Positions 1 to 64,000 of a stretch of 64,000 nucleotides of DNA are shown piece by piece. The first letter of the stretch is position 1; each line of letters begins with the position of its first letter. This stretch comes from Actinoalloteichus fjordicus (GTDB taxonomy: Bacteria; Actinomycetota; Actinomycetes; Mycobacteriales; Pseudonocardiaceae). Below the pieces are notes generated by a model, which did not search any database, was not told where the DNA came from, and saw nothing but the letters and a program-made list of their open reading frames with translations. The stretch lies in assembly GCF_001941625.1 (NCBI RefSeq), contig NZ_CP016076.1, positions 3,596,001 to 3,660,000 of the forward strand, given 5' to 3'. A program made the position numbers and the translations under genes.

Positions 1-377
1 ACCACATCGGCCACCGTCGGCTCCGCCAACCGACGCCGCAACTGCTTCACCCACGACTTCACCGCCATCCGGCTGATCTCCGACAACGGCAGGTCCCCGA
101 ACCGAGGCAGAATGTGATTCCGCAGATGGGACTGGTACTTCGCCCACGTCCCCCGCGACACGTCATGCGCCTGCTCCCACTCCTGCACCCACTCCCGCAA
201 GGACACCCGCCCCGCCGACGGGTCGACGAACGTCCCCCGCCGCTGATCCGACTCCACATCCGCCGCACGCTCCCGGGCCGCCGCCATCGAGACGAAACCG
301 GCCTCCGACGTCAACGACCCGTCCGGCAACCGATACCGCACCCGATAACCACTCCCCCGTCTCTCCGCCCACGCCAT
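1..377 (-). CDS. Tyrosine recombinase / phage-type integrase, N-terminal part (runs off left edge)
   Basis: The minus strand reads open from an ATG at 377 to the window edge, giving about 125 residues. They match the N-terminal arm-binding and SAM-like core-binding regions of actinobacterial tyrosine integrases: a short beta-rich start (MAWAERRGSGYRVRYRLPDG), then a helix with YQSHLRNHILPRFGDLPLSEI and VKSWVKQLRRRLAEPTVADV. A GGAAGGAG ribosome site sits just upstream of the ATG. The catalytic domain lies outside the window. It is clearly related to the second integrase at 23734 (same layout: GTFVDP / GTWLDP, NHILPRF / NHILPRW). It probably marks another integrated element or the other end of the same island. 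Confidence 0.85.
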   Translation of the reverse strand, partial: MAWAERRGSGYRVRYRLPDGSLTSEAGFVSMAAARERAADVESDQRRGTFVDPSAGRVSLREWVQEWEQAHDVSRGTWAKYQSHLRNHILPRFGDLPLSEISRMAVKSWVKQLRRRLAEPTVADV

Positions 378-843
378 GACCAGACTCCTTCCACCGTGAT
401 GCCACCGCGCCCGCCCGGACGGGCAGGGCATTCCAATTCCCGCTTCCCACACCACTAAAGAGCAAGCGGTATGTGTTCACCCCCGACCATGACGCCCCGG
501 AGACACCGAACCCCCGCCTCCGGCACCGACTGCCGTGACCACCGCACTCGCCTACGGTCGGCGTCTGTCCCACCGCCCGCGTCGTCAACCACCCGCCCGG
601 CGAGCGACACCCCTGAACTCCGCCGAACCACCACGATTTCGACACCACACACGCCAGAGATGCCCTGGACCGATACACCACCCGGCGATCCCAGCTGGCA
701 GGGCCCTCCTGCTCCGCACGTCGCGATGACCTGGCCAAGGGCGGGCTAATGCCCGACCGGTTGCATCCGTTCAAAGGCCATCTGGCGCAACAACGGGAAC
801 CGCGTCGAGTGTCCTACCGCAGCCGAGCCGGTAAGGCGCGACT
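378..843. other. Intergenic stretch, no supportable gene
   Basis: Upstream region of the left integrase. Open frames exist on both strands, but they are Arg/Pro/Ser-rich without recognisable motifs and look like GC-driven shadows. I see no RNA gene or repeat. Confidence 0.5.
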
Positions 844-1107
844 CACATCGGCTCCAGGCACAGGCCAGTGTTCACGTCGGTGTGGGCCAACCTCGACATC
901 CTCTTCTCACGGCAAGCCGACGCACTGCGGCACGTCATCGAGACCGACCCAGCCCTCACCGGCGTGATCCCGGACGACTACACCACCCGAAGGAAACTAG
1001 GGTACGGAGTCGTCAGCTATGAGCTCGACTACGCAGAAAGCCGCCGCAATAAGTCTTGGTTGGTCGACCAGCCCATGCTGTCACCACACGCGCTGCGTGC
1101 GCGGTAA
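844..1107 (+). pseudogene. Remnant of a small protein family, copy A (C-terminal part)
   Basis: The plus frame reads SRHRPVFTSVWANLD, then DALRHVIETDPALTG, then VVSYELDYAESRRNKSWLVD before a stop. It aligns segment by segment with the decayed copy B at 6267-6754: VFTS/VLTS, DALRHVI/DAPRYVI, LTG/LTG, SYELDYAESRR/NYEISYADGRR, LVD/LVD. No convincing start or N-terminus is present, so this is a truncated C-terminal piece. Function unknown. The evidence is the within-window similarity, which is unlikely for two chance frames on opposite strands 5 kb apart. Confidence 0.6.
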
Positions 1108-1572
1108 TAACACAGCCGAGTAAGGGCCCTACGCCGCAAAGTTCCGCTCGGCCTGATAGATGATCTCCAGCGGCCCGTCGCGGCGGACCGGTCACCCGAC
1201 TCACACAGCACGTACTCCGCTGTGCGCTCGCATCGGGCCCAAGCAGCTGGTGGTTGAGCCGCGCGGCTGTACGCCAGCCACGCCGAAGCGGACATTCTTC
1301 AGGAGACCCTCACCGCCTACGGGCAGCAGGTCTGCCGTCTTCTTCCCGGTCGATCTCTGCTTCTGTTCGGAGTGTCGGAGCATTTCACAGATCCAGGAGG
1401 CGTTAACCCGACTCGACGCGGATGCGCCAGCTTCTCGGTATGAGTATGTCGCAGCGACGCATTGCAGCGATGACCCGACAGAATCCGTGGGGATCTCCGA
1501 GATCATCAGATATCAGACACTGTCTGGTGTGTCTCGCTGGTCATGCCGGAACCGTCGGGTGATGATCCTACG
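1108..1572. other. Intergenic stretch upstream of the NYN-domain gene
   Basis: No gene with recognisable features. Short frames on both strands have no motif and no good ribosome site. The stretch presumably carries the promoter of the gene at 1573, but I cannot point to clear boxes. Confidence 0.4.
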
Positions 1573-2961
1573 ATGTCGGTTCTGCTGCTCATCGATGTCG
1601 ACAACGTGATCGGTGGGAACAATCCCCGCCCCGAGACGGTCACGTCCCACGTCCAGGCCCTGACAGCGGTGGTCGAAGCTGCGACGAACACCCGACCGAC
1701 GATCGCTGCGGGCTATCGCCGTCCGGAATCGGGTTCCGCGGCCATCGCCGACGCTCTTCGCGCTCTCGATGTCACGGCGTTACCCGTCGCCGAAGGTCGG
1801 GACGCTTCCGACAACGCGTTGCTGCGCTGGGCGGCGGAGACGAGGACCGAGTCGACACGGTTCTTCGTCGCGTCAGCCGACCGCGCTTTCGCCGCCGTGG
1901 CCGAGTGGGGATCTCTGGAGGTCGTCGTATGGGACGAGCAACCAGTCGCGGGGGTCCTTTCGCGATCCGCACGGCGAGTACATCGAGTCGCCAGACCACC
2001 GCGCCGCGCCACCCGGTCGCAGGAAGCACCGCCGCACAGTGCCACGATCCCTGCGAAGAGTCCCCACCATGACGAGGTCAACGGGTGTAAGGCCGAGCCA
2101 CCAGATTTCACCACGGCCGCGGCCGCGAAACTCGGAGTAGCCCCGGACTCGGAAGCCATACAGCAGATCGCAAGGGCCGAACGCACGGTCCGCAGAGTCG
2201 ACGTGTCCTTCAAAGCCGCTTACTTGTTCGCCGGTCTACTCGGCACCGTCGGATTCCTGATCGAGTTACTCCTTGTCGGCGAAACGGCCTACAACGGCTA
2301 CGCTCGGGCCGGGTTCATCGTCGCGCTTCTTGCCGCAGGAATCACCCACTATCACCTTTTGCGCAGGTCTGTCAGTCAGCGGCTGGTCGTCGAACTCTGG
2401 CGCTCGCTGCTCGCGCTGCTCGCGGCCGAACGCTCGAACCTCGATGTCGATCTGTGGTCCGGACTGAAGCACTTGACCGTCGCAGGCCGCATCCTCGAGA
2501 CCCAGACGGGCCGGTGGGAGCACCCAGGCCCTCATCCACGGCTGGCTGCCCGACTGCTCGGTCGGGACCTACGCCTGCGCGCCCTCCCCGAGCTCGGCAG
2601 GCACCCACGGGAGATCGCCACCGAACTCATCACCACGGTCGCGTCAACAACCGACGACGTCGTCCACGGACGATGGATCGCCTCCGTACCCGCCACACCG
2701 ATCCAGGCCGCCGAATGGCAACAACGGCTCCTCGACATCGACCGAGCACCCACCTTGACCATTCGAGCGATCAGACTCGTGATGCTCTTCGGAGTCAGCT
2801 GGGGCGTCACCTACCTCGCCTGGAGCGCCGTGACCGGACACTCGGACAGCCCGACCCCTCAACTCAGCGGTGCGCTCGCCCTCGCCGTCATGCTGTGGGC
2901 CGGAACCAACAGAACCGATCAACTCGTCTCCGACAGCCTCCGCCGATTCACCGGCCGATGA
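1573..2961 (+). CDS. NYN-type (PIN-like) nuclease domain protein with membrane segments
   Basis: A 462-residue protein. Residues 1-130 look like an NYN/PIN-like RNase domain: MSVLLLIDVDNVIGG gives the first acidic cluster, with further acidic residues at GRDASDNALLRWA and FVASADRAF. After a polar linker come hydrophobic segments around FAGLLGTVGFLIELLLVG and FIVALLAAGITHY, and two more near the C-terminus (VMLFGVSWGVTYLAW, ALALAVMLWAG). This predicts a membrane-tethered nuclease-like protein. I chose ATG 1573 over the in-frame ATG at 1543 because the decayed paralogue at 16311-16864 starts at the same MSVLLL. Membrane-bound effector nucleases occur in defence islands, but no partner is obvious here, so the role is inferred. 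Confidence 0.65.
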   Translation: MSVLLLIDVDNVIGGNNPRPETVTSHVQALTAVVEAATNTRPTIAAGYRRPESGSAAIADALRALDVTALPVAEGRDASDNALLRWAAETRTESTRFFVASADRAFAAVAEWGSLEVVVWDEQPVAGVLSRSARRVHRVARPPRRATRSQEAPPHSATIPAKSPHHDEVNGCKAEPPDFTTAAAAKLGVAPDSEAIQQIARAERTVRRVDVSFKAAYLFAGLLGTVGFLIELLLVGETAYNGYARAGFIVALLAAGITHYHLLRRSVSQRLVVELWRSLLALLAAERSNLDVDLWSGLKHLTVAGRILETQTGRWEHPGPHPRLAARLLGRDLRLRALPELGRHPREIATELITTVASTTDDVVHGRWIASVPATPIQAAEWQQRLLDIDRAPTLTIRAIRLVMLFGVSWGVTYLAWSAVTGHSDSPTPQLSGALALAVMLWAGTNRTDQLVSDSLRRFTGR

Positions 2962-3518
2962 TCAAGCGGAAAAGAGCCCCGACCGACGCGGTAGACCCGC
3001 CGCCCTCCGGTAACTGGATCGCAACTGTTGCGAACCTTCGTAGGGACTATGAAGACAGATGACGCTGCCGTTTCCTCCGGGTCACGGCTCCGCCTCCCCT
3101 ACGAGGGTTCGCAACGGCACCTCGGGCGACGGGCGAGCGGCACTGCCGCAAGGTTCTGCACTCGAGTCCAAGCGCCTGAGCGCATCCAGATGCGCCCATT
3201 ATGGCAGCGGGTGCCCTGTGCCTGCTGCACCTCGACAACCCCGTCCGAGCCCCCACCCTGTCCTTGGCGGCCCGAGACTGGGTCGCCCACCTGCACACCT
3301 ACCGCTTCACCACCGTCGAGAATCTCGCGCCTCACTCGGGCGAGGCTTGTCAAGACTGTCCGCGAGGAGTACTGAGCCGAGTCCGCACGGGGTCCGTCGA
3401 CGCGGAGGCGGGAGATGTGGCGCGGGGTGTGCCGACGACCTTGGTGGCGTGACGCGAGCGGCGGCGCTCGCCAGCGTGGCCGGTTGCCTGAGCCGTGGAA
3501 GGATCCTTCGGTGAGGAC
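2962..3518. other. Intergenic stretch with possible gene debris
   Basis: No complete gene. A plus frame from about 3201 (MAAGALCLLHLDNPVRAPTL, then LAARDWVAHLHTYRF) looks faintly protein-like but stays unrecognised and lacks a convincing ribosome site. It may be a remnant. Confidence 0.35.
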
Positions 3519-3541
3519 GAGCGGGGCCGCCTGCCCCGCTC
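3519..3541 (-). terminator. GC-rich hairpin downstream of the helicase gene
   Basis: A perfect 9-bp stem (GAGCGGGGC / GCCCCGCTC) with a 5-base loop lies about 40 bases beyond the helicase stop codon. A second hairpin (GATGACGGCGG / CCGCTGTCATC, one unpaired base) at 3559-3586 overlaps that stop. There is no T-run, as is usual for actinobacterial terminators. Confidence 0.45.
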
Positions 3542-3581
3542 CGCCCGGTGGAACTCAGGATGACGGCGGTTTTCGCCGCTG

Positions 3582-6212
3582 TCATCGCGAGGGGAACAAA
3601 CTTGCCACGTCGTCCACATTGATGATCTTCCCGAGGGTCGGGGAGAGCAGTTTGCCCAGCCATCCGTCCGGCGGCAACGTGGCCTCGATCTTCGTGCGAG
3701 CCTCGCCGCGGGCTTCGGCGTTGCCGTCGCCGCAGAGCGCTGCATACTGCTGAAGACGGTCGGCCAGGAGGTTGTAGAGCCGGACGGCAGCGTCATGATT
3801 GAGGAGCGTGATCCTGTCGCGGGCTGCCTCGGCAGCGTCGCCCTGGACGGTGGTCGCCGGGGTGAGCAGGCAGCCGTAGACCCGTGTCCTGGCCACGCGT
3901 TTGGTCTCGACTTCGATCTGGCCGAGCAGCTGGTTGACGTCGCCGCGGGACACCGGGTGTGGTTCGCCGGTCTTGACTTCCCACACACGGCGCTCACCGC
4001 GCTTGACGGTTGACCAGGTCCACCGGCAGTCGGTGGCGCTTTGTTCGGTCTTGGGCGGTCGTTCCCCGCTGGCTCCGACCAGGCGTGCGAGCATCGTGAG
4101 ACCGTCGCATTGCTGATCGTGGCTGCCAGCGACCAGGGTGCGCCCGCCGGAGAGCGCGCGTTCGAGCCGGCCTCCGGCTTCACGGCGCCATTCATCCCAC
4201 ACGAGGAAGAGGCGGTCAGTGTCGTCAGCGGTGCGCTCATGGCCCCTGAGATCGGCGACCGTACGGCTCAACCGGCGGAACCATGCCGTACGAGGGCCGT
4301 TGGTGGTGGCGTCTTCGAGGGCGGAGCGCGCGGCGGCGAGGTCTTCGTTCCGGCCGCGGTCGAACAAGGCGTGGGCTTGGACGTAGCGCCAGAACGCGGC
4401 GTGCTCGGTCTCTCCGGTCGACGCGAGCAGGTCCGCGGCTTCGCGTGCTCGCTCGGCAGCGCGGCCGTGGTCACCTATCCACAGGTCGGTGGACGCCGAC
4501 ACCTCAGCATCGGCGCTTGCGACCTCACCGCTGCCGCCGATGCTGCGTCCTGGGCGTGGCCGTCGCCGTGGCGCCCTCTGCTCGACGAGTCCGGTGATGC
4601 CGGACGGTCGGTCCACCTGCCAGAACGAACGGCAGGCGTCGGTCGTGGCGACCGAGCCCTGGTCGTAGAGTTCGAGTGCGGCACGAACGATCGGCTGTGT
4701 GCCCTCGGGAATGGACGCGCGGACCGCTGGGTCGGCGAGGACCTGGGCGAACGTCGGGTCGAGGCCCAGGTACAGCGAGCGGTCGGTCGCGGTGCGGTTA
4801 GCACGGCCGAGAGCCTGGGTGACCCGTTGTCCGACACGGTGCTGCATGAAGGTCGCATCGCCGAGGTAGGCGACCACGAACCGCTCGAACTCGCTACTGG
4901 CTTGGGGCACCGTGGTAATGATCACCAGCTTGCAGATGTCGCCGGGGAAGTCGAGCCCGTCATAGCGGCCCGCAGTGATCAACTGCCCCTGGGGAGCGCG
5001 GCTCCAGCCGTCGACTGCGGTGTCGTCGCCAGCCCGCAGGCGGTAAACGGGATGACCAAGCCCACCGAGAATCGCCTGCAGTGTGTCCGCTTCGCTGTGG
5101 CTGGCGCACAGCCACGCCGCCTTGCCGCCAGCTGCCTGGGCTTGTTCGAGTGCCCAGCGGAGCACGCCGGGATCGAGTGCCTGCTCGGACGACGCATTCA
5201 ACGCGAACATGCGCTCGCCGGTAGCGCCGGGAAGCAGCGGATGCTCGGTCACCAGCCGAGTGGCCCGACCGCCGCCGATACGGCGTTGCAGGTCGTCCAT
5301 CGAGCCGAGGGTCGCAGAAAGGTAGATCCGTTGCTTGGCCTGGCTGTAACCGGCGTTCAGCGCCGTCGGCGGGTGGTAGGGGCGGATCTCGATTCCCGAC
5401 GGCCCAATAAGCACGCCGCAGTAGGGCAGGTGCTCACGGACTTTGGGCCACACCCACTTGATCTCGTCCCTGAGCTTCTTGACCTCCGCCTTGACCTTGT
5501 CCGACTCATCCTTGAGCCCGACGTCGGCGACCAGCGGCGACGCCTCGATCACGTCCCGCGAGGCTGTGACGATCGCCGCCCAGTCGCTGAACGACAGCAA
5601 CTCGGGCGGGGTGCCTGGCCGAGCGGTGCCATCACGCATCGCCTGCAGTCCGGCGTACGCGTCGGTGTGCGCGACGACAAGATCACAGATCGTTCGGTAC
5701 AGGACGCGAGCAGGGCCGAGCTTGTCCGGAATGCGCAGGGTCTGTAGCCCGCTAAGCGGCTGTTCCGCTAGATGGGCGTCGTCGAAGATGACCAGGTCGG
5801 CGGGTTGCGGAACGGGCTTGCTGTTGAAGTAGACCCAGTAGTTCATCACGCCCACCGCTTGGGCCTGGTGGTAGTCGTCGAGCTTGGCACCACCGTAGTC
5901 CTTCGCGGCGAACCGGACGATTTCCAGGCCCAACTTCGCAGCCTCATCCTGAACCCGCTCTGCCAGCTGGCGGGTGCCGGTCAGGTAAGCAACCGACATC
6001 CCCTGGTCGAGTGCGTAGTCGGCGATCAACAGCGCCAACAGGGTCTTCCCCTCACCGGTCGGCATTTCGATCGCCACGTCCGGTGTCTTGAGGTGGTGAG
6101 CCGCGTACGCGGCCAGCATCTGCCTCTGACCAGGCCGAAGCTCCTTGAAGGTCGTCGACTGGAATCCGGCTAGCCGCTCGTCGAAATCTGGTACTGCCGC
6201 CGGTTCCGCCAC
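3582..6212 (-). CDS. Superfamily 2 helicase fused to a PD-(D/E)XK-like nuclease domain
   Basis: An 876-residue protein. The Q-motif region (LRPGQRQMLAAYAAHH) precedes Walker A PTGEGKT at about 51-57. Motif II is DDAH at 144-147, and LSATLGS and QALGRANRT are the later helicase motifs, so both RecA-like halves are present. The C-terminal part has an acidic residue in TDCRWTWS (about 725), then WEVKTG (E-x-K, about 743-745) and NQLLGQIE. This is the arrangement of PD-(D/E)XK restriction-like nucleases. ATP-driven DNA or RNA remodelling coupled to cleavage is inferred. It is transcribed divergently from the 402-aa unknown at 7063, across a region holding a decayed gene. The layout fits an anti-phage or restriction-like system, but I do not recognise a named one. 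Confidence 0.75.
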   Translation of the reverse strand: MAEPAAVPDFDERLAGFQSTTFKELRPGQRQMLAAYAAHHLKTPDVAIEMPTGEGKTLLALLIADYALDQGMSVAYLTGTRQLAERVQDEAAKLGLEIVRFAAKDYGGAKLDDYHQAQAVGVMNYWVYFNSKPVPQPADLVIFDDAHLAEQPLSGLQTLRIPDKLGPARVLYRTICDLVVAHTDAYAGLQAMRDGTARPGTPPELLSFSDWAAIVTASRDVIEASPLVADVGLKDESDKVKAEVKKLRDEIKWVWPKVREHLPYCGVLIGPSGIEIRPYHPPTALNAGYSQAKQRIYLSATLGSMDDLQRRIGGGRATRLVTEHPLLPGATGERMFALNASSEQALDPGVLRWALEQAQAAGGKAAWLCASHSEADTLQAILGGLGHPVYRLRAGDDTAVDGWSRAPQGQLITAGRYDGLDFPGDICKLVIITTVPQASSEFERFVVAYLGDATFMQHRVGQRVTQALGRANRTATDRSLYLGLDPTFAQVLADPAVRASIPEGTQPIVRAALELYDQGSVATTDACRSFWQVDRPSGITGLVEQRAPRRRPRPGRSIGGSGEVASADAEVSASTDLWIGDHGRAAERAREAADLLASTGETEHAAFWRYVQAHALFDRGRNEDLAAARSALEDATTNGPRTAWFRRLSRTVADLRGHERTADDTDRLFLVWDEWRREAGGRLERALSGGRTLVAGSHDQQCDGLTMLARLVGASGERPPKTEQSATDCRWTWSTVKRGERRVWEVKTGEPHPVSRGDVNQLLGQIEVETKRVARTRVYGCLLTPATTVQGDAAEAARDRITLLNHDAAVRLYNLLADRLQQYAALCGDGNAEARGEARTKIEATLPPDGWLGKLLSPTLGKIINVDDVASLFPSR

Positions 6213-6266
6213 CGCTCACTCCTCCGTCCGTATAGCCTGAACTCTACGGCGCGGGGCTCGATCGAC

Positions 6267-6754
6267 CTATGTCCGTTCCCGCAACATCGAGAACGACACC
6301 CGATGGTCGACCAGGTCCAGTTTCTCGCGGCGGCCATCGGCGTAGCTGATCTCGTAGTTGAGGACTTCGAACCAGTCGCCCTCGACGCTCGGAAAGCGTC
6401 CGTGGAGCTGGCCTTGTCACCTTGCCCGTCAGATTCAGGCCAGGCGCGATGACGTATCGAGGAGCATCAGGCGGGCGAGGGAAACAGGTCTCCATCTGGC
6501 CCAAGAGGCTGGTGAGCACGCGCTTTCGGCTGTGGAGTTCGTCGCCTTACCAGATGGTGAACGGGCAATTGATCATGTTGGCCACCCGCCAACGACGGTG
6601 TTGTCCTCGCCCGACGGAGGACGAGGTCGCGAAAGATCTCCTCGTCCAGTTCAGCGCGATCAGGAGTCGGACCATTGGTAGTCAGCCGCCAGGAATGATC
6701 AGTGCCCTCGGCAGCGCAAGCCAGACAGTTGATATGGACCTCGCCATCGTGCAC
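6267..6754 (-). pseudogene. Remnant of a small protein family, copy B (frameshifts and a stop)
   Basis: On the minus strand an ATG at 6754 opens MHDGEVHINCLACAAEGTD, then DRAELDEEIFRDLV. The frame then shifts to VANMINCPFTIW followed by an in-frame TAA, continues as DELHSRKRVLTSLLGQMET and DAPRYVIAPGLNLTG, shifts again to FEVLNYEISYADGRREKLD, and ends at a TAG at 6267-6269. Joined, the pieces make one protein of about 155 residues. Its second half matches the remnant at 844-1107. It carries at least two frameshifts and one nonsense codon. A CLAC pair hints at a metal site. Function unknown. Confidence 0.65.
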
Positions 6755-7062
6755 AACCGCCTGATACCCGAGCTGTCAAGCCCCGTATGCCAGCTTGCCG
6801 TCCGGTTGAGCAGTCCGAAGTAGGCACCGGTCCATGACCAGCAATGCACCCTTCTTCGAACATATGTTCACATACGGGCGGAGGGTGTCCGGTTGACGCC
6901 TAGTAGGGCCTCGGCGGTCACGTCAGAGGCGATGAGTGCGTGACGTCCGATGACTTTCGCGGCGCTCGGAACGAATCCCGCAGAGACCGTCGTGATGTAG
7001 GTATGGCCCAGATCGACGAGCGGACCGGTCAGCGCACGGAGCGGCGAACGGGAGAGGATGAG
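6755..7062. other. Divergent upstream region of the 402-aa gene
   Basis: No gene. It contains GAACATATGTTC at 6858-6869, a perfect 12-base palindrome that could be a regulator site, and in-frame upstream start codons for the next gene at 6940 and 7003. A GGAGAGGATGAG ribosome site lies just before the GTG at 7063. Confidence 0.4.
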
Positions 7063-8271
7063 GTGAGCGAGAACCCTGAGCCGACTGCGGCCGAGGTGCT
7101 GGCGTGGCGGCGCGATGACGTGTTCCTCCCCGAGGCCGAAGCCACTACGGAGGAGTTCCCGTACCTGCGGAACATCTCAGCCGGATTCATCTTTGGCGGC
7201 GTGGTCCGCCCGCTCGAACCGGCTCCGCCGGAGTACGCGACGCTGTCGATGCCCCACACCTCCGACGGGGATTTCGTCGCACTCGCGCAGTGGAACATGC
7301 TGTGGGAGGCGGCCCAGTTCCGGCGGCGCTTCTTCGACTTGGACGCCCTGCCGAAGCCGATGGCCAAGATCGCCGACCTCGGCGACGTCAACGTCACGTT
7401 CGTGCCGCGGACACGGGCACGGTACATCGAGTACGCGCCACTGTTCCACCTGCTGCCCAAGCGCGTCCTAGGCATGTTCGGACTCCCGCTGTTGCGTGGT
7501 GGCCAGTGGCCGTTCATGGCTGACTGGGCAGGCATCGACGACTTGCTCCCGACCGACTTCGAAGCCCGGCTGGCCCGCGCGTGGGCGTGGACGGTCTGGC
7601 CGCACCTGATGTCAGGGTCGAAGATGAAGGCGTTCTCGGCCGACGACCCGATTCGGCTGTTGGCCCACAACCTGGACTTCTGGGTGCCTGCGGTGACCGC
7701 CACGATCCAAGAGCGGCTGCGGGACTTCCCCGAGGTCGACAAGGGCAGGACTCCCAGCCCGGTCCTCCTAGAGGACGGCAGCGTGCTCGCCGGGGCCATC
7801 GCCAGCAACCCGAGGATGGGTGGGCCCGTGTGGTTCGGTGAGGACGACGCCCACGACGCCGTGGTCGAGACTGTGGAAGCCGCCGACCGGACCGGCCAGC
7901 TCCGCGGCATCCTGGACGCCGTCCGATCCCACCGCATCGAGGACGACTTCTCCAGCCACTGGTCGTACGCACGCGAAGACTTCGAACGCAAGCTGCACGG
8001 CAAACGGCGCAAGGTCACGGTGAAGTTCGTCGAGTTGACCGACACCATCCCGATCCAGGGGCCGGAAAGCGAGGTGCTGGGCAACCTGGTCACCAACGAC
8101 TTCCTCGCGCTGCTGGACGCCCGGAACCGGCAGATCGTTGTGCTGCTCAACAGCGGCGTGACCAGGAAGACCGAGATCACGGATGTGCTCGGGTACGCAA
8201 ACCACAGCGCCGTCTCGAAGCGCCTAGCGCAGATCCGTCGGGCCGCCGAGGCGCACTTCGACAAGGACTGA
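7063..8271 (+). CDS. Unknown 402-aa protein with a C-terminal helix-turn-helix
   Basis: I do not recognise the family. The start is GTG 7063, chosen for the adjacent GGAGAGGATGAG; ATG 7003 and 6940 are in-frame alternatives with poorer codon character. The middle is rich in Trp and Pro (FPYLRNISAGFIFGGVVRPL; ARAWAWTVWPHLMSGSKMK). The last 45 residues (RNRQIVVLLNSGVTRKTEI, then LGYANHSAVSKRLAQIRRA) read like a sigma-region-4 or LuxR-type helix-turn-helix. The gene is divergent from the helicase-nuclease at 3582-6212. It may be that system's sensor or regulator, or a second effector. A DNA-binding C-terminus is the only supported statement. Confidence 0.6.
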   Translation: MSENPEPTAAEVLAWRRDDVFLPEAEATTEEFPYLRNISAGFIFGGVVRPLEPAPPEYATLSMPHTSDGDFVALAQWNMLWEAAQFRRRFFDLDALPKPMAKIADLGDVNVTFVPRTRARYIEYAPLFHLLPKRVLGMFGLPLLRGGQWPFMADWAGIDDLLPTDFEARLARAWAWTVWPHLMSGSKMKAFSADDPIRLLAHNLDFWVPAVTATIQERLRDFPEVDKGRTPSPVLLEDGSVLAGAIASNPRMGGPVWFGEDDAHDAVVETVEAADRTGQLRGILDAVRSHRIEDDFSSHWSYAREDFERKLHGKRRKVTVKFVELTDTIPIQGPESEVLGNLVTNDFLALLDARNRQIVVLLNSGVTRKTEITDVLGYANHSAVSKRLAQIRRAAEAHFDKD

Positions 8272-8538
8272 GCCAGTGGTAGTAGTAACTCGGTTCGGCT
8301 CCGGATGGTCGGAGTGTTGGTCGGGAACCAGTGCGGACAGAGCCGAGTTTGTAGCTGGTCTCCTACAGAGCGGCGGCGTTACCGGCCTTGCGCTAAGGCG
8401 TGCCCGACATGATGATGGCCGAGCCGACGGCCAGAGAGCTTCCCCCGCTCCGAACAGTATCCTTGTGACTTCCCGTTGGCCGGGATATGCCCGACGCTGC
8501 AGAAGGTAGGCCCTGCCGCCTACGGCCAGAATCGCAGT

Positions 8539-9336
8539 ATGGATTACTTGACGGTCTTTCGGAGGGCGCAGCCGGAGTTGGAACAGTGGCGTCAGCGTCA
8601 GGTGCGCTACCCGCCGGAGGAGCCCGAGCGTGGTAGCGACCTCGCCGAGGACGACAAAGTCTTCCGCTTTCAGCGGATCAGCGAGATGGCGCGGCTCAGT
8701 TTAATCTCCGCCGGTGAGCACCTGCGCTTGGTTTGGGACGGTTTGGACCGAGGGAACCTGTACAGCTCCGCGCAGCACACCGCTCTGCGGGGCGCCCTGG
8801 TCGGTGCCGCGCAGGGCGTGTGGATCACCGCGCCCGACGACGCGGTGACACGGCAGCGACGCGGCCACGCGGTGATCAGCGAGTCATACGAGCAACTACG
8901 CAAGTATCAGAGTCGGACGCTCGATGTGGCCTCCGGTCTCGGGCTCACACCCGCTGGAGAGCAGCAGGTGCGGGCCCAACGTGAGTGGATCGCCACCCGA
9001 GAGCGTGCGCTCGCGGCGGTGCAGCCAGCGCCCATGAAGTTGAATGTCGCAGACGTGGTGCGGGACGTCGGACCAGTGGTCTTCCCGGAAGACCCGTTCC
9101 GCCAGGCTGGCCTGCGGCTGGCTTGGAACACCTTGTCCGGTGACGCGCACGTGCTGATGTGGAGTCTCGCCCAGCGGGCAGAGTTCCAAGCGTTTGGTCT
9201 GCCGGACCGCGCCACCGGCTTATCGATTGGTATCACCGGAGGACACCTCGGAGAACTCGCTGGCTGGTATGACCTCGCTATGATCACTCTGCGCCGCGGC
9301 TGGCGTTTGTTCGATCGGCGATGCGAAGGCACGTGA
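8539..9336 (+). CDS. Hypothetical protein, 265 aa
   Basis: A good coding frame with balanced composition. ATG 8539 (MDYLTVFRRAQPELEQW) is preferred to an upstream ATG at 8476, whose extra 21 codons look non-coding. No catalytic motif is visible. The protein is mostly helical and contains WNTLSGDAHVLMWSLAQR near residue 195, similar in flavour to all-helical proteins found near mobile elements. It is followed by a strong hairpin terminator at 9415. Function unknown. Confidence 0.6.
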   Translation: MDYLTVFRRAQPELEQWRQRQVRYPPEEPERGSDLAEDDKVFRFQRISEMARLSLISAGEHLRLVWDGLDRGNLYSSAQHTALRGALVGAAQGVWITAPDDAVTRQRRGHAVISESYEQLRKYQSRTLDVASGLGLTPAGEQQVRAQREWIATRERALAAVQPAPMKLNVADVVRDVGPVVFPEDPFRQAGLRLAWNTLSGDAHVLMWSLAQRAEFQAFGLPDRATGLSIGITGGHLGELAGWYDLAMITLRRGWRLFDRRCEGT

Positions 9337-9414
9337 GAGCGTCGTGAGCCGATGGCGGGCGAGGCCTTCGTCGACCGACCGCTAGAACTGGTGAAAACGC
9401 ATACAGGACCCTTT

Positions 9415-9455
9415 CGTCGGGAGAAGCCGACACCACCTGTCGGCTTCTTCCGACG
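9415..9455. terminator. Strong hairpin between convergent genes
   Basis: An 18-base stem with one mismatch (CGTCGGGAGAAGCCGACA against TGTCGGCTTCTTCCGACG) closes a 5-base loop. It lies between a plus gene ending at 9336 and a minus gene ending at 9497, so it probably serves both. Confidence 0.75.
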
Positions 9456-9496
9456 AGATCGGTTCGCTGCCCCGACTTGACGCACCGACGCGTTGA

Positions 9497-10859
9497 TCAA
9501 CTGGGCGAGTGGCTGCCTGCGTCGGCCACCGGCGGCTCTGAGTGGTTCCACCGGCCTCGTGCTCCACAGAGGAGCTTGCGGACATCGGCGGCGACCGTCC
9601 CGGCCTGCACGTCGCGTGCTGCGGTGAACAGGTCGCGGGTGTCGATCAGGACACCGCCCTCGGCGACGAGGTCGACGAGGGCGTCGTCGTCCGGGAGTAC
9701 GACGGGTCGGGCGCTTGGATCGGTGGTCCGGAAGTGGTTGACCACGTGCCACAACGCGTCCGGGGCCCGGCCGTGGTCGGTCGCGTAGCGGGAAGCCCAG
9801 CGCCGGATCCGGGCGAGATGGTTGACCTGGGCTCCTCGGGTGTAGCCCTTGATCTCCACGATCGCCTCCCAGCCGGGCTCGTCCGGGTCGCGTACGCGCA
9901 GGTCCTCCCGTCGCTGCCCTTGGGGGAAGACGGTGTCCATGTCCTAGACCTCGAATCCGAACGATTCGAACGTGATGCGGACGGCGGTTTCCAGCGCGTC
10001 GCCGTCCGCACTGAGCAGCCGTGCTAGCCCCTCGGCCGCAGTGGTGTCGGCTACAGCGACCCGATCGCGGGCCTCGACCAGCTGGCGGTCCAGGTCGTCG
10101 AGCATCCTCTCCCGCTCGACTTCGAGGTCGGCGACGACGTCGCGGGCGGCCCGTTGGTCGGCCGTGGCCCACTTCGGGCGTTCCCACCACCTGGGCAACG
10201 CCGGAATACGCTCGGGATCGACCTCCCGGAAGTGCGTCAACGCCACGGCCACCCATGCCGCCGGTCTGGGACAGCCCTTCGGTAGGAACCAGCACATGCC
10301 GCCGGCGTGACGACGAAACACCCCCGCGAGAACGGCCTCCTCACCGGAGAGCAGGAAAGGGCGGAGGTCCAAGAAGAGAGCATCCTCCGACGAGACTGGT
10401 CTAGCGAAGTCGCGTGGGTCCGGATTTGAGAGAATGCTTTGTACTTCGGCCTGCCTCCATGCGCTCAGCACGGGTCTCGGGTTCTGCTCGTCGAAATACG
10501 GCACCAGACACGCGGACCAACCCACCCAGCTCGCCGGTGATGTCGGAGGTAATGATCAGCTCTCGGGACCGCGACTCATGTGTGTCGGTACGCAGGTCCC
10601 GTACAGAGGAGAACGTCTCCTCCCCAACCTCCGTAGCTTCTCCGAGGTTGTGAGCACCGAAAGACACCACGTGCAGATGCGATGCCCGCTTGATCGACCC
10701 GCTTCCAGTGACGAGCACGTCCGCCTCCCACTCAGACAGCAGATCCCCTTCGGTCACACGGACGGAAGACGGGAACAGCTTTGCGACCTCGGCGGCCACC
10801 TCATCGTCGAGGTCCTCAAGAATGGCGCGGGGTCTCGGTTGCGCGTTGTGGACGTGCAC
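9497..10859 (-). pseudogene. Broken gene for a large protein with a C-terminal restriction-like nuclease domain
   Basis: Three consecutive minus-strand pieces form one protein. Piece one (10859 to about 10510) begins MHVHNAQPRPRAILEDLDDE. A frameshift near 10510 links LGGLVR to LVPYFDEQNPRPVLSAWRQA. That frame includes a coiled coil (LEVERERMLDDLDRQLVEAR) and ends ESFGFEV at an in-frame TAG (9944-9946). The same frame continues DMDTVFPQGQRREDLRVRD, then WEAIVEIKGYTRGAQ, which has the D...E-x-K pattern of PD-(D/E)XK nucleases. The total would be about 450 residues. It was probably a nuclease effector and is now inactive, unless the lesions are sequencing errors or the TAG is read through. Confidence 0.65.
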
Positions 10860-10923
10860 GACGATCAGTACAGCGCATGTGCCCGACAGGAGGGTGCGGG
10901 AGGGCGGGATGTGCGGTCGACGG

Positions 10924-11823
10924 TCAGGGGGCGGGGGCGAACCGTCTGGTGAGGGTGGCGGCCTCGGTCAGTATCAGGGGCAGGTCGGTGTGGGTGGTCC
11001 ATCGGCGGTTGAGGAGCAGGTCGCCCGCCCAGCCGAGGAGTTCGCGGTAGGTCGTGGGCAGTGCGGTGTCGTGCGAGGCTCCGTCGGCGGGGAGGCAGTC
11101 TTGGTGGCCGATCTGCCAGGTCGAGTGTGTGACGTCGTCGCGGGCGAGGCGTTCGAGTACGTCGTCGAGGTGGTCGGGGTGGGTCTTGGACAGGGTGACC
11201 GCGTGGCGGATGTCGACCCAGATCCAGGCCTGCGGCGGAGGCACTCTCGTGTGGCAGACCGCGCAGTTCAGGGAGTTGAAGTCTGATCGGGTGATCTTCC
11301 GTGGTGGCAGCACGCCGGCGTGCGGGTCGGGGAGGTGCTCGTCGAGGATGGCAGAGGTGGTGGTGTAGGGGTCGGCGTCGAGGATGACGTCGAACAGGAC
11401 TCGGGTGCTGGCGGCGAGTTCCAGGGTGGACACGGAGGTGAACGCCCGGATCCACCAGTCGGGGTCACGTGCGGCACGTGCGGCGAGCGTCTCGATCTGC
11501 TCGACCAGCTCCGACGTCGCGGTCGCCGTCGGCGCCCGCTGTTGCTTCTTGGCGTTGGCCACCGACCGCCACGCCAGGCAGTACAACTCCCCCAGGGGTC
11601 GACATCGGGCGGCTGGGCGTAGGGACGCCCGCAGGTCGAGGAGACGGTCCTCCTCAACCGTGCAGAAGCCGGCCTGGGCGAGTTCGTGCTGGGTGTAGCG
11701 CACCGCCTCTGCGGCGATGACGTCGACGAGCAGGTCGACCAGCTCGAGGCGACGCGAGGAGGTCATGAGCGCCGGGTCCAGCCTGTCCAGCAGGTGTGCG
11801 TCCAGCGCCGCCGACTCCAGCAT
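10924..11823 (-). CDS. Hypothetical protein, 299 aa
   Basis: A clear coding frame with no family recognised. It is helical and Leu/Ala-rich at the N-terminus (LLDRLDPALMTSSRRLELVD). It has one Cys pair (NCAVCH, about residue 196) in a Trp-rich segment (QAWIWVDIRHAVTL). The CxxCH is probably not a haem site, since there is no signal peptide. The ATG at 11823 is the only good start, with a weak ribosome site. The gene follows the broken nuclease gene on the same strand after a 65-base gap. Confidence 0.6.
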   Translation of the reverse strand: MLESAALDAHLLDRLDPALMTSSRRLELVDLLVDVIAAEAVRYTQHELAQAGFCTVEEDRLLDLRASLRPAARCRPLGELYCLAWRSVANAKKQQRAPTATATSELVEQIETLAARAARDPDWWIRAFTSVSTLELAASTRVLFDVILDADPYTTTSAILDEHLPDPHAGVLPPRKITRSDFNSLNCAVCHTRVPPPQAWIWVDIRHAVTLSKTHPDHLDDVLERLARDDVTHSTWQIGHQDCLPADGASHDTALPTTYRELLGWAGDLLLNRRWTTHTDLPLILTEAATLTRRFAPAP

Positions 11824-12708
11824 TCCAACCAGCCGCTACGAGCAGGGCCGAACCCATGATAACACCCAATCAGAAACAATTAATTCAAGCAGAACCCTTC
11901 GACTATTCCAATTCGCCGCGCGCAACTCCACGCAGATAAAAGCGGCTACATGATTATGGACTCAAGCCTGACCGGCAAATTGCTAGCACAGACGCACCGG
12001 ATTTATGTCCAGTAAATTTAACGGCAGCCTCATTGCACGGCTCTATGGTTAGCCATCGAAAGCCGTTCGTACCGATCCGACGCCCCGTTTGCTCCATTTT
12101 TACTAAAGCCCGACCGGGTTGACCAATGGTGATGAGCAGATTTAAAGCCACCAAAAGCATGGCTACAAACGGCATGGCAACGCAGTCCGCTCTGGCAGCT
12201 CCGCTGCCAGCCACTCGCTCCCACCTGCGATGCCGTGGTCGTGATCTCTCAAGGAAGCTCAAGTCGCCTGTATCCCACACAGCTTGAAACTCATCGTCAC
12301 GGGTACCGACGATCACATGAGACGAGCCAGCACGCCCGAGTTCGCGCATCCAATTATCGACCGAATTAGTTCGCTCGGGCTGGTCTCTCCGTGTACCCAC
12401 AGCCGTTCGGCGCCCGCCCCAGGATCCAGGCCTCCTCAGACTGCAAGGCGGCTGCGTACCCCGAGAAGCCCAGCACTTCACACTTCACGCGATCGACATA
12501 GGCGACGAGCAATCTACGTCGCGACCCGATCGCGTGCTTCAGGCTGCCGCAACAGCCGAACACGTAAGCCACCAAGCAGCCCCGAAGCCCTCTGAACTGC
12601 ATTAATCGACGTACCAGCGAGCAACTGCCAGAGCTACCCGGGCATCCGATGTCCCAATGCATAGCGCCGTACAGCATCAAGTTCACAACTCCGAGTACGG
12701 GTCAGTAC
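11824..12708. other. AT-richer intergenic region with one doubtful minus-strand frame
   Basis: This stretch is visibly lower in GC than its neighbours. A minus frame 12481-11954 contains protein-like pieces (NWMRELGRAGSSHVIVGTRD; a hydrophobic run MPFVAMLLVALNLLITIG from about 12175) that could be a small membrane protein or a remnant. Its N-terminal part looks non-coding, and I would not annotate it as a gene on this evidence. Confidence 0.3.
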
Positions 12709-12737
12709 TTGACGACGGGTAGGCGTACAGCTACCGT
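12709..12737 (+). promoter_or_regulatory. Candidate sigma-70-type promoter for the HEPN/Abi-like gene
   Basis: TTGACG (12709-12714) and TACCGT (12732-12737) are separated by 17 bases, matching the actinobacterial housekeeping consensus. They lie 160 bases upstream of the gene at 12898, within an AT-richer stretch. Transcription from here would cover the Abi-like and methyltransferase genes. Confidence 0.4.
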
Positions 12738-12897
12738 TGCGCCAGCAACGCGGTTCAACCATCGACGACGCCTGGTTGAGTGCCAGAAAAAAGACAGCGC
12801 GCCAGGTGGCATGCCGAAGCAGAGGCGAACCAGGGGCATACTCGAATATTAGAGCACAGCTTCAGGCTGGCCTGCTACACATCTCAGGGGGATCAGG

Positions 12898-13527
12898 ATG
12901 GCTGCTACCGACGATTCAAACGCGTGGATCCCCGAGGCCCTCTCCAAGGCCCGTTTCAGCAAGTACCTGGAGGTGTGCGGCGGTGATGTGGCTGCCGCCT
13001 TCCGCTTGTACGTGTGGACCGTCCGCGTATGCGGGGCGTTCTACCCATTGTTGCACTTCGCCGAGATCACACTGCGTAACGCGCTGCACCGTGAGCTGAC
13101 TGCTCAATTCGGCCGCGATGACTGGTGGGCAGTGGCCCCGCTCACCGTCCACAGCCAGAACCTGGTTAAGAAAGCACAGGAGAAGGTCGACGTTCCAGAG
13201 TCACAGCAGAACGCCAACAAGGTCGTGGCGAAGATGACCCTCGGTTTCTGGGTCTCGCTGGTCAGCGAGACGTACAACCGTACACTATGGGTCCCGATCC
13301 TTCACCGCGCCTTCCGGCACTACGGAGGACGCAGAGACCGCCTTCATGCCGAACTTGAGAACATACGGGATCTGCGCAACCGCGTGATGCACTACGCACC
13401 TCTCAATGGTCGTGACTTGCGTGCCGATCACGCCGCGCTCTACCGGGTATACGACTACCTGTCTTCTGGACTGAGTCCGGCCATGCGCGAGATCGATCAG
13501 GTCCCGCACGTGCTCTGGCTCCGTTGA
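12898..13527 (+). CDS. Abi-like protein with a HEPN RNase-type motif
   Basis: A 209-residue protein. It resembles the Abi-2 / AbiD-F family: an N-terminal helical part, RLYVWTVRVCGAFYPLLHF and EITLRNALHRELTAQFG, then WWAVAPLTVHSQN. The C-terminal RNRVMHYAPL (R160, H165) gives the R-x(4)-H signature of HEPN ribonucleases, which are common toxins in abortive infection. The start is well set by AGGGGGATCAGG immediately upstream. The stop overlaps an in-frame TTG of the next gene (TTGA), and the ATG of that gene lies 17 bases on, so the two are translationally linked. I infer that the methyltransferase fusion guards or senses and this protein acts as the RNase effector. Confidence 0.75.
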   Translation: MAATDDSNAWIPEALSKARFSKYLEVCGGDVAAAFRLYVWTVRVCGAFYPLLHFAEITLRNALHRELTAQFGRDDWWAVAPLTVHSQNLVKKAQEKVDVPESQQNANKVVAKMTLGFWVSLVSETYNRTLWVPILHRAFRHYGGRRDRLHAELENIRDLRNRVMHYAPLNGRDLRADHAALYRVYDYLSSGLSPAMREIDQVPHVLWLR

Positions 13528-13544
13528 TCAGTGAGGATGCACCC

Positions 13545-15776
13545 ATGACCGAACCTGGCCAAGGCCTGCCCCTCACCGACATCGCGAAACTGGCGGGGGT
13601 CGGCGTGAGCGCGGCCAGCAACTGGCGCAAGCGACACGCCGACTTCCCCCGCCCCACCGTGACGGCGGGCCAGGAGCTGTTCTCCCTCATCGAAATCGCG
13701 CGCTGGCTCGATCAGAGAAGGATCGCTCGCAACGGGCTACGGTCAGACGAGACTCCCGGCACCACCTACGGCGACCGGTTCAAGCGCAACGCTGGGGTGC
13801 ACGCCTCGGTTGATCGGCCAACGACACTGCGGATGAACCCAGAGGCCAGCCATGACACGCCTGCTCTGCTGTGGCAGATTATGGACCAATTGCGCGGCGA
13901 TCTAGACCGGGCGTCGGCTGCCGAGTTGGTCATGAGCCTTCTCTACCTCCGCTCCACCGCCCCGGCACTGTGGCAGGAAGTCACAGAACAGGGGAACTGG
14001 GACGACGTGAGCCGACTGCTGCGATCCGCACCGGTAGCGGGACTGGGTACTCCGCTACCGGTCCCCGACGGAAGAGGTTCCCTCGGCGAGCGACAGTGGC
14101 TACGGGTGATCGATCTGTTTAATCGGATCGAGCTGGAAGCTGTCAATCCAGCAACGCTCTTCGACGCGCTGTTGAACAGCTTTCACCGGGATTTCGGACG
14201 GCGGGGTGGTCACTTCACTCCTCGATCGCTGGTGCGCCTTTTGATCGAACTACTCGATCCTCGTGAATCGAGCACGGTGTATGATCCGGCGTGCGGCTCC
14301 GGCGAGCTGTTGGTGGCTGCCGCGCAACGGGGAGCGGCGTCGGTGTCCGGTCAAGCGCTGAATGAGCGGTCGCAGCGGATGTCGCTGTTCAACATCGCTT
14401 TGCACGGTGGTAAAGCGGACGTGCGAATTGGTGGTCCTCAGGTGAGAGGCGGGGCGTTCACCGACAGGAAGTTCGACATCGTCCTCGCCAATCCCCCCTT
14501 CAACCTACCGACACCCGACGAAGCCAGAAAGGACACGTGGCTCTTTGGCGTGCCACCGAAGAGAGATGCCAATTTCGCATGGCTCCAGCTTGCAGTGATG
14601 AGCCTGAAGCCCGGCGGGCACGCCGGTGTGCTCATGCCCAACGGCGCATTGTTCACTGGCGGAGCGAATGCCGATATCAGACGAATGATGGTTGATGCAA
14701 ACATTATCGCTAGCATCATCACATTGCCGGCAGGTCTGTTCGCCTACACCGGGATTCCGGTGTCTCTCTGGCTGCTTCAACGACCCGAACCCAGCAAGCT
14801 GAAAGTGCCAGAAATCCTCTTCATCGACGCCACGACCGTTCGAGGTGAGTCCGACGGGGACGGCCGACGTGTCTTGCACCCCGAGCTCCGGAGCAAAATC
14901 ATTCAGACCTATCGCGACTGGCGCGATCTCGGGAGCTCGTGGAAGCATGACGGCTCCGAAAAGTTCGCTCGATCAGTCGGTATCGCCGATATTCAGCAGG
15001 AGAACTACATTCTCGAATCTAAGCGCTACGTGGGCGCGGAAATCACTTCTTCTACCTCGGTGACATCAGTCGAATTCAAGTCTTTGCAGCGAGAATTGGA
15101 CGATCTGAAGAGTAAGGTGGAGGTGATTCAAGAAGACATCGCCTTGCGCATTTCCGCACTACACGACGCAACTCTCGAAAGAAGGATGAGCGTTCCCCTT
15201 AGTCAGATATGCGACGTTCAATCAGGGCCAGGTACGGTGCGCAGGACACGTGGCCACTTTACTGCAACTTGGACTCGACTGGTACTGCCCCGTAATATCA
15301 GACTCGGGTACCTAAGCCATGAGGACCTGGACACCGTAAACCCGGAGACTACCGCGAGGTTCGCGAAGTATGCGCTATTGCCAGGGGATGTCGTATGCGC
15401 ACGATCAGGGACACTCGGCCGGCACGGGCTCGTCCGTGAGGCGGAGGCTGGATGGCTTTTGGGTCCCAGCTGCATGCGTCTACGGCCGTCAGTCAATGGA
15501 ATTGATTCCACGTATCTTGTCCACTACCTGAACTCCCCCGAAGCACAGAAATGGATTAAGGAGCGTTCCCGCGGCACTGCGATCCCGAACATCAGCGCGA
15601 GCACCATGCGCAAACTGGTTATCCCACTGCCACCGCTCACGATGCAACGAGAGATCGTTGCCGCAGTGGATGCCGCCAATATCCACATCGAGCAGCAACA
15701 ACGAGCCGTCGCAGCCGCCCTGCGCCTCCGAGATGTCATTTTCCCGCTCACTGGTGCCGCGATAGGCGATCTTTGA
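13545..15776 (+). CDS. HTH - N6-adenine methyltransferase - specificity (TRD) fusion protein
   Basis: A 743-residue protein. Residues 8-60 form a helix-turn-helix (LTDIAKLAGVGVSAASNWRK). The HsdM-like catalytic core has HFTPRSLVRLLIELLD, SAM motif DPACGSGE near 246 and NPPF near 315. After a coiled coil (SLQRELDDLKSKVEVIQED) comes a single HsdS-like target-recognition domain (PLSQICDVQSGPG; GTAIPNISASTMRKLVIPLP, then LTMQREIVAAVDA). A type I-like M and half an S are therefore fused, and no restriction subunit belongs to it; hsdR at 19963 sits with its own hsdM/hsdS. The start ATG 13545 follows GTGAGGA; TTG 13524 is an alternative overlapping the Abi-like gene. The product should methylate a half-site-defined adenine target. 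Confidence 0.8.
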   Translation: MTEPGQGLPLTDIAKLAGVGVSAASNWRKRHADFPRPTVTAGQELFSLIEIARWLDQRRIARNGLRSDETPGTTYGDRFKRNAGVHASVDRPTTLRMNPEASHDTPALLWQIMDQLRGDLDRASAAELVMSLLYLRSTAPALWQEVTEQGNWDDVSRLLRSAPVAGLGTPLPVPDGRGSLGERQWLRVIDLFNRIELEAVNPATLFDALLNSFHRDFGRRGGHFTPRSLVRLLIELLDPRESSTVYDPACGSGELLVAAAQRGAASVSGQALNERSQRMSLFNIALHGGKADVRIGGPQVRGGAFTDRKFDIVLANPPFNLPTPDEARKDTWLFGVPPKRDANFAWLQLAVMSLKPGGHAGVLMPNGALFTGGANADIRRMMVDANIIASIITLPAGLFAYTGIPVSLWLLQRPEPSKLKVPEILFIDATTVRGESDGDGRRVLHPELRSKIIQTYRDWRDLGSSWKHDGSEKFARSVGIADIQQENYILESKRYVGAEITSSTSVTSVEFKSLQRELDDLKSKVEVIQEDIALRISALHDATLERRMSVPLSQICDVQSGPGTVRRTRGHFTATWTRLVLPRNIRLGYLSHEDLDTVNPETTARFAKYALLPGDVVCARSGTLGRHGLVREAEAGWLLGPSCMRLRPSVNGIDSTYLVHYLNSPEAQKWIKERSRGTAIPNISASTMRKLVIPLPPLTMQREIVAAVDAANIHIEQQQRAVAAALRLRDVIFPLTGAAIGDL

Positions 15777-16310
15777 CCAACCACGTCAATCATCGTGATT
15801 CGCATTAAAGAGGCCGACTCAAGATGTTCCACTGCCACCCCCTGGTTCCTTTATGGACCATATCCCAAAATTCGGGGGTCGCCGCACCGTCTACCTTGGT
15901 TTGAAGTCCGCATCCCGATCACCCCGACTCGAACCATCTGCGGCACAGCCCCGCAGCGACTGCTTTGCTGGTCGCGAGTCCTGAGCTTCCACAGGTACGC
16001 CAATGGCCACGAGGCCTGGATAATGTCGACACCACCCACACTGCCAGCGTGATCTTCGCGCTGCCGTGACCTGCGCCGATGGAGAACCAGTAGGTCAGGC
16101 GATGCCGTTCCACATCGTAGAGTGCCGTTGAGCCTTGTTGCGAACATATGCATGCTCCAGCTCCGCTCCAGGAAAACTGGTGTGAAACAAGCATCATCGC
16201 TCGGTCATCAGTTCCGGATTGATGTGGATCGACGGCTGCCACATCCAGATCGCACACATATCCGACACCATGCGCGGAAAGCTGCGCACACCGAGATCAC
16301 CCCAGTAATT
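15777..16310. other. Intergenic region containing one arm of a diverged repeat
   Basis: No intact gene. The stretch 16087-16228 resembles 25238-25379 (see repeat entry). The remaining frames have no motif. Confidence 0.45.
16087..16228. repeat. Diverged 142-base repeat, left copy
   Basis: It aligns along its length with 25238-25379. Shared blocks include CCAGT..GTCAG.CG.TGC, CCGTTGA.C..TGTTGCG / CCGTTGA.C.TCGTTGCG, TGCTCC.G.T..GCTCCAG, TGGTGTGAA and CTCGGTC.TCA. By eye roughly two thirds of positions agree, with a one-base offset in the middle. Both copies are in the same orientation. Neither encodes a clean protein, so this is probably a decayed shared gene or element end. Confidence 0.5.
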
Positions 16311-16864
16311 CTAGATCGCGCACATAGATAAAGACCCGATCGCGGTCATACCCTGCAAGAGGGCGGTGGCCAGACGTGTGGTGGTTGACGCACGAGGATA
16401 GACGTACTGGCCGTTGATCGTTGCCATGAACACCACGAAGAACACGAGATGGCTGCATCCCGCCAGCGCTTGCTCGCCGACGATCAGATACTCGACCACG
16501 AACCCGACCGTGCCGGACAACAGTGCATACGCCAACTGAGCAGCCAGCCCACCCGTTCCAGCCTGCGCGCGGAGCGGGTGAGGCGTCGCATCACCTCAGG
16601 CTCGGCGCCGATGCGGATCGCGACCTCGTCGTCCACCGTCGGGACGGCCTCGCCTATCGACGACTTCGGGTGACTCTGGTCCTGACGCGAAGCCGCCGTC
16701 GCGACCTGACGCGGACCCTTGCCCCGACGACAGCTCGGCCCGGGCCGTGCTGCCCGTCCTGGCGGCCTCGCGATCAACTCCACCAGGCACACCTCGACCA
16801 ACTCCGGGCGAGGGTTGTTTCCTCCGACGACGTTGTCGACATCAACTAACAGCAGCACCGACAT
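16311..16864 (-). pseudogene. Decayed copy of the NYN-nuclease membrane protein
   Basis: The minus strand starts MSVLLLVDVDNVVGGNNPRP, nearly identical to the start of the intact gene at 1573. Most of the NYN domain is then missing. The frame resumes AIRIGAEPEVMRRLTRSARR (compare APDSEAIQQIARAERTVRR), shifts, and gives ALLSGTVGFVVEYLIVGEQA (compare LLGTVGFLIELLLVGE), then stops early. An internal deletion, a frameshift and a lost C-terminal half make this a pseudogene. It lies in inverted orientation to the intact copy, about 14 kb away. Confidence 0.75.
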
Positions 16865-17186
16865 TCGCCTATGGTCGCGAGTTCTCCTCCGCTCGTGTGC
16901 GACGACACTCCGGGTCCAGCAACGTGGCCCGTGGAGAAGCAGGCGACGGGCACAGCAGGGCGTGGTAACGACCGCAGCCCTCGCACGATCCACCAGTTGA
17001 CACACTCGCGTGACAGCTGACCAGCCCCGATTCCGGGACCGCCGCGACACGGGAGGTCGTGTTCGAGTGATCTGCGGGGAAACTACGCTCCTCAGTACGT
17101 GTCAGGCACCCCGAATAGGGTGATCAGCAGGCACACCACGGCCTTCGGCCCTCCACCCCTTTGACGAGCAAGGACACCCCCGACTG
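16865..17186. other. Upstream region of the type I restriction operon
   Basis: No gene seen. It presumably carries the promoters of hsdM (plus) and the former promoter of the decayed NYN copy (minus). AAGGA at 17169-17174 may serve as a weak ribosome site for hsdM. Confidence 0.4.
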
Positions 17187-18758
17187 ATGGCAGTGACCCA
17201 GCAGGAGATCGAGAACCGGTTGTGGGACGCCGCCGACGAGCTGCGCGTGGCGATGCCCGAAGCGCAGTACTCCTCGGTCATGTTCCCGCTGATGTTCTGG
17301 AAGTACCTGTCGGACACCTGGGAGCACCACCACCAGGAGTTCCTGGCCGAGAACGACGGCGTGGAGAGCCTCTCCGCCGAGGAAGCCCGCGAGATCGAGT
17401 ACCGCGACTACCAGTCGTTCGAGATCCCGGTCATCCACCCCGGGAACATCCACGAGCGCCCCGCCACTTGGTCGTCCATCCTCGCCACCATTACCCAGCC
17501 CGGCCTCGGCAGGCGAGTCCGCTCCGCCCTGCAGACCATCGAGACGGCGAACCCGGACAAGTTCTCCCGCCTGTTCGGGTCCATGACCTGGACCTCCGAA
17601 GAGGTGCTGTCGGCGGACGTGCTGGCAGCGGTCATGCAGGCGATGGACCGCACACCGAAAATGCACGAGGGCAACATGTCCCACGACGTGCTCGGCGGGG
17701 CCTACGAGTACCTCCTGAAGCGGTTCTCCGACGGGTCCGGCACCCGCGCAGGCCAGTTCTTCACCCCGCGCGAGGTCGTCGAGTTGATCGTCAAGCTCCT
17801 CGACCCCACGAGCTTCGAATCGGTGTACGACCCGACGTGCGGGTCGGGCGGGATGCTCATCGCCTCGGCGAACCTCCTGAAGGCCAAGGGCGGACGCGGG
17901 TACACGCTCAAGCTGTACGGGCAGGAGGCCGTGCCAGACACCGCAGGTGTTGCCCGCATGAACCTTTTTATGCACAACCTCACGCAGTTCGAGGTCGAGG
18001 TCGGCGACACCCTGAAGGACCCGCGCTTCACCAAGCCGGACGGGTCCGCCGCGCAGTTCGACGTGATCGTCGCCAACCCGCCCTACAGCCTGAAGTGGAA
18101 GCCTTGGATCAGGGACCCGCGCGCCCTCGGCGGGGTGGCGCCGCCGTCGTCGGCGGACTGGGCATTCGTGCAGCACATGATCGCGTCGATGGACCCCCGG
18201 AAGGGCCGTGCCGGCGTCGTCCTACCCCACGGCGTCCTCTTCCGAGGCGGCCAGGAAGCAGTCATCCGCCAGCGTGTCCTGGATGACGATCTACTAGAGG
18301 CGGTGATCGGGTTGCCCGCGAACCTCTTCTATTCGACATCGATCCCGACCTGCATCCTCGTGTTCCGTGCTCCCGGCGTGAAGGCTCCGGAGCGCAAGGA
18401 TGGGGTGCTGTTCATCGACGCCTCGAAGCGGTTCACCAAGGCGAAGAATCGCAACATTCTGACCGAGTTGGACATCTCCGATGTGGTGACCGCCTACCAC
18501 TCGAGCTCGGATTCCGGCGGAAATCCAGTCGACTCTGATGGCGGCGGACTCGCGGCGCGATTCGTGCCCACCACGGAGATCGCCGCGAACGGGTACGACC
18601 TCAACACTGGACGCTACGTCAAGCAGGCCGCAGCCGAGCAGGAAGACCTCGGCGCCCTCATCGACGCCTACAATATCGCTCGGGCCGAGCGTCAGAAGAC
18701 AGAGCAGCACATGCTCGCCGTCCTCGCCGCCGCTGGGATCGGGGGCTTCGATGAGTGA
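17187..18758 (+). CDS. hsdM: Type I restriction-modification system, methyltransferase (M) subunit
   Basis: A 523-residue HsdM. The N-terminal helical domain (WDAADELRVAMPEAQYSSVM, MFWKYLSDTWE) is followed by the N6-adenine methyltransferase core: GQFFTPREVVELIVKLLDP, SAM motif DPTCGSGG near 214, and catalytic NPPY near 296. The C-terminal part carries the S-interacting region (LNTGRYVK). It methylates adenine at the site chosen by HsdS and forms the M2S core. Length and motif order are normal. The last 8 bases overlap the start of hsdS (ATGAGTGA), indicating translational coupling. The start ATG 17187 is the first ATG consistent with the family N-terminus. Confidence 0.93.
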   Translation: MAVTQQEIENRLWDAADELRVAMPEAQYSSVMFPLMFWKYLSDTWEHHHQEFLAENDGVESLSAEEAREIEYRDYQSFEIPVIHPGNIHERPATWSSILATITQPGLGRRVRSALQTIETANPDKFSRLFGSMTWTSEEVLSADVLAAVMQAMDRTPKMHEGNMSHDVLGGAYEYLLKRFSDGSGTRAGQFFTPREVVELIVKLLDPTSFESVYDPTCGSGGMLIASANLLKAKGGRGYTLKLYGQEAVPDTAGVARMNLFMHNLTQFEVEVGDTLKDPRFTKPDGSAAQFDVIVANPPYSLKWKPWIRDPRALGGVAPPSSADWAFVQHMIASMDPRKGRAGVVLPHGVLFRGGQEAVIRQRVLDDDLLEAVIGLPANLFYSTSIPTCILVFRAPGVKAPERKDGVLFIDASKRFTKAKNRNILTELDISDVVTAYHSSSDSGGNPVDSDGGGLAARFVPTTEIAANGYDLNTGRYVKQAAAEQEDLGALIDAYNIARAERQKTEQHMLAVLAAAGIGGFDE

Positions 18759-19959
18759 GCAGTCGCTGTGGCCCTCGAAGGCCCTCTCTAAGATTGGCGA
18801 ATTGATCCGGGGGCGTCGTTTCACAAAGAACGACTACGTTGAGTCCGGACTTGGCTGCATCCACTACGCGCAGATTCACACGGACTTTGCGGCTATTGCG
18901 AAGAACTCCCTCACCTTCCTCGCCGAAAATTCCCGTGCGCGAATGCGCCTTGCTCGCCCTGGGGACCTGGTCATCGCTGCGACCAGCGAGAACGTCGATG
19001 ATGTCGGGAAGGCAGTCGCATGGCTGGGCGACGACGACGTTGCGGTTCACGATGACTGCTATATCTTCCGCCACAGACTCGATCCTGTGTACGTCTCGTA
19101 TTTTTTCACGTCATCTCCGTTCAATTCACAGAAAATCAAGTATGTATCGGAGACGAAAGTCGCGCGCATCTCGGGTGTGAACCTAGGCCTGATCGAGATT
19201 CCGGTGCCCCCTAGGCAGGTGCAAGAGCGGATAGTCGAGGTTATCGGCGCGGTGGACGAGCAGATCGCCGCTCTCGGGGCCGAGGTGGCTTCTCTACGAT
19301 CCTTGTTGGCAGGAACCCGGCGGGAGCTGGAATCGGTCGAGGACAGGACCGCTCTTGTTGACCTCGCAGAACCACGTGGCATCCAGATCGGCCCATTCGG
19401 ATCTCAGCTCCATGCGCACGAGTACACGGAGGACTCGTCGGGAACTCCTGTGGTCATGCCGCAAGACCTGGTGGACGGCCAGATCCTCACCACAAAAATC
19501 AGGCGGGTACCCGACAACGTGGCGGCCAGGCTATCCCGACATCGGCTCACGGCGGGTGACATCGTCTTTCCGCGACGTGGCGACCTCTCGAAGCGTGCCC
19601 TCGTCATTGCCGAGCAAGATGGCTGGTTGTGTGGAACGGGATGCATTCGCGTCCGTCCGCAAGACTCATCGATGTCACGGCTCCTCGCAGAAGCTCTCTC
19701 CGGCGCAGCGACCACCGAATGGCTGGTCTCTCACGCGGTAGGGACGACCATGTTGAACCTCAACACCGAGATCCTGAGCAACCTGCCAGTGGCGGACATC
19801 AAGGGGCATCATGCAATCGCGGAGGCATGCCTAGAGATCGTGGACGTAATTCGCCGAACCCAACTGCAGGCCAGCCGGCTCCGCAGCGTTCGTGCCAGTC
19901 TGCTGTCGGGCCTGCTGAATCGCACCATCGACATCAAGTCCGCCGAGCTGGAGGTCTAA
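18751..19959 (+). CDS. hsdS: Type I restriction-modification system, specificity (S) subunit
   Basis: A 402-residue HsdS. Two target-recognition domains each end in a conserved helix: TRD1 closes with NLGLIEIPVPPRQVQERIVE and a coiled coil (EVIGAVDEQIAALGAEVASL); TRD2 begins IQIGPFGSQLHAHEY, closes with ILSNLPVADI and a second helical spacer. The duplicated layout is the normal type I arrangement that reads a bipartite target. ATG 18751 is taken as start because it overlaps the hsdM stop; an upstream in-frame ATG inside hsdM is unlikely. The stop TAA is followed after 3 bases by the GTG of hsdR. HsdS variability means the recognition sequence cannot be predicted here. Confidence 0.9.
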   Translation: MSEQSLWPSKALSKIGELIRGRRFTKNDYVESGLGCIHYAQIHTDFAAIAKNSLTFLAENSRARMRLARPGDLVIAATSENVDDVGKAVAWLGDDDVAVHDDCYIFRHRLDPVYVSYFFTSSPFNSQKIKYVSETKVARISGVNLGLIEIPVPPRQVQERIVEVIGAVDEQIAALGAEVASLRSLLAGTRRELESVEDRTALVDLAEPRGIQIGPFGSQLHAHEYTEDSSGTPVVMPQDLVDGQILTTKIRRVPDNVAARLSRHRLTAGDIVFPRRGDLSKRALVIAEQDGWLCGTGCIRVRPQDSSMSRLLAEALSGAATTEWLVSHAVGTTMLNLNTEILSNLPVADIKGHHAIAEACLEIVDVIRRTQLQASRLRSVRASLLSGLLNRTIDIKSAELEV

Positions 19960-19962
19960 TCC

Positions 19963-22900
19963 GTGGCGAAGGGCATTCGGGAGCGCGAGTTCCAGAACCT
20001 GATGATCCAGTGGTCACTTCCGATGGGCTGGGGCTTCACAGCGGGCAGGTCGTTGCCGCGTGCGACGACGCAGACGGTGATTACTGGACAGCTGCGGGAT
20101 GCCCTCGTCCGGCTCAACCCCGACACCATCGATGCCTTCGAGGTAGACGCGGTGGTCGAGGAGATCGTCGCCACGGTCAACGCCGTGGACGGCGGGCTGG
20201 TGCGGGCCAACGAGCAGGTGCTGCATCTGCTCCGGGGGCGTAAGGAGTTCCGGGACTCAGACGGCGGCTGGCATGCCCTGAGGGTCGTCGACTTCGAGCA
20301 CCCGACCGCCAACACGCTGGTTGTGTCGGACGAGGTGGCCATCACCGTCCCGGGCAAGACCTCCCGCCGGTTCGATCTCGTGTACTGGGTCAACGGGCTG
20401 CCCCTGGTGGTGGTCGAGGTGAAGTCGCCGACCTCGAAGTCCGGGTGGGCCGCCGCCGCACGCGAGATCAACGACGTGTACGCCACCGAGTACCCGTGGT
20501 TCTTCACCCCCAACGTCTTCGCCGTGGCCTCCGACGGGTTGAAACTGCGGTTCGGTGCCGCCGGGGCGCCCACGAACCTGTGGCAGCCGTTCCGGTCCAC
20601 CGCCGACGACGAGAACCTGTCCGGGCAGGCCGACGTGCAGCGTTCCGTCGAGCTGCTGCTGAACCCGGCCACCGTCCTGGACATGCTCGCCAACTTCGCC
20701 CTGTTCGACACTTCCGGGGGCGGCGCGAACAAGAAGTATCTGCCGCGCTACCCGCAGATGGAGGCCGCGCACCTGATCCACGCGCGAGTCCTCGCGGGCG
20801 GCAGGAAGGGTCTGATCTGGCACCACCAGGGCAGCGGGAAGACGCTGCTGATGGTGTTCGCGGCCTCGCTGTTGTTGACCGACACGCGCGCCGAGTCTCC
20901 CACGATCATCCTGCTCTCGGACCGGGCCCAGCTCGTCCGGCAGACCTCCGGGGTGTTCACCTCCGCGTTGGGGGATGCCTACTTCCATCAGCCCGCCACC
21001 GGTCAGGAGTTGCGCTCTTTACTGGCCGACGACGTTCGCGGCGTGATCTCCACGACCGTCCACAAGTTCGCCGACGCAGGCAAGAACCTCTCGACACGCG
21101 GCAACATCATCGTGTTGGTCGACGAGGCACACCGCACCCAGTCCGCCAGGGAGAAGTCCCTGGCCGGGCAGATGCGCGCGGCGTTGCCGCACGCGAGGTT
21201 CTTCGGCATGACCGGCACCCCCGTCAAGAACCTCGCCACCGACACCTTCGACCTGTTCGGCTCGAAGAGCGATCCAGGCCGGGTCCTGCACCGGTACTCG
21301 GTGTCTCGGTCTCTGCTGGACGAGACGACCGTCCCGGTCACGCTGCACCCGTACCCGGTCGACTTCGAGATGAACGACCGCGCGTTGCAGGCGGAGTTCG
21401 ACCAGTTCGCCGACGACTTCTCCCTCGACGACCCCGATCGCGAGGCCCTGTCCCGCAAGTTCGGGCGCCTCACCTCGGTGTTCGCCAATCCCGACCGCAT
21501 CCACACCGTGTGTCAACACATCGTGGACCACTACCTGGCAGGCGCCTACCGCAACGGTCTCAAGGCCCAGGTCGTCGCCTATAACCGTGAGCTGGCCGTG
21601 GCCTACACGGACAAGATCAACGAGCTGCTGGCCGGGTTCGAGGTATCACAGGCACTCGCGGAGGTCGGGGACCACGACCGGATCACCGCCGAGGTGAACA
21701 TCTCCGTCTCAGACGCCAAGGACGAAGACCGCGGCATGCAGAGGTTCCGACTCTCCGAGGCCGAGGAGGAGGAACAGAAGCGGCGGTTCCTCACCCCGGA
21801 CGACCCGCTGTGCTTCCTCGTGGTGACCGCCAAGCTGATGACCGGGTTCGACGCCCCCAACGAAGGTGTCCTCTACCTGGACAAGCCGCTGAAGGCCCAT
21901 ACCCTGTTCCAGACGATCACCCGCACGAACCGCACCTGGGTGTCCCCGAAGGGCTTCGTGAAGGACTCCGGGGTGATCGTGGACTACATCGGCCTGGCCG
22001 AAGAAGTCCAACGCGCTGTCGTCGACCCCACCACCGCCGGATCAGGCAAGGGCGGCGGATTCGTCACCGAGCTGTCCGAGCTGGTCGCCGAGTTCCGCAC
22101 CACCTTCGCCCGTATCGAGGACCTCCTCGCCGACGTGGACGACCTGGACCTCACGGTCCACGGATACGAGTCCGTGCGAGCCGTCAACGTCTTCCTGGAC
22201 GCCAATCCCGGCGCCGCCCAGGTCTTCTCCAGGGACTACCGGCTCCTGGCCCGCCTGTACCCGCTGATCAACACCGACAAGCGGGTCGCCAAGTATCGGG
22301 ACGGCTTCGGGCTGTTCGGTTCCGTGTACACGACCCTATTCAAGAAGTCCTCCGACGAGGAACGCAAAGAGCGGCTGAGCGAGCTGGGGCCGATGGTCCT
22401 GGAGATCATCAACGCCCACGTCCATTCCTTCTCCGTGGTCGCCTCCCAAGAGGAAGCCCTGGTGTTGGACGCTCAGGGCATCGCCGTTCTCAAGGAGCTG
22501 CTGACCCTCGTCCGCCCCACACAGGGCTCCGACGACGGCAAGGACAGGACATCGCCGTCTGCGAAGGAGATCCTGGACCGCATCAAGGCCGCCCTCGACG
22601 AGGGTGTCGAACCGGCATCCGCGAAGTACACCGCCCTCGCGGAGCGGATCAAGCAGCTGCGGGACCGGATCATCCAGAACGCCCAGGACGCCCTGGAGTT
22701 CCTGTCCGAAGCACTCCGGGTCGCCCGCGCCATCGTGGACGCCGAGAAGCACCCCGACGAGGCCGTCATCGTGCTGGACGACGACCACGTCGGCGTCCTG
22801 TCGCGGATCATCCACGACCACGCACCGTCCGGGCTCACGGTCACGGAGAGAAACCTGGCCGAGAAGATCGACCAGGTGGTCACCCGCACCCTCGTCCAAT

Positions 22901-23040
22901 CATGGGATAACGCCGACGCCCGCAACCGGGGCGTCCGCCGCGCCACCGCCACGGTCTTCCGCGACTTCAGCTTGAAACCGGTGGGCGAGCCATACGACTC
23001 CACCGTCGCCTACATCGAAGCCCACTACCTCGTCGACTGA
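19963..23040 (+). CDS. hsdR: Type I restriction-modification system, endonuclease/translocase (R) subunit
   Basis: A 1025-residue HsdR, normal for the family. The N-terminal nuclease domain has FDLVYWVNGLPLVVVEVKSP, whose D...E-x-K near 138-151 is the PD-(D/E)XK site. The SF2 motor follows: Walker A HHQGSGKT near 287-294, DEAH near 387-390, motif III MTGTPV, and later TGFDAPNEGVLYLD and TITRTNRTW for the second RecA fold. The C-terminal helical region contacts HsdM. It translocates DNA and cleaves away from unmethylated sites. GTG 19963 has an ideal ribosome site (GGAGG in the hsdS tail). It completes a co-transcribed MSR operon. Confidence 0.93.
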   Translation: MAKGIREREFQNLMIQWSLPMGWGFTAGRSLPRATTQTVITGQLRDALVRLNPDTIDAFEVDAVVEEIVATVNAVDGGLVRANEQVLHLLRGRKEFRDSDGGWHALRVVDFEHPTANTLVVSDEVAITVPGKTSRRFDLVYWVNGLPLVVVEVKSPTSKSGWAAAAREINDVYATEYPWFFTPNVFAVASDGLKLRFGAAGAPTNLWQPFRSTADDENLSGQADVQRSVELLLNPATVLDMLANFALFDTSGGGANKKYLPRYPQMEAAHLIHARVLAGGRKGLIWHHQGSGKTLLMVFAASLLLTDTRAESPTIILLSDRAQLVRQTSGVFTSALGDAYFHQPATGQELRSLLADDVRGVISTTVHKFADAGKNLSTRGNIIVLVDEAHRTQSAREKSLAGQMRAALPHARFFGMTGTPVKNLATDTFDLFGSKSDPGRVLHRYSVSRSLLDETTVPVTLHPYPVDFEMNDRALQAEFDQFADDFSLDDPDREALSRKFGRLTSVFANPDRIHTVCQHIVDHYLAGAYRNGLKAQVVAYNRELAVAYTDKINELLAGFEVSQALAEVGDHDRITAEVNISVSDAKDEDRGMQRFRLSEAEEEEQKRRFLTPDDPLCFLVVTAKLMTGFDAPNEGVLYLDKPLKAHTLFQTITRTNRTWVSPKGFVKDSGVIVDYIGLAEEVQRAVVDPTTAGSGKGGGFVTELSELVAEFRTTFARIEDLLADVDDLDLTVHGYESVRAVNVFLDANPGAAQVFSRDYRLLARLYPLINTDKRVAKYRDGFGLFGSVYTTLFKKSSDEERKERLSELGPMVLEIINAHVHSFSVVASQEEALVLDAQGIAVLKELLTLVRPTQGSDDGKDRTSPSAKEILDRIKAALDEGVEPASAKYTALAERIKQLRDRIIQNAQDALEFLSEALRVARAIVDAEKHPDEAVIVLDDDHVGVLSRIIHDHAPSGLTVTERNLAEKIDQVVTRTLVQSWDNADARNRGVRRATATVFRDFSLKPVGEPYDSTVAYIEAHYLVD

Positions 23041-23162
23041 CTCAGCTACGAACGCCAGGCGGCCTGCGCACCGCACGTACGGATGACCGATGGTGCTAGT
23101 AAGTGCGGGGCACCAGCCCGGCGAGTAGGGAAGATAGCGGCTACTGATCGCAGTCAACTGCC

Positions 23163-23525
23163 CTAGAAAGGGTCTTCTACGGTGTCAAGATGGTCTTCAT
23201 CGTTCCACGGCAGAATCTCATGCTCCGCCCATTCGACGAGTGTACTTCCCTTGTGTTGCGTGATCACCAGGGCGAAGCGGTGCCCGCATAACTCGCAATA
23301 ACCCCCCAATGCGATGCGCTGTCGTCGTCCGTGGCCGACGGCGGAGCCGATCGGCGCCTCTTCCTTGTTATGAGTCTCCACCCGCCCAGAAATGGCATTC
23401 ACAGTAATCTCATTGGATAACTGATCCTCCTTCCGCGCGGACACGAAGACATGCTCAACGTGCGTGACATCCGACGAGCAGTGCGGGCAGACCAACAATG
23501 CATTCTCGATGACCCTGTCGTCCAT
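23163..23525 (-). CDS. Small zinc-ribbon protein, unknown role
   Basis: A protein of about 120 residues from ATG 23525 (MDDRVIENALLVCPHCSSDV). CPHC (C13, C16) and CELC (C77, C80) form a split zinc ribbon. The stretch between is polar (VSARKEDQLSNEITV, HNKEEAPIGSAVGHGRR). The C-terminus has GHRFALVITQHKGSTLVEW. An upstream ATG at 23582 would add 19 poorly supported residues. It faces hsdR tail to tail, and its start is divergent from the integrase. Small zinc ribbons of this kind are common accessory genes on actinobacterial islands. Function unknown. Confidence 0.65.
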   Translation of the reverse strand: MDDRVIENALLVCPHCSSDVTHVEHVFVSARKEDQLSNEITVNAISGRVETHNKEEAPIGSAVGHGRRQRIALGGYCELCGHRFALVITQHKGSTLVEWAEHEILPWNDEDHLDTVEDPF

Positions 23526-23733
23526 CAAGACATGATCTCCCGAAAGCCCGCTGCTGCCAACAGCAGACGCCTGAAGCGTCAAGATCGGTGTCGGACCGAT
23601 GCGGAGCCCTCACCCGAGTGGATCGGTCGAGTGCCTGTGCTCGAACAACGCGCGTGCTGATCGAGTTGCGAAGCACCCAACAGTGGTGCATACCAGGCGT
23701 TGGCACCCGCTCCCACACCGATCGGAGGACGCC

Positions 23734-25503
23734 ATGGCCTGGACCGAGAAGATCGGAGCGCACTCCTGGCGGGTGCGCTACCCCACCGATGACGGCCGGA
23801 TCGGCTCGCTGTCCGGCTTCGCGAGCAGGAAAGCAGCCGAGGACTACGTCCAGGAGGCCGAAGCGGACCGCCGACGGGGCACCTGGCTGGACCCGAAGGC
23901 GGCCAAGACCACCATGGCCCACTGGGCTGCGTCATGGATCGAGACACTGGACGTGGAGGCCCGCACCGAGGTGAACTACCTCGGCCGCATCCACAACCAC
24001 ATCCTGCCGCGCTGGCGCACCACCGCCCTCGGCGACATCACCACCGTCGCCATCTCGCTGTGGATCAAACAACTGCGAGCCCGCTACGCCCCCTCGACCG
24101 TGGCCGGTATCCGCACCGTGTTCTCGATGATGCTCGACGACGCCGTCGACGAACGCCTCATCGCCGCCAATCCCGCCCGCCGCAGAACCCACCGGGGACG
24201 ACGCCGTGACCACTCCACCACACCCGTGGAACGACCGTGGGCGACTCCCGAACAGGTCGTGCGCATCGCCGAACAGGCCGCGATGCTCGGCGGCCACCGG
24301 GACTGGGTCCTGACTGTCACGGCCGCCTGGACCGGCGCCCGCTGGGGAGAGATGACCGGCCTCCACCGCACCAACACCCACCTCGACGACGGCTGCATCC
24401 TCATCGACCCCGACACCGGATGCCTCCACGAGTCCACCCACGGCCTCTGGCTCGGACCCACCAAGACCCCGGCTTCGGCCCGCGCCATCACCCTGCCGCC
24501 GTTCCTCATCGAACTCCTCCGCCGTCACCTCGACGGCCACGACGGCGACCTGGTGTTCACCAGCCCACGCGGTCGTCCACTGCGCCGTAGTGACTTCGAC
24601 CGCCGCGTGTTCCGGCCTGCGGTCGACGGGAACCTGCGACTACCCCACCCCGTCGTCCGCACTCACCCAGTCCGTCCCGGCCTGACCTTCCACGGTCTCC
24701 GCCACAGTCACAAGACCTGGATGATCGCCGACGGCGTTCCCGAAATCGCCCAAGCACGCCGACTCGGCCACCACCTCGACAACCGCATCATCGAGGCCTA
24801 CAGCCACGTCGCCCCCGAAGTCGAACAACGACTCCTCCGCCACCTCGAACACCGCTGGCACCACGCCCAGACCGACGGCAGCAGGGAACCAGCGACGCCC
24901 ACCGCACCCGAACCGCCCACCGCCAAACGCCACAACTCAGTGGGGTGCACACCGATCATCGACGCGATCACGCCGACACCAGGAAGAACACAACGACACA
25001 GAGCACGGACGATCTCCAGATGCCCCAGACCGATCACCGATCGAGGAGACCGAGAGATCAATCCTCCAGAAAACCTCCACCCATACCCACTGAACCGATC
25101 CGGCAGAAGCAGGCAACTGATCACCGAAGATCGTCACCACAACACAAAAACCCTCCTGAACTGGACGAACATCCCAGATCAGGAGGGTTCTAGTGATGGT
25201 GGAGCTGAGGGGACTCGAACCCCTGACCCTCACACTGCCAGTTCGTCAGACGGTGCTGCATGGTGCGGTCGGGTGTCCGTTGAACGTCGTTGCGCGTGTA
25301 CCCGTGCTCCGGTTCTGCTCCAGAAGAATTGGTGTGAACGGGGGTCAACACTCGGTCGTCATGTCCGGCTTCATCTGGAGTTCCCTCCTCGGCCGTCCGG
25401 TCGTCGCCCGGATGCTCGGCTTCCACGAAAAGCACACCACCCGCGTCCTGATCGAGGCCGGGGCAACTGGAACCGCTACGTCCCCGGCGACCACGATCAG
25501 TGA
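23734..25503 (+). CDS. Tyrosine recombinase / integrase of the island
   Basis: A site-specific recombinase. N-terminal arm (MAWTEKIGAHSWRVRYPTDD), core-binding domain (NYLGRIHNHILPRWRTTALG) and catalytic domain are all present: R203 in TGARWGE, H320-x-x-R323 in HGLRHSHK, H349 in LGHHLD and nucleophile Y356 in EAYSHV. ATG 23734 has GGAGG just before it. The natural protein probably ends near residue 400; after that the frame stays open to 25503 through low-complexity sequence, a terminator and the attachment-site fragment, so the tail is likely an unselected extension. The gene lies immediately beside the tRNA/tmRNA fragment, the usual place for the integrase of an integrated element. Confidence 0.88.
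   Translation: MAWTEKIGAHSWRVRYPTDDGRIGSLSGFASRKAAEDYVQEAEADRRRGTWLDPKAAKTTMAHWAASWIETLDVEARTEVNYLGRIHNHILPRWRTTALGDITTVAISLWIKQLRARYAPSTVAGIRTVFSMMLDDAVDERLIAANPARRRTHRGRRRDHSTTPVERPWATPEQVVRIAEQAAMLGGHRDWVLTVTAAWTGARWGEMTGLHRTNTHLDDGCILIDPDTGCLHESTHGLWLGPTKTPASARAITLPPFLIELLRRHLDGHDGDLVFTSPRGRPLRRSDFDRRVFRPAVDGNLRLPHPVVRTHPVRPGLTFHGLRHSHKTWMIADGVPEIAQARRLGHHLDNRIIEAYSHVAPEVEQRLLRHLEHRWHHAQTDGSREPATPTAPEPPTAKRHNSVGCTPIIDAITPTPGRTQRHRARTISRCPRPITDRGDREINPPENLHPYPLNRSGRSRQLITEDRHHNTKTLLNWTNIPDQEGSSDGGAEGTRTPDPHTASSSDGAAWCGRVSVERRCACTRAPVLLQKNWCERGSTLGRHVRLHLEFPPRPSGRRPDARLPRKAHHPRPDRGRGNWNRYVPGDHDQ
25149..25190. terminator. Hairpin terminator beside the tRNA/tmRNA fragment
   Basis: The inverted repeat AACCCTCCTGA / TCAGGAGGGTT flanks a loop of about 20 bases. 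On the minus strand it is followed by TTTTTG, so it reads as an intrinsic terminator just downstream of the tRNA-like 3' end. It was probably the terminator of the original tRNA or tmRNA gene. Confidence 0.75.
25197..25240 (-). other. 3' fragment of a tRNA or tmRNA gene (probable attachment site)
   Basis: The minus strand reads a 5-bp T-arm stem (AGGGG / CCCCT) around loop TTCGAGT, then CAGCTCC, discriminator A and CCA. No matching 5' acceptor strand (GGAGCTG or GGGGCTG) or D-arm lies in the expected place upstream, so the gene is not complete. The CAGCTCCACCA end is the form typical of tmRNA, but a tRNA cannot be excluded. Such 3' ends are classic integrase attachment sites and this one adjoins an integrase gene. 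The partner copy is not seen in the window. Confidence 0.65.
25238..25379. repeat. Diverged 142-base repeat, right copy
   Basis: Partner of 16087-16228 and abutting the attachment-site fragment. The shared blocks are listed there. The plus frame from 25361 (MSGFIWSSLLGRPVVARMLG), switching frame to WNRYVPGDHDQ just before the stop at 25501, looks like the tail of a lost gene. Confidence 0.5.
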
Positions 25504-25759
25504 CTGCACCCCGGCCCATCACGTCGAATACAGACCGTTCGATCACAAGAGCTCACCAGACTCGACCCCCGGTACACGGTTGGCCGCTGAAGTCGGTCCG
25601 CCCGGCAGCCGATGAAGTGGTGAGGTGGAGCTCTCGGCGGCCGTGCCCGGGTGCCGGTCGGACCGGCGGCGCACTAAGGCGCGTCGACGTCCCGGCGATC
25701 GTCGGGGTTCGTGCCGGACGCCCCGCGGTGGTCCGTTCGACGGAGACGGGAGGACATGG
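25380..25759. other. Junction region outside the island, no intact gene
   Basis: It holds the last residues of the extended integrase frame and a probable gene tail (HTTRVLIEAG, then in another frame WNRYVPGDHDQ). From 25504 to 25759 I see only the upstream region of the oxygenase gene, ending in a strong GGGAGG ribosome site. Confidence 0.4.
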
Positions 25760-26671
25760 GTGATATCGCATGTACGGCTGCCGGGGGACGCGGCCGGGTG
25801 GGGTTCGACGTAACGGGCGGCGGTCGCCGACCGGATCGGTGCCGTCTGTCGGCGCGAGGGGTTCTTCCTCGTCCACGACCACGGTGTCCCCCTCAACCTG
25901 ATCGAGGATGTCTACGCGGAGACGCAGCAGTTCTACCGGCTGCCGTCGGCGGAGAAGAGCGGGTACGACGCCTGCGAGTCTTCCCAGTTCCTCGGGTACC
26001 GGAGACTGGGCAGGGAGCGCAGCCGCACCCACGGCGGGACGGAGTCCTGTGAGCAGTACCGGATCGGCAACACCACCGGCGAACTCGCCGCGCCGGAGTC
26101 CGTGGAGTTCTACCACGAGCACTTCCCGCGTTCACTGGAGCTGTTCCACCACCTGGCCCGGTTGGGCGACGGCATCCTCGCCGCATGCTCCCTGGACCTG
26201 GGGCTGGACGAGGACTTCTTCACCGGGTTTCTGGGCGAGCCCCTGCACCGGCTGGGTCTCAACCACTACGGTGCCGCCGCCGCGTCCGTCCCCGGTCCCG
26301 GGGAGGTGTCCGCGATGTCACCGCACGTCGACCTTTCCCTGCTGACCATCCTGGATCAGGACGAACCGGGCCTGGAGGTCCGTGCCTCGGACGGGGCGTG
26401 GCATCAGGTCCCGGTCGTGCCGGGCGCGCTGGTGGTGTTTCTCGGCGACTACCTGCAACGCTGGTCGAATGGACTGCACCGCGCCGTCCCGCACCGCGTG
26501 GTCGCGGTGCGCCGTGACCGGATGTCGATCCAGTACAAGCACCGCCCCGACTACGGCGTCGTCGTCGCTCCGCTGGACCGCCTCATCCGCCCCGGCGAAC
26601 CGCCGGCGTACGCGCCGCTGGACACCGGTTCCGGCTACCTGGCCGTGCTGAGGTCGCTCCTCGGCAGATGA
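25760..26671 (+). pseudogene. Isopenicillin-N-synthase-like 2OG-Fe(II) oxygenase with an in-frame stop
   Basis: A GTG at 25760 after ACGGGAGGAC opens VISHVRLPGDAAGWGST and meets TAA at 25811. The same frame continues AAVADRIGAVCREGFFLVHD, then HGVPLNLIEDVYAE, the usual N-terminal helix of this family. The rest is intact: iron ligands HVD in SPHVDLSLLTIL and a distal His in GLHRAVPHRV, then R-x-S (RMSIQYKH) for 2-oxoglutarate. Without the TAA it would be about 300 residues, close to normal. The only downstream in-frame start, GTG 26102, would drop the first third of the fold. It is probably inactive by one nonsense mutation. The substrate is unknown. Confidence 0.7.
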
Positions 26672-26827
26672 CACCCGCGACGCGACCCCGTCGACACCGC
26701 CGCGGTGACCGGCGTGCGGATCCCCTGTCCCGCCCCACGGCCGACCTCTGTCCTCTTAAGACGGCTACGAAACAGTCCCGGAACTCTTGAAGCTGACCCG
26801 AAGTGCAAAGTAGCGGCCGATGCCTGG

Positions 26828-27041
26828 TCAGAGGTCGTGTGATGCGGCGTAGCGCAGGTTCTCGGCGAGGAAGCGGTCCGTGTCGAAGCGGGTGATCTCG
26901 ACGTTGCCGGCGCGGCGGCCGAGGATCTGTGGGTCGGTGTTGGGCCCGTGGATCGTGATCCGGACGTGGTTGCGGGGTGGTCGCGGCGGACAGTTCGGTG
27001 ATGCCCCAGTCGCGGGAGTACAGGTGGTGGGTGCCGGTCAT
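26828..27041 (-). pseudogene. Small frameshifted gene, unknown
   Basis: The minus strand opens MTGTHHLYSRDWGITELSAA. After a one-base shift in the ACCACCCC tract it continues RNHVRITIHGPNTDPQILGR, then NVEITRFDTDRFLAENLRY, and stops. Joined, it would encode about 70 residues of beta-rich character. I do not recognise the family. The frameshift is inferred from the clear change of coding character at the homopolymer-like site. Confidence 0.5.
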
Positions 27042-27279
27042 CGGTGGCCTCGTCTCGGGTCAGCGGCATGGTTACGGGATGTGATGCGGAAGCGGTGGGG
27101 GTAGCGGGCGAGCAGCGGGTGCAACCGGCGGTGAAGAGTGAGGCTGGTCCGCCGGGGTGCCGGCAGGCTGGACGTCGATGAGGGTTCCGTATCGTCCAGG
27201 CGGACGGCGAGGCCGGGCCAAGCGGGTTCGCAGGTGCGGGCGGCTCCGGGCCGTGACCGGAGGACGTTCCTGAAGTCGA

Positions 27280-27561
27280 TCAGTACGACGCTGATTGCGC
27301 GGTGGCCCGTCCGGGCTCGTCGTCCTGATCGCGGTGTCGCAATTTCGCGCCGATGCGCCGGGCGGCCTCCGCGATCTCGGCGTCGTCGTAGGCGGTGCGC
27401 ACGCCGGAGACAGGCATGCCTGCGGCCTGGGCGAGGGTGTAGGGGCGGATTCGGTGAACTCGCGGCCGTAGGCGATCAGCAGCCGCAACTTGTGTTCGGC
27501 GGCGCGGATCTCCGCGCGAGGAGAGTATCCGCTCGACGTCGGGCGACCGCCGAGCCAGCAC
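27280..27561 (-). pseudogene. Small helix-turn-helix-like gene with two compensating frame changes
   Basis: The minus frame opens MLARRSPDVERIL. The central part makes sense only in another frame (RAEIRAAEHKLRLLIAYGRE), and the end returns to the first frame (YTLAQAAGMPVSGVRTAYDD, then EIAEAARRIGAKLRHRDQD). YTLAQAAGMPVSGVRTAY reads like a helix-turn-helix that could bind DNA. Two opposite one-base changes would restore one protein of about 90 residues. Either the segment has drifted or the sequence has errors. Confidence 0.45.
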
Positions 27562-27772
27562 ACCTCAAGCGGTGCGGGACGTAGTCCCCCTCAGGTGAAC
27601 AAGTGCACCACCAATCGCCATGCCAGGACGGTCCCGAAGCCAGCTGCGCGACCTCGGCAGACTTCACGCGATCTCGGCGCCAGGGCACGGAGCCGAAGAG
27701 CTGGCGCATATTGATCGAAGCTAGTTGATCTAGCCATCGACGAGGCAGCCGCCGAACGAGGCCTTTCGTTAG

Positions 27773-28717
27773 TCACAAGTGATCGTCACCGTCCGCGTTG
27801 AGATAAGCGTCGAGGGCGTCCATCGACGCCCGGAACGGTGAGGCTCGTCGGCGCTGATGGTGGTGCCGCAGCAACGCCTGACGGGCTGCTTCGGTTAGAT
27901 CAGCCGACACGGCATCATCCTGCAGCACCCATCCTGCGGCGACGTCAGCACGGTGCTGGCGCAGCGCCTGGACCGCCAGCAGTTCCGCAGCGGAGGTGTC
28001 CGTCTCAAGGTGGTAGGCGGCCCGCTTGTCCTGGGCATCCTGCCAGGCCCGTCGGAGCTTCTCAGCGCGAGGCTTGGGGACGGGCGGCGGCAGGTGCGGC
28101 GATCCCAAGCTGGCAAGCGCCCGGCGGGTCCGGTCCTGCGATTCCCGCACCCGCCGCACCGCGTCGGCCCTCGTCGGCCGCCGGAACGGCTCCAATACCG
28201 CATCCCGAGTGCTCGCCGCCGCAGCGGGCTTGAGGAGGTCCGCCTGGTCGATCGACCGGCGGTTCAGGGCCTCGGCCAGCTCTTCCGCATCACGAAACCC
28301 CTCCCTAGGGGGCTTAGACCTGTTCCAGCGGCCAAGGCGCTTCAGGACAACGCGCTCCATCGGAGTGAGTTCACGCTCGTCGTCTCCAACCGCGTGCCGT
28401 GCTCCGGAACGTCGGTCTTGTCGGCGCTGGGCAACCAGCCGTTTGGCGGCGGCTTGCGGGCTCATCGGATAAGGGGCGCCGTCCGGGGTCTGATCCAGTG
28501 CCATGAGGATCGCCCTGGGGCACCACAGCGAGTGATAGTAGGGCTCCAGAATTTCGTTGTAGGCCTCAACCATGATGGGTGCTGGCGAAGCGTCGCCGAG
28601 ATCCGCCATGACCCTACGGGTGGCCGCGTGCTGGGTGAGCTGGTCATCTCGGTGTGGCACCAAGGCCAGATGGCCGAGCATGTTCTCTTCAGGAGACGGA
28701 GGCCCAGGAGGGGTCAT
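27773..28717 (-). CDS. Hypothetical protein, 314 aa
   Basis: A good continuous coding frame, highly charged and helical. Recognisable stretches are IMVEAYNEILEPYYHSLWCP near 50, ELTPMERVVLKRLGRWNRSK near 115 and a Arg/Gln/Ala-rich second half (AEKLRRAWQDAQDKRAAYHL) likely to be coiled coil. No signal peptide, membrane segment or catalytic motif. The family is not recognised. The start is ATG 28717, with a modest upstream AGGAGACGG block inside the first codons' vicinity. Confidence 0.6.
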   Translation of the reverse strand: MTPPGPPSPEENMLGHLALVPHRDDQLTQHAATRRVMADLGDASPAPIMVEAYNEILEPYYHSLWCPRAILMALDQTPDGAPYPMSPQAAAKRLVAQRRQDRRSGARHAVGDDERELTPMERVVLKRLGRWNRSKPPREGFRDAEELAEALNRRSIDQADLLKPAAAASTRDAVLEPFRRPTRADAVRRVRESQDRTRRALASLGSPHLPPPVPKPRAEKLRRAWQDAQDKRAAYHLETDTSAAELLAVQALRQHRADVAAGWVLQDDAVSADLTEAARQALLRHHHQRRRASPFRASMDALDAYLNADGDDHL

Positions 28718-29245
28718 CAGTGAAGTAGACCATGCATAAAGTCACTTGGCGTAATCGACTGGACACTCTGGGTAACTCACAGTCTCGGGTGGCGTGGTCG
28801 CACAGCGACCCTGCCGGTGCAGTCTGTCGCGGCCACGCAAATGACGTAGCCCAGACCTCGTCCGGTGGCGACGTAGGGCACGGCGTGCCCCGCCCCATGT
28901 CAGGCTGCCTTCGAGATCCTCGTCCTTACCGCAGCCGACCCCGCCCGATCATCACGGCGAGCTCAACGAGAACCGCCCCAATCATTAAGGTGGGCACCCT
29001 CAGCTCTCCCGTGCGGGCGAGGATGGGTCGACCGGCACCGGCACCGGCTACGGTCTGCTTCTGCCCAGTGTTCCCGTGGCGCCATGGAAGGGACGATCTC
29101 CGAGCTCGTGGAAGAAGTCCGCCGCCCGCCAGCGTTCGGCAGCGTTGGTACCCGTCGGCTTCATGCAGCGTGTAAGGCTGCACCGCATGTGCAGCCGACG
29201 CGGTGTCCATGCTGACGTCGCTGGCAGGCGATGTGGAGTCGTGAT
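28718..29245. other. Intergenic stretch, no clear gene
   Basis: A minus frame ending near 28926 has a hydrophobic tail (TLMIGAVLVELAVMIGRG) that could belong to a very small membrane protein, but no start or ribosome site is convincing. Otherwise nothing is seen. Confidence 0.35.
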
Positions 29246-30178
29246 TCAGCCCTCGAGGGCGCGGACCCGCTCGTACTGCGCGGTAAACTCCTCGCCCCGC
29301 TTGGTGCGGTGCTTCCAGAGCACGGCGAGCCACCGCAGCGCGATGGTGCGCTGAGCGGCGTCGAACCTTGCGCGGTTGTCCGGCGTGATGCCGAGGTCGG
29401 CTTCGGCGCTGATCCAGACGTCGTCGGGAATGACGCGGGCGCTGATGTGCTCGATGTGGTCGGCGGCGTCGACGGCAATGTCGGAGAAGCCGCTGAACTC
29501 GAAGTCCGCGACGTAGGTGGACTCGCCATCGTTGCGCCAGTTGAGCAGGTTCGCGTCGCCGCGGGAGTAGACGCGGGTGGCGGGTTGCGCGAGCAGTTCG
29601 GCGTCGCCGCTGTTCTCCCATCGGTGCAGGAGCTTCAGCATCTCGGGGGTCTGGGGATCGTCGGCGGCGTCGGCGAGCTGGCCGGGCCAGACATCGGCGA
29701 GGCGGGCGATGTAGTGGCCGATGGAGTCGACGCGCTCCAGGCTGGCCAGCGGCTCTTTCAGCGGAACGCTCTGCAGAGCACGGGTGGTGTTGGCCAGCGA
29801 CTTGATGGCCGACGCAGGGTCGAGAACGTCGAGGATCGGGGAGCCGGCCAGCAGCGTCATGCCGAGGGCTGGCTGTTCGGGGTCCTCGTCGAGCCACAGC
29901 GGTTCTGGTGCGCTGCCCAGGCCGGCGGCGTGAGTGAGTCCCTGCCACTCGCGCTCGACGCGCTGCCGGTCGGTCTTCTTGTAGAGCTTGATGCAGATCG
30001 GCGTGGGGGCCGTGGTCCAGACGAAGACGTCGTTGTTGCGACCACCGTCGAGTTCGTGCAATCCGTATTCGTCGAGCGTGGCGGCCAGTGCGTCGGTGCC
30101 GGCCGCACGCACGGTGCGTAGGGCCTTGAGCAGGTCGGTGGGAGCGGTGTGCTCGCGGTGGCTGGCCAACGTGGTCAC
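29246..30178 (-). CDS. Aminoglycoside phosphotransferase (APH)-family kinase
   Basis: About 310 residues. The protein-kinase-like fold has a Gly-rich/strand region NNDVFVW, the ATP-lysine in ICIKLYKK, catalytic loop SRGDANLLN (D and N, with Ser-Arg in place of the usual His-Gly) and metal motif DFEFSGF. It should transfer phosphate from ATP to a hydroxyl of a small molecule; the substrate cannot be read. GTG 30178 is chosen because the frame upstream belongs to the broken kinase at 30179-30652, which is open into this gene. It is followed by no obvious partner. Together with the HAD phosphatase and XRE regulator upstream it forms a same-strand block. Confidence 0.7.
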   Translation of the reverse strand: MTTLASHREHTAPTDLLKALRTVRAAGTDALAATLDEYGLHELDGGRNNDVFVWTTAPTPICIKLYKKTDRQRVEREWQGLTHAAGLGSAPEPLWLDEDPEQPALGMTLLAGSPILDVLDPASAIKSLANTTRALQSVPLKEPLASLERVDSIGHYIARLADVWPGQLADAADDPQTPEMLKLLHRWENSGDAELLAQPATRVYSRGDANLLNWRNDGESTYVADFEFSGFSDIAVDAADHIEHISARVIPDDVWISAEADLGITPDNRARFDAAQRTIALRWLAVLWKHRTKRGEEFTAQYERVRALEG

Positions 30179-30652
30179 CGTTTCGGACGCTCGGTTTCGG
30201 CTCGGCACGGATGGACGGGATCGGGCGTGGTCAGCGTAGAAGACGGCGGTTTCGTGGTGCCCCACACACGGGCTCAGATCGATGTCGCTCGTCTGGCTGA
30301 TCTGACGCAAGGTCGCGTGAATTGCGTGGTGAGCGTCGACCGGGTCGAGCCCGGTGACGCCGAGGACGGTGAGCTGTGGGTCTCATTCGGCAAGCAGCGC
30401 GTAGGCGTGGTCGACCCAGGTGAGGCGAGCGCGTTGTTCGCCGGTGAATGCGGGGCGGCGGCCTCCGCCGCGTTGATCGGCGCGACGGGCGGCGACCTCT
30501 GGAGATATCCGCAGCCACAGCGCTCGGGTAGGACGCGGCCCGGCCAGAGCTGTGAGGGCGTTCAGCCAGTCGACGGCGACCTCGGTAGGGGCGCGGTGCT
30601 GGCGTAGTAGGGCGTCGATCGCGTAGGAGGCCATCGTGTGGATGCCGCTATG
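30179..30652 (-). pseudogene. Fragment of a dTMP-kinase-like P-loop kinase with an internal stop
   Basis: The minus frame opens without a P-loop and reads MASYAIDALLRQHRAPTEVA, then RPTRALWLRISPEVAARRAD, FTGEQRARLTWVDHAYALLAE. It is stopped by TGA (30383-30385), then continues in the same frame DPQLTVLGVTGLDPVDAHHA. The lid-region pattern (LWLRISPEVAARRADQRGG) and the C-terminal helix match thymidylate-kinase-like enzymes. The N-terminal nucleotide-binding half is gone and an in-frame TGA bounds the fragment at 30653. It is non-functional as seen. Confidence 0.6.
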
Positions 30653-30726
30653 TCACTGCGTCCGCCCGTGTGCGGCAGCGTCGGCATCCGAACCGGCTTC
30701 ATGCCATCGTTCTAGGTCTGGCTCAG

Positions 30727-31404
30727 TCATCGGTGTCGTCTTGCGCCTTCCACCGTCACGGAGAATCGGCCGTTCTCGATGGCTCGGACATCCGAGAGGT
30801 TGCTTGCATAGAAGTCGGCCTCAAGCTCATGCTGGTGGTGGGTGGTGAGTAGGCCTAGCGTTCTGCACCCGGCTGCGTGGGCGGAGCTGAGGCCGGCTGG
30901 TGAATCCTCGATGACCAAGCAGTCGGCGGGGTCGAGTTGGAGTCGTTCGCTGGCGATGCGGTAGGGCGCTGGGTCGGGTTTGCCTACTGGGACATCGTCG
31001 GCGGTGATGATCACGGGTGGTGCGGAGAGCCCTGCCGCAGCCATGCGAGCCTGGGTGACGACGGCGGTGCCGGAGGTGACGACCGCCCATCCCGAGACGG
31101 GTAGGGCACTGATGAGTTCTGCTGCGCCTGGAAGCACTGTGACGTCGGCGAAGTCGCTGACACAGGCTTCGATGTACCGGCGGAATGCCTCGTCTGGGGG
31201 CACGGGGAGGCGATCGGAGTAGGCGCCGATGACATCCCGAGAGCGACGGCCGTGGACCCGGGCGAGCACCTCGTCCGCCGGCAGGTCGTACCAACTGGCG
31301 AAGGCCCGCCAGGAGGCTTCAACGGCGGCGGTGCTGTCGATGAGGACGCCGTCGTTGTCGAACAACAGCCCCTGAACCTTGATCGTGGTGACATCAGTCG
31401 TCAT
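30727..31404 (-). CDS. HAD-superfamily phosphatase (beta-phosphoglucomutase / sugar-phosphatase-like)
   Basis: A 225-residue HAD hydrolase, subfamily IA. Motif I is FDNDGVLIDS (D-x-D), motif II VVTSGT, motif III the Lys in VGKPDPAPY, and motif IV VIEDSPAG. The helical cap lies between motifs I and II (AVEASWRAFASWYDLP). It likely dephosphorylates a small phosphorylated sugar or metabolite in the cytosol. The ATG at 31404 overlaps the TGA of the upstream regulator by four bases (ATGA), so the two are translationally coupled. Note the order regulator - phosphatase - kinase fragment - APH kinase on one strand. Confidence 0.88.
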   Translation of the reverse strand: MTTDVTTIKVQGLLFDNDGVLIDSTAAVEASWRAFASWYDLPADEVLARVHGRRSRDVIGAYSDRLPVPPDEAFRRYIEACVSDFADVTVLPGAAELISALPVSGWAVVTSGTAVVTQARMAAAGLSAPPVIITADDVPVGKPDPAPYRIASERLQLDPADCLVIEDSPAGLSSAHAAGCRTLGLLTTHHQHELEADFYASNLSDVRAIENGRFSVTVEGARRHR

Positions 31405-32609
31405 GTGACTCCGATCCTCTGCGCCAACGAGCGCAACGCTGGCTTGGCGCGCCGCAGGTGAGAGCCGACGATCTCACGCACGAGCGGGTGTGGGCGTACG
31501 TAGTCAGGAGCGAGCTTCTCCGCCGCCAACAACGACCCGAGAGTCTTTTCGTGCCGACGTGCCTGCGAGAACGCTCGGGCGAGATCGATCTCCAGACGAG
31601 CGCGCCGCTCGCGACCCAAACCGGACGCGTCGATCTTCTTGGCATGGGCGATCGCCGCCTCAGGCTCTCCCAACTCCACTGCCACCGCGACACGATGGAT
31701 GCCGACATTGGTGGTACCGAACATCGTGTCGTAATGGTTGCCGTCGCCGCCAAGACGTCGCGCGGCGGCAGCGGCTTCGTCGAGGTGTGTAGCGGCGTCG
31801 TCGCGATTGCTCCAGTACGCCGCGATGAGTGCGGCTTGAAGGTGCAGCGTTCCCCACAGACTCAGGTGGCCTGGAGTTGCTGTGCTCAAACCCTCGGCCA
31901 ATCGGTCGATCGTGGCCAATGCCAGCGCTCGTGCGGGACCGGGCGCATTCGCGGTCTTGTAGACCTCGATGTGGTTCCAGGCGTTAGCGGCGATCATCAG
32001 TGGGTCGCTGCTCTGTCGTGCTGCCTGTCCTGCCAGTTCGGCCGACATCCAGGCCAGGTCGAGATGGCCGAGTTTCTTCGTCATGGCGCGTGCGTCGTGC
32101 ATCGCCTCTGCCGCCAGAGTCTGAGCAATGGCCCGGTCCACAGACGACTCTGTGCGAGAAATTGCGTCGCGGAGATCGTCGAGCAAGGCTGGCAGCACGA
32201 GAGCAAGGCGCCCGAACTTTGCATCCTGCCGTAGCCGGTTCGCCGTATCGACGCGCTGCCGCAGTGCGCTCAGCGGATGGCAAGGCCCTGCCGAAGCCTG
32301 GTTGATCACTGGCATCGCCCACCTCATCAGGGCCTGCCTCACCTCGCCGACCACGACAGCCCTGCTGATGTCGCCGGACACATTCGCTACCGGACTCCTG
32401 CCGTCGAGCACGTCGACGTCAACCTCGAGCACGGCTGCCAGTTTCAGCAACACCGACTTCCGGTCCAACGGCAGAACTCCACGCTCGACCTTGGACACCC
32501 AGCCAGCGGATCGGCCGACCAGACCAGCAAGAGCCTCCTGGCTGATACCGCGAGCGATGCGGGCACGGGCAATGCGTTCGCCGACGGTCAGTTCAATGGG
32601 AAGTTCCAT
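31401..32609 (-). CDS. XRE-family regulator with tetratricopeptide-like C-terminus
   Basis: About 402 residues. The N-terminal helix-turn-helix lies at about 8-60: GERIARARIARGISQEALAG, LVGRSAGWVSKVERGVLPL. Then follow ten or more helices of TPR type (KLGHLDLAWMSAELAGQAAR, LEIDLARAFSQARRHEKTLG), the layout of actinobacterial regulators that bind a small peptide or metabolite. ATG 32609 (MELPIELTVGE) is favoured over 32645, whose extra residues look non-coding. It overlaps the HAD gene. It is divergent from the P450 pair, so the 400-base gap between may be its operator region. Confidence 0.85.
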   Translation of the reverse strand: MELPIELTVGERIARARIARGISQEALAGLVGRSAGWVSKVERGVLPLDRKSVLLKLAAVLEVDVDVLDGRSPVANVSGDISRAVVVGEVRQALMRWAMPVINQASAGPCHPLSALRQRVDTANRLRQDAKFGRLALVLPALLDDLRDAISRTESSVDRAIAQTLAAEAMHDARAMTKKLGHLDLAWMSAELAGQAARQSSDPLMIAANAWNHIEVYKTANAPGPARALALATIDRLAEGLSTATPGHLSLWGTLHLQAALIAAYWSNRDDAATHLDEAAAAARRLGGDGNHYDTMFGTTNVGIHRVAVAVELGEPEAAIAHAKKIDASGLGRERRARLEIDLARAFSQARRHEKTLGSLLAAEKLAPDYVRPHPLVREIVGSHLRRAKPALRSLAQRIGVT

Positions 32610-33009
32610 CCGGTGCCCCCGGTCCTTCTCTCGTCGCCACCCCATTCAGGGTAAGGCGCAGCTTCCAGCTACCTGGCAGAAAAACTGCCAGTGATCTCCG
32701 TTGACTCTCTCTAATGTGACCACCGGATGATCTACGAGCTCAGAATGGGGAACCGCCGCTGAGCAGGTCAAGCCCTAGATTTCGTCACCGCCGGAGCCCG
32801 TCTAGCCATGCGCGCCTCCTTCATCACCGCCCCTCGCTACCCATGACGAACCGTGCCTTCGCGTAGCCATGCTCAGGAGAACCCGTGATCTGTTCCCGTC
32901 CCCGCGTGCATCAGAGCCGCCATGCTCCGCCCAGCCAGGGACCTCGTCCACCTTCCACACTGCTGAGCCACCCGTGCTGCCTGCTACGGCGGGAGACAGG
33001 CAGGTCACG
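32610..33009. other. Divergent promoter region between the XRE regulator and the P450 pair
   Basis: No gene. It presumably holds promoters in both directions. I see no perfect palindrome long enough to call as an operator. A GGCAGG ribosome site lies before ATG 33010. Confidence 0.4.
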
Positions 33010-34469
33010 ATGACGAAAAGTCTCGTACCACCGGTCATCCCCGTCGGCCGGACGGCACGCCTCGACAACACCGACTCAGCGACTCGCGAATCGACAGATG
33101 CCGTTGCCACGCCACCGGGCCGCCCGGCCCAAAACGGGACGGCTCGGTTGTATGGCTCGGAGTTCGCTGCGGATCCGTCGGCGGTGTATGCCCGGCTGCG
33201 GGGTGTGGGTCCGGCGGCGGTGGTGGAGATCGCGCCGGGGGTGTCGGCGACGTTGGTGACGAGTTATGGGTTGGCGTTGCGGGTGCTGCGTGATCCGGAG
33301 GCGTTTCCGAGGGATCCTCGGGGGTGGCAAGCATCGTTGCCGTCGGGGTGTCCGGTGTTGCCGATGTTGGGGTTTCGGCCGAATGCGCTGTTCAGTGATG
33401 GCCTGGCGCATGCGCGTCTGCGCGCGGCGCTGGCGGACAGTCTTGGGCAGATCGATCCGCGGTGGCTTCGAGCAGTGGTGGAGCGCAGCGCCCTGGTCCT
33501 CGTCGAGGAGGTGGCCGGTCGCGGTGAGGCGGAGCTGGTAGCCGGGTTCGCGGCTCGGTTGCCGGTGATGATGTTCACCGAGTTGCTGGGTTGTCCTGCG
33601 GGGTTGGCGACGGAGTTCATGACGCACCTGCCGTTGATCTTCGATGCGGGGACCGGGCTGGGGCGGCTGACCGGGTGTTGACGCGGTGTTGGAGCGAACT
33701 GGTCGATCTGAAACGGGTCGTACCGGGGGAAGACCTTCCGTCGTGGCTGTTGGCGCATCCGGCGGGGTTGTCGTCGGAGGAGGTGGTGCAGCAGCTGGTG
33801 CTGCTGGTGGCGGCAGGGGTGGAGCCGACGCGGAATCTCATCGCGAACGCCGTACGCGTGCTGTTGTCCGAGCCTCGGTTCGCCGACGGGCTGCTCGGCG
33901 GGAGCGTGTCGGTCGACGACGCCATCACCGAGGTCCTCTGGGCTGACCCGCCGATGGCGAACTACACCCCCACCCACCCGGCAGACGACATCGAGATCGA
34001 CGGCCTCCACCTGGCCGCTGGCTCGCTGGTGCTGGTCAGCCTGACCGCGGCCAACAACGACCCCGCACTGGGCGGCGTCGACCGAGCGGGCAACCAGGCG
34101 CATCTGGCCTGGGGCGCGGGCCCGCATCTGTGCCCCGCCCGAGCCCAGGCACGCCTGATCGCCGCCATCGCGATCGACACGATCCTGGACCACCTCCCAG
34201 GCCTGGAGCTGGCCGTGGCCGTCGAGGACCTGACCTGGCGACCCGGGCCCTTCCACCGCGCACTGACCACGCTGCCCGTGCGTTTCCCCCCGACCTCCAT
34301 CCCGACCCCGACTGCAGGAGAGCTCACGTGCCCGATCACTCGACTTCCCGACGGCCGTACCGACTCGACCCCGCAGGCCGCGACATCCACGGCGAGGCGA
34401 CGCTTCTCCGCAGCGAGGGTGTCGCGACGGTGGTGGAGCTCCCTGGCCCGGTGGTGGCATGGACGGTGA
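33010..34469 (+). pseudogene. CYP157-like cytochrome P450, frameshifted
   Basis: The first frame runs from ATG 33010 and codes normal P450 N-terminal sequence (LRGVGPAAVVEIAPGVSATL, DPEAFPRDPRGW, MLGFRPNALFSDGLAHARLR) to TGA at 33681. A one-base change near 33660 is needed to continue VLTRCWSELVDLKRVVPGED. The I-helix is AAGVEPTRN. The K-helix reads EVLW, not E-x-x-R. The haem loop is WGAGPHLCPAR with its Cys. Known CYP157 enzymes of Streptomyces conservons also have W in place of R and sit beside CYP154, as here. The overlong C-terminus overlaps the next gene. It is inactive unless the shift is a sequencing error. Confidence 0.75.
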
Positions 34470-35587
34470 CCAGCCACGATCATCTGAGACGTCTCCTGTC
34501 GGACCCGAGGGTGTCCAAAGACGCCCACCGGCACTGGCCCGGCTACGCCGACGGCGAGATCACCCTCGACTCGATCCTGGCGGCCTGGGTCGGGCGGCGG
34601 AACATGTTCGGCTCCTACGGCGGCGACCACTCACGCCTGCGCGGCGTGGCCTCCACCGCGTTCACCCCTCGGCGAATCAGCGCCCTGGTGCCCTGGATCT
34701 CGACGATCACCGACCGCCTGCTCGACGACATCGCCACCGCCCCGGCCGGAACAGTGATCGACCTGCGCGAGTCCTTCGCCTACCCGCTGCCGATCGACGT
34801 CATCTGCGGGCTGTTCGGTGTTCCCGGCGACCTCCGGCCGAAGCTGCGCCAAGTGGTCGACGGCATCTTCGCCACCGCCTCGACCCCCGAGGAGGCCCAC
34901 GCCGTCGGCGCCTTCCAATACGAGGTGATCACCGAGCTCATCGACGCCCGCCGCGCATCACCCGGCGACGACCTCACCTCGGATCTGATCGCCGCGCGAG
35001 ACGCCGACGACTCCCGGCTCAGCGAGCTGGAGCTGGCCGACACGCTGCTGCTCGTCCTCGTCGCCGGGCACGAGACCGTCGTGAACCTCCTCGATCACGC
35101 CATCACCGCACTACTCACCCACCCCGACCAACTCGCCCTCCTCCGCCGCGGCGACCGCACCTGGAAAGACGTGATCGAGGAAACCCTGCGCTGGCAGGCC
35201 CCCGTCGCGAACCTCCCCCTGCGCTACGCCATCGAAGACATCCCACTCGACGACGACATCGTCATCCGCCAAGGCGACGCCATCCTCGCCGCCTACGCCG
35301 CCACCGGCCGCGACCCCCACCACCACGGCCACTCCGCCCACCGATACGACCTCACCCGCGAACTCAAAGACCACCTCGCCTTCGGCCACGGCACCCACTA
35401 CTGCCTCGGAGCACCCCTGGCCCGACTCGAAGCCACCATCGCCCTCGACGCCCTGTTCACCCGATTCCCCGACCTCGCCCTCGCCGTCCCACCCGACGAA
35501 CTGCAGCCCTCAGAGTCCTTCATCTCCAACGGACACCACACCCTCCCCGTCATCCCCACACCCCGAGACAGCCCCGACGGCCACTGA
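34328..35587 (+). CDS. Cytochrome P450, CYP154/CYP107-like
   Basis: A 419-residue soluble P450. GTG 34328 follows GCAGGAGAGC. The I-helix AGHETVVN (about 246), the K-helix E-x-x-R in EETLRW (about 284-287) and the haem loop FGHGTHYCLGAPLARLE (Cys about 358) are all intact. Early regions (SDPRVSKDAH, GGDHSRLRGVASTAFTPRR) are typical of the actinobacterial class. It would oxidise a small molecule with electrons from a ferredoxin encoded elsewhere. It forms a pair with the CYP157-like gene before it, the arrangement of conservon operons, but cvnA-D genes are absent here. The substrate is unknown. Confidence 0.92.
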   Translation: MPDHSTSRRPYRLDPAGRDIHGEATLLRSEGVATVVELPGPVVAWTVTSHDHLRRLLSDPRVSKDAHRHWPGYADGEITLDSILAAWVGRRNMFGSYGGDHSRLRGVASTAFTPRRISALVPWISTITDRLLDDIATAPAGTVIDLRESFAYPLPIDVICGLFGVPGDLRPKLRQVVDGIFATASTPEEAHAVGAFQYEVITELIDARRASPGDDLTSDLIAARDADDSRLSELELADTLLLVLVAGHETVVNLLDHAITALLTHPDQLALLRRGDRTWKDVIEETLRWQAPVANLPLRYAIEDIPLDDDIVIRQGDAILAAYAATGRDPHHHGHSAHRYDLTRELKDHLAFGHGTHYCLGAPLARLEATIALDALFTRFPDLALAVPPDELQPSESFISNGHHTLPVIPTPRDSPDGH

Positions 35588-35673
35588 TCACCCAGCCCCG
35601 ACGCACCGCCCTCGTACCTCGTCATGTCCACCGACGCCTCGCTACCACCCCGTGAACGGAGAAGAAGCACATC

Positions 35674-36720
35674 GTGGATCTCCACGTGATCGAGACGAGC
35701 ATGCTGCCCCGTGCCGCGCACGCCTACCTGATGCTGCTGCCCGACGCCCCCCGATTCGGAGCCGTGTTCTCCGAGATCCAGGACGAGTCCGGTCCATTCG
35801 ACTGCGCCGCCGCAGCCCTGAACTGGCTGACGCACGACTACGACACCCTCCGCGAAGCACTCGACTCGGCCACACACCACCGCGACGACCTGGCCTGGCA
35901 ACTGGCCGAGACGCTGTGGCCGCTGTTCCTGCATCACCGCCACCTGGTCTCGCCCACCGTGTTCGCCGACGGCGCCGCCGCAGCCGCCCGCACCGCCCAC
36001 ACCACCGACGACCCCGAACACACCCGTCGACACCGACTCGGCCAGACCAATCTCCTGCTCAAGGAGATCGCGGCCCGGATGAAACTCGGCGACATCGACA
36101 CCGCCGAGACCCTCCTACCGGCGGCGACCGCACTCGCCGGCCAGCTCGACTCCCCGATGCTCCAAGCCACCGCTCAGGCCCAACACGGCCAACTCGCCCG
36201 CGCACACGGCAGCCTCACCGAAGCACTGGACTTCCTCCGCGCCGCTCTACGACTGGAAGAACAGGGCGGGACCCCGCGCGGCGCTTCCATGCGACACCGG
36301 GTGCTCTCCCTCATCCTGCGCGACCTCTGCCTCTACGACCAGGCAGAAATCCACCTCTTCCTCGCCCGCGACCTCCTAGCCGCCACCGGCGACGCCAAAG
36401 ACCACGCGCAGATCAGCGAGCCTCTCGGAACCCTCTACTCCCTCACCGGCCGACACGACGAAGCGGTGACCGAGCTGACCCGAGCCCTCACCGTCTTCGG
36501 AGAACTCGGCAGCCACTACCAAGCCACCTGCCACCACCAGCTCGCCCTCGCACTCGAACGCCGCGCCGCCACAACTCTCCACACCGACCCGCCACCTGAC
36601 GACACCGAGACCAATCACGACAAGACCACCCAGGACCGACACCGCGCCGCCCTCCACCGCAGCCGAGCCCGAGAACTCACCCCGGCGCCCTCCGCCGCAG
36701 GCACGGCACCCACCACCTGA
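35674..36720 (+). CDS. Tetratricopeptide-repeat protein (SARP/AfsR-type sensor-like, no DNA-binding domain)
   Basis: A 348-residue, mostly helical protein with repeats such as AETLLPAATALAGQLDSPML, EALDFLRAALRLEEQGG and DEAVTELTRALTVFGELGSH. These resemble the C-terminal TPR part of actinobacterial regulators (AfsR, SARP/LAL type). No helix-turn-helix or ATPase is present, so it cannot itself regulate transcription. The C-terminal tail is Pro/Ala-rich. The GTG at 35674 has GGAGAAG upstream. It follows the P450 pair on the same strand and may be co-transcribed. Confidence 0.75.
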   Translation: MDLHVIETSMLPRAAHAYLMLLPDAPRFGAVFSEIQDESGPFDCAAAALNWLTHDYDTLREALDSATHHRDDLAWQLAETLWPLFLHHRHLVSPTVFADGAAAAARTAHTTDDPEHTRRHRLGQTNLLLKEIAARMKLGDIDTAETLLPAATALAGQLDSPMLQATAQAQHGQLARAHGSLTEALDFLRAALRLEEQGGTPRGASMRHRVLSLILRDLCLYDQAEIHLFLARDLLAATGDAKDHAQISEPLGTLYSLTGRHDEAVTELTRALTVFGELGSHYQATCHHQLALALERRAATTLHTDPPPDDTETNHDKTTQDRHRAALHRSRARELTPAPSAAGTAPTT

Positions 36721-37061
36721 CGTTCCGGCCACACCACTCCCGGACCCGGCCACAAACGAAACAACACCCGCTCTCCAGCTCACCAGCCAGCCGGTCCCCC
36801 CTGGTGAGCTGGAGCGGCCCAGACACCCGCCTCCCTCGACCGGTGTCCGGGCCACCCGCTGCGGGCGGCGCTGTACGCGCCGTCCGCAGCGTTCCAGGCC
36901 CCAGGTGCACCGCCCCGTCGTCACCACGCGCCCATTGCCGGGAACGTCAAACAGCACAGCACGCAGCGCGGATACCAAGGACCGCACACGGATCAGCGAG
37001 TTCCTGACCGCCCTCGATTCCGCCGCCGGACGACGCGATCTCGCCACAGGAATCTTGATCG
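36721..37061. other. Intergenic region with a long hairpin
   Basis: It contains the hairpin at 36773-36814 and otherwise no gene I can support. It is the convergent gap between the TPR gene (plus) and the XRE-SUMF1 gene (minus). Confidence 0.45.
36773..36814. terminator. Perfect 14-bp hairpin, probable bidirectional terminator
   Basis: CTCCAGCTCACCAG and CTGGTGAGCTGGAG pair perfectly around a 14-base loop, between converging genes. There is no T-run, so it would act as a GC-type terminator. Confidence 0.65.
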
Positions 37062-38009
37062 TCACCGGCGTAGGAGTTTGCCCAAATCTTCAGCGGGAGT
37101 TGCACAGCGGAAGCCCGTGTCGTCATCGAACATGTCGGCAGAGGCGTCGTTGAACGCTGACGGTGTCGCGCGGTCGAAGGAGCTCGTGAACGCACTGCCC
37201 TTCAATTCGTATCGGCCGGGATCGGTCTCGGTCGAGCACCACTCCCAGATGTTGCCGCACATGTCGTACACACCATATGGGCTGGTCCCGCTGTGATATC
37301 GGTCAACGGGCGTAGTGCTGCCTAGACCGTTCTCGCGGACGTTGCACTTCGCTGGCGTGGCCGCGTTGCCCCAGGGATAGGTGCTGCCCAATCGGCCGCG
37401 TGCGGTCTTCTCCCACTGCTGACTGCTCGACAGGGACTTGTTCGCCCATGCCGCGTAAGCAGTGGCGTCACGCCAGGTGACGAAGACAACCGGGTGATCG
37501 AGCAAGTCATCGGGACAGCGGCCATCGGTCCAGTGCATCGGCGGACGGTGACCCGTGGCGGCCACGAACCGCCCGTAGTCGGCGTTCGTTGTCGGGTACA
37601 CATCGATGTAGAAAGCGGGAAGCCAGGCGGGCTTGTCGTTCGGACCGCTGAGAAAGACGCCACCGTCGACCAACGTCATGAGCTTGCCATCACCTGGGTG
37701 CCTGACGTGGTTGTCGTCCTTTGCGCGCGTCTGGTCGGCGTAGTCCGCTCGTGGGGCCGGCGTCACGGTGCAGCTACGGATGCGCTGAAACCGCGCGTGT
37801 TCCTCGGGCGCGGACTGGGCGAGGGATGTATCGAGCGCGGCCTGGTTCACAGGACGCGGGTGGATCGAGTCGCCGCCCGCCTCCCACTTCGACACCATCC
37901 GGTCGCTGATCCCAAGATGCTTGGCGAACTGGCGGAGGCTCATCCGCTTGGCCTCGCGTAACGCCCGAACGTCTCTGCCGGACCACCGGTCTACCGTCGT
38001 CATCGCCAC
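37062..38009 (-). CDS. XRE helix-turn-helix fused to a SUMF1/FGE-type domain
   Basis: A 315-residue protein. Residues 12-50 form an XRE DNA-binding domain (RDVRALREAKRMSLRQFAKH, LGISDRMVSKWE). From about 105 it has an FGE/SUMF1 fold: MTLVDGGVFLSGP, PAFYIDVYPTTNADYGRFVA, HPVVFVTWRDATAYAAW, STYPWG, YDMCGNIWEW, DTGFRCA. Typical formylglycine-generating enzymes need a catalytic Cys pair; the Cys in DMCGNIWEW is not clearly equivalent, so the domain may only bind ligand. This DNA-binding plus sensing layout suggests a regulator of nearby biosynthesis genes. The ATG is at 38009. It is followed by a short gap and the aminotransferase gene. Confidence 0.85.
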   Translation of the reverse strand: MAMTTVDRWSGRDVRALREAKRMSLRQFAKHLGISDRMVSKWEAGGDSIHPRPVNQAALDTSLAQSAPEEHARFQRIRSCTVTPAPRADYADQTRAKDDNHVRHPGDGKLMTLVDGGVFLSGPNDKPAWLPAFYIDVYPTTNADYGRFVAATGHRPPMHWTDGRCPDDLLDHPVVFVTWRDATAYAAWANKSLSSSQQWEKTARGRLGSTYPWGNAATPAKCNVRENGLGSTTPVDRYHSGTSPYGVYDMCGNIWEWCSTETDPGRYELKGSAFTSSFDRATPSAFNDASADMFDDDTGFRCATPAEDLGKLLRR

Positions 38010-38071
38010 CCACAGTTCCTTCGAAACGCTACGTAGGTGAGGGTAGTCGGTGGGCTACAAGGGCGTGGACG

Positions 38072-38854
38072 TTATAGCGGCTCGGCTGCGATGTCGGTGT
38101 ATTCCTTGCGCAGAACATCGAGGATGGGATGTGTATCCGGCCATTCGGTGTCATCGACGGCGCTGATCTGACGCACGCCGATGGCGGCGTTGGTCGCGAA
38201 GGCAACCTTCATCTCGCAGAGCTGCGCCAGGTCGATCGAGGCGGTGTCGACGTCCCCGTTGTGGACCTCGTTGAGCAGGGCCATGGTTACGCCGGGAAGG
38301 GCGTCCGCGTCGGGCCACACTATGTTTTCACCATCGAAGAACCCGATGTTCCACGTCGCGCCCTCGCAGAGCTGGGCCTTCCTATTGGTGAACACGACAT
38401 CGTCGTAGCCGGCGCGCTGGGCGGCTCGCCGCTGGTGCACCAACCCGAAGAGCCCCACGTGCTTAACCGCAGGGAGCTCACGCTGGTACTGGACAGCCTG
38501 CACCCGTATCGGGGGCAACGGCTGTGCGACCGCGGGACGAGTTGTGACCAGCACCTGGGGTTCGGCTGCGGCGCCGGGATGACCGAGTTCGAGTGACGGA
38601 TCGAAGACCGTGACCCTGACGACAACGGCTTCGGTCCAGTCGGCGACCGCCTTCCTCACCAGGGTGCGCACCCGGTCCGGGTCGAGTTCGGCATCGAAGA
38701 CGACCCGACAGTCACGCCTGAGCCGATCCAGATGGAGCGACAGACCGCGCACCCGGTTGTCCTCAACCCGCATCGAGGTGAAGTGGCCATAGTTGCTCAG
38801 TGCCAGCGCCTTCACTTGGTCGAGGTCAGCGGGTGCGCCGTTCAGCTCCGTCAT
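38072..38854 (-). CDS. Class IV aminotransferase family protein (PLP-dependent)
   Basis: About 260 residues, PLP fold type IV (branched-chain aminotransferase / D-amino-acid aminotransferase / aminodeoxychorismate lyase). It has the PLP lysine in AVKHVGLFG (K131), arginines that hold the phosphate, and the C-terminal Glu-Thr stretch (AQLCEGATWNIGFFDGENIV, VTMALLNEVHNG). ATG 38854 is preferred over a GTG six bases before. It is divergent from the recombinase-domain gene at 39230. Whether it transaminates an amino acid or removes pyruvate from a chorismate product cannot be told from sequence. It may supply a building block for the adjacent 39-49 kb locus. Confidence 0.85.
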   Translation of the reverse strand: MTELNGAPADLDQVKALALSNYGHFTSMRVEDNRVRGLSLHLDRLRRDCRVVFDAELDPDRVRTLVRKAVADWTEAVVVRVTVFDPSLELGHPGAAAEPQVLVTTRPAVAQPLPPIRVQAVQYQRELPAVKHVGLFGLVHQRRAAQRAGYDDVVFTNRKAQLCEGATWNIGFFDGENIVWPDADALPGVTMALLNEVHNGDVDTASIDLAQLCEMKVAFATNAAIGVRQISAVDDTEWPDTHPILDVLRKEYTDIAAEPL

Positions 38855-39229
38855 GGGCACGAGTCTTCCACCTCAGCTCGCCCCAGCAGCCACCCGCACC
38901 GTCGAGGGTCGGCGTTAGTTCGGCGGAAGTTCGGCGTTCCGGGGGCGTTGAGGCAGTTCCCACCTGTCGGGATTGCCGGAATACTGTGAAACCTAGGCAG
39001 CTCGAAATTCTCGAATGTGGTTGGGAGAACGTCGACGATGACAGATGATCGCGAATGCACGTCAATTGCATCGTCGGCCATGAGCCGACCGCGATCGAGA
39101 GGATCTTTCCGCTTGGCGCAATCGTGCTCAACGAACCTACACACAACGTCGGTATTTGCGCCGCGGTCGAACCAGCTTGACCGTGCCCGAATTTTTCGCT
39201 CGAGGACTACGATCTTGCGGGAATGCGAC
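38855..39229. other. Divergent intergenic region
   Basis: No gene. It carries promoters in both directions. It is slightly AT-richer from about 38980, with no clear operator palindrome seen. Confidence 0.4.
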
Positions 39230-39640
39230 ATGCCCGACGATACTGGCAGGGCTGGCGACGCAGGCAACCCCGAAATGCCCGTCGCCAGCCCTGTCGTCCA
39301 CAGTACCAGCAATTCCTTTGAGCGCCCGCTGCTCGGCTATCTGCGCGTCTCATTTTCCGCGTCTAGTCGTGAAGTCGAGAATTTGCGACGAAAGGTAGCA
39401 GATTTCGCACAAAGGGAAGCGTTTACCCTCGTGCGAGTCTATGTAGATCGCGACCGAACTCAATCGGCAGGCTTCTCGTCACTGGTCAAGGCTCTGAGCG
39501 ACGGTGAGGCCCACCATGTCGTCGTACCCGCTCTCCAGCACCTCGCATTCATGGCTAGTGCGCGGCTTCTCATGAAAGAAATGTTGGAGATTCAGACCGG
39601 CGCACACGTGCTGGTGATGTATTCGGGTTGCAGTGATTAG
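39230..39640 (+). CDS. Small protein with serine-recombinase N-terminal-like domain
   Basis: About 136 residues. After a Ser/Pro-rich leader it has the resolvase catalytic-fold signature: LLGYLRVSFSASSREVENLR with the nucleophile-position Ser, RVYVDRDRTQSAGFSSLVKA and VVVPALQHLAF. There is no C-terminal DNA-binding domain (typical resolvases need it), so it is probably not a working recombinase. ATG 39230 follows GCGGGA. Small one-domain proteins like this occur upstream of actinobacterial biosynthesis loci; the role is unknown. It lies 195 bases before the next plus gene. Confidence 0.6.
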   Translation: MPDDTGRAGDAGNPEMPVASPVVHSTSNSFERPLLGYLRVSFSASSREVENLRRKVADFAQREAFTLVRVYVDRDRTQSAGFSSLVKALSDGEAHHVVVPALQHLAFMASARLLMKEMLEIQTGAHVLVMYSGCSD

Positions 39641-39835
39641 TCTTGACAACTGTTCTGAAAGCAAGGCCAGGCGTGTGAGTCGAGGGCGCATCGGCGGCGG
39701 GAATGACGGATCAAGTCGCTGTCCCGGCGTTTTCACCGATCGCAGCCGACGGCTTGGACCTATCGGCACGTCGAAAGCTCATCGAAATAATTCCGACCCC
39801 GCCACCCTATTCCCAACAGCAAGGAGCCGCGACAG

Positions 39836-40273
39836 ATGGTTTCCCCTCTCGTGCTTGCTGACGTGACCCAGCCCCTGAAAGCCGTACCGGTCACAAGCCC
39901 GATGCGACCCAGTCGACTCGTTCTCGCTGACGGTGTGTCCGCTGTGACGATGCCGTCAGACTTGGCCGTGCAGGTCGACGCCTTCCTCACCGTGCGCCTC
40001 ATGCGGGCGCCGATTCTGCGCGCCGACGGCCATCCGGAGTGCACGCTGCTCACGGGGCCACCGACGCCACTAAGGCCCTCGACTCAGGAAGAGCTGATTC
40101 GCTTGGGCGTCCGGCTTGTTCCGCCGGGTACCCCGCTCACCCTGCCCGCCGCCCAGATTCGCACTGGAGAACCGCGATGGTGGGGCGACACTGCCCTCAA
40201 GGGATCACTCCCACCGCAGAGCATCGTGATCGCGGCCTGCCGGTCGATCGCCGATTCCTCGAAGGAATGGTGA
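39836..40273 (+). CDS. Hypothetical protein, 145 aa
   Basis: ATG 39836 follows AAGGAG. The sequence is beta-rich with VRLMRAPILRADGHPECTLL and GVRLVPPGTPLTLPAAQIRT. I do not recognise a family. It overlaps the next gene by 4-7 bases (GTGA/ATGGTGA), so it is the first gene of a coupled chain. Possibly a small accessory for the QueC-like enzyme. Confidence 0.55.
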   Translation: MVSPLVLADVTQPLKAVPVTSPMRPSRLVLADGVSAVTMPSDLAVQVDAFLTVRLMRAPILRADGHPECTLLTGPPTPLRPSTQEELIRLGVRLVPPGTPLTLPAAQIRTGEPRWWGDTALKGSLPPQSIVIAACRSIADSSKEW

Positions 40274-40959
40274 CGGTGCCCGCTCCGCACCCCAAACGCC
40301 ATCCACCTCGGCATGCAGTGCTCGTCACCTCCGGTGGATTGAACTCCACGGTGTTGGCACATTGGCTTGCCGCCTGCCATTCCCGCGTGACGATGTTGTC
40401 CTTCGACTACGGCCGACCGCAACGAGTCGAGCTGCACCATGCCGCAGAGATCGCCGAGCTGTTGGCCGTTGAGCACCACGTCGTCGACCTGACCAGTCTG
40501 GCGACAGTGCTGCGCGGGTCGGCGTCGGCCGGCGATGCCATCACCGTTCCCGACGGGCACAACACCGTCATGCCCAACCGGACCCCGATCATGCTCGACA
40601 TCGCCATCGGCCTTGCCGTGGTGAAGCAGGCGGACGCCGTGGCCTACGGCGCACACAGCGTGTCCCCCACGGTCTCCCCGGACTGTCGGCAGGTCTTCGT
40701 CGATTTCACGGACGTCGCACGACGGAACAACAAGGGATTCCTCGCTGACGACTTCGCCGTCCTGGCCCCGTTCTTGCACCAGAGCAAGGTCGACATCGTT
40801 CGGCTTGGCCTCTCACTTGGCGTTCCCTTCGATAAGACCTGGTCTTGTCATCGAGAAGGGACGGTCCACTGCGGGACATGCGCAACCTGCGTGGAGCGTG
40901 TCGAGGCGTTTGTCGCCGCCGACGTCGCCGACCCGACGCGCTACGCGGTGAGGCAGTAA
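40270..40959 (+). CDS. QueC-like ATP-dependent enzyme (7-cyano-7-deazaguanine synthase family)
   Basis: About 229 residues. The PP-loop motif is SGGLNST (21-27), where the family has SGGxDS; here the acidic residue is Asn25. SFDYGRPQRVELHH, VPDGHNTVMPNRTPIMLD and TWSCHREGTVHCGTCATC (C193, C201, C204, C207, the zinc site) match QueC. QueC adenylates 7-carboxy-7-deazaguanine and makes the nitrile with ammonia. No QueD, QueE or FolE is nearby, so this copy more likely uses another carboxylate, or makes an amide, as in QueC-like proteins of defence and natural-product loci. GTG 40270 is coupled to the gene before; ATG 40267 is possible. Confidence 0.85.
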   Translation: MTVPAPHPKRHPPRHAVLVTSGGLNSTVLAHWLAACHSRVTMLSFDYGRPQRVELHHAAEIAELLAVEHHVVDLTSLATVLRGSASAGDAITVPDGHNTVMPNRTPIMLDIAIGLAVVKQADAVAYGAHSVSPTVSPDCRQVFVDFTDVARRNNKGFLADDFAVLAPFLHQSKVDIVRLGLSLGVPFDKTWSCHREGTVHCGTCATCVERVEAFVAADVADPTRYAVRQ

Positions 40960-41068
40960 TGCGGGTGGGACCGGCGCCTGCCAGTTTTCTACAGACTGGG
41001 GTATTGGGTTCGACCAATCGGACGATCCGATAACAAGATTCCATTGATACGGAACTCTGGACACGGGG

Positions 41069-42934
41069 ATGCGCATGATTCTAAGCACTTCCTACAACAA
41101 GAAGACGGATATAAAGCGAGATCTTCTAGCGGGATTCTCGGCTATCGACCATGCGACATCGGAAGAATTGGACCCGGAAGTCGTCGAGGATCTTGTCGTC
41201 CGACTGATCCTGCGCCTGTCGGTCCTTTGCTCACTCCACGGCCCGCAGGGAGTTCCGCAGTTACACGCGGCGATCCGAGATGTCGATGGGCTCTTCGATT
41301 CAGTGTGTCTCGCCGTCAATGGGCAGGACCCGAAACGGCGGACGACAGCCGTGATCCCTCGTGAACTACAACAAGAGCTCGTGCATTTTTCCCGGATCGT
41401 CGATGTCGGCACCGCTGGTTTCGGCACACCGGTTCCAGACACCAAGCGCCTGCGGAACTCGCACGCGATTCCGGTATCATTGAAGGTACTGGCTGAACTC
41501 ATGGTTGTTGTGCGCGGGCGGCTCGCCCAACGAAGCGCCGCAGTCGTCACCCCGGCTCTGAGTCGGCGCCCGGAGACGTGCCGATTCGATATCGGCAGCG
41601 ACGTGTTGGCTCAGTTCCCGGAGAACACGACAGACCACGTGCTGATCATTGAGGGTGATCGGCGGCGGACCCGAAGGAAGATAGGTTTCCTTTTCAGCCA
41701 GCTGTTGGTCTACCTGCCACCCCGTGACGTCTTCGCTGCGGTAGCGGCATACCTGGTGGAGGCGAGACTGGCCACCAAACTCCGATTGCGGCTGCTGGAG
41801 TGCCCCGAACCGGAGCGGTTGCAAGTTCATGCTTGGTCGTACGACGCCGAGACGGTCCCTCGTGAGGCGTTCGCCGCTGCGTCGACGCTGCTGCCGATCA
41901 GCCGGGTCTTCCACGTTTTCGGACCAGATCCCACCACGGTGCCGCTGGACCTGCCCGGGACGCGGGTAGGTGTTCGCGGCGGAGAAGTGTTTATCGAGGG
42001 GGATCTGGATCACGCAGCGACCGTGCGCATCGTCGCGCCGAGCGCGATCAGTCGGTCAACCGTCGAGGAACTGGTTGAGAAGGCCTTACAGACGTGGGGG
42101 CAGCAAGACGTCGGCGAGAACGCCGTTCTGTCCGTCGAGTGCGGTCACATCCATCTCGACCGGCAGCTCGACATCGACCAGGTCGCCGGTGCGCGGATCG
42201 GTGCCGCTCTGCTCCGCTCGATCGCGGATGCACAGGCGGCGGAACCCGTCCTGGCACCGATGATGGACGACGACCACGTGATGGTGGCACTGCGACCGAC
42301 GGAATATCGCGACTTTCTACGGAATCATTTTCCCACCACGCCGTTCAGCCTGATTCCGGAGTCGAGCCCGATCGTCAGAGCTATCACCTGCGTGTTGTTC
42401 CACCGACTCAGAACTGGCCCCCACCAGGCGGAACTCGCTACGCGTGGCGGCAACCTGTTCCTGCGACTGCCCGATGGCTCGTTCTGCGAACTGTTCGAGT
42501 CCTTCGACGGCGAGCCGGTGTCAGGTTGTGTCCTGTTCGAGACGGCTCTGTTGGTGTACCGGACAGCACCCGCCGTGTTCGACGACTATGCGATGAACCG
42601 CTTCCCCACCGCCGAGGACGTGCACACCTTGGCCTGCCGAGTTCTCGATGGTGACGACCATCATGACGCGAAGGTTGCCGAGCTTGCCCGGCTGTACTCG
42701 CCGTTTGCCGAGGTGACGGATCCGCAGAAGGCCCTCGATTCGGGGTTTGACGAGATCGTGTCCGAGGTCCTCGACACCGTCTCCACTCATGCAGCGCACC
42801 TCAACGTCCTAGAGGACTACTACGAGGTCCAACAGGACAAGGTACGGCAACTACTTGCCGTGCTTGAGCTCCCGTTCATCGTCCGCACCTTGTTCTTCAA
42901 CACCCAGACCGGCCGGATACATGCGGCGGGCTGA
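41069..42934 (+). CDS. Large unknown protein, 621 aa, in the QueC-like locus
   Basis: No family is recognised. Start ATG 41069 (MRMILSTSYNKKTD) or ATG 41075, which sits better behind the GGGG. Segments: DLVVRLILRLSVLCSLHG near 45, VSLKVLAELMVVVRGRLAQR near 140, then FLFSQLLVYLPPRDVFAAVA (about 215), and near the C-terminus FLRLPDGSFCELFESFDGEP, VQQDKVRQLLAVLELPF. Soluble, no signal peptide. The stop overlaps the SDR start (14 bases), so it is probably translated with it. Its size and central position suggest a key enzyme or scaffold for the locus, but nothing catalytic can be named. Confidence 0.6.
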   Translation: MRMILSTSYNKKTDIKRDLLAGFSAIDHATSEELDPEVVEDLVVRLILRLSVLCSLHGPQGVPQLHAAIRDVDGLFDSVCLAVNGQDPKRRTTAVIPRELQQELVHFSRIVDVGTAGFGTPVPDTKRLRNSHAIPVSLKVLAELMVVVRGRLAQRSAAVVTPALSRRPETCRFDIGSDVLAQFPENTTDHVLIIEGDRRRTRRKIGFLFSQLLVYLPPRDVFAAVAAYLVEARLATKLRLRLLECPEPERLQVHAWSYDAETVPREAFAAASTLLPISRVFHVFGPDPTTVPLDLPGTRVGVRGGEVFIEGDLDHAATVRIVAPSAISRSTVEELVEKALQTWGQQDVGENAVLSVECGHIHLDRQLDIDQVAGARIGAALLRSIADAQAAEPVLAPMMDDDHVMVALRPTEYRDFLRNHFPTTPFSLIPESSPIVRAITCVLFHRLRTGPHQAELATRGGNLFLRLPDGSFCELFESFDGEPVSGCVLFETALLVYRTAPAVFDDYAMNRFPTAEDVHTLACRVLDGDDHHDAKVAELARLYSPFAEVTDPQKALDSGFDEIVSEVLDTVSTHAAHLNVLEDYYEVQQDKVRQLLAVLELPFIVRTLFFNTQTGRIHAAG

Positions 42935-43604
42935 GCGTGCCCGCGTGCTGGTGACCGGGGCGACCGGCGTCGTCGGGCGGGCAATCCTGTCGACCTTATG
43001 GACGCGGACATCGCTGTCCACCACCACCGTCGGTAGGCGGGCACCGTCGGGGATGCGCGAGAAGGACGAGCACCACCATGTCGACTTAGCCGATTCGAAT
43101 GAAGTCGAGCAGGTGTGCGTGTTGATCGGTCGGGCGCCAGCGGCCTTCCAGGCGGTCGTGTTCGCCGCCGGGGTGGACAGCAGGCAGGGGGCGATCGATG
43201 TGGACCCGGCGGTGTTCGACCAGGTTATGCGGGTCAACTGCCGCTCCCATCTGCAGATTCTGCGGGCGATCTTGAGCCGCCGCGAAATGGACTCGCCCCC
43301 GCTTCCTGTGATCGCGGTGTCCAGCGACGTGGTGTCCGACCGGCAAGCCAGAACCGCCGTCTACGCAGCGAGTAAGGCGGCCCTCGAGGAGGCACTGCGT
43401 CACGCCGCAGCCGATGCGGCTCTGCACGTGGTCCTGGTCCGGCTCGCTGCCCTGGAAGTTCCGATGGCGGAGATCGTGGAACAGGGCTCTGTGCACCGCC
43501 TATTGCGACCGCCACCGACGGCGGCCCGGCTGCTGGCGACGCGGATCGCCGAATCACTGCTCGCACCACCGGACACGGGTTCTTCTGTGGAGGTATGGAC
43601 ATGA
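42921..43604 (+). CDS. Short-chain dehydrogenase/reductase (SDR)
   Basis: About 227 residues. Nucleotide-binding TGATGVVGRAI at the N-terminus, VVFAAGVDSR (the NAG equivalent), IAVSSDVVS for the catalytic Ser, and YAASKAALEEAL for the catalytic Y-x-x-x-K. An NAD(P)-dependent oxidoreductase, probably acting on a hydroxyl or keto group of the pathway intermediate. ATG 42921 lies inside the end of the 621-aa gene, and its own stop overlaps the next ATG (ATGA). That places it in the same coupled transcript. Confidence 0.88.
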   Translation: MRRAERARVLVTGATGVVGRAILSTLWTRTSLSTTTVGRRAPSGMREKDEHHHVDLADSNEVEQVCVLIGRAPAAFQAVVFAAGVDSRQGAIDVDPAVFDQVMRVNCRSHLQILRAILSRREMDSPPLPVIAVSSDVVSDRQARTAVYAASKAALEEALRHAAADAALHVVLVRLAALEVPMAEIVEQGSVHRLLRPPPTAARLLATRIAESLLAPPDTGSSVEVWT

Positions 43605-44866
43605 TGAACACCCGCTTCACCCTGTCCAGCGGTGAGGAGACCGATAGTTTCACCTTGGCTCGAGAAGCACTGCGGGCCAATGGAATCACCCTCCCCAAGG
43701 CGCCGACCAGGATCGCGGTGACCGGAGACGATCAGCACGTCACAGCCGCGATCACACTCCACCTGTTGAATAGTGATCACCAGGTCGTCCTGGTCCCGAC
43801 GTCCCTTGCGGGTGGGAGAAGCTTGCCGCGCGGGTGTGGCTACGGGCTGGTGGCGCTTGGGCGGACGGTGCGGGAAGTCTGCCCGGCCTCGCGCATCGGA
43901 ACCTTCGGCGGTGGATGGCGGGTGGCCCTCTACAGCTCGGGAAGCACACGCGCGGCGGCCACATTCGGATTCGACGGACGGCAACTCGACACACTGGCGG
44001 CCTGGTACGCCCACGCCTACGGTGTCACGGCTGCGAGTGTGATCGTCACGAGTCTCCCCGTTTCATACAACTTCACCTTCGTGGCCGGACTCATCCTCGC
44101 TGCGGCCTCCGGCGCGGCGCTGCGACTGGTTGGCGCTGCGGACGAGGTGCTTGCTGAGGCCGCGTGCCTCGCCGTCCGAGCAGACCGGGTCGTCGTCCTG
44201 GCGAATCCCGTAACACTCGACAGCGCGAAAACCGACAGTCGCCTGCCGGACCATGTCCTTGTCGACTCCGGTGGTGCGCCACTGAGCACGCCTGGTCTCC
44301 GCGAACTCCGCCACGCTGTCGCGGACGTGCGTGAGGGATACGGGCTCACCGAAACGGGATCGCTGACCCACTTCGACCTCGAGGGAAGCGGAGATTCACT
44401 CGGCACGGTGGGGACCTCCCAGCCTGGCGTGCGCTGTTGGATCGAGGCTGTCGACGACAAACCCAGGATCGCGCTCGAAACACCGGTGATAGGCACCGAG
44501 GTGGCGCCCGACGGCACAACAGGCCGCCCGAGGACGAGCATGCTCACCGGTGATCTCGGCACCATCGGCCCGGTGGGCCGATTGCGGCTGCTCGGCCGGG
44601 CCGACGACCACCGGATCAACGGATTCTGGCCGCGGGACACCCTTGACATGGTCGCCGAGGTGACCGGCGCTCGGTGCGCACTCGTCCTCCATCCGAACCC
44701 CGACCGCGTACGCGTCAAGGTGCTCGGCGAGCTCAGTGCTGGCGACGTGTCACGGATTCGGTCCGTGGTGGCGCACGAGTTGGCGCTCTCCCCGGCAGGG
44801 ATCACCGTCGAAGGGGAAGACGACACGTCGCTGCACTCCCGCAAGCTCTCCCGGCGGACCCCATGA
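43601..44866 (+). CDS. ANL-superfamily AMP-forming ligase (acyl-adenylating enzyme), short form
   Basis: About 421 residues, shorter than the usual 500-550. P-loop YSSGSTRAA, motif EGYGLTETGS (the YGxTE core), TGDLG with the ATP-ribose Asp, hinge LLGRADDHRIN, and the C-terminal catalytic-lysine region (HSRKLSRR). It should adenylate a carboxylate, then pass it to CoA, a carrier or an amine; no carrier protein is seen beside it. ATG 43601 is preferred (GGAGG eight bases upstream, ATGA overlap with the SDR). It overlaps the next start in the same way. The N-terminal part is compact, so a loop subdomain may be missing. Confidence 0.85.
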   Translation: MMNTRFTLSSGEETDSFTLAREALRANGITLPKAPTRIAVTGDDQHVTAAITLHLLNSDHQVVLVPTSLAGGRSLPRGCGYGLVALGRTVREVCPASRIGTFGGGWRVALYSSGSTRAAATFGFDGRQLDTLAAWYAHAYGVTAASVIVTSLPVSYNFTFVAGLILAAASGAALRLVGAADEVLAEAACLAVRADRVVVLANPVTLDSAKTDSRLPDHVLVDSGGAPLSTPGLRELRHAVADVREGYGLTETGSLTHFDLEGSGDSLGTVGTSQPGVRCWIEAVDDKPRIALETPVIGTEVAPDGTTGRPRTSMLTGDLGTIGPVGRLRLLGRADDHRINGFWPRDTLDMVAEVTGARCALVLHPNPDRVRVKVLGELSAGDVSRIRSVVAHELALSPAGITVEGEDDTSLHSRKLSRRTP

Positions 44867-45223
44867 CCGCCGGGGCCAGCCAGCTGCTATCCAACGTGGT
44901 TGCGGCGGTCGTGGAACTCGACACTGGTGCTCGCGTCGAGTCGGTGCCCGTCCCTGCATCCGCCCCACGGCCAGCGTGTACGGGCGCTGGCCGGTATGCC
45001 CACGTAGGTCGTCTCTGGGTCGACGGTGGGCGCCGACGTCCCGGCTGGCGCGGTGTCGGTTTGGGCAGGCCGGTTCACCAAGCTCCTGCACGTCGAATCT
45101 GCCTCGGCTGACGCCCATCTGCAATGGATCCAGTCCGCTGCACACGGCGGCTGCGGTACTCAAGAACCACCGCTGCGCACCTTGATGCGATCGCCAGCCA
45201 ATCCGACTATGAGGAGAACATAA
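44863..45223 (+). pseudogene. Small gene between ligase and radical SAM, frameshifted
   Basis: ATG 44863 overlaps the ligase stop (ATGA) and begins MTAGASQLLSNVVAAVVELD, then RVESVPVPASAPRPACTG. That frame loses coding character after RYAHV near 45005. A one-base shift gives SGSTVGADVPAGAVSVWAGR, FTKLLHVESASADAHLQWI, whose TAA (45221-45223) overlaps the radical SAM ATG (TAATG). The clean couplings at both ends argue that one gene of about 120 residues belongs here, disrupted or mis-sequenced around 45008-45020. Function unknown; a small carrier or accessory protein is possible. Confidence 0.55.
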
Positions 45224-46170
45224 TGACAACCGAACTATGCCGGTTCAGACATCCGGAGCAGGGCGCGATGGTGATCTGGGAACTCACCCGATACTGCAAC
45301 CTCGCCTGCCTGCACTGCTGCACTGATTCGGACCCACAGGTCAGCAGGGAGCGAGACCTGGCACTGCCCGAGATCCGCCGTGCGATCGAGGAGATGCTGG
45401 CGGTAGGCGTGGTCGAGTTCTTCTTTTCGGGCGGCGAGCCGATGAGCAGACCGGACTTTCCCGAAATCGTCGAGGCTGTGGACTCGGAGCGGGCCGATGT
45501 GTTCGTGAACACCAACGGGTACCACCTGACGCCAGCACTCGCACAAAGGCTAGCAGGCACAGCCATGCGAAGGGTTACCGTCAGCATCGACGGAGCGGAC
45601 CGTGCTACCCACGCGGTGCTCCGTGGTAAGCCCGCCTCCTACGATCGGGCCGTCGACGCCGTCAGTGCGGCACTCGGGGCGGGTCTCGCCGTACGCGTCT
45701 CCCATGTCGTCGCAGCGCCGAATGTGGCTGGCGTCGAGGAGTTCGTGAGTCGGATGGTCGAGGTCGGCGTCGACAATATCGTGGTCAACACCGTGTTCCC
45801 CGCAGGTCGCGCCGTCCGCAACCCTCACCTGCATCTGACCAGCGAGCAGCTTGTCGACGTCGAGCGGCGGCTGGTTGACCTGCGCGAGAAGTGCCGCAAG
45901 GACGGCGTCGAACTGGACTTCAGCATGGGCGAACCAGACAAGGAAGATGTCCCGGCCGGGTGCCCGGCCGGGGACCAGGTCCTCTACGTCGCCCCAGACG
46001 GATCTGTGTCGGGGTGCTCATGGTTGGCCAAGCTGGACCCGGCCCGCTTCACCGTCGGCAACTTGCACCGCACCTCGTTCGCCGCGATGTCCGGTGATTT
46101 GGCTGGGCAGAACCTGCTGTTCGCCGAGCACCGCTCGTGTCCGCTGCCCACCCTGGCCCAGCGACGATGA
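45223..46170 (+). CDS. Radical SAM enzyme with SPASM-like C-terminus
   Basis: A 315-residue protein. The [4Fe-4S] motif C25-x3-C29-x2-C32 (CNLACLHC) is followed by FFFSGGEPMSRPDF (GGE motif) and VFVNTNGYHLT. The C-terminal CPAGDQVLYVAPDG, SVSGCSWL and RSCPLP place several cysteines as in truncated SPASM proteins, suggesting a second cluster. GAGGAGA precedes ATG 45223. It is coupled to the gene before (TAATG) and after (ATGA). Such enzymes modify peptides or small substrates by radical chemistry. It is not a QueE by size and motif, so preQ0 synthesis is not its job here. Confidence 0.9.
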   Translation: MTTELCRFRHPEQGAMVIWELTRYCNLACLHCCTDSDPQVSRERDLALPEIRRAIEEMLAVGVVEFFFSGGEPMSRPDFPEIVEAVDSERADVFVNTNGYHLTPALAQRLAGTAMRRVTVSIDGADRATHAVLRGKPASYDRAVDAVSAALGAGLAVRVSHVVAAPNVAGVEEFVSRMVEVGVDNIVVNTVFPAGRAVRNPHLHLTSEQLVDVERRLVDLREKCRKDGVELDFSMGEPDKEDVPAGCPAGDQVLYVAPDGSVSGCSWLAKLDPARFTVGNLHRTSFAAMSGDLAGQNLLFAEHRSCPLPTLAQRR

Positions 46171-46808
46171 TCGCGCGCCCCTCGGCGACGTGGCGAGCCA
46201 AAGCACGCACCGCCTTGTTCGGTATCGAAGCCCCGGCACCGCAGGTGGTTCTGTCTCCGTTCACCACGGTGCTGGAGGCAGTTGCCCCTGCCTCGTCGCC
46301 GGCCCCGGGCTGGTGGCCCCGCGCCGATGCGCACGGAGTCACAGTCGTTCGGGTTCCACAGGGCAGCGCGTGCCTCGACGCGGTTCTCTGCCTGGAACCA
46401 GGGACGTCGGTGACCTTCGTCGGAGCGTGCGGAACCCTGCGGCAGGGCGGACCGTCGGTGGTCGGGGCAATGGTCGAAGCGGACCGTGCAGTGGCCTACG
46501 ACGGCACCACCGGGCGCAGGACATGGGCCACGGCTCCGATCGCTCCGACCGTCGCGGTCGCCACCGCCCGCTCCCTTGCGGACTCCAGCGCCGGGCACCA
46601 TCGGTTGGATGCCGACTGTGTGGACCTGGAAACAGCATGGGTGTTGGCTGGCGCCGCGGTCGCTGGTTGCCGGGCCCGCGCCTTGTTGGCGATCACCGAT
46701 GGCAACCGGGAGGGCGCCGTGTTCGAGAGCGACTTCGGCGTGGTCACCGAACATCTACTGCGCGTTGCGCGACTCGCGCTGCTTCCACACAGTGGTTCTG
46801 GGACCTGA
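46167..46808 (+). CDS. Nucleoside phosphorylase / nucleosidase-like protein
   Basis: About 213 residues of the PNP/UDP phosphorylase superfamily: VTFVGACGTLRQGGPSVVGA (the G-x-x-G ribose/phosphate strand), VDLETAWVLAGAAVAGCRAR with the Met/Glu-type substrate loop, and ARALLAITDGNREG (the C-terminal catalytic region). It is shorter than typical family members, so the N-terminal part may be reduced. It would split or form an N-glycosidic bond. It overlaps the radical SAM gene by four bases and is last before a 270-base gap. In a locus with a QueC-like enzyme this suggests handling of a nucleoside-like compound. Confidence 0.75.
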   Translation: MIARPSATWRAKARTALFGIEAPAPQVVLSPFTTVLEAVAPASSPAPGWWPRADAHGVTVVRVPQGSACLDAVLCLEPGTSVTFVGACGTLRQGGPSVVGAMVEADRAVAYDGTTGRRTWATAPIAPTVAVATARSLADSSAGHHRLDADCVDLETAWVLAGAAVAGCRARALLAITDGNREGAVFESDFGVVTEHLLRVARLALLPHSGSGT

Positions 46809-47080
46809 GGCTGGTTTGCCCGGTCACCCGGATGGGCGTCGTTCTTCGCGCCGAGGTGCTCAACGGCGACATTCGAGACTGACTCTGGACGTCCGACCAC
46901 TACGGGCCTTGGTCAAGCACAATCGGGCCGCGCTGCTCCAACCCGATCGGATCTGACCTGGCCGTGCCGGACGCCGTGGCTGCTGATAACAGCAGCCCGG
47001 GTGACTGGCAGAATTTCCCTGCGCGACCTCTTGGCCAAGCCTGCCTTGGGCCTCACCCGACACGCAAAGGCATTAACAGG

Positions 47081-48853
47081 ATGAACACCGTCACACCACT
47101 CGTGCAGACCCTTGGGCAGCGACTGCGAGACGCCATCGTCGCGGCGCTGCCTGACGCCGCAGACGTCTCCGAGGTAGACCCGCTCATCCGACCGTCCGAC
47201 CGGGCAGACTACCAGGCCAATGGCGTGTTGCCGCTGGCCAAGCGCTTGGGGGTACCGCCCCGCGACCTCGCGGCCAAGGTTGCCACGTTGCTCGAGAATG
47301 ACGACCTGATCGTCTCCTGCGAGGCGTCCGGACCCGGGTTCCTCAACATCACCCTGGCGGACAGCGCGATCCTGGGCCAGCTTGTCGCCCGCTCGGGTGC
47401 GGAGCGGCTCGGGGTTGGTCTCCACGGCACCGGCAAGGCGACGGTGGTCGACTATTCCCAGCCGAACATCGCCAAGGAGATGCATGTCGGACACTTGCGC
47501 AGCACCATCATCGGCGACGCCGTAGCGCGAATCCTGGAATTCCTCGGCACCAAAGTCATCCGGCAGAACCACCTCGGTGACTGGGGTACCCAGTTCGGAA
47601 TGCTGATCCAGCACCAGCTGGAAGATGAGGAGGCGAACGGGTTCCGCGCTGCGTCGTCCGGGGTCGAGTCGATCTCCCGACTCAACGCGCTTTACCGCGC
47701 CGCCAGGGCTCGGTTTGACGGCGACCCCGAGTTCGCCGACCGCAGCAGGCGCCGAGTGGTTGAGTTGCAGGCGGGCGACGAGCGGACTCTGGCCGGGTGG
47801 CAGGAGATCGTCCGCGAGTCGAAGGTTTACTTCAACGAGGTCTACGACCGGCTGGACGTATTGCTGACCGACGACGATGCGGTCGGGGAGAGCTTCTACA
47901 ACCCCTTCCTCAGCGACGTCGTCACGGACATGGAGCAGCGCGGGATCGCGGTGCGCAGCGACGGCGCGCTGTGCGTCTTCTTCGACGACATCCGCAGCCC
48001 GGACGACAAACCGGTCCCCCTGATCATCCAGAAGTCCGACGGCGGGTTCGGCTACGCCACCACCGACCTGGCGGCGATCCGTTATCGGGTAGGCACCCTC
48101 GACGCGGATCGGGTCCTTTACGTGGTGGACTCGCGACAGGCGCTGCACTTCCGCATGGTCTTCGAAGCAGCCCGCCGGGCCGGGTACCTCACCGACGGTG
48201 TGGAGGCGGTGCACGTCTCCTTCGGTTCGGTGCTGGGCAAGGACGGCAAGCCGTTCAAGACACGCGCCGGCGAGACAGTCCGACTGATCTCCCTGCTGGA
48301 CGAGGCGGTCACCCACGCCAAGGCGACCGTCCAGGAACGCGACTCCGGCCTCGACGCCGAGGCGCTGGACCAGCTGTCCCGCGAGATCGGGATCGGCGCG
48401 GTGAAGTACGCGGACCTGTCCACCAGCCGCACCAGGGACTACGTGTTCGACATCGACCGGATGGTGTCGCTCAACGGCAACACCGGCGTGTACCTCCAGT
48501 ACGCCCACGCCCGCATCCGGTCGCTGCTCCGCCGGGGCGAGGCTCAGCACAGCGCGTCCGCGGTCCTGGACACCGATGTGGCGTTGGAACCCGCCGAGCG
48601 AGCTCTCCTCATCCACCTCGACGAGTTGAGCAGCGTCCTGGACACGGTCGTAGAGACCTACGAACCGCACCGACTGTGTGCGTACCTGTACGCCCTCGCC
48701 CAGGCGTTCACCACCTTCTACGAGGCATGCCCCGTGTTGCGGGCACCGAACGACACCATCAGGGCCAACCGTCTCGCCATCGCCCAAGCGACCGGCGACA
48801 CCCTGAAACTAGGGTTGGGCCTGCTCGGGATAGCCGCACCGGACCGCCTCTGA
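47081..48853 (+). CDS. argS: Arginyl-tRNA synthetase
   Basis: A 590-residue class I synthetase. The N-terminal additional domain is followed by HVGH (135-138, the HIGH motif) in KEMHVGHLRSTIIGDAV, then the arginine site (QNHLGDWGTQFGML), and FGSVLGKDGKPFKTR for the KMSKS-equivalent region. The DALR anticodon-binding domain closes the protein (YLYALAQAFTTFYEACPV). It charges tRNA-Arg. Cells need only one ArgRS, normally not beside such genes, so this is probably a second copy serving the locus, either as a self-protecting resistant enzyme or as a source of arginyl-tRNA. I cannot see the other copy from this window. Confidence 0.92.
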   Translation: MNTVTPLVQTLGQRLRDAIVAALPDAADVSEVDPLIRPSDRADYQANGVLPLAKRLGVPPRDLAAKVATLLENDDLIVSCEASGPGFLNITLADSAILGQLVARSGAERLGVGLHGTGKATVVDYSQPNIAKEMHVGHLRSTIIGDAVARILEFLGTKVIRQNHLGDWGTQFGMLIQHQLEDEEANGFRAASSGVESISRLNALYRAARARFDGDPEFADRSRRRVVELQAGDERTLAGWQEIVRESKVYFNEVYDRLDVLLTDDDAVGESFYNPFLSDVVTDMEQRGIAVRSDGALCVFFDDIRSPDDKPVPLIIQKSDGGFGYATTDLAAIRYRVGTLDADRVLYVVDSRQALHFRMVFEAARRAGYLTDGVEAVHVSFGSVLGKDGKPFKTRAGETVRLISLLDEAVTHAKATVQERDSGLDAEALDQLSREIGIGAVKYADLSTSRTRDYVFDIDRMVSLNGNTGVYLQYAHARIRSLLRRGEAQHSASAVLDTDVALEPAERALLIHLDELSSVLDTVVETYEPHRLCAYLYALAQAFTTFYEACPVLRAPNDTIRANRLAIAQATGDTLKLGLGLLGIAAPDRL

Positions 48854-49163
48854 GCTTCCCTCGTCCGGAATCGACAGGCTCGACTCCGAGTGGCTCGGAT
48901 TGCCGACTACGAAACCCGAGATCGTGCAGAGCTGGCTGCTGGCCGTAGTACCAGCTCGGCACGACGGTGTCATCGGCCGCCTGAGGAACCGATCGCAGCG
49001 TCGAACTTTGTTTGGAGCGCCCGAAGGGACTGCACGCGCACCCTCCTCCGCAGATCCGTTCGGTCTTGAGCGAGTCCTGCTGACCCGGCCACCAATCCCG
49101 CAGCCGCAAGGCGACGTTGGCCTCCTCAACCCGGGTCAACAACAGACGACCCGATCAGGTGAC
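48854..49163. other. Gap after argS, no clear gene
   Basis: A plus frame opens upstream in frame with the next gene (48900) but reads as low-quality sequence. The real start is probably ATG 49164. Nothing else is seen. Confidence 0.4.
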
Positions 49164-49793
49164 ATGAGTCGTCAATACACAGGCCTGCACGAGATCATCT
49201 CTACGATCGTCCTCGTGGAGATCACGAAGCTGGTACTGGAATTTGCGCAAGCTTTGGTTGGTTCCTGGCCGTTAGTCGCGTCGGCAGCGCTGGTCAGCTT
49301 CCGTCACGACATCTCACGCCTGTTGAAGCGGACCACCCAGCTCGACCTGTGGGGGGCGCGCGCGAAGTTCAGGAACGCAGAGTCGGAGGAGGCGACAGTG
49401 ACGTCATCACACGGTTCGCACCCTACATTGCGGCTCGCCGACACCGGCAGGCTGAAGTCCGCAGTCTCGAGTCTGCGGTCGCTCCACGACTCACAGGGAA
49501 GGAAAGGCACGCCAATCGATTGGTCCTATTGGGAAAAGCCATTGAGAGATCGCTGGACTCCCGTACCTCCTGCGGTTGAGGTAAGAATCAGACGCAAGCG
49601 AATCTCGGATTGGTTGAACGAACACGATGGAAACCTCTCGCCGGACGAAGCTGGCACGCTCGATGACATGCTGAAAAAGCTTTGGTCCGCCATGTCACGT
49701 GCAGAACCGCAACCGACTGGATCGCTTCCAATTGCGTTTGGTCCAGGACCGGTGAGGCGAGCAGGAGTCGACGGACATGGCGGGCTCCGATGA
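49164..49793 (+). CDS. Membrane-anchored hypothetical protein
   Basis: About 209 residues from ATG 49164 (MSRQYTGLHEIISTIVLVEI, with AGGTGA upstream). It has a hydrophobic N-terminal region: VEITKLVLEFAQALVG and SWPLVASAALVSF, i.e. one or two membrane segments, followed by a soluble polar domain (DTGRLKSAVSSLRSLHDSQG; PLRDRWTPVPPAVEV). No motif identified. The C-terminal end overlaps a minus-strand frame of fair quality, so its exact end is less certain. Confidence 0.5.
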   Translation: MSRQYTGLHEIISTIVLVEITKLVLEFAQALVGSWPLVASAALVSFRHDISRLLKRTTQLDLWGARAKFRNAESEEATVTSSHGSHPTLRLADTGRLKSAVSSLRSLHDSQGRKGTPIDWSYWEKPLRDRWTPVPPAVEVRIRRKRISDWLNEHDGNLSPDEAGTLDDMLKKLWSAMSRAEPQPTGSLPIAFGPGPVRRAGVDGHGGLR

Positions 49794-50135
49794 GGCACAC
49801 CGGTAGGTCGACCTTCTGGGGTGATTCGGCTCCGTCTTTTCGATTGGAGGCGCCCCAACGGTTGAGAGGGTCCGGTGGCACTGAGAGTGCGTCGGCGAAG
49901 CTACTGAGGCCAAGGACTACGTCACCTGGACGCACCTGCCAGCTACCGCCCTCGTGCGCATCTACGCCACGTCAGAACAGCGCTGCACAGCAGCGCGGGC
50001 TGCATGAAACCGCCCGAACGAACGTACCCATACAACCGTATGCGCACAGTTCAGGACGCTTCATTTGCAATGAACTCTTCATTCACCTTCTATGAAGACA
50101 TGCCTCTTCCTTTCCGTGGGATCGACCCGTCATGA
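49794..50135. other. Intergenic stretch with possible remnant on the minus strand
   Basis: A minus frame ending around 49700 and opening near 49960 reads VRPGDVVLGLSSFADALSVP, then NRWGASNRKDGAESPQKVD, which looks protein-like. It lacks a good start and clashes with the plus gene end, so I treat it as a possible remnant only. Confidence 0.35.
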
Positions 50136-50515
50136 CTCTCGGCTCGACGTGTCGAATTGGGGTTCACCCGCAGAGCGTTGGCCGCGCGAGTCGGGGCCTC
50201 AGCCAGGATGATCTTCTTCTACGAGGAGGGCAGACACCGGCCCACACCGCCGTGTCTTGAACGATTGGCTGCGGCGCTCGACTGCGAAGCTGACGTCCTG
50301 ACGGGGCCACTCATGGGCAGGAGAGCCTCGTCGATCTGAGATATGCGGCAGGGCTGACCTTGGAACGGATTGCGGAACTGCTACAGATGTCTTCGGCGGG
50401 ACGAGAGCTGCGCGTCTCCGCATCCAAGATCTCTGCGCTCGAGAACGACCGGCGCGTCCGCGATGCGCGCCGTATGGCCCTAGGGGAAGGCATCACAGAG
50501 GAACTCGCCCCTTGA
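50136..50515 (+). pseudogene. XRE-family regulator, frameshifted
   Basis: The plus frame reads VELGFTRRALAARVGASARM, IFFYEEGRHRPTPPCLERLA, AALDCEADVLTGP, a standard XRE helix-turn-helix. Near 50325 it must shift frame to continue LRYAAGLTLERIAELLQMSS, then RVSASKISALENDRRVRDAR and stop at 50515. No ATG fits the N-terminus (TTG 50157 at best). It was probably a two-HTH regulator and is now broken. Confidence 0.6.
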
Positions 50516-50753
50516 GCACCGCACAGACGGCACAGGCGCGAAGAGACACGGAAAGCACCGGAACAACATCCGCTACCGACAACGAGAATCACTCAGTCCC
50601 CCTGTTCGGAACGATGATGGCCGCTGCGATCGATCCCGACTACGAAGGGCACCGCATCCGGTCGGACAGGAGCGCGTCGCAGCCCAGCCCCGGTGCCCGT
50701 CGACAGGAGCCTTGTTTTCTCTGCGTCGATAAGGGTCCGTTCGAGGTTCAGGG

Positions 50754-51950
50754 TCAGACGGTTGTCCAGTGTCGGCTGATGCGGGTCCACCAGGTGACGT
50801 TGGCGGCGAGGGTGGTCTGGGTGTCGAGGGTGCGGGCGCGGTGTTCGGTGGGGATCGGGTCGGCGTTGGTGCGGTAGTGCTCGAGGGCGGTGTGGATCAT
50901 GGCGGTGTGGGCGAGGGCGTCGGCGGTGTCGTGGTCGTGTCCGTCGGCGAGGGCCTGGTGGTAGGTGTGTGTTCGGATGCGGGCGTCGAGGTGCGGGTGC
51001 AGGAAGACGATGATGTCCCAGCATTCGATGACGCGGTGATGCAGTCGTTGGTCGAGTCCGGCCAGGGACAGTCGGTCCCAGATCTGGTGGAGCTGTGGGG
51101 GCCACCAGTTCGGCCGAAGGTTCATGATCACGTCGGGGCGGACGGTGACGAGGGCGGCCCATAGGGGTGCGAGTCGGCCGTAGGCGGAGCGGTCCCGCAG
51201 GAGCCGGATGGCGGTCGGGACGGTGGTGGCGACCAGGGGTGTGGCCAGTCCGAGGCTGGTGAACACCGCGCCTAGGGCGATGAGCGCCCACTCGGCCAGG
51301 TACTGGTCGTACCCGGGTGCCGCGTCGAGCAGCGCTAGGACCAGGTAGGTGAGGCGGTGGAGCAGGTAGAGGCCGATGAAGCCGACGCCGACGCCGACGA
51401 GCCTCAGGCCTCGACGAGTCCAGGGTCGGGTGGCGGGATCGCGAGCCCAGATCCCCACCAGGATGGTGACGCTGACCGCGCAGTAGAGCATGTAGGCGAT
51501 GTAGAGCAGCACCGCCGCAGCCGAGTAGGGGGCGGCGGTCCATGCCGAGTCTTGGAGTGCGGCGGCGGCGTCCGCGTCGGTGCCGAGCCCGGCCAGAACC
51601 CAACGCAGGGTGAGGACGCCGACCAGGATCGCGGTGTGGATGCGCAGACGACGATCTCGTGAGTCGCCGGGAAGCCAGACCCAGCAGAGGAATGCCGAGC
51701 GCAACAAGAAGGCGCAGCTGATGGCGACGGTGTGACGCAGGGCGTAGGACCAGCGATCTCCCAGTGCCATGTCGAGGTGCGGGGTGACGGCCTGCAGTTC
51801 GAGCACGAGGCCGAAGGCGAGGACGGCGGCACAGGCGAGCATGAAGGTGGCCGCGGGTTTGTTGGTTCCGTCACGGCCCAGGTGGAGTGCCTTGGCCGTG
51901 ACGGCGATCAGGACCACCGCGATGACCGCGAGCTGGATCAGGTCCCTCAT
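50754..51950 (-). CDS. Multi-pass membrane protein, MAB_1171c-type putative transporter
   Basis: A 398-residue protein with about seven hydrophobic segments in its first 240 residues (LIQLAVIAVVLIAVTAKAL; FMLACAAVLAFGLVLEL; VLLYIAYMLYCAVSVTILVG; LAEWALIALGAVFTSLG), then a soluble tail with LRPNWWPPQLHQIWDRLSLA. This matches the actinobacterial MAB_1171c family, usually paired with an ImmA/IrrE peptidase and an XRE regulator, as here. ATG 51950 overlaps the TGA of the peptidase gene by four bases, indicating coupling. The transported substrate is unknown. Confidence 0.8.
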   Translation of the reverse strand: MRDLIQLAVIAVVLIAVTAKALHLGRDGTNKPAATFMLACAAVLAFGLVLELQAVTPHLDMALGDRWSYALRHTVAISCAFLLRSAFLCWVWLPGDSRDRRLRIHTAILVGVLTLRWVLAGLGTDADAAAALQDSAWTAAPYSAAAVLLYIAYMLYCAVSVTILVGIWARDPATRPWTRRGLRLVGVGVGFIGLYLLHRLTYLVLALLDAAPGYDQYLAEWALIALGAVFTSLGLATPLVATTVPTAIRLLRDRSAYGRLAPLWAALVTVRPDVIMNLRPNWWPPQLHQIWDRLSLAGLDQRLHHRVIECWDIIVFLHPHLDARIRTHTYHQALADGHDHDTADALAHTAMIHTALEHYRTNADPIPTEHRARTLDTQTTLAANVTWWTRISRHWTTV

Positions 51951-52462
51951 CGGTGAGCCTTTCCCGGGAATTCGAACGCGCTGGTGAGCAACCGGTTCGA
52001 CCCGGTGTGCGCGGTGGTGAGCGCGCGGCGGCGGCCGGCGGCTCGCCAGATGGCGTAGGCGAGAGTCTCGGCCTCCAGCTCTCGCTGGTCGGTGTGATGC
52101 CGACGATGCAGCACGCGAGTGGGTTCGGTCGGTTGAGCGGGTGCGCCCGCCTGCTGTGGGACGGGGAGGCCCTCATGGCCCAGCAGCATGTGCGCCAGTT
52201 CGTGGAGCGTCGCGTTCTCACAATAAAGTTCGGAAGCGGTGTCGTCGACGACGATGAGATCGAGCTCGGGCTGTGCGACCCAGAGCGCGGTGGCTCGGAC
52301 CGCGTGATGGCTCATGGTGGCTGGCTCGACGACGATCGGTCTGCCTCTCGCTGCGGCAATGCCGCTGATGAAGTCCTCGAGCGACCACGGTGACGGCAGC
52401 GTCACCCGCCGCAGGACGTCGGCGGCACGACGCCGAGCGGCAGGCAGGCTCAGCGGCCTCAC
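51947..52462 (-). CDS. ImmA/IrrE-type metallopeptidase
   Basis: About 171 residues. Zinc motif H87-E-x-x-H91 in LHELAHMLLGHE. GTG 52462 is the start because it overlaps the XRE stop (GTGA); the longer upstream frame is only a shadow. In the family such peptidases cleave a partner repressor when a signal arrives. Here the partner is plausibly the XRE protein translated just before it, with the membrane protein after it as possible sensor or target. The triad is chained by four-base overlaps. Confidence 0.82.
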   Translation of the reverse strand: MRPLSLPAARRRAADVLRRVTLPSPWSLEDFISGIAAARGRPIVVEPATMSHHAVRATALWVAQPELDLIVVDDTASELYCENATLHELAHMLLGHEGLPVPQQAGAPAQPTEPTRVLHRRHHTDQRELEAETLAYAIWRAAGRRRALTTAHTGSNRLLTSAFEFPGKAHR

Positions 52463-52815
52463 CGCTCCGCCCGGCCCGTCCGCCGCGAGTGCAGATCGCT
52501 GATCAGCTGATCCACCGCGGCGAGGTCGGCGTCGTCGAGGTCGGCCAGGCGCCCGAGTAGCAACGCCTGGCGACGCGGCAACCAGAAGTAGGACTCCGGC
52601 ACGCCGAAGAACGCGCACAGGGAATCCATGGTCCGTTGATCAATGGTCGAGCGGCCGTTACGGATACCGGTCAGCGTTCCGTGGGAGATCGGATACCCGG
52701 CGTCGGTCATCCGTCTCGCCAGCTCTCGCATGCTCAGTGCGGATAGTTTCTCCCGCCGCATGTGATCCTTGATCAGTCGCTCGAACTTGTTGGCCAGCTG
52801 CTCCTCTGTGGTCAT
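52459..52815 (-). CDS. XRE-family transcriptional regulator
   Basis: A 118-residue protein with an N-terminal helical segment, then an HTH (ALSMRELARRMTDAGYPISH, GTLTGIRNGRSTIDQRTMDS) and FFGVPESYFWL. It is the first gene of the XRE - peptidase - membrane protein operon. Two palindromes lie just upstream (52831-52846 and 52865-52880), so it probably represses its own operon and may affect the divergent GGDEF gene. A ribosome site is not strong. Confidence 0.85.
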   Translation of the reverse strand: MTTEEQLANKFERLIKDHMRREKLSALSMRELARRMTDAGYPISHGTLTGIRNGRSTIDQRTMDSLCAFFGVPESYFWLPRRQALLLGRLADLDDADLAAVDQLISDLHSRRTGRAER

Positions 52816-52830
52816 GTCTCCACCCTCGCA

Positions 52831-52846
52831 TCACCCACCTGGGTGA
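52831..52846. promoter_or_regulatory. Palindrome, candidate XRE operator 1
   Basis: A perfect inverted repeat, TCACCCA-CC-TGGGTGA, 16 to 31 bases upstream of the regulator start. Its size fits one dimer site. It may be bound by the XRE protein. Confidence 0.55.
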
Positions 52847-52864
52847 CATCCACGCAGACTTCCT

Positions 52865-52880
52865 GTTCAATGCGTTGAAC
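52865..52880. promoter_or_regulatory. Palindrome, candidate XRE operator 2
   Basis: GTTCAA-TGCG-TTGAAC, a perfect 6-bp inverted repeat with a 4-base centre, in the gap shared with the divergent GGDEF gene. A similar half (GTTGAAC) recurs at 52990, so the site could control both directions. Confidence 0.5.
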
Positions 52881-53018
52881 AGCGTTGCGAGTTATGCCTA
52901 TGGTCCTGTCAGCGTGTTCACCACGTTAAACACTCAACACCCACAGAGTAGGCGAACACGCCGCTCGACGAAAGAGGACCCATTTTCGTTGAACCGTACA
53001 TAACCGTTGGGATGGATC

Positions 53019-53603
53019 ATGACCGCTGTCGAGGCTCGCAATTCCCGGGACACACCCCCCGACGACCCACTCGCCGCCGCCCACGCCCGCGAGGCGGCGC
53101 TGGAAGCAGAAGTGCATCGACTCAGCCGGGACGATCTCACCGGCTTCCTGCGGCGCGGCCCGTGGGGCCAGCAGGCCGCCGAGGCGCTGCTGCACCTCGG
53201 CAGCGACGCCCTCCTGTTGATCACAGATCTGGACCGTTTCAAACGAATCAACGACAGGTTCGGCCATCGCGGCGGAGATGTGGTCCTCCGTACCCAGGCC
53301 CATCGCCTGCGTGAATCGCTTCCCTCCACGGCGGTGCTCGGCCGTCTGGGAGGTGACGGTGGCGACGAGTTCTTGGCGCTGACCGAACGGGACGCTGTCG
53401 ATCTCCAGAATCTCGTTCAAGTACTCGCGCGCCCGGTCGAGATCCTCGGGCGAGCGGTGCCCGTGTCGGCGTCGGTCGGCGCGGCTGTGCGACCGGCCTG
53501 CGCTCCGGCGCCCCTGCTGGCCGACTTGTTGGCGACGGCCGACGACGCCCTGTACGAGGCGAAGACCGCCGGACGGGGTAGCTGCCGGATTCGTACCTGC
53601 TGA
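53019..53603 (+). CDS. GGDEF-domain diguanylate cyclase-like protein
   Basis: About 194 residues, almost only a GGDEF domain after a short coiled leader (AREAALEAEVHRLSRDDLTG). Substrate region TDLDRFKRINDRFGHRGGD is intact. The signature GRLGGDGGDEF keeps G114-G115-D-E-F but has a duplicated GGD before it; the insertion of three residues in the active loop may alter activity. ATG 53019 is preferred over TTG 53007. No membrane segment or sensor is present, so it is soluble. Adjacent to Tad pilus genes, it may tune pilus use through c-di-GMP. Confidence 0.82.
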   Translation: MTAVEARNSRDTPPDDPLAAAHAREAALEAEVHRLSRDDLTGFLRRGPWGQQAAEALLHLGSDALLLITDLDRFKRINDRFGHRGGDVVLRTQAHRLRESLPSTAVLGRLGGDGGDEFLALTERDAVDLQNLVQVLARPVEILGRAVPVSASVGAAVRPACAPAPLLADLLATADDALYEAKTAGRGSCRIRTC

Positions 53604-53838
53604 TCTGAGTCTTCCGGTGCGCGTGGCGCAGCCGCCTGCACCACCCGGTCCGGCAGACGACCCCGACGTCCGCCCGGCGCCGCGCGAATTCCAGGCGCAG
53701 CGACGCCGCCGGGTCCTTAGGAGACGGCGACGACCCCCACGTCGGTCTCCTGTTCGTGGCGTGTCCGACCGGAAACACCCCCCGGTCGGGCACGCCACGG
53801 CCTCTTCCTCACATCATTCGATCAATGAAGGTGACCTC

Positions 53839-54273
53839 GTGTATGCCCCGCTTCAACTTCAAGCGCTTCGAAACATCCGCAGCCTGATCAAGGGCGAGTG
53901 GGTGCCGGACATCCTCGTCGCCCTGCGCGGTGAGTCGCAGCACTTCAGCGAACTACGGAGCCGGGTCAACAGTCTCCAGGTCGCCCGGCGCTCCACCGGT
54001 TCCGGCGTGTTGCACGACGGGATCCTGTCCCGGACCCTGCAGCGGATGGAACACGACGGGCTGGTCGAACGCCGGGCGCAGACCGGGGTGTTCCCGCCGT
54101 CGGTCGAGTACCGCCTGACACCGCTCGGCGAGGACCTGATCGTCGTCATGCAGCCGCTCGCCGCGTGGATCGCGCACCGGACCGCAGCGAACGCTGCTCC
54201 GACTCACTCGGATCAGCCTTGCGTCCTGTCACCCGCCTGCCATGAGCAGCACGGTGACCGCCCCTGCGAGTAA
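53839..54273 (+). CDS. HxlR-family winged-helix regulator
   Basis: About 144 residues. The HxlR layout is clear: IRSLIKGEWVPDILVALRGE, HFSELRSRV, SGVLHDGILSRTLQRMEHDG, LVERRAQTG and VEYRLTPLGEDLIVVMQPLA, followed by a Cys-containing tail. GTG 53839 has GAAGGTGA just before it. The single winged helix without a ligand domain is normal. Its end overlaps the minus prepilin-peptidase gene by 45 bases. Likely a local repressor or activator. Confidence 0.8.
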   Translation: MYAPLQLQALRNIRSLIKGEWVPDILVALRGESQHFSELRSRVNSLQVARRSTGSGVLHDGILSRTLQRMEHDGLVERRAQTGVFPPSVEYRLTPLGEDLIVVMQPLAAWIAHRTAANAAPTHSDQPCVLSPACHEQHGDRPCE

Positions 54274-54873
54274 GGCAGGTCCCAGCGGCATCGCCGACTG
54301 CGGGGAGGCACCACGCAGCAGGATCAGGACGGCGCCCTGGACGGTGGCGAAGACGAGCCCCAGCACGGTTCCGGCCAGCAGCACCGGCCATCCTGCCCAG
54401 CCCATCACGAGGCCGAGGAGACCGGCCAGCCGGACGTCACCTGCTCCCAGCCCTCCTCGGGCGCACAAGGCCACGGCCAGATACCCGCTGAACAGGACGA
54501 CCATCCCCGACACTGCGCGCAAGAACGACGTCAGGTCATCACTGACGAGTGCGGCGAGACCGAGCAGCAGAACGTGGACCGGGTAGGCGGGCAGCAGGAG
54601 TGCCGTCGGCAGGCGTCGCTCCCGCCAGTCGATCACGGCTAACGGCATCCCGACGGCGACCAGGGCGCTGTAGGCGAGCAACTCGGGTCTGACCCCGACG
54701 CGCCAGGCCAACAGTCCGAACAGCAGGGCCGTCCCGACGGCCAGCGGCCCGGTCGAGCCGTGACGCCGTGTCGGCGGCCGGGTGTTCGAGAACCGTCGTA
54801 TCACCGCGCTGCCGCCCACTCCGCAGGCGGCGCCGAGCAGCGTCCAGCCACAGAGGCCCCACCACATCAGCAC
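54229..54873 (-). CDS. tadV: Prepilin peptidase (A24-type, TadV-like)
   Basis: A 214-residue membrane protein with six or seven hydrophobic segments. The two catalytic aspartates are D82 in VIDWRERRLP and D146 in GLGAGDVR. It cleaves leaders of Flp and pseudopilin precursors and would process the pilins encoded at 61655-62845. The start is GTG 54873, with TGATCTCGTGC nearby. It is transcribed away from the pilus operon and overlaps the HxlR gene at its end. It lacks the N-terminal methylase Cys motif, typical of Tad forms. Confidence 0.85.
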   Translation of the reverse strand: MLMWWGLCGWTLLGAACGVGGSAVIRRFSNTRPPTRRHGSTGPLAVGTALLFGLLAWRVGVRPELLAYSALVAVGMPLAVIDWRERRLPTALLLPAYPVHVLLLGLAALVSDDLTSFLRAVSGMVVLFSGYLAVALCARGGLGAGDVRLAGLLGLVMGWAGWPVLLAGTVLGLVFATVQGAVLILLRGASPQSAMPLGPALLAGAVTVLLMAGG

Positions 54874-55132
54874 GAGATCAATTCCTTTCGATCATACTTT
54901 CCATCACGCACTGAACAAAAGAAAAAGATCCTCTCGGGCACTTGTTCAACAATGCAGAGATCAGTGATCGACGCATTCCGTGACCAGTCACCGATTGTGT
55001 ACTCCGTTCGGGTGATTGTCGAGGCTGGTGCCCATACGCGCATCAATACGCGTTCTTACTCACCTTGCGGTGAGTGCCAGGTCGGGCGGTAGAGATATGC
55101 CATCCCCGATACCCCCGGATCTGGAGGTCAGA

Positions 55133-55726
55133 GTGAAGCCCCGATTCGTCCCCGATTCACGGAGCTGGGCCGCCCTGGCGGTGGCGGTGTTATCCGTCGC
55201 CACCGCGACCGCCTGCACCACAACTGATTCCGCTGATTCGCCGGCGCGATCCTCGACGGTCCCGAACACGTCACCGGAGTCCTCTGCCACGAGCAGCCCG
55301 TCGCCTTCTCCTCACGACGACGCTGAAGCAGCGGCGGTGGCTGCGTATGAAGGAATGTGGGCTGCCTTCGTCGCCGCGGGAACGACGGCGCACTGGCAGG
55401 ACCCTGCCCTGGCCACGCACGCCACCGGCCAGGCATTGTCGACCTTGACCCGCGGCCTCTACGCCGATGCCTACAACGGCCTGGTCACCCGAGGAGAACC
55501 GATCCTCGACCCGACGGTCTCCTCAGCCGAACCCGCAGGCGATCCGACGACGGTGATCGTGACCGACTGTGGTGACGGGTCGAACTGGCTGAAGTACACC
55601 GCCGAGGGGCAGCTGGCCGACGACGAACCCGGTGGACGACGGCGGATCAACGCGATCGTCGAGCGCCAGCCGAACCACGACTGGATGGTCACCGACTTCG
55701 GCGTTCACGAGGTGGGAACATGCTGA
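55133..55726 (+). CDS. Secreted lipoprotein of the Tad locus
   Basis: About 197 residues. The N-terminal signal (MKPRFVPDSRSWAALAVAVL, SVATATAC) ends in a lipobox with Cys, so it is predicted to be lipid-anchored outside the membrane. A Ser/Pro-rich linker (PESSATSSPSPSPHDD) precedes a globular domain (AYEGMWAAFVAAGTTAHWQD; VVTDCGDGSNWLKYTAE) related to small NTF2-like lipoproteins. GTG 55133 has GGAGG. The stop overlaps the next start (ATGCTGA). Likely a pilus-associated or assembly lipoprotein. Confidence 0.8.
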   Translation: MKPRFVPDSRSWAALAVAVLSVATATACTTTDSADSPARSSTVPNTSPESSATSSPSPSPHDDAEAAAVAAYEGMWAAFVAAGTTAHWQDPALATHATGQALSTLTRGLYADAYNGLVTRGEPILDPTVSSAEPAGDPTTVIVTDCGDGSNWLKYTAEGQLADDEPGGRRRINAIVERQPNHDWMVTDFGVHEVGTC

Positions 55727-56754
55727 ACCTGACCCGCCTCGGTGTGACCGTCGGTTCCGCTGCCCTCTTGCTGCTCACCGGCGCGGCGCACACCTCCGCC
55801 GCTGACGGCTGGCGTGACGTCGACTGCTGGCAGATCCCCCGGCCCGGCTGCGATCTCGGTGCCGGGTCAGACGGACACGGCCCGGCTCCCGGCATCCCCT
55901 CGCCCGGATCGCCCCGGCCTCCGGCCCAGGACAGACAGGGCGGCGGCGAGCAGGCGCCCGCACCCGGTGGCGACGGCGAGGACGACGGACTGGCCGAGTG
56001 CGAGTACGTCCGTAGCGACTACCAGTCACCCCCGGGTGCGATCCCGGCCTCGGTCTTCCCGTCGGCGTCCCCGACGCTTCCGGCGGTGGTGCCGGCTGCA
56101 CACCGTTCGCGGGCCGCTGTGTCGAGCCGGGCTCCGGACTCTGCGGTTCCGGTGCAGGACGGGGAGGAGCCGGGTGCCTGGTATGTGTGGCAGTGCTCCA
56201 CGGAGGGCTACCGCGACGCCCTGTACCGGCCGCCCGTGTGGATTCCCGACGGCGAGGAACCAGGCGCTGAGCTGTTGCCCTCACCGGAGGAGTTGGCCGC
56301 GCTGGCGCGGGACCAGCTGCGGCTGCCGCAGCCGAGCATCGCGACGTCCCCGACCGGGGACCAGCTCGTGCACCTGCCGACGTGGCTGTGGCTGGAGGAG
56401 ACCAGCTGGGGTGCGCGGTCGGCGACGGCGTCGGTTCCCGGCGTGTCGGTCACCGCGACAGCCCGCCCGGTGTCGACGACCTGGTCCACCGGGGACGGAG
56501 CTTCGGTGACCTGCACCGGCCCCGGCACCCCGTTCCCCGCCGACGGCGATCCCGAAGCCCCCTCACCGGACTGCGGGCACGTCTACCGCAGCTCCTCCGA
56601 CCACCAGCCCGACCGGGAATTCCCCCTGACCGCGACCGTGCGGTGGGAGATCACCTGGTCCGGCGGCGGCGCCGGAGGGACGTTCCCCGACCTGACGACC
56701 GAGGCGACCACCACGGTGCGCGTCGCCGAGTCCCAGGCCCTCAACACCGGCTGA
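55720..56754 (+). CDS. Secreted protein with signal peptide (Tad locus)
   Basis: 344 residues. A signal peptide (MLNLTRLGVTVGSAALLLLT, GAAHTSA) is followed by a Pro/Gly-rich low-complexity stretch, then a domain with WVWQ-like aromatic pairs (AWYVWQCSTEGYRDAL; LPTWLWLEETSWGARSATAS) and a beta-rich C-terminus (TWSTGDGASVTCTGPGTP; EFPLTATVRWEITWSGGG). Four or more Cys outside suggest disulfides. No known family. ATG 55720 overlaps the lipoprotein stop. Extracellular, probably a surface factor linked to the pilus. Confidence 0.75.
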   Translation: MLNLTRLGVTVGSAALLLLTGAAHTSAADGWRDVDCWQIPRPGCDLGAGSDGHGPAPGIPSPGSPRPPAQDRQGGGEQAPAPGGDGEDDGLAECEYVRSDYQSPPGAIPASVFPSASPTLPAVVPAAHRSRAAVSSRAPDSAVPVQDGEEPGAWYVWQCSTEGYRDALYRPPVWIPDGEEPGAELLPSPEELAALARDQLRLPQPSIATSPTGDQLVHLPTWLWLEETSWGARSATASVPGVSVTATARPVSTTWSTGDGASVTCTGPGTPFPADGDPEAPSPDCGHVYRSSSDHQPDREFPLTATVRWEITWSGGGAGGTFPDLTTEATTTVRVAESQALNTG

Positions 56755-56881
56755 GCGACCTTTCGCCGGTGGTCGCTTCCCCGAGCTGGCTTCAACTTCT
56801 CGGTTCTCTCCTCTACTCGTTCTCGTCGTCGCTGCTCGGGCGGACGACGGGTCCCTCACTCCACTCCTCTGGAGGTAGTTC

Positions 56882-57565
56882 GTGAACGTCACGACGCAAG
56901 AATCGGCCTCGACGGCCGCAGCATCGGCGGAGCACTGGGCCAGTGGAGGGAAGGGGCCGCGATCTCGGCCGCCGGGCAGAAGTCGACGGCGTGTGCCGCA
57001 TCTGGCTGTGGGTGGTGTGCTGGTCCTGGCGTGCGCGGCCGGTTCGGTGTGGATGTGGACCACGGCCGGCGAGCGGCGTGCGGTGCTCGCGGTGGCGCGT
57101 CCGGTGTCGGTGGGCCATGTGCTTACGGCCGCCGACCTGCGCGAGGTACAAGTCGGGGCGGACCCCGATCTTCCGGTGGTCGAGGCCGTCGCCGTCGACG
57201 GCGTCCTCGGCCGTCCGATGGGCACCAGCCTCCCGGCGGGTGCTCTGCTCCACCGCGACGCGGTGGGCACCGTCCTGGTGCCTGCGGCGGATCGAGCCAT
57301 GACGGCGGTGGCGGTGCCCGACGGGCGCGTTCCCCCGGAGGTCGCCGCCGGGGCGGCGGTGTCCCTGGTCGCAGCCCCCGACGAGTCGGCTCTTGAAGGC
57401 GTCGGGGCCGCCGAGACGTGGGCGGCGACGGTCGTCGGCGTCACCACACGGGAGACGACGTCGACGACGGTCCTCAGCGTCGAACTGGCGTCCGATGACG
57501 CACGGGAGGTCGCGGCCGTGGCCGACGGGCAGATCTCGGTGGTCGTCCTGGGCGGTGATCGGTGA
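56882..57565 (+). CDS. RcpC/CpaB-like pilus assembly protein with SAF domain
   Basis: A 227-residue protein. One N-terminal membrane anchor (VGGVLVLACAAGSVWMW) and a SAF/CpaB domain: VLAVARPVSVGHVLTAADL, LGRPMGTSLPAGALLHRD, DRAMTAVAVPDGRVPPEVAA. It corresponds to RcpC, which links the secretion channel to the cell wall. GTG 56882 follows GGAGGTAGTTC. It overlaps the next gene (GTGATG / TGA). Confidence 0.82.
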   Translation: MNVTTQESASTAAASAEHWASGGKGPRSRPPGRSRRRVPHLAVGGVLVLACAAGSVWMWTTAGERRAVLAVARPVSVGHVLTAADLREVQVGADPDLPVVEAVAVDGVLGRPMGTSLPAGALLHRDAVGTVLVPAADRAMTAVAVPDGRVPPEVAAGAAVSLVAAPDESALEGVGAAETWAATVVGVTTRETTSTTVLSVELASDDAREVAAVADGQISVVVLGGDR

Positions 57566-58419
57566 TGCTGATCGCCCTGGCCAGTCTCAAAGGGTCTCCC
57601 GGGGTGACCACGTTCGCCGTGGCGCTGGCAGCGACCTGGCCTGGCGGGTGTCGGCGGGTCCTCGTCGAGTGCGATCCCTCGGGCGGGGACCTCGGGGTGC
57701 GGTTCGGACTACCGACCTCACCCGGGTTGGTCAGCCTCGCCGCGGCGGGGCGCACCCACGACGATCCCGAGCTGGTGTGGCGGCACGCGTGGCCGTTGCC
57801 CTCGGAAGTGCCCGTCGTCGCTGCTCCGCCGGGCGCGGCGCAGGCTAGGGCGGCCGTCACCGCGCTGGCCCCCGCACGTGATCGGGCCGGTGTGCTGGTC
57901 GCTGCGGGACGGGCGGGCGGGGTGGTGCTCGTCGACTGCGGGCGTCTGGATCCCGCGTCGCCTGCGTGGCCGCTGGTGGCGGCGGCGGATGCGTTGCTGT
58001 TGATGAGCGGAGCCCATGCCGATGAGCTGGCCCACCTCGCGGCGCGGCTGACCACCGTGGGCCGATGGTCCCGACACCCCGCGCTGGTCCTCGTCGGCGA
58101 GGGGCATTCCAGCAGCGAGGTCACCCGCGAGCTGGGCGTCCCGGTGCTGGCTCAGGTTCCACACGACCCGCGCAGCGCCGCAGCGCTCAGCGGACGCCCC
58201 ACCAGCCGCAGGACGGTGACCCGTTCCGGGCTCGCTCGCGTCGCCCACCAGGTCGCCCGAGCCTTGACGACCCGAGACGCCGACGTCCCTCGAACTTCCG
58301 GGCCCGATGCCGCACCTGTTCAGGCCGGAGTGCGACATCCGATCGCGCTCGCAGAAAAGGCGGTCGCGCCGCTGGCGGCTGCCGCCGAGGATCTGACGAC
58401 GACAAGGACGACCCGATGA
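57565..58419 (+). CDS. TadZ/CpaE-like MinD-family protein (deviant Walker A)
   Basis: About 284 residues with a MinD/ParA-type fold: N-terminal KGSPGVTTFAVAL stands where KGGxGKT is usual, lacking the signature lysine at its normal place; then VLVECDPSGGDLGVRFGLPT, VVLVDCGRLDP and VLVGEGHSSS. It may bind but not hydrolyse ATP, as in several TadZ proteins that localise the pilus machine to the pole. The start is ATG 57565 (or GTG 57562). The gene overlaps the TadA start by four bases. Confidence 0.75.
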   Translation: MLIALASLKGSPGVTTFAVALAATWPGGCRRVLVECDPSGGDLGVRFGLPTSPGLVSLAAAGRTHDDPELVWRHAWPLPSEVPVVAAPPGAAQARAAVTALAPARDRAGVLVAAGRAGGVVLVDCGRLDPASPAWPLVAAADALLLMSGAHADELAHLAARLTTVGRWSRHPALVLVGEGHSSSEVTRELGVPVLAQVPHDPRSAAALSGRPTSRRTVTRSGLARVAHQVARALTTRDADVPRTSGPDAAPVQAGVRHPIALAEKAVAPLAAAAEDLTTTRTTR

Positions 58420-59834
58420 CCTCCTTCGACTCCCGACCGCCACTGTCACAGCGCCGACGACAGGAGACCTCCCCTCGCGCATCAGGGTTCGTCGACGAAC
58501 CGCCTGGTGGTGGCGTCGTGGACAGGCTGCGTCGTCGGCTGCGTACTGATCTGACGACGGTGCTCCCTGAGCGAGTCGCGGCCCAGCAGCAACGCTCCGG
58601 TGTGCCGTCCACCCCCGAGGGGCGGCGGGTGCTGGCTCAGGCGATCCTCGCCGAGTCCGTCCAGGCGCACAGCGAAGCCGAGCTGATGGCCAACCGGGCA
58701 CTCGCCCCGGGCGACGTCGAGGCGCGGGTCGTCGCGGAGGCCCTCGACGAGGTGTTCGGGATGGCCGGGTTGCAGCCGCTGTTGGACGACCCGTCCATCG
58801 AGACGATCAACGCCAATTCGTGGGATCGGGTGTTCGTCCAGTACTCCGACGGGAGCCGGGAGCGAGTCCGTCCGATCGCCGGGTCCGATGAGGAGCTGAC
58901 CGACCTCGTCCGGCTGCTCTCCGCCCGCTCGGGTGCGGAGGAGCGCCGCTTCGACCGGGGTTCCCCGTCGGTCAACGTGCAGTTGCCCGGCGGTCAGCGG
59001 CTGTTCGCGGTGACCGGGCTGACCGCCGGTGGGGTGACGTCGCTGTCGATCCGCCGCCACCGGCATCGCCACGCCACCCTCGGCCAACTCCGGAGGAGCG
59101 GCACCCTCGACGACGGGCTCGTCGAGTTCCTCCGAGCGCTGGTTCGGGCGCGGAAGAACATCCTGATCACCGGTGGCACGGGCATCGGCAAGACCACGCT
59201 GCTGCGGGCGCTGGCCTCCGAGATGGACCCCCGCGAGCGCCTGGTCACCATCGAGGACGCCTTCGAGCTCGGTCTCGACGCCGACGGCGATCGGCACCCG
59301 GATGTCACCGCGTTGCAGGCCCGCGAGGCCAACATCGAAGGCGAAGGCACCGTGTCCCAGGCCGAGCTGGTGCGGTGGGGACTGCGGATGTCTCCGGACC
59401 GGGTGATCGTCGGGGAGATCCGCGGCCCCGAGGTGATCCCGATGTGCAACGCCATGTCGCAGGGCAACGACGGCAGCATGGCCACCCTGCACGCCTCCAG
59501 TTCGAAGATCGCCTTCGCCCGGTTGGCCTCCTACGCCGCCCAAGGCGCCGAACGACTGCCAGTGGAGGCGACAAACCTGCTCGTCGCTTCCGCCGTGCAC
59601 GTCGTGGTGCACCTCGCCCACGCCGCAGACCGCCGGACACGGGTGGTGTCCTCGATCCGCGAGGTCGTCGGCGCCGACGGCGCCCAGGTGATCTCCAACG
59701 AGGTCTACCGGCCCGGACCCGACCGCCGCGCCCGACCGGTCGCCGGGGCACTGTCCACCGACACCCTGGAAGACCTGATCGCCGTCGGCATGGACCCCGA
59801 CGTTCTCACTCGCGGCGGGACGTGGACGTCGTGA
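58416..59834 (+). CDS. tadA: Tad secretion ATPase TadA (VirB11-like)
   Basis: About 472 residues. The N-terminal alpha domain is followed by the ATPase core: IETINANSWDRVFVQYSDGS, Asp box region ITGGTGIGKTTLLRALASEM (Walker A near 250-258), VIVGEIRGPE (Walker B) and QGNDGSMATLHASSS, then the His motif. It powers pilin polymerisation from the cytoplasm. ATG 58416 overlaps the TadZ stop (ATGA) and its own stop overlaps tadB (GTGA). The family length is normal. Confidence 0.93.
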   Translation: MTSFDSRPPLSQRRRQETSPRASGFVDEPPGGGVVDRLRRRLRTDLTTVLPERVAAQQQRSGVPSTPEGRRVLAQAILAESVQAHSEAELMANRALAPGDVEARVVAEALDEVFGMAGLQPLLDDPSIETINANSWDRVFVQYSDGSRERVRPIAGSDEELTDLVRLLSARSGAEERRFDRGSPSVNVQLPGGQRLFAVTGLTAGGVTSLSIRRHRHRHATLGQLRRSGTLDDGLVEFLRALVRARKNILITGGTGIGKTTLLRALASEMDPRERLVTIEDAFELGLDADGDRHPDVTALQAREANIEGEGTVSQAELVRWGLRMSPDRVIVGEIRGPEVIPMCNAMSQGNDGSMATLHASSSKIAFARLASYAAQGAERLPVEATNLLVASAVHVVVHLAHAADRRTRVVSSIREVVGADGAQVISNEVYRPGPDRRARPVAGALSTDTLEDLIAVGMDPDVLTRGGTWTS

Positions 59835-60712
59835 CCGGCATGACCACCTGGGCCGCGCTCCTCGGCATCGGCCTCGGCCTCGGTGTGCTTCTCCTCGTCA
59901 CCGGCTGGCACGCCCCTGCCCCCGACCGGGCGCCCCGGTCGTCGCGACCCGCACGGGAACACCGTGGGCCGACGGTGCGGCGCGCGGTGCCTGCGGTCGG
60001 CGTCGCCCTCGCGGGGTCGGTGCTTACCGGGTGGGTCGTCGGCGGAGTCCTGGCCGGGCTGGCCTGCTACGCACTGCCCCGACTGCTCGGCCGCGACCCC
60101 GACCACCAGCGGCGAGTCGCCCGCGTCGAGAGCATCGCGACCTGGACCGAGCAGCTGCGCGACACCCTCTCGGCCGCCGCCGGGTTGGAACAGGCGATCC
60201 TGGCCACCGCCGACCTCGCCCCCGTCGCCATCCGACCACAGATCGCCGCGCTCACCGCCCGGCTGCGCGCGGGAGAGCGACTGGCACCGGCCCTGCGGCA
60301 CCTGGCCGGCGACCTCGCCGACCCGACCGCCGACCTGGTGATCGCCGCGCTGATCTCCGCGTCACAGCAGCAGGCCCGCCGACTCGCCGACCTCCTCGGG
60401 TCCTTGGCGCTGGCGGCGCGGGAGCAGGTGTCGATGCGGCTGCGCATCGACGCCGGACGCGCCCGGACTCGCACCTCGATCCGCGTCATCGTCGGCACCA
60501 CGCTGGCCTTCGCCATCGGCCTGGTCGTGCTCAACCGCGACTACCTCACCGCCTACGACACCACCACCGGACAGCTGGTCCTCCTCGGCGTCGGCGGGCT
60601 CTTCGGCGCCGGGTTCGCCTGGCTGGCCCGGATCGCCACCGTCATCGAACCTGCTCGCGTCCTCACCGCGACCGCAGATCACACCCGGTCCGAACACGGG
60701 GTGCTCCCGTGA
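59831..60712 (+). CDS. tadB: Tad inner-membrane platform protein TadB
   Basis: About 293 residues. Hydrophobic segments at the start (LLGIGLGLGVLLLVTGW; AVGVALAGSVLTGWVVG) and end (VIVGTTLAFAIGLVVLN; LVLLGVGGLFGAGFAWL), with the T2SSF cytoplasmic domain between (IATWTEQLRDTLSAAAGLEQ; LADLLGSLALAAREQVSMRL). It forms the platform with TadC. The start is GTG 59831, or ATG 59840. It overlaps tadC by four bases. Confidence 0.9.
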   Translation: MTGMTTWAALLGIGLGLGVLLLVTGWHAPAPDRAPRSSRPAREHRGPTVRRAVPAVGVALAGSVLTGWVVGGVLAGLACYALPRLLGRDPDHQRRVARVESIATWTEQLRDTLSAAAGLEQAILATADLAPVAIRPQIAALTARLRAGERLAPALRHLAGDLADPTADLVIAALISASQQQARRLADLLGSLALAAREQVSMRLRIDAGRARTRTSIRVIVGTTLAFAIGLVVLNRDYLTAYDTTTGQLVLLGVGGLFGAGFAWLARIATVIEPARVLTATADHTRSEHGVLP

Positions 60713-61602
60713 CCGCGGCACTGTTCCTGGGTATCGGCCTGGGCCTAGGGCTCTGGCTGATAGCCCTGTGGCTCGTCCCGCCACGCCCGGCGCTGGGGAC
60801 ACTCCTGCACCGCCCGGACGGCGGTCCGGTCGACCCGAATGTCGGAGGCGACGGCGGGCTGGGATGGGCCGGGCTCGTCGGCCGTCTGGCGGCGCGCGTG
60901 CTGCGGGGCATCGGGCTGCCCGGAGCCCGGCTCCACCGTGACCTGGCCGTTCTGGACACGCCGGTCGCCGGGCACCTCGCGGAGAAGGCGGTCCTGGCCG
61001 CGCTCGGGTTGCTCACCCCGGGGCTCGGGCATCTCCTGCTGGCCCTGCTCGGAGCGGCCCCGCCGTGGCCGGTGCCGATCGTGGCGGCCGTCGTGCTCGC
61101 CGGGATCGGATTCGTCGTACCCGACCTGCGCGTCGGTCGGGAGGCCGCCGCACGACGCGAGGAGTTCCGCCACGCGCTGTCGGTCTACCTGGACCTGGTC
61201 TGGATCACCCTCGCCGGGGGAGCCGGCGTCGACAGCGCCCTGCACCAGTGCGCAGCCATCGGCCACGGCTTCGCCTTCACCCGTCTCCGCCGGGCACTGG
61301 CCGACGCCCACCTCATCCGCAGCACCCCCTGGGCGACGCTACGACGCCTCGGGGAGCACCTCGACATCACCGAGCTGACCGAACTCGCCGCCACCATCTC
61401 CCTGGCAGGTCATGAAGGCGCCCGGGTGCGCACCTCCCTCGCGGCGAAAGCCCAGGCACTGCGCACCCGGCAACTCACCACCGCCGAAGGCGCGGCCCAG
61501 GCCGCCACCGAACGCATGTCCCTGCCCGTGATGTGCCTGTTCCTGGGATTCCTGGTGTTCATCGGCTATCCCGCGCTCGCCCACGTCCTGACCGGACTCT
61601 GA
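60709..61602 (+). CDS. tadC: Tad inner-membrane platform protein TadC
   Basis: About 297 residues, T2SSF domain between hydrophobic stretches: LFLGIGLGLGLWLIALWLV at the start, LLTPGLGHLLLALLGAAPPW and VPIVAAVVLAGIGFVV in the middle, EEFRHALSVYLDLVWITLAG and LAATISLAGHEGARVRTSLA, then MSLPVMCLFLGFLVFIGYPA at the end. GTG 60709 overlaps the tadB stop. It partners TadB in pilus assembly. Confidence 0.9.
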   Translation: MTAALFLGIGLGLGLWLIALWLVPPRPALGTLLHRPDGGPVDPNVGGDGGLGWAGLVGRLAARVLRGIGLPGARLHRDLAVLDTPVAGHLAEKAVLAALGLLTPGLGHLLLALLGAAPPWPVPIVAAVVLAGIGFVVPDLRVGREAAARREEFRHALSVYLDLVWITLAGGAGVDSALHQCAAIGHGFAFTRLRRALADAHLIRSTPWATLRRLGEHLDITELTELAATISLAGHEGARVRTSLAAKAQALRTRQLTTAEGAAQAATERMSLPVMCLFLGFLVFIGYPALAHVLTGL

Positions 61603-61654
61603 CCGATTCCCGCTGTTATCCGAAACCGTGACCAGCAGAAACGGAGACACACCG

Positions 61655-61849
61655 ATGCTCACCTATCTCAACCTGTTCACCGAGGGCCTGCGCGATCGGT
61701 GGCAGGCGCTGCACCGCGACCCGGATGCCGGGTATTCCACCGAGACCGTCGTCGTGACCGCGCTGCTGGTGGCCCTGGCCATCGCCGTCCTGGCCGTCCT
61801 GGCCATCGCCGTCATGAACCGTGCCACCAGCATCGACCTCGGCGTGTGA
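61655..61849 (+). CDS. Flp-like pilin subunit (small)
   Basis: A 64-residue protein. A short leader ends in DPDAG, then YSTETVVVTALLVALAIAVL, AVLAIAVMN, the G-cleavage and E near +4/+5 pattern that prepilin peptidase recognises, and a hydrophobic helix for the pilus core. GGAGACACACCG precedes ATG 61655. It is the major-pilin candidate of the locus, after tadC. The position of the Glu is slightly unusual, so the cut site should be read with care. Confidence 0.75.
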   Translation: MLTYLNLFTEGLRDRWQALHRDPDAGYSTETVVVTALLVALAIAVLAVLAIAVMNRATSIDLGV

Positions 61850-61853
61850 CCCC

Positions 61854-62345
61854 GTGCACACCTCCCCACACGCCGACGCGCACTGTGCCCCGGCTTCGAA
61901 TTCGACCCCACGGCCGATCCGCCGACGGGTCCGCGACGTCTTGTCCGGTGAGTCCGGCGCGGTGTCGGTGGAGCTGGTCATCGCAACCCCGCTGCTGCTA
62001 CTCGTGCTGCTGCTGATCGTGCAGTTCACCCTGTGGTCGCATGCCACCCACCTCGCTCAGGCCGCCGCCTCCCGAGGCCTGGCCGCCGCTCGCATCCACG
62101 AGGCCACCGCCGCCGAGGGCCACCACGCCGCCAGCAGCCTCCTGGACTCCCTCGGCACCGCCACCCTGACCGAGATCAGCATCGACGTCGACCGCGACAC
62201 CGACCTCGCCTCCGCACGCATCACCGGTCGGGCCACCAGCGTCGTCCCCGGCCTGCACCTGCCCGTCCGCGCCGCCGCCAGCGGCCCGGTCGAACGAGTC
62301 GTCCCCGCCGTCCCGGGAGCGCGGAACGGCGGGGCGAGCCGATGA
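61854..62345 (+). CDS. TadE-like pseudopilin
   Basis: About 163 residues. The leader ends GESG, then AVSVELVIATPLLLLVLLLI, VQFTLWSHA: the TadE signature with Glu at +5 of a hydrophobic helix. A polar domain with paired Asp-rich strands follows. GTG 61854 begins 4 bases after the pilin stop. It overlaps the next start by four bases. A minor pilin of the Tad system. Confidence 0.82.
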   Translation: MHTSPHADAHCAPASNSTPRPIRRRVRDVLSGESGAVSVELVIATPLLLLVLLLIVQFTLWSHATHLAQAAASRGLAAARIHEATAAEGHHAASSLLDSLGTATLTEISIDVDRDTDLASARITGRATSVVPGLHLPVRAAASGPVERVVPAVPGARNGGASR

Positions 62346-62845
62346 CACGCCACGATCGGGTCTTCGACCGGACACCTCCACCACCACGCCTCACCAGGAC
62401 CGGCCCTTGGTGGCGATCTGATCGAGGGTCGGCGGCCGTGGAGGTCACACTGCTGACACCCGTTCTGATCATGCTGCTCGTGTTCGTCGCCGTGGTGATC
62501 CACCGCGGCGTCACCGCCCGTCTGCGTCTCGACGACGCCGCCCACCAAGCCGCGCGGGCAGCCAGCATCGAACGGTCGGCTGCTGGCGCGCGAACAGCAG
62601 CGCGCACCGCTGTGACAGAGACCCTCGGCTCCGGTGACGTGGTCTGCCAGTCGCCGAACGTCGACCTCGACACCACGGGGCTGACCGCCGGCGGTGCCGT
62701 GACGGCGACGGTGACCTGCACCCTCGACCTCGGCGACGCCCTCCTCCTGGGAGTTCCGACACGAACGCTCTCAGCGTCGGCCACCGAGGTCGTCGACACC
62801 TGGCGAGCCGCCGACACCACCGAGACGACAGGAGACAGACGATGA
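62342..62845 (+). CDS. TadE/TadF-like pseudopilin
   Basis: 167 residues. DRG then SAAVEVTLLTPVLIMLLVFV (Glu at +5) gives a pseudopilin-type helix. The soluble part contains VVCQSPNVDLDTTGLTAGGA and a second Cys, possibly disulfide-linked. ATG 62342 overlaps the TadE stop. It probably acts with the first TadE-like protein. Confidence 0.8.
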   Translation: MTRHDRVFDRTPPPPRLTRTGPWWRSDRGSAAVEVTLLTPVLIMLLVFVAVVIHRGVTARLRLDDAAHQAARAASIERSAAGARTAARTAVTETLGSGDVVCQSPNVDLDTTGLTAGGAVTATVTCTLDLGDALLLGVPTRTLSASATEVVDTWRAADTTETTGDRR

Positions 62846-63321
62846 GCCGACGTGCCCGACATGCCCGCCCGACCTGGTGGGACCGCGTCCGCACCTGGTG
62901 GCGAGGCTGGTGGACACGAGAGGAGGGCCGGGTGACCGCCTTCGTCGTCACCCTCGTTCTTGCCGTCCTCACCCTGGCCGGGCTGGCGTTGGACGGCGGC
63001 CTGGCCTTGGCCGCCAGTGTCCGCGCCGCCGGTCAGGCCCAGTCCGCTGCCCGTGCCGGCGCGCAAGCACTGGACCTCGCGGCCTTCCGCGACAGCGGGA
63101 CGCTGCGGCTCGTACCCGCCCGCGCCGCCGCCGACGCCCACGATCACCTCGACCGCGTCGGAACGACCGGAGTCGTCTCCGCATCCGAGGCGGAGGTCAC
63201 CGTCACCGTCACGGACTCCCATCGCACGCAGTTGCTGAACCTGATCGGGATCTCCGAGCTGCCTGTGCGCGGCGAAGGAACAGCACTCCCCGAACGCGGC
63301 GACACCGCCCCCCAGCCCTAA
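62842..63321 (+). CDS. TadG-like membrane protein
   Basis: 159 residues. A Trp/Arg-rich start (WWDRVRTWWRGWWTREEGRV) is followed by TAFVVTLVLAVLTLAGLALD, GGLALAASVRAAGQAQSAAR, ARAGAQALD, the pattern of the Tad-associated TadG N-terminus. The C-terminal part is short, so only the N-terminal region of TadG is represented. ATG 62842 overlaps the previous stop. It anchors a Tad component to the membrane. Confidence 0.75.
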   Translation: MSRRARHARPTWWDRVRTWWRGWWTREEGRVTAFVVTLVLAVLTLAGLALDGGLALAASVRAAGQAQSAARAGAQALDLAAFRDSGTLRLVPARAAADAHDHLDRVGTTGVVSASEAEVTVTVTDSHRTQLLNLIGISELPVRGEGTALPERGDTAPQP

Positions 63322-63371
63322 CAACAGACCACCCGTCCATCCCGCACCAGGTCAGGCGGCGGAGGCACGAT

Positions 63372-64000
63372 GTGATCAGACTCGGCAACGAACTCAGAAG
63401 GCTGCTCGCCGCGACAGGCGCCCTGGCCGCGTTGATCGCGCTGCTCTGCGGGGTGCCGTGGGCCCTGGTTCGCTACATCGGCTGGCCCCTGCCCGACCGC
63501 CTGCCCAGCCTCGCCGAGATTCCGGACATGCTGCTGAGCCCGATGACCACCGGACTACTCCTCGATGTCCTGGCCTGTCTGTGCTGGCTGGCCTGGGGCG
63601 TCTTCCTCCTCGACGTCGCCCGCAGCGCCGTCCACGCCGTGGGCGGCGTCCACCGCCGCCCCGGACGGGGCGGGCCGAGACACACCGTGGCCGCCGTCCT
63701 GGTCGGCGTGCTGATCGTCGCGGTCCTCGGCGGACGAGCACCGCCGACCTCGACGCCCGCAGCTCCTGTCGTGGCAGCTCTGCACGATGACGACCTCCGA
63801 GGTAAGCCTTCGGTGACCCTCGTCGGAATGCAGGACGCTGCCTCCTCAGCGGACGAACAGGCCCGGCCCACCACCGTGATCGTGCGGGCACCACAGGACG
63901 GCGTACACGACTCGCTCTGGCGCATCGCCCAACGCACCCTCGGAGACGGGACCCGCTGGCCCGACATCTACGCCCTCAACGAAGGGACCAGTCAACCCGG
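63372..64000 (+). CDS. Membrane protein with LysM domain, 3' end outside window
   Basis: GTG 63372 follows GGCGGAGGCACG and opens a frame running past the right edge. Two hydrophobic segments (LLAATGALAALIALLCGVPW; LLLDVLACLCWLAWGVFLLD) and a third (VAAVLVGVLIVAVLGG) anchor it. The partial LysM repeat DSLWRIAQRTLGDGTRWPDI (Y-ALNEG) is near the edge. In actinomycete Tad loci such proteins often continue into a large regulatory or cell-wall-binding part, which cannot be seen here. Confidence 0.8.
   Translation, partial: MIRLGNELRRLLAATGALAALIALLCGVPWALVRYIGWPLPDRLPSLAEIPDMLLSPMTTGLLLDVLACLCWLAWGVFLLDVARSAVHAVGGVHRRPGRGGPRHTVAAVLVGVLIVAVLGGRAPPTSTPAAPVVAALHDDDLRGKPSVTLVGMQDAASSADEQARPTTVIVRAPQDGVHDSLWRIAQRTLGDGTRWPDIYALNEGTSQP

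Follow-up and report, generated by a model that had tools for sequence, protein, structure and literature searches.

The ten plus-strand genes A to J of Actinoalloteichus fjordicus (Table 1) are of composite origin. We propose, giving the reading as a whole an even chance, that they form a patchwork on an integrative, decayed island rather than one pathway, and that D, E and F encode an amino-acid-activating pathway. The patchwork reading is based on a QueC relic, the failure to find QueD, QueE-like or reverse transcriptase (RT) genes in the genome, kinase-pseudogene and TPR relics, and the occurrence elsewhere of D-E-F without QueC, H, I or an arginyl-tRNA synthetase (ArgRS).

Organisation of the locus

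The genes lie in a 64,000 nt stretch of the genome, here called the window (GCF_001941625.1, NZ_CP016076.1, positions 3,596,001-3,660,000, forward strand). All ten open reading frames of the initial annotation are present at 39230-48853, and the sequence bears out the overlaps that it described: 4-7 bases for B/C, 14 for D/E, and 4 each for E/F, F/G and H/I. Gaps of 111 and 272 bases separate G from H and I from J, respectively. The resolvase match in A spans 95 of 145 profile positions, and A lacks a DNA-binding part. G has no family match and no tblastn match in the loci of D relatives, and its GC content by codon position is 0.78/0.65/0.65; it may be broken or non-coding. Third-position GC (GC3) is 0.62 in A, 0.65 in G, 0.73-0.79 in B-F, H and I, and 0.87 in J, compared with 0.88-0.91 in three reference genes and 0.78-0.80 in two upstream genes (37062-38860).

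Table 1. Genes of the locus and island features in the rest of the window (window coordinates).
Feature	Position	Strand	Description	Best family match
A	39230..39640	+	136 aa, resolvase N-terminal domain fragment	PF00239, E 1.8e-5
B	39836..40273	+	145 aa, probable QueC-RT cassette relic	no Pfam match
C	40267..40959	+	degenerate QueC, probable QueC-RT cassette relic	PF06508, 4.1e-43
D	41069..42934	+	621 aa; C-terminal domain (~327-621) predicted class I aaRS-like by fold	
E	42921..43604	+	short-chain dehydrogenase (SDR)	PF00106, 1.1e-14
F	43595..44866 (start 43595 or 43601)	+	short ANL-superfamily adenylating enzyme	PF00501, 1.7e-10
G	44863..45111	+	82-aa ORF, coding nature doubtful	
H	45223..46170	+	radical SAM enzyme	PF04055, 1.1e-25
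I	46167..46808	+	nucleoside phosphorylase-like	PF01048, 7.8e-4, below cut-off
J	47081..48853	+	accessory arginyl-tRNA synthetase	TIGR00456; ArgRS Pfam, E 2.9e-115
Kinase-APH pseudogene	29249..30646	-	island relic; N-terminal 101 residues missing, one in-frame stop	
TPR protein	35674..36720	+	common to the G076 island	TPR_12, 3.1e-10
Element backbone	54232..61599	+	shared with islands carrying the intact cassette	

A probable decayed remnant of a QueC-RT cassette

C contains a QueC domain (PF06508, 147.8 bits against a cut-off of 22) and scores 134.6 for TIGR00364, below the cut-off of 150.3. It is 66% identical to its orthologue in the same-genus genome G076, from which it differs by the sequence SGGLNST, a changed GQRH, an 8-residue deletion and SPDCR in place of YPDCR. 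PMC13279940 describes both the SGGxDS pyrophosphate motif and the CDG-recognition motif YPD of QueC. The Asp of the former is present in 28/28 orthologues compared and lost in C; the Tyr of the latter, invariant in 28 orthologues, is Ser in C and, placed by motif, would correspond to B. subtilis Y129/D131. Twelve of the 69 columns invariant in the 28 orthologues are changed in C, while the same test, leaving out one orthologue at a time, gave 0-3 changes in 27 and 7 in one. The terminal branch of C is 0.338 against 0.092 for its sister (3.7-fold). The frame is still open and the Cys cluster is retained. C is the one full QueC match in the whole genome; a second match (C1:5890332), in a 657-aa frame, covers 57 positions at E 2.1e-5, just above the family cut-off. 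Because it is without residues needed for QueC chemistry, C is unlikely to be the pathway ligase that the initial annotation saw in it, and its long branch and the scatter of its relatives also count against that role.

The conserved cassette around QueC in the host family has the order B-QueC-RT-FGE-DUF6884-GT2-radical SAM-PRT-GT1-5'-3' exonuclease-PIG-L, with an RT match in 29 of the 35 QueC loci examined. B is 58.6% identical to the gene preceding QueC in G076 (L089), 33% in L090 and 26-28% in L091 and L092; it has no match in L093 and L094. A search of the window for the cassette RT, DUF6884, GT2, PRT, GT1, exonuclease and PIG-L gave no match, and the cassette FGE and radical SAM proteins have only 33-34% relatives there. 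B and C appear to be the decayed remains of this cassette, whose other genes would be gone here. The window also has in common with the intact cassettes the kinase relic (84.6% identity over 468 aligned positions to L130:18005-19714), the TPR gene (80.5% identity over 348 aa to L129:14181-15224, which adjoins a QueE-like gene) and the element backbone, presumably Tad/prepilin-like, whose identity to L090, L091, L104 and L107 is 77% for the TadA-like gene and 42-69% for most others.

The intact cassette differs in its RT, QueE-like and QueD genes, which were not found in the A. fjordicus genome. No gene of the QueD family (PF01242) is present, compared with at least one in each of the 26 cassette genomes tested; the QueE-like protein of G076 had no match, compared with matches in 2/2 cassette genomes; and an RT query, searched without a positive-control genome, had none. 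Since neither a QueD- nor a QueE-like gene was found genome-wide, the initial annotation was right to set aside preQ0 synthesis. It had also listed FolE as missing, which is true of the locus only, for FolE is present elsewhere in the genome (C1:344874), as it is in G076 and G189.

Other known systems were also considered. Type IV CBASS and QatABCD were rejected, their partners (CD-NTase and TGT-like; QatA, QatB and QatD) having no match among the ten proteins; the CBASS/Qat models matched C (QueC and a weak QatC) and H (viperin) and nothing else. A diversity-generating retroelement reading of the RT-FGE cassette was likewise rejected: in five cassettes there was no template/variable repeat pair at FGE; self-comparison turned up only diffuse matches of 58-64% in three of them, and nothing in the other two. 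We found no description of the QueC-RT island, or of 7-deazaguanine chemistry with reverse transcription, in the open-licence literature searched, where the island appears to be undescribed.

QueC, Cap9 of type IV CBASS and QatC (PMC13279940) have the QueC domain and the Cys cluster in common with C; C differs in that the SGGxDS Asp and the YPD Tyr are gone. We consider it highly improbable that C has changed function to become an altered-substrate enzyme or a scaffold serving D-F. The open frame, the Cys cluster and the position directly before D are compatible with such a change, and QatC illustrates that CDG-recognition residues are swappable in QueC proteins (PMC13279940); yet QatC retains the SGGxDS that C has lost, searches for D and F found neither in the loci (L115, L114) of other degenerate orthologues (L086, 13 changes; L085, 7), and QueC occurs in none of the eight D loci.

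The D-E-F module

D has relatives in eight loci; F relatives follow it in six, and four contain E and six an APH kinase. The initial annotation suggested a search for conserved neighbourhoods of D with QueC-like and radical SAM genes; QueC-, H-, I- and ArgRS-like genes occur in 0/8 of these loci, of which 7-22 kb each was examined, so that more distant partners would be missed. Relatives of E adjoin D in L009, L010 (cut by a contig end), L011 and L015; E is absent from L008, L012 and L013; the SDR gene that precedes D in L008 is an unrelated one. D and I had no match among plasmids and F one weak match, and the class genomes gave one further, doubtful match to D (E 6.8e-4). The D(-E)-F arrangement is conserved, and D-E-F is a rare, real module that appears to be a transferable operon. 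E contains TGxxGxxG and YxxxK. F scores 40.7 bits for PF00501 (cut-off 29.9), its profile matches malonyl-CoA synthetase best in the PDB, and EGYGLTET and the C-terminal lysine K415 are invariant across seven sequences. Its ATP P-loop reads STRAAA, against TGxPR in 6/6 relatives, and so departs from the TGxP[KR] motif; the D-E-F pathway is perhaps impaired in this copy.

D matched nothing above cut-off in Pfam, and neither a member-by-member Pfam search nor a search of PDB sequences gave anything credible. The full-length model (pLDDT 72.7) gave nothing by Foldseek, and for this reason a separate model was made of the C-terminal domain (pLDDT 91.6, pTM 0.91). Foldseek matched this domain to class I aminoacyl-tRNA synthetases (aaRSs) with probability up to 0.97; the best PDB E-value was 0.0069, none being at or below 0.001. 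Among the 50 PDB matches listed, all 11 with a probability of at least 0.7 are class I aaRSs, as are four of the five such matches in a viral structure library, the fifth being unnamed; the single viral match with E <= 0.001 also carries no name. The rmsd is mostly 7-22, and the aaRS matches have a query-normalised TM-score of at most 0.46. GHIHL.R, invariant in an alignment of eight D proteins, would be a variant of HIGH, at the expected place after strand 1 of the model. KMSKS is a further class I aaRS motif; nothing like KMSK can be made out in D, as none of the lysines in the alignment is invariant. Profile-profile comparison with ArgRS (hhalign, thin profiles) gave a probability of 0.2%, against 0.1% for a control comparison with F.

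The C-terminal domain of D looks like a class I aaRS by predicted fold, not by sequence. Somewhat short of an even chance is that its C-terminal domain has instead a new Rossmann-like or other fold that is not aaRS-like, as the weak E-values, high rmsd and missing sequence signal and conserved lysine would suggest; on the other side, two libraries place class I aaRSs first among the confident named matches, and the HIGH-like loop is where it should be. MshC, the cyclodipeptide synthases and a MetRS paralogue are class I aaRS-like enzymes of non-ribosomal biosynthesis, and some actinomycetes have acyl-CoA ligase genes next to those for cyclodipeptide synthases (PMC2922099). With these D would share a predicted HUP domain outside translation, beside tailoring-enzyme genes. 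It is unlike them in its 326-residue N-terminal part, the lack of an invariant lysine, and its SDR and short ANL partners; compared with ArgRS and with PDB chains, it shows no credible similarity in sequence.

Radical SAM, phosphorylase-like and ArgRS genes

H contains CxxxCxxC and GGEP, and its SPASM tail scores 21.2 bits, just under the cut-off of 21.5. Three other matches at E <= 1e-30, 32-33% identical, occur in 297 family genomes. I scores 19.4 bits for PNP_UDP_1, below the cut-off of 25.1, has no NCBIfam match, and has three weak matches besides its own in 394 class genomes. HpnH/HpnG and MqnE/MqnB are pairs of a radical SAM enzyme and a PNP-like protein. By analogy, H might add 5'-deoxyadenosine and I remove adenine, leaving a ribosyl group. 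The 4-base overlap of H and I and the presence of HpnH among the weaker matches of H (5.4e-18) are in keeping with such a pair; TIGR04133 and MftC, the best families, fit H better, and the sub-threshold score of I adds to making this scheme unlikely.

J exceeds the TIGR00456 equivalog cut-off (485 bits against 262) and contains HVGH and GKDGKPFKTR, the latter of which we take to be the KMSK-equivalent region. As first suspected, it is a second copy: the genome holds two ArgRS genes, 49.9% identical, compared with one match each in the same-genus genomes G043 and G076. J shares 57-60% identity with the additional ArgRS genes of G001 and G003 and with a copy in N. farcinica. In two records its clade follows a decarboxylase-methyltransferase-nucleotidyltransferase trio, and in a third a remnant of that nucleotidyltransferase. 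The PLP decarboxylase-methyltransferase-nucleotidyltransferase-ArgRS unit of G003 and Nocardia farcinica has an ArgRS of the same group as J (57-58% identical); it differs in its three partner genes, which were not found in the window. A fixed partnership of ArgRS with D was rejected, ArgRS being without a match in 8/8 D loci over the 7-22 kb examined, and the open-licence literature searched gave nothing on ArgRS in clusters with Actinomadura. J is probably an active accessory ArgRS. Judged from gene neighbourhoods, neither it nor the H/I pair shows a conserved link to D-E-F.

Proposed pathway and alternatives

We propose that D-E-F, as a rare transferable operon, arrived in or beside the B-QueC remnant. 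In this scheme D would be a divergent ligase of the class I aaRS-like type, with a HUP fold; it would adenylate an amino acid before passing it to a small acceptor or partner enzymes, in the manner of MshC in mycothiol synthesis. A second carboxylate would be adenylated by F, and E would reduce or oxidise the product. In relatives, the APH-type kinase may modify the product or protect the producer. H and I would be a radical SAM enzyme with a nucleosidase-like partner, and J would have been brought in separately.

In line with the initial annotation, a single pathway might be envisaged instead, with the QueC-like protein as ligase for a 7-deazapurine or another acid, with radical SAM, ANL and PNP-like steps, and with ArgRS as donor or in resistance. 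The shared strand, short overlaps and second ArgRS speak for it, and the E/F/G and H/I overlaps could fit a single operon. The lost QueC motifs, the failure to find QueD and QueE-like genes in the genome and the scatter of the parts in relatives make it very unlikely. The annotation had itself named scatter as telling against a cluster: QueC goes with RT, FGE, GT and exonuclease genes, D-F occurs apart from QueC-, H-, I- and ArgRS-like genes in the stretches examined, and the ArgRS clade lies among other neighbours. The idea of a unit survives for D, the SDR and the ANL enzyme, which are conserved together elsewhere, and is not supported for a ten-gene pathway. A more serious possibility, though still a doubtful one, is that no pathway works here at all: the entire stretch would be cargo of an integrative element in the course of decay, with the ArgRS alone still active. 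Catalytic residues are lost in C and F, A and G seem to be broken genes, the kinase of the island has become a pseudogene, and GC3 is low outside J. Against this, D retains GHIHL, DDDH and its 621-aa open frame, E and H retain their motifs, low GC3 may also reflect transfer, and the two upstream genes have it too.

Taken together with the intact cassettes, the patchwork reading leads to a tentative joint one, which we hold to be possible rather than probable. D would found a new class I aaRS-like ligase family, acting with the short ANL enzyme, SDR and kinase towards an amino-acid-derived metabolite. The undescribed island that gave rise to the QueC relic would build and use a modified 7-deazaguanine (deoxy)nucleotide, with QueC, QueD, QueE-like, deoxyribosyltransferase and thymidylate-kinase-like genes and glycosyltransferases as makers and the reverse transcriptase, 5'-3' exonuclease and FGE-fold protein as users, perhaps in anti-phage defence. 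The gene set of that strongly conserved island joins 7-deazaguanine chemistry to reverse transcription. Inside integrative elements, proximity together with a shared strand is a weak argument for a common pathway. Should D prove to be a class I aaRS-like ligase, the few such enzymes known outside translation would gain a branch remote in sequence, and D would point to a class of small molecules that NRPS/PKS-based cluster finders would miss.

The ten-gene locus and its composition

All ten plus-strand open reading frames previously described at 39230-48853 are present in the window, which spans positions 3,596,001-3,660,000 of a 7.12-Mb genome in one contig. Family scans assigned seven of them, labelled A to J in gene order, as listed in the table, and assigned no family to B and nothing to D (621 aa) or G. 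Against the PADLOC library, QueC/QatC models match C and viperin-type radical SAM models match H, with no match for any other of the ten proteins. Third-position GC is 0.73-0.79 in B-F, H and I, 0.62 in A, 0.65 in G, and 0.78-0.80 in the two genes immediately upstream of the locus. J, at 0.87, lies close to three reference genes of the window (0.88-0.91) and so seems to have a history unlike that of its neighbours. The initial annotation had inferred one pathway for the ten genes and proposed their distribution in relatives as the test; by that test D-E-F, which are kept together elsewhere, survive as a unit, and QueC and the ArgRS, which are scattered in relatives, fall outside it.

Features of the window and of compared loci
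Feature	Position	Strand	Assignment or similarity
A	39230-48853 locus	+	resolvase fragment (family scan)
C	39230-48853 locus	+	QueC (family scan)
E	39230-48853 locus	+	SDR (family scan)
F	39230-48853 locus	+	ANL (family scan)
H	39230-48853 locus	+	radical SAM (family scan)
I	39230-48853 locus	+	PNP-like match, sub-threshold (family scan)
J	39230-48853 locus	+	ArgRS (family scan)
tRNA-Tyr gene	9996-10087	-	
Type I restriction-modification genes, then integrase-like gene (both presumed)	17187-23040 and 23734-25503		integrase-like gene 29-43% to two ORFs in the island region of same-genus genome G076
Kinase-APH pseudogene	29249-30646		84.6% identical to island kinase; 101 N-terminal residues missing, in-frame stop
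TPR protein	35674-36717		80.5% identical to island counterpart
Helix-turn-helix + FGE/SUMF1 domain fusion	37062-38009	-	34% identical to cassette FGE over 133 aa
Four-gene ArgRS unit	L052:6710-11681 and L133:2690-7761		G003 and Nocardia farcinica
Island of genome G189 beyond the cassette	L130:7851-19714		gene content in text

D, E and F form a genuine module, though a rare one. D has no match in the 296 other family genomes, and a class sample of 394 genomes yielded only its own genome and one doubtful match. A pattern scan of genome contigs located eight D loci, in Nocardiopsis, four Actinomadura or Actinoallomurus records, Spongiactinospora, a Catenulispora MAG and Sinosporangium, the last with a match spanning just 92 aa. 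F lies downstream of D in six of the eight, the others being L010, where the contig edge is reached, and L014, which gave a short match only. E sits between D and F or follows D in four (one cut by the contig end) and is absent from L008, L012 and L013; an APH-type kinase is near D in six, and a large divergently encoded protein with no Pfam match in four. QueC-, H-, I- and ArgRS-like genes occur in none of the eight (7-22 kb per locus). F belongs to the ANL superfamily, its closest solved profile matches being malonyl-CoA synthetase. The ATP loop of the window F reads SSGSTRAAA at the place where all six relatives have TGxPR; as judged from these residues, the window F may be weak or dead.

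The full-length model of D is mediocre (pLDDT 72.7) and has no structural match. A model of its C-terminal 295 residues, aligned from nine loci, is better (pLDDT 91.6, pTM 0.91), and among the 50 PDB matches listed by Foldseek the 11 that reach a probability of at least 0.7 are without exception class I aaRS (ArgRS, CysRS and LysRS-I), though no PDB match has E <= 0.001. In a viral library, class I aaRS account for four of the five matches with probability >= 0.7; the fifth, the sole viral match with E <= 0.001, carries no name. Against an aaRS reading, D shows no sequence signal to ArgRS (profile-profile probability 0.2%, with 0.1% for F as control), its alignment contains no invariant lysine, and the fold matches have high rmsd and a query-normalised TM of <= 0.46. 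On balance, D is somewhat more likely than not to be aaRS-like, and we infer that it could serve as a small-molecule ligase.

Besides its own genome, H is matched three times at E <= 1e-30 among 297 family genomes (32-33% identical), and for I no other match in 394 class genomes surpasses E 7.1e-5; the 4-base overlap of H and I suggests that they form a pair. Relatives of J include additional ArgRS copies in G001 (60%) and G003 (57%), the search having covered 14 other genomes, as well as an ArgRS of Nocardia farcinica (58%). The ArgRS of both G003 and N. farcinica ends a conserved four-gene unit with a PLP decarboxylase, a methyltransferase and a nucleotidyltransferase (63%, 55% and 49% identical between the two, ArgRS 70%), and in G001 a 95-residue match to that nucleotidyltransferase directly precedes the ArgRS. 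None of these three partners is in the window, and J is therefore best read as a mobile-looking accessory ArgRS, with resistance or arginyl supply as possible roles.

A QueC-RT cassette in relatives

QueC (E <= 1e-20) occurs in 42 of 297 family genomes, the window's own included. Around the best 35 of the 49 other places listed, approximately 20 kb was read (only 8.8 and 13 kb at two contig ends), using cassette queries from L089 and L091. RT, FGE, DUF6884 and GT2 are each matched in 29 of the 35 loci, radical SAM, PRT and GT1 in 28 (one GT1 match weak), the 5'-3' exonuclease and PIG-L in 26, and B in 25, with two weak B matches lying several kb away. Gene order, B-QueC-RT-FGE-DUF6884-GT2-radical SAM-PRT-GT1-5'-3' exonuclease-PIG-L, is constant wherever the genes are present. 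The cassette is found in L089, L091-L093, L095-L110, L115, L117, L118 and L120, with B unmatched by the query in some; L090, L094, L111-L114 and L119 hold partial forms, the RT query finding no match in L111 and L114, and the other five lacking at least one cassette gene or being cut. It is absent from L116, L121, L122 and L123, whose QueC is distant. Pfam bears out the gene names in L089, B having no family. An element backbone, which we take to be Tad/prepilin-like, lies at 54-62 kb in the window, and 16 of the 35 loci contain genes of it as well.

The window QueC as a probable relic

The window QueC appears to be a relic of this cassette, of which the window retains B and QueC alone; the FGE and radical SAM proteins encoded in the window share 33-34% identity with those of the cassette, and the remaining queries match nowhere in the window. 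In an alignment of 32 sequences its terminal branch has a length of 0.338, that of the same-genus sister 0.092. Among the 69 columns that do not vary in 28 orthologues (a set that excludes L086-L088, three distant or degenerate sequences), the window QueC departs at 12, compared with leave-one-out departures of 0-3 in 27 of the 28 and 7 in L085. The changes include SGGxDS Asp to Asn, YPDCR Tyr to Ser and an 8-residue deletion. In PMC13279940, SGGxDS is given as the motif that binds pyrophosphate, and a Tyr/Asp pair as the residues that recognise CDG. Since L085 and also L086, with 13 departures, are heavily changed at invariant columns, decay may have occurred more than once.

Every one of the 26 other genomes tested, which carry the whole cassette or the greater part of it, has a QueD-family gene; the window's genome has none. 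A QueE-like query from G076 finds its own gene there and a 48% relative in G189, with no match in the window's genome; FolE is in all three. The RT query also had no match in the window's genome, in a search run without a positive control. Upstream, the kinase-APH pseudogene and the TPR protein are two further leftovers of the island. The tRNA-Tyr gene is a possible integration site of the element.

The QueC-RT island

Beyond the cassette, the G189 island encodes QueD, a radical SAM protein that we take to be QueE-like (in Pfam, Radical_SAM and Fer4_12, nothing else), a thymidylate-kinase-like protein, a second distant QueC, a nucleoside deoxyribosyltransferase, a xylose-isomerase-like protein, an epimerase-HAD fusion, an inositol-phosphatase-like protein and the kinase whose relic sits in the window. 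A variant on a plasmid of Embleya sp. NBC_00888 (L005) has QueC beside relatives of RT, FGE, DUF6884, GT1 and the exonuclease, presumably with QueD, QueE-like and FolE-like genes as well.

Among the open-licence literature matches listed, no paper describing this gene combination was found. PMC7159879 covers related conflict systems, and a term search of its main text did not find QueC, PIG-L or exonuclease.

The cassette looks like a 7-deazaguanine and reverse-transcriptase system not yet described. In PADLOC its RT matches reverse-transcriptase models (best E 2.5e-34), its DUF6884 protein the model PDC-M57A (2e-6; PDC presumably denoting a phage-defence candidate) and its radical SAM protein viperin models, which makes a defence role worth testing. 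The G189 gene set suggests that the island would make a modified deoxynucleotide, and this QueC-RT island is the more striking result.
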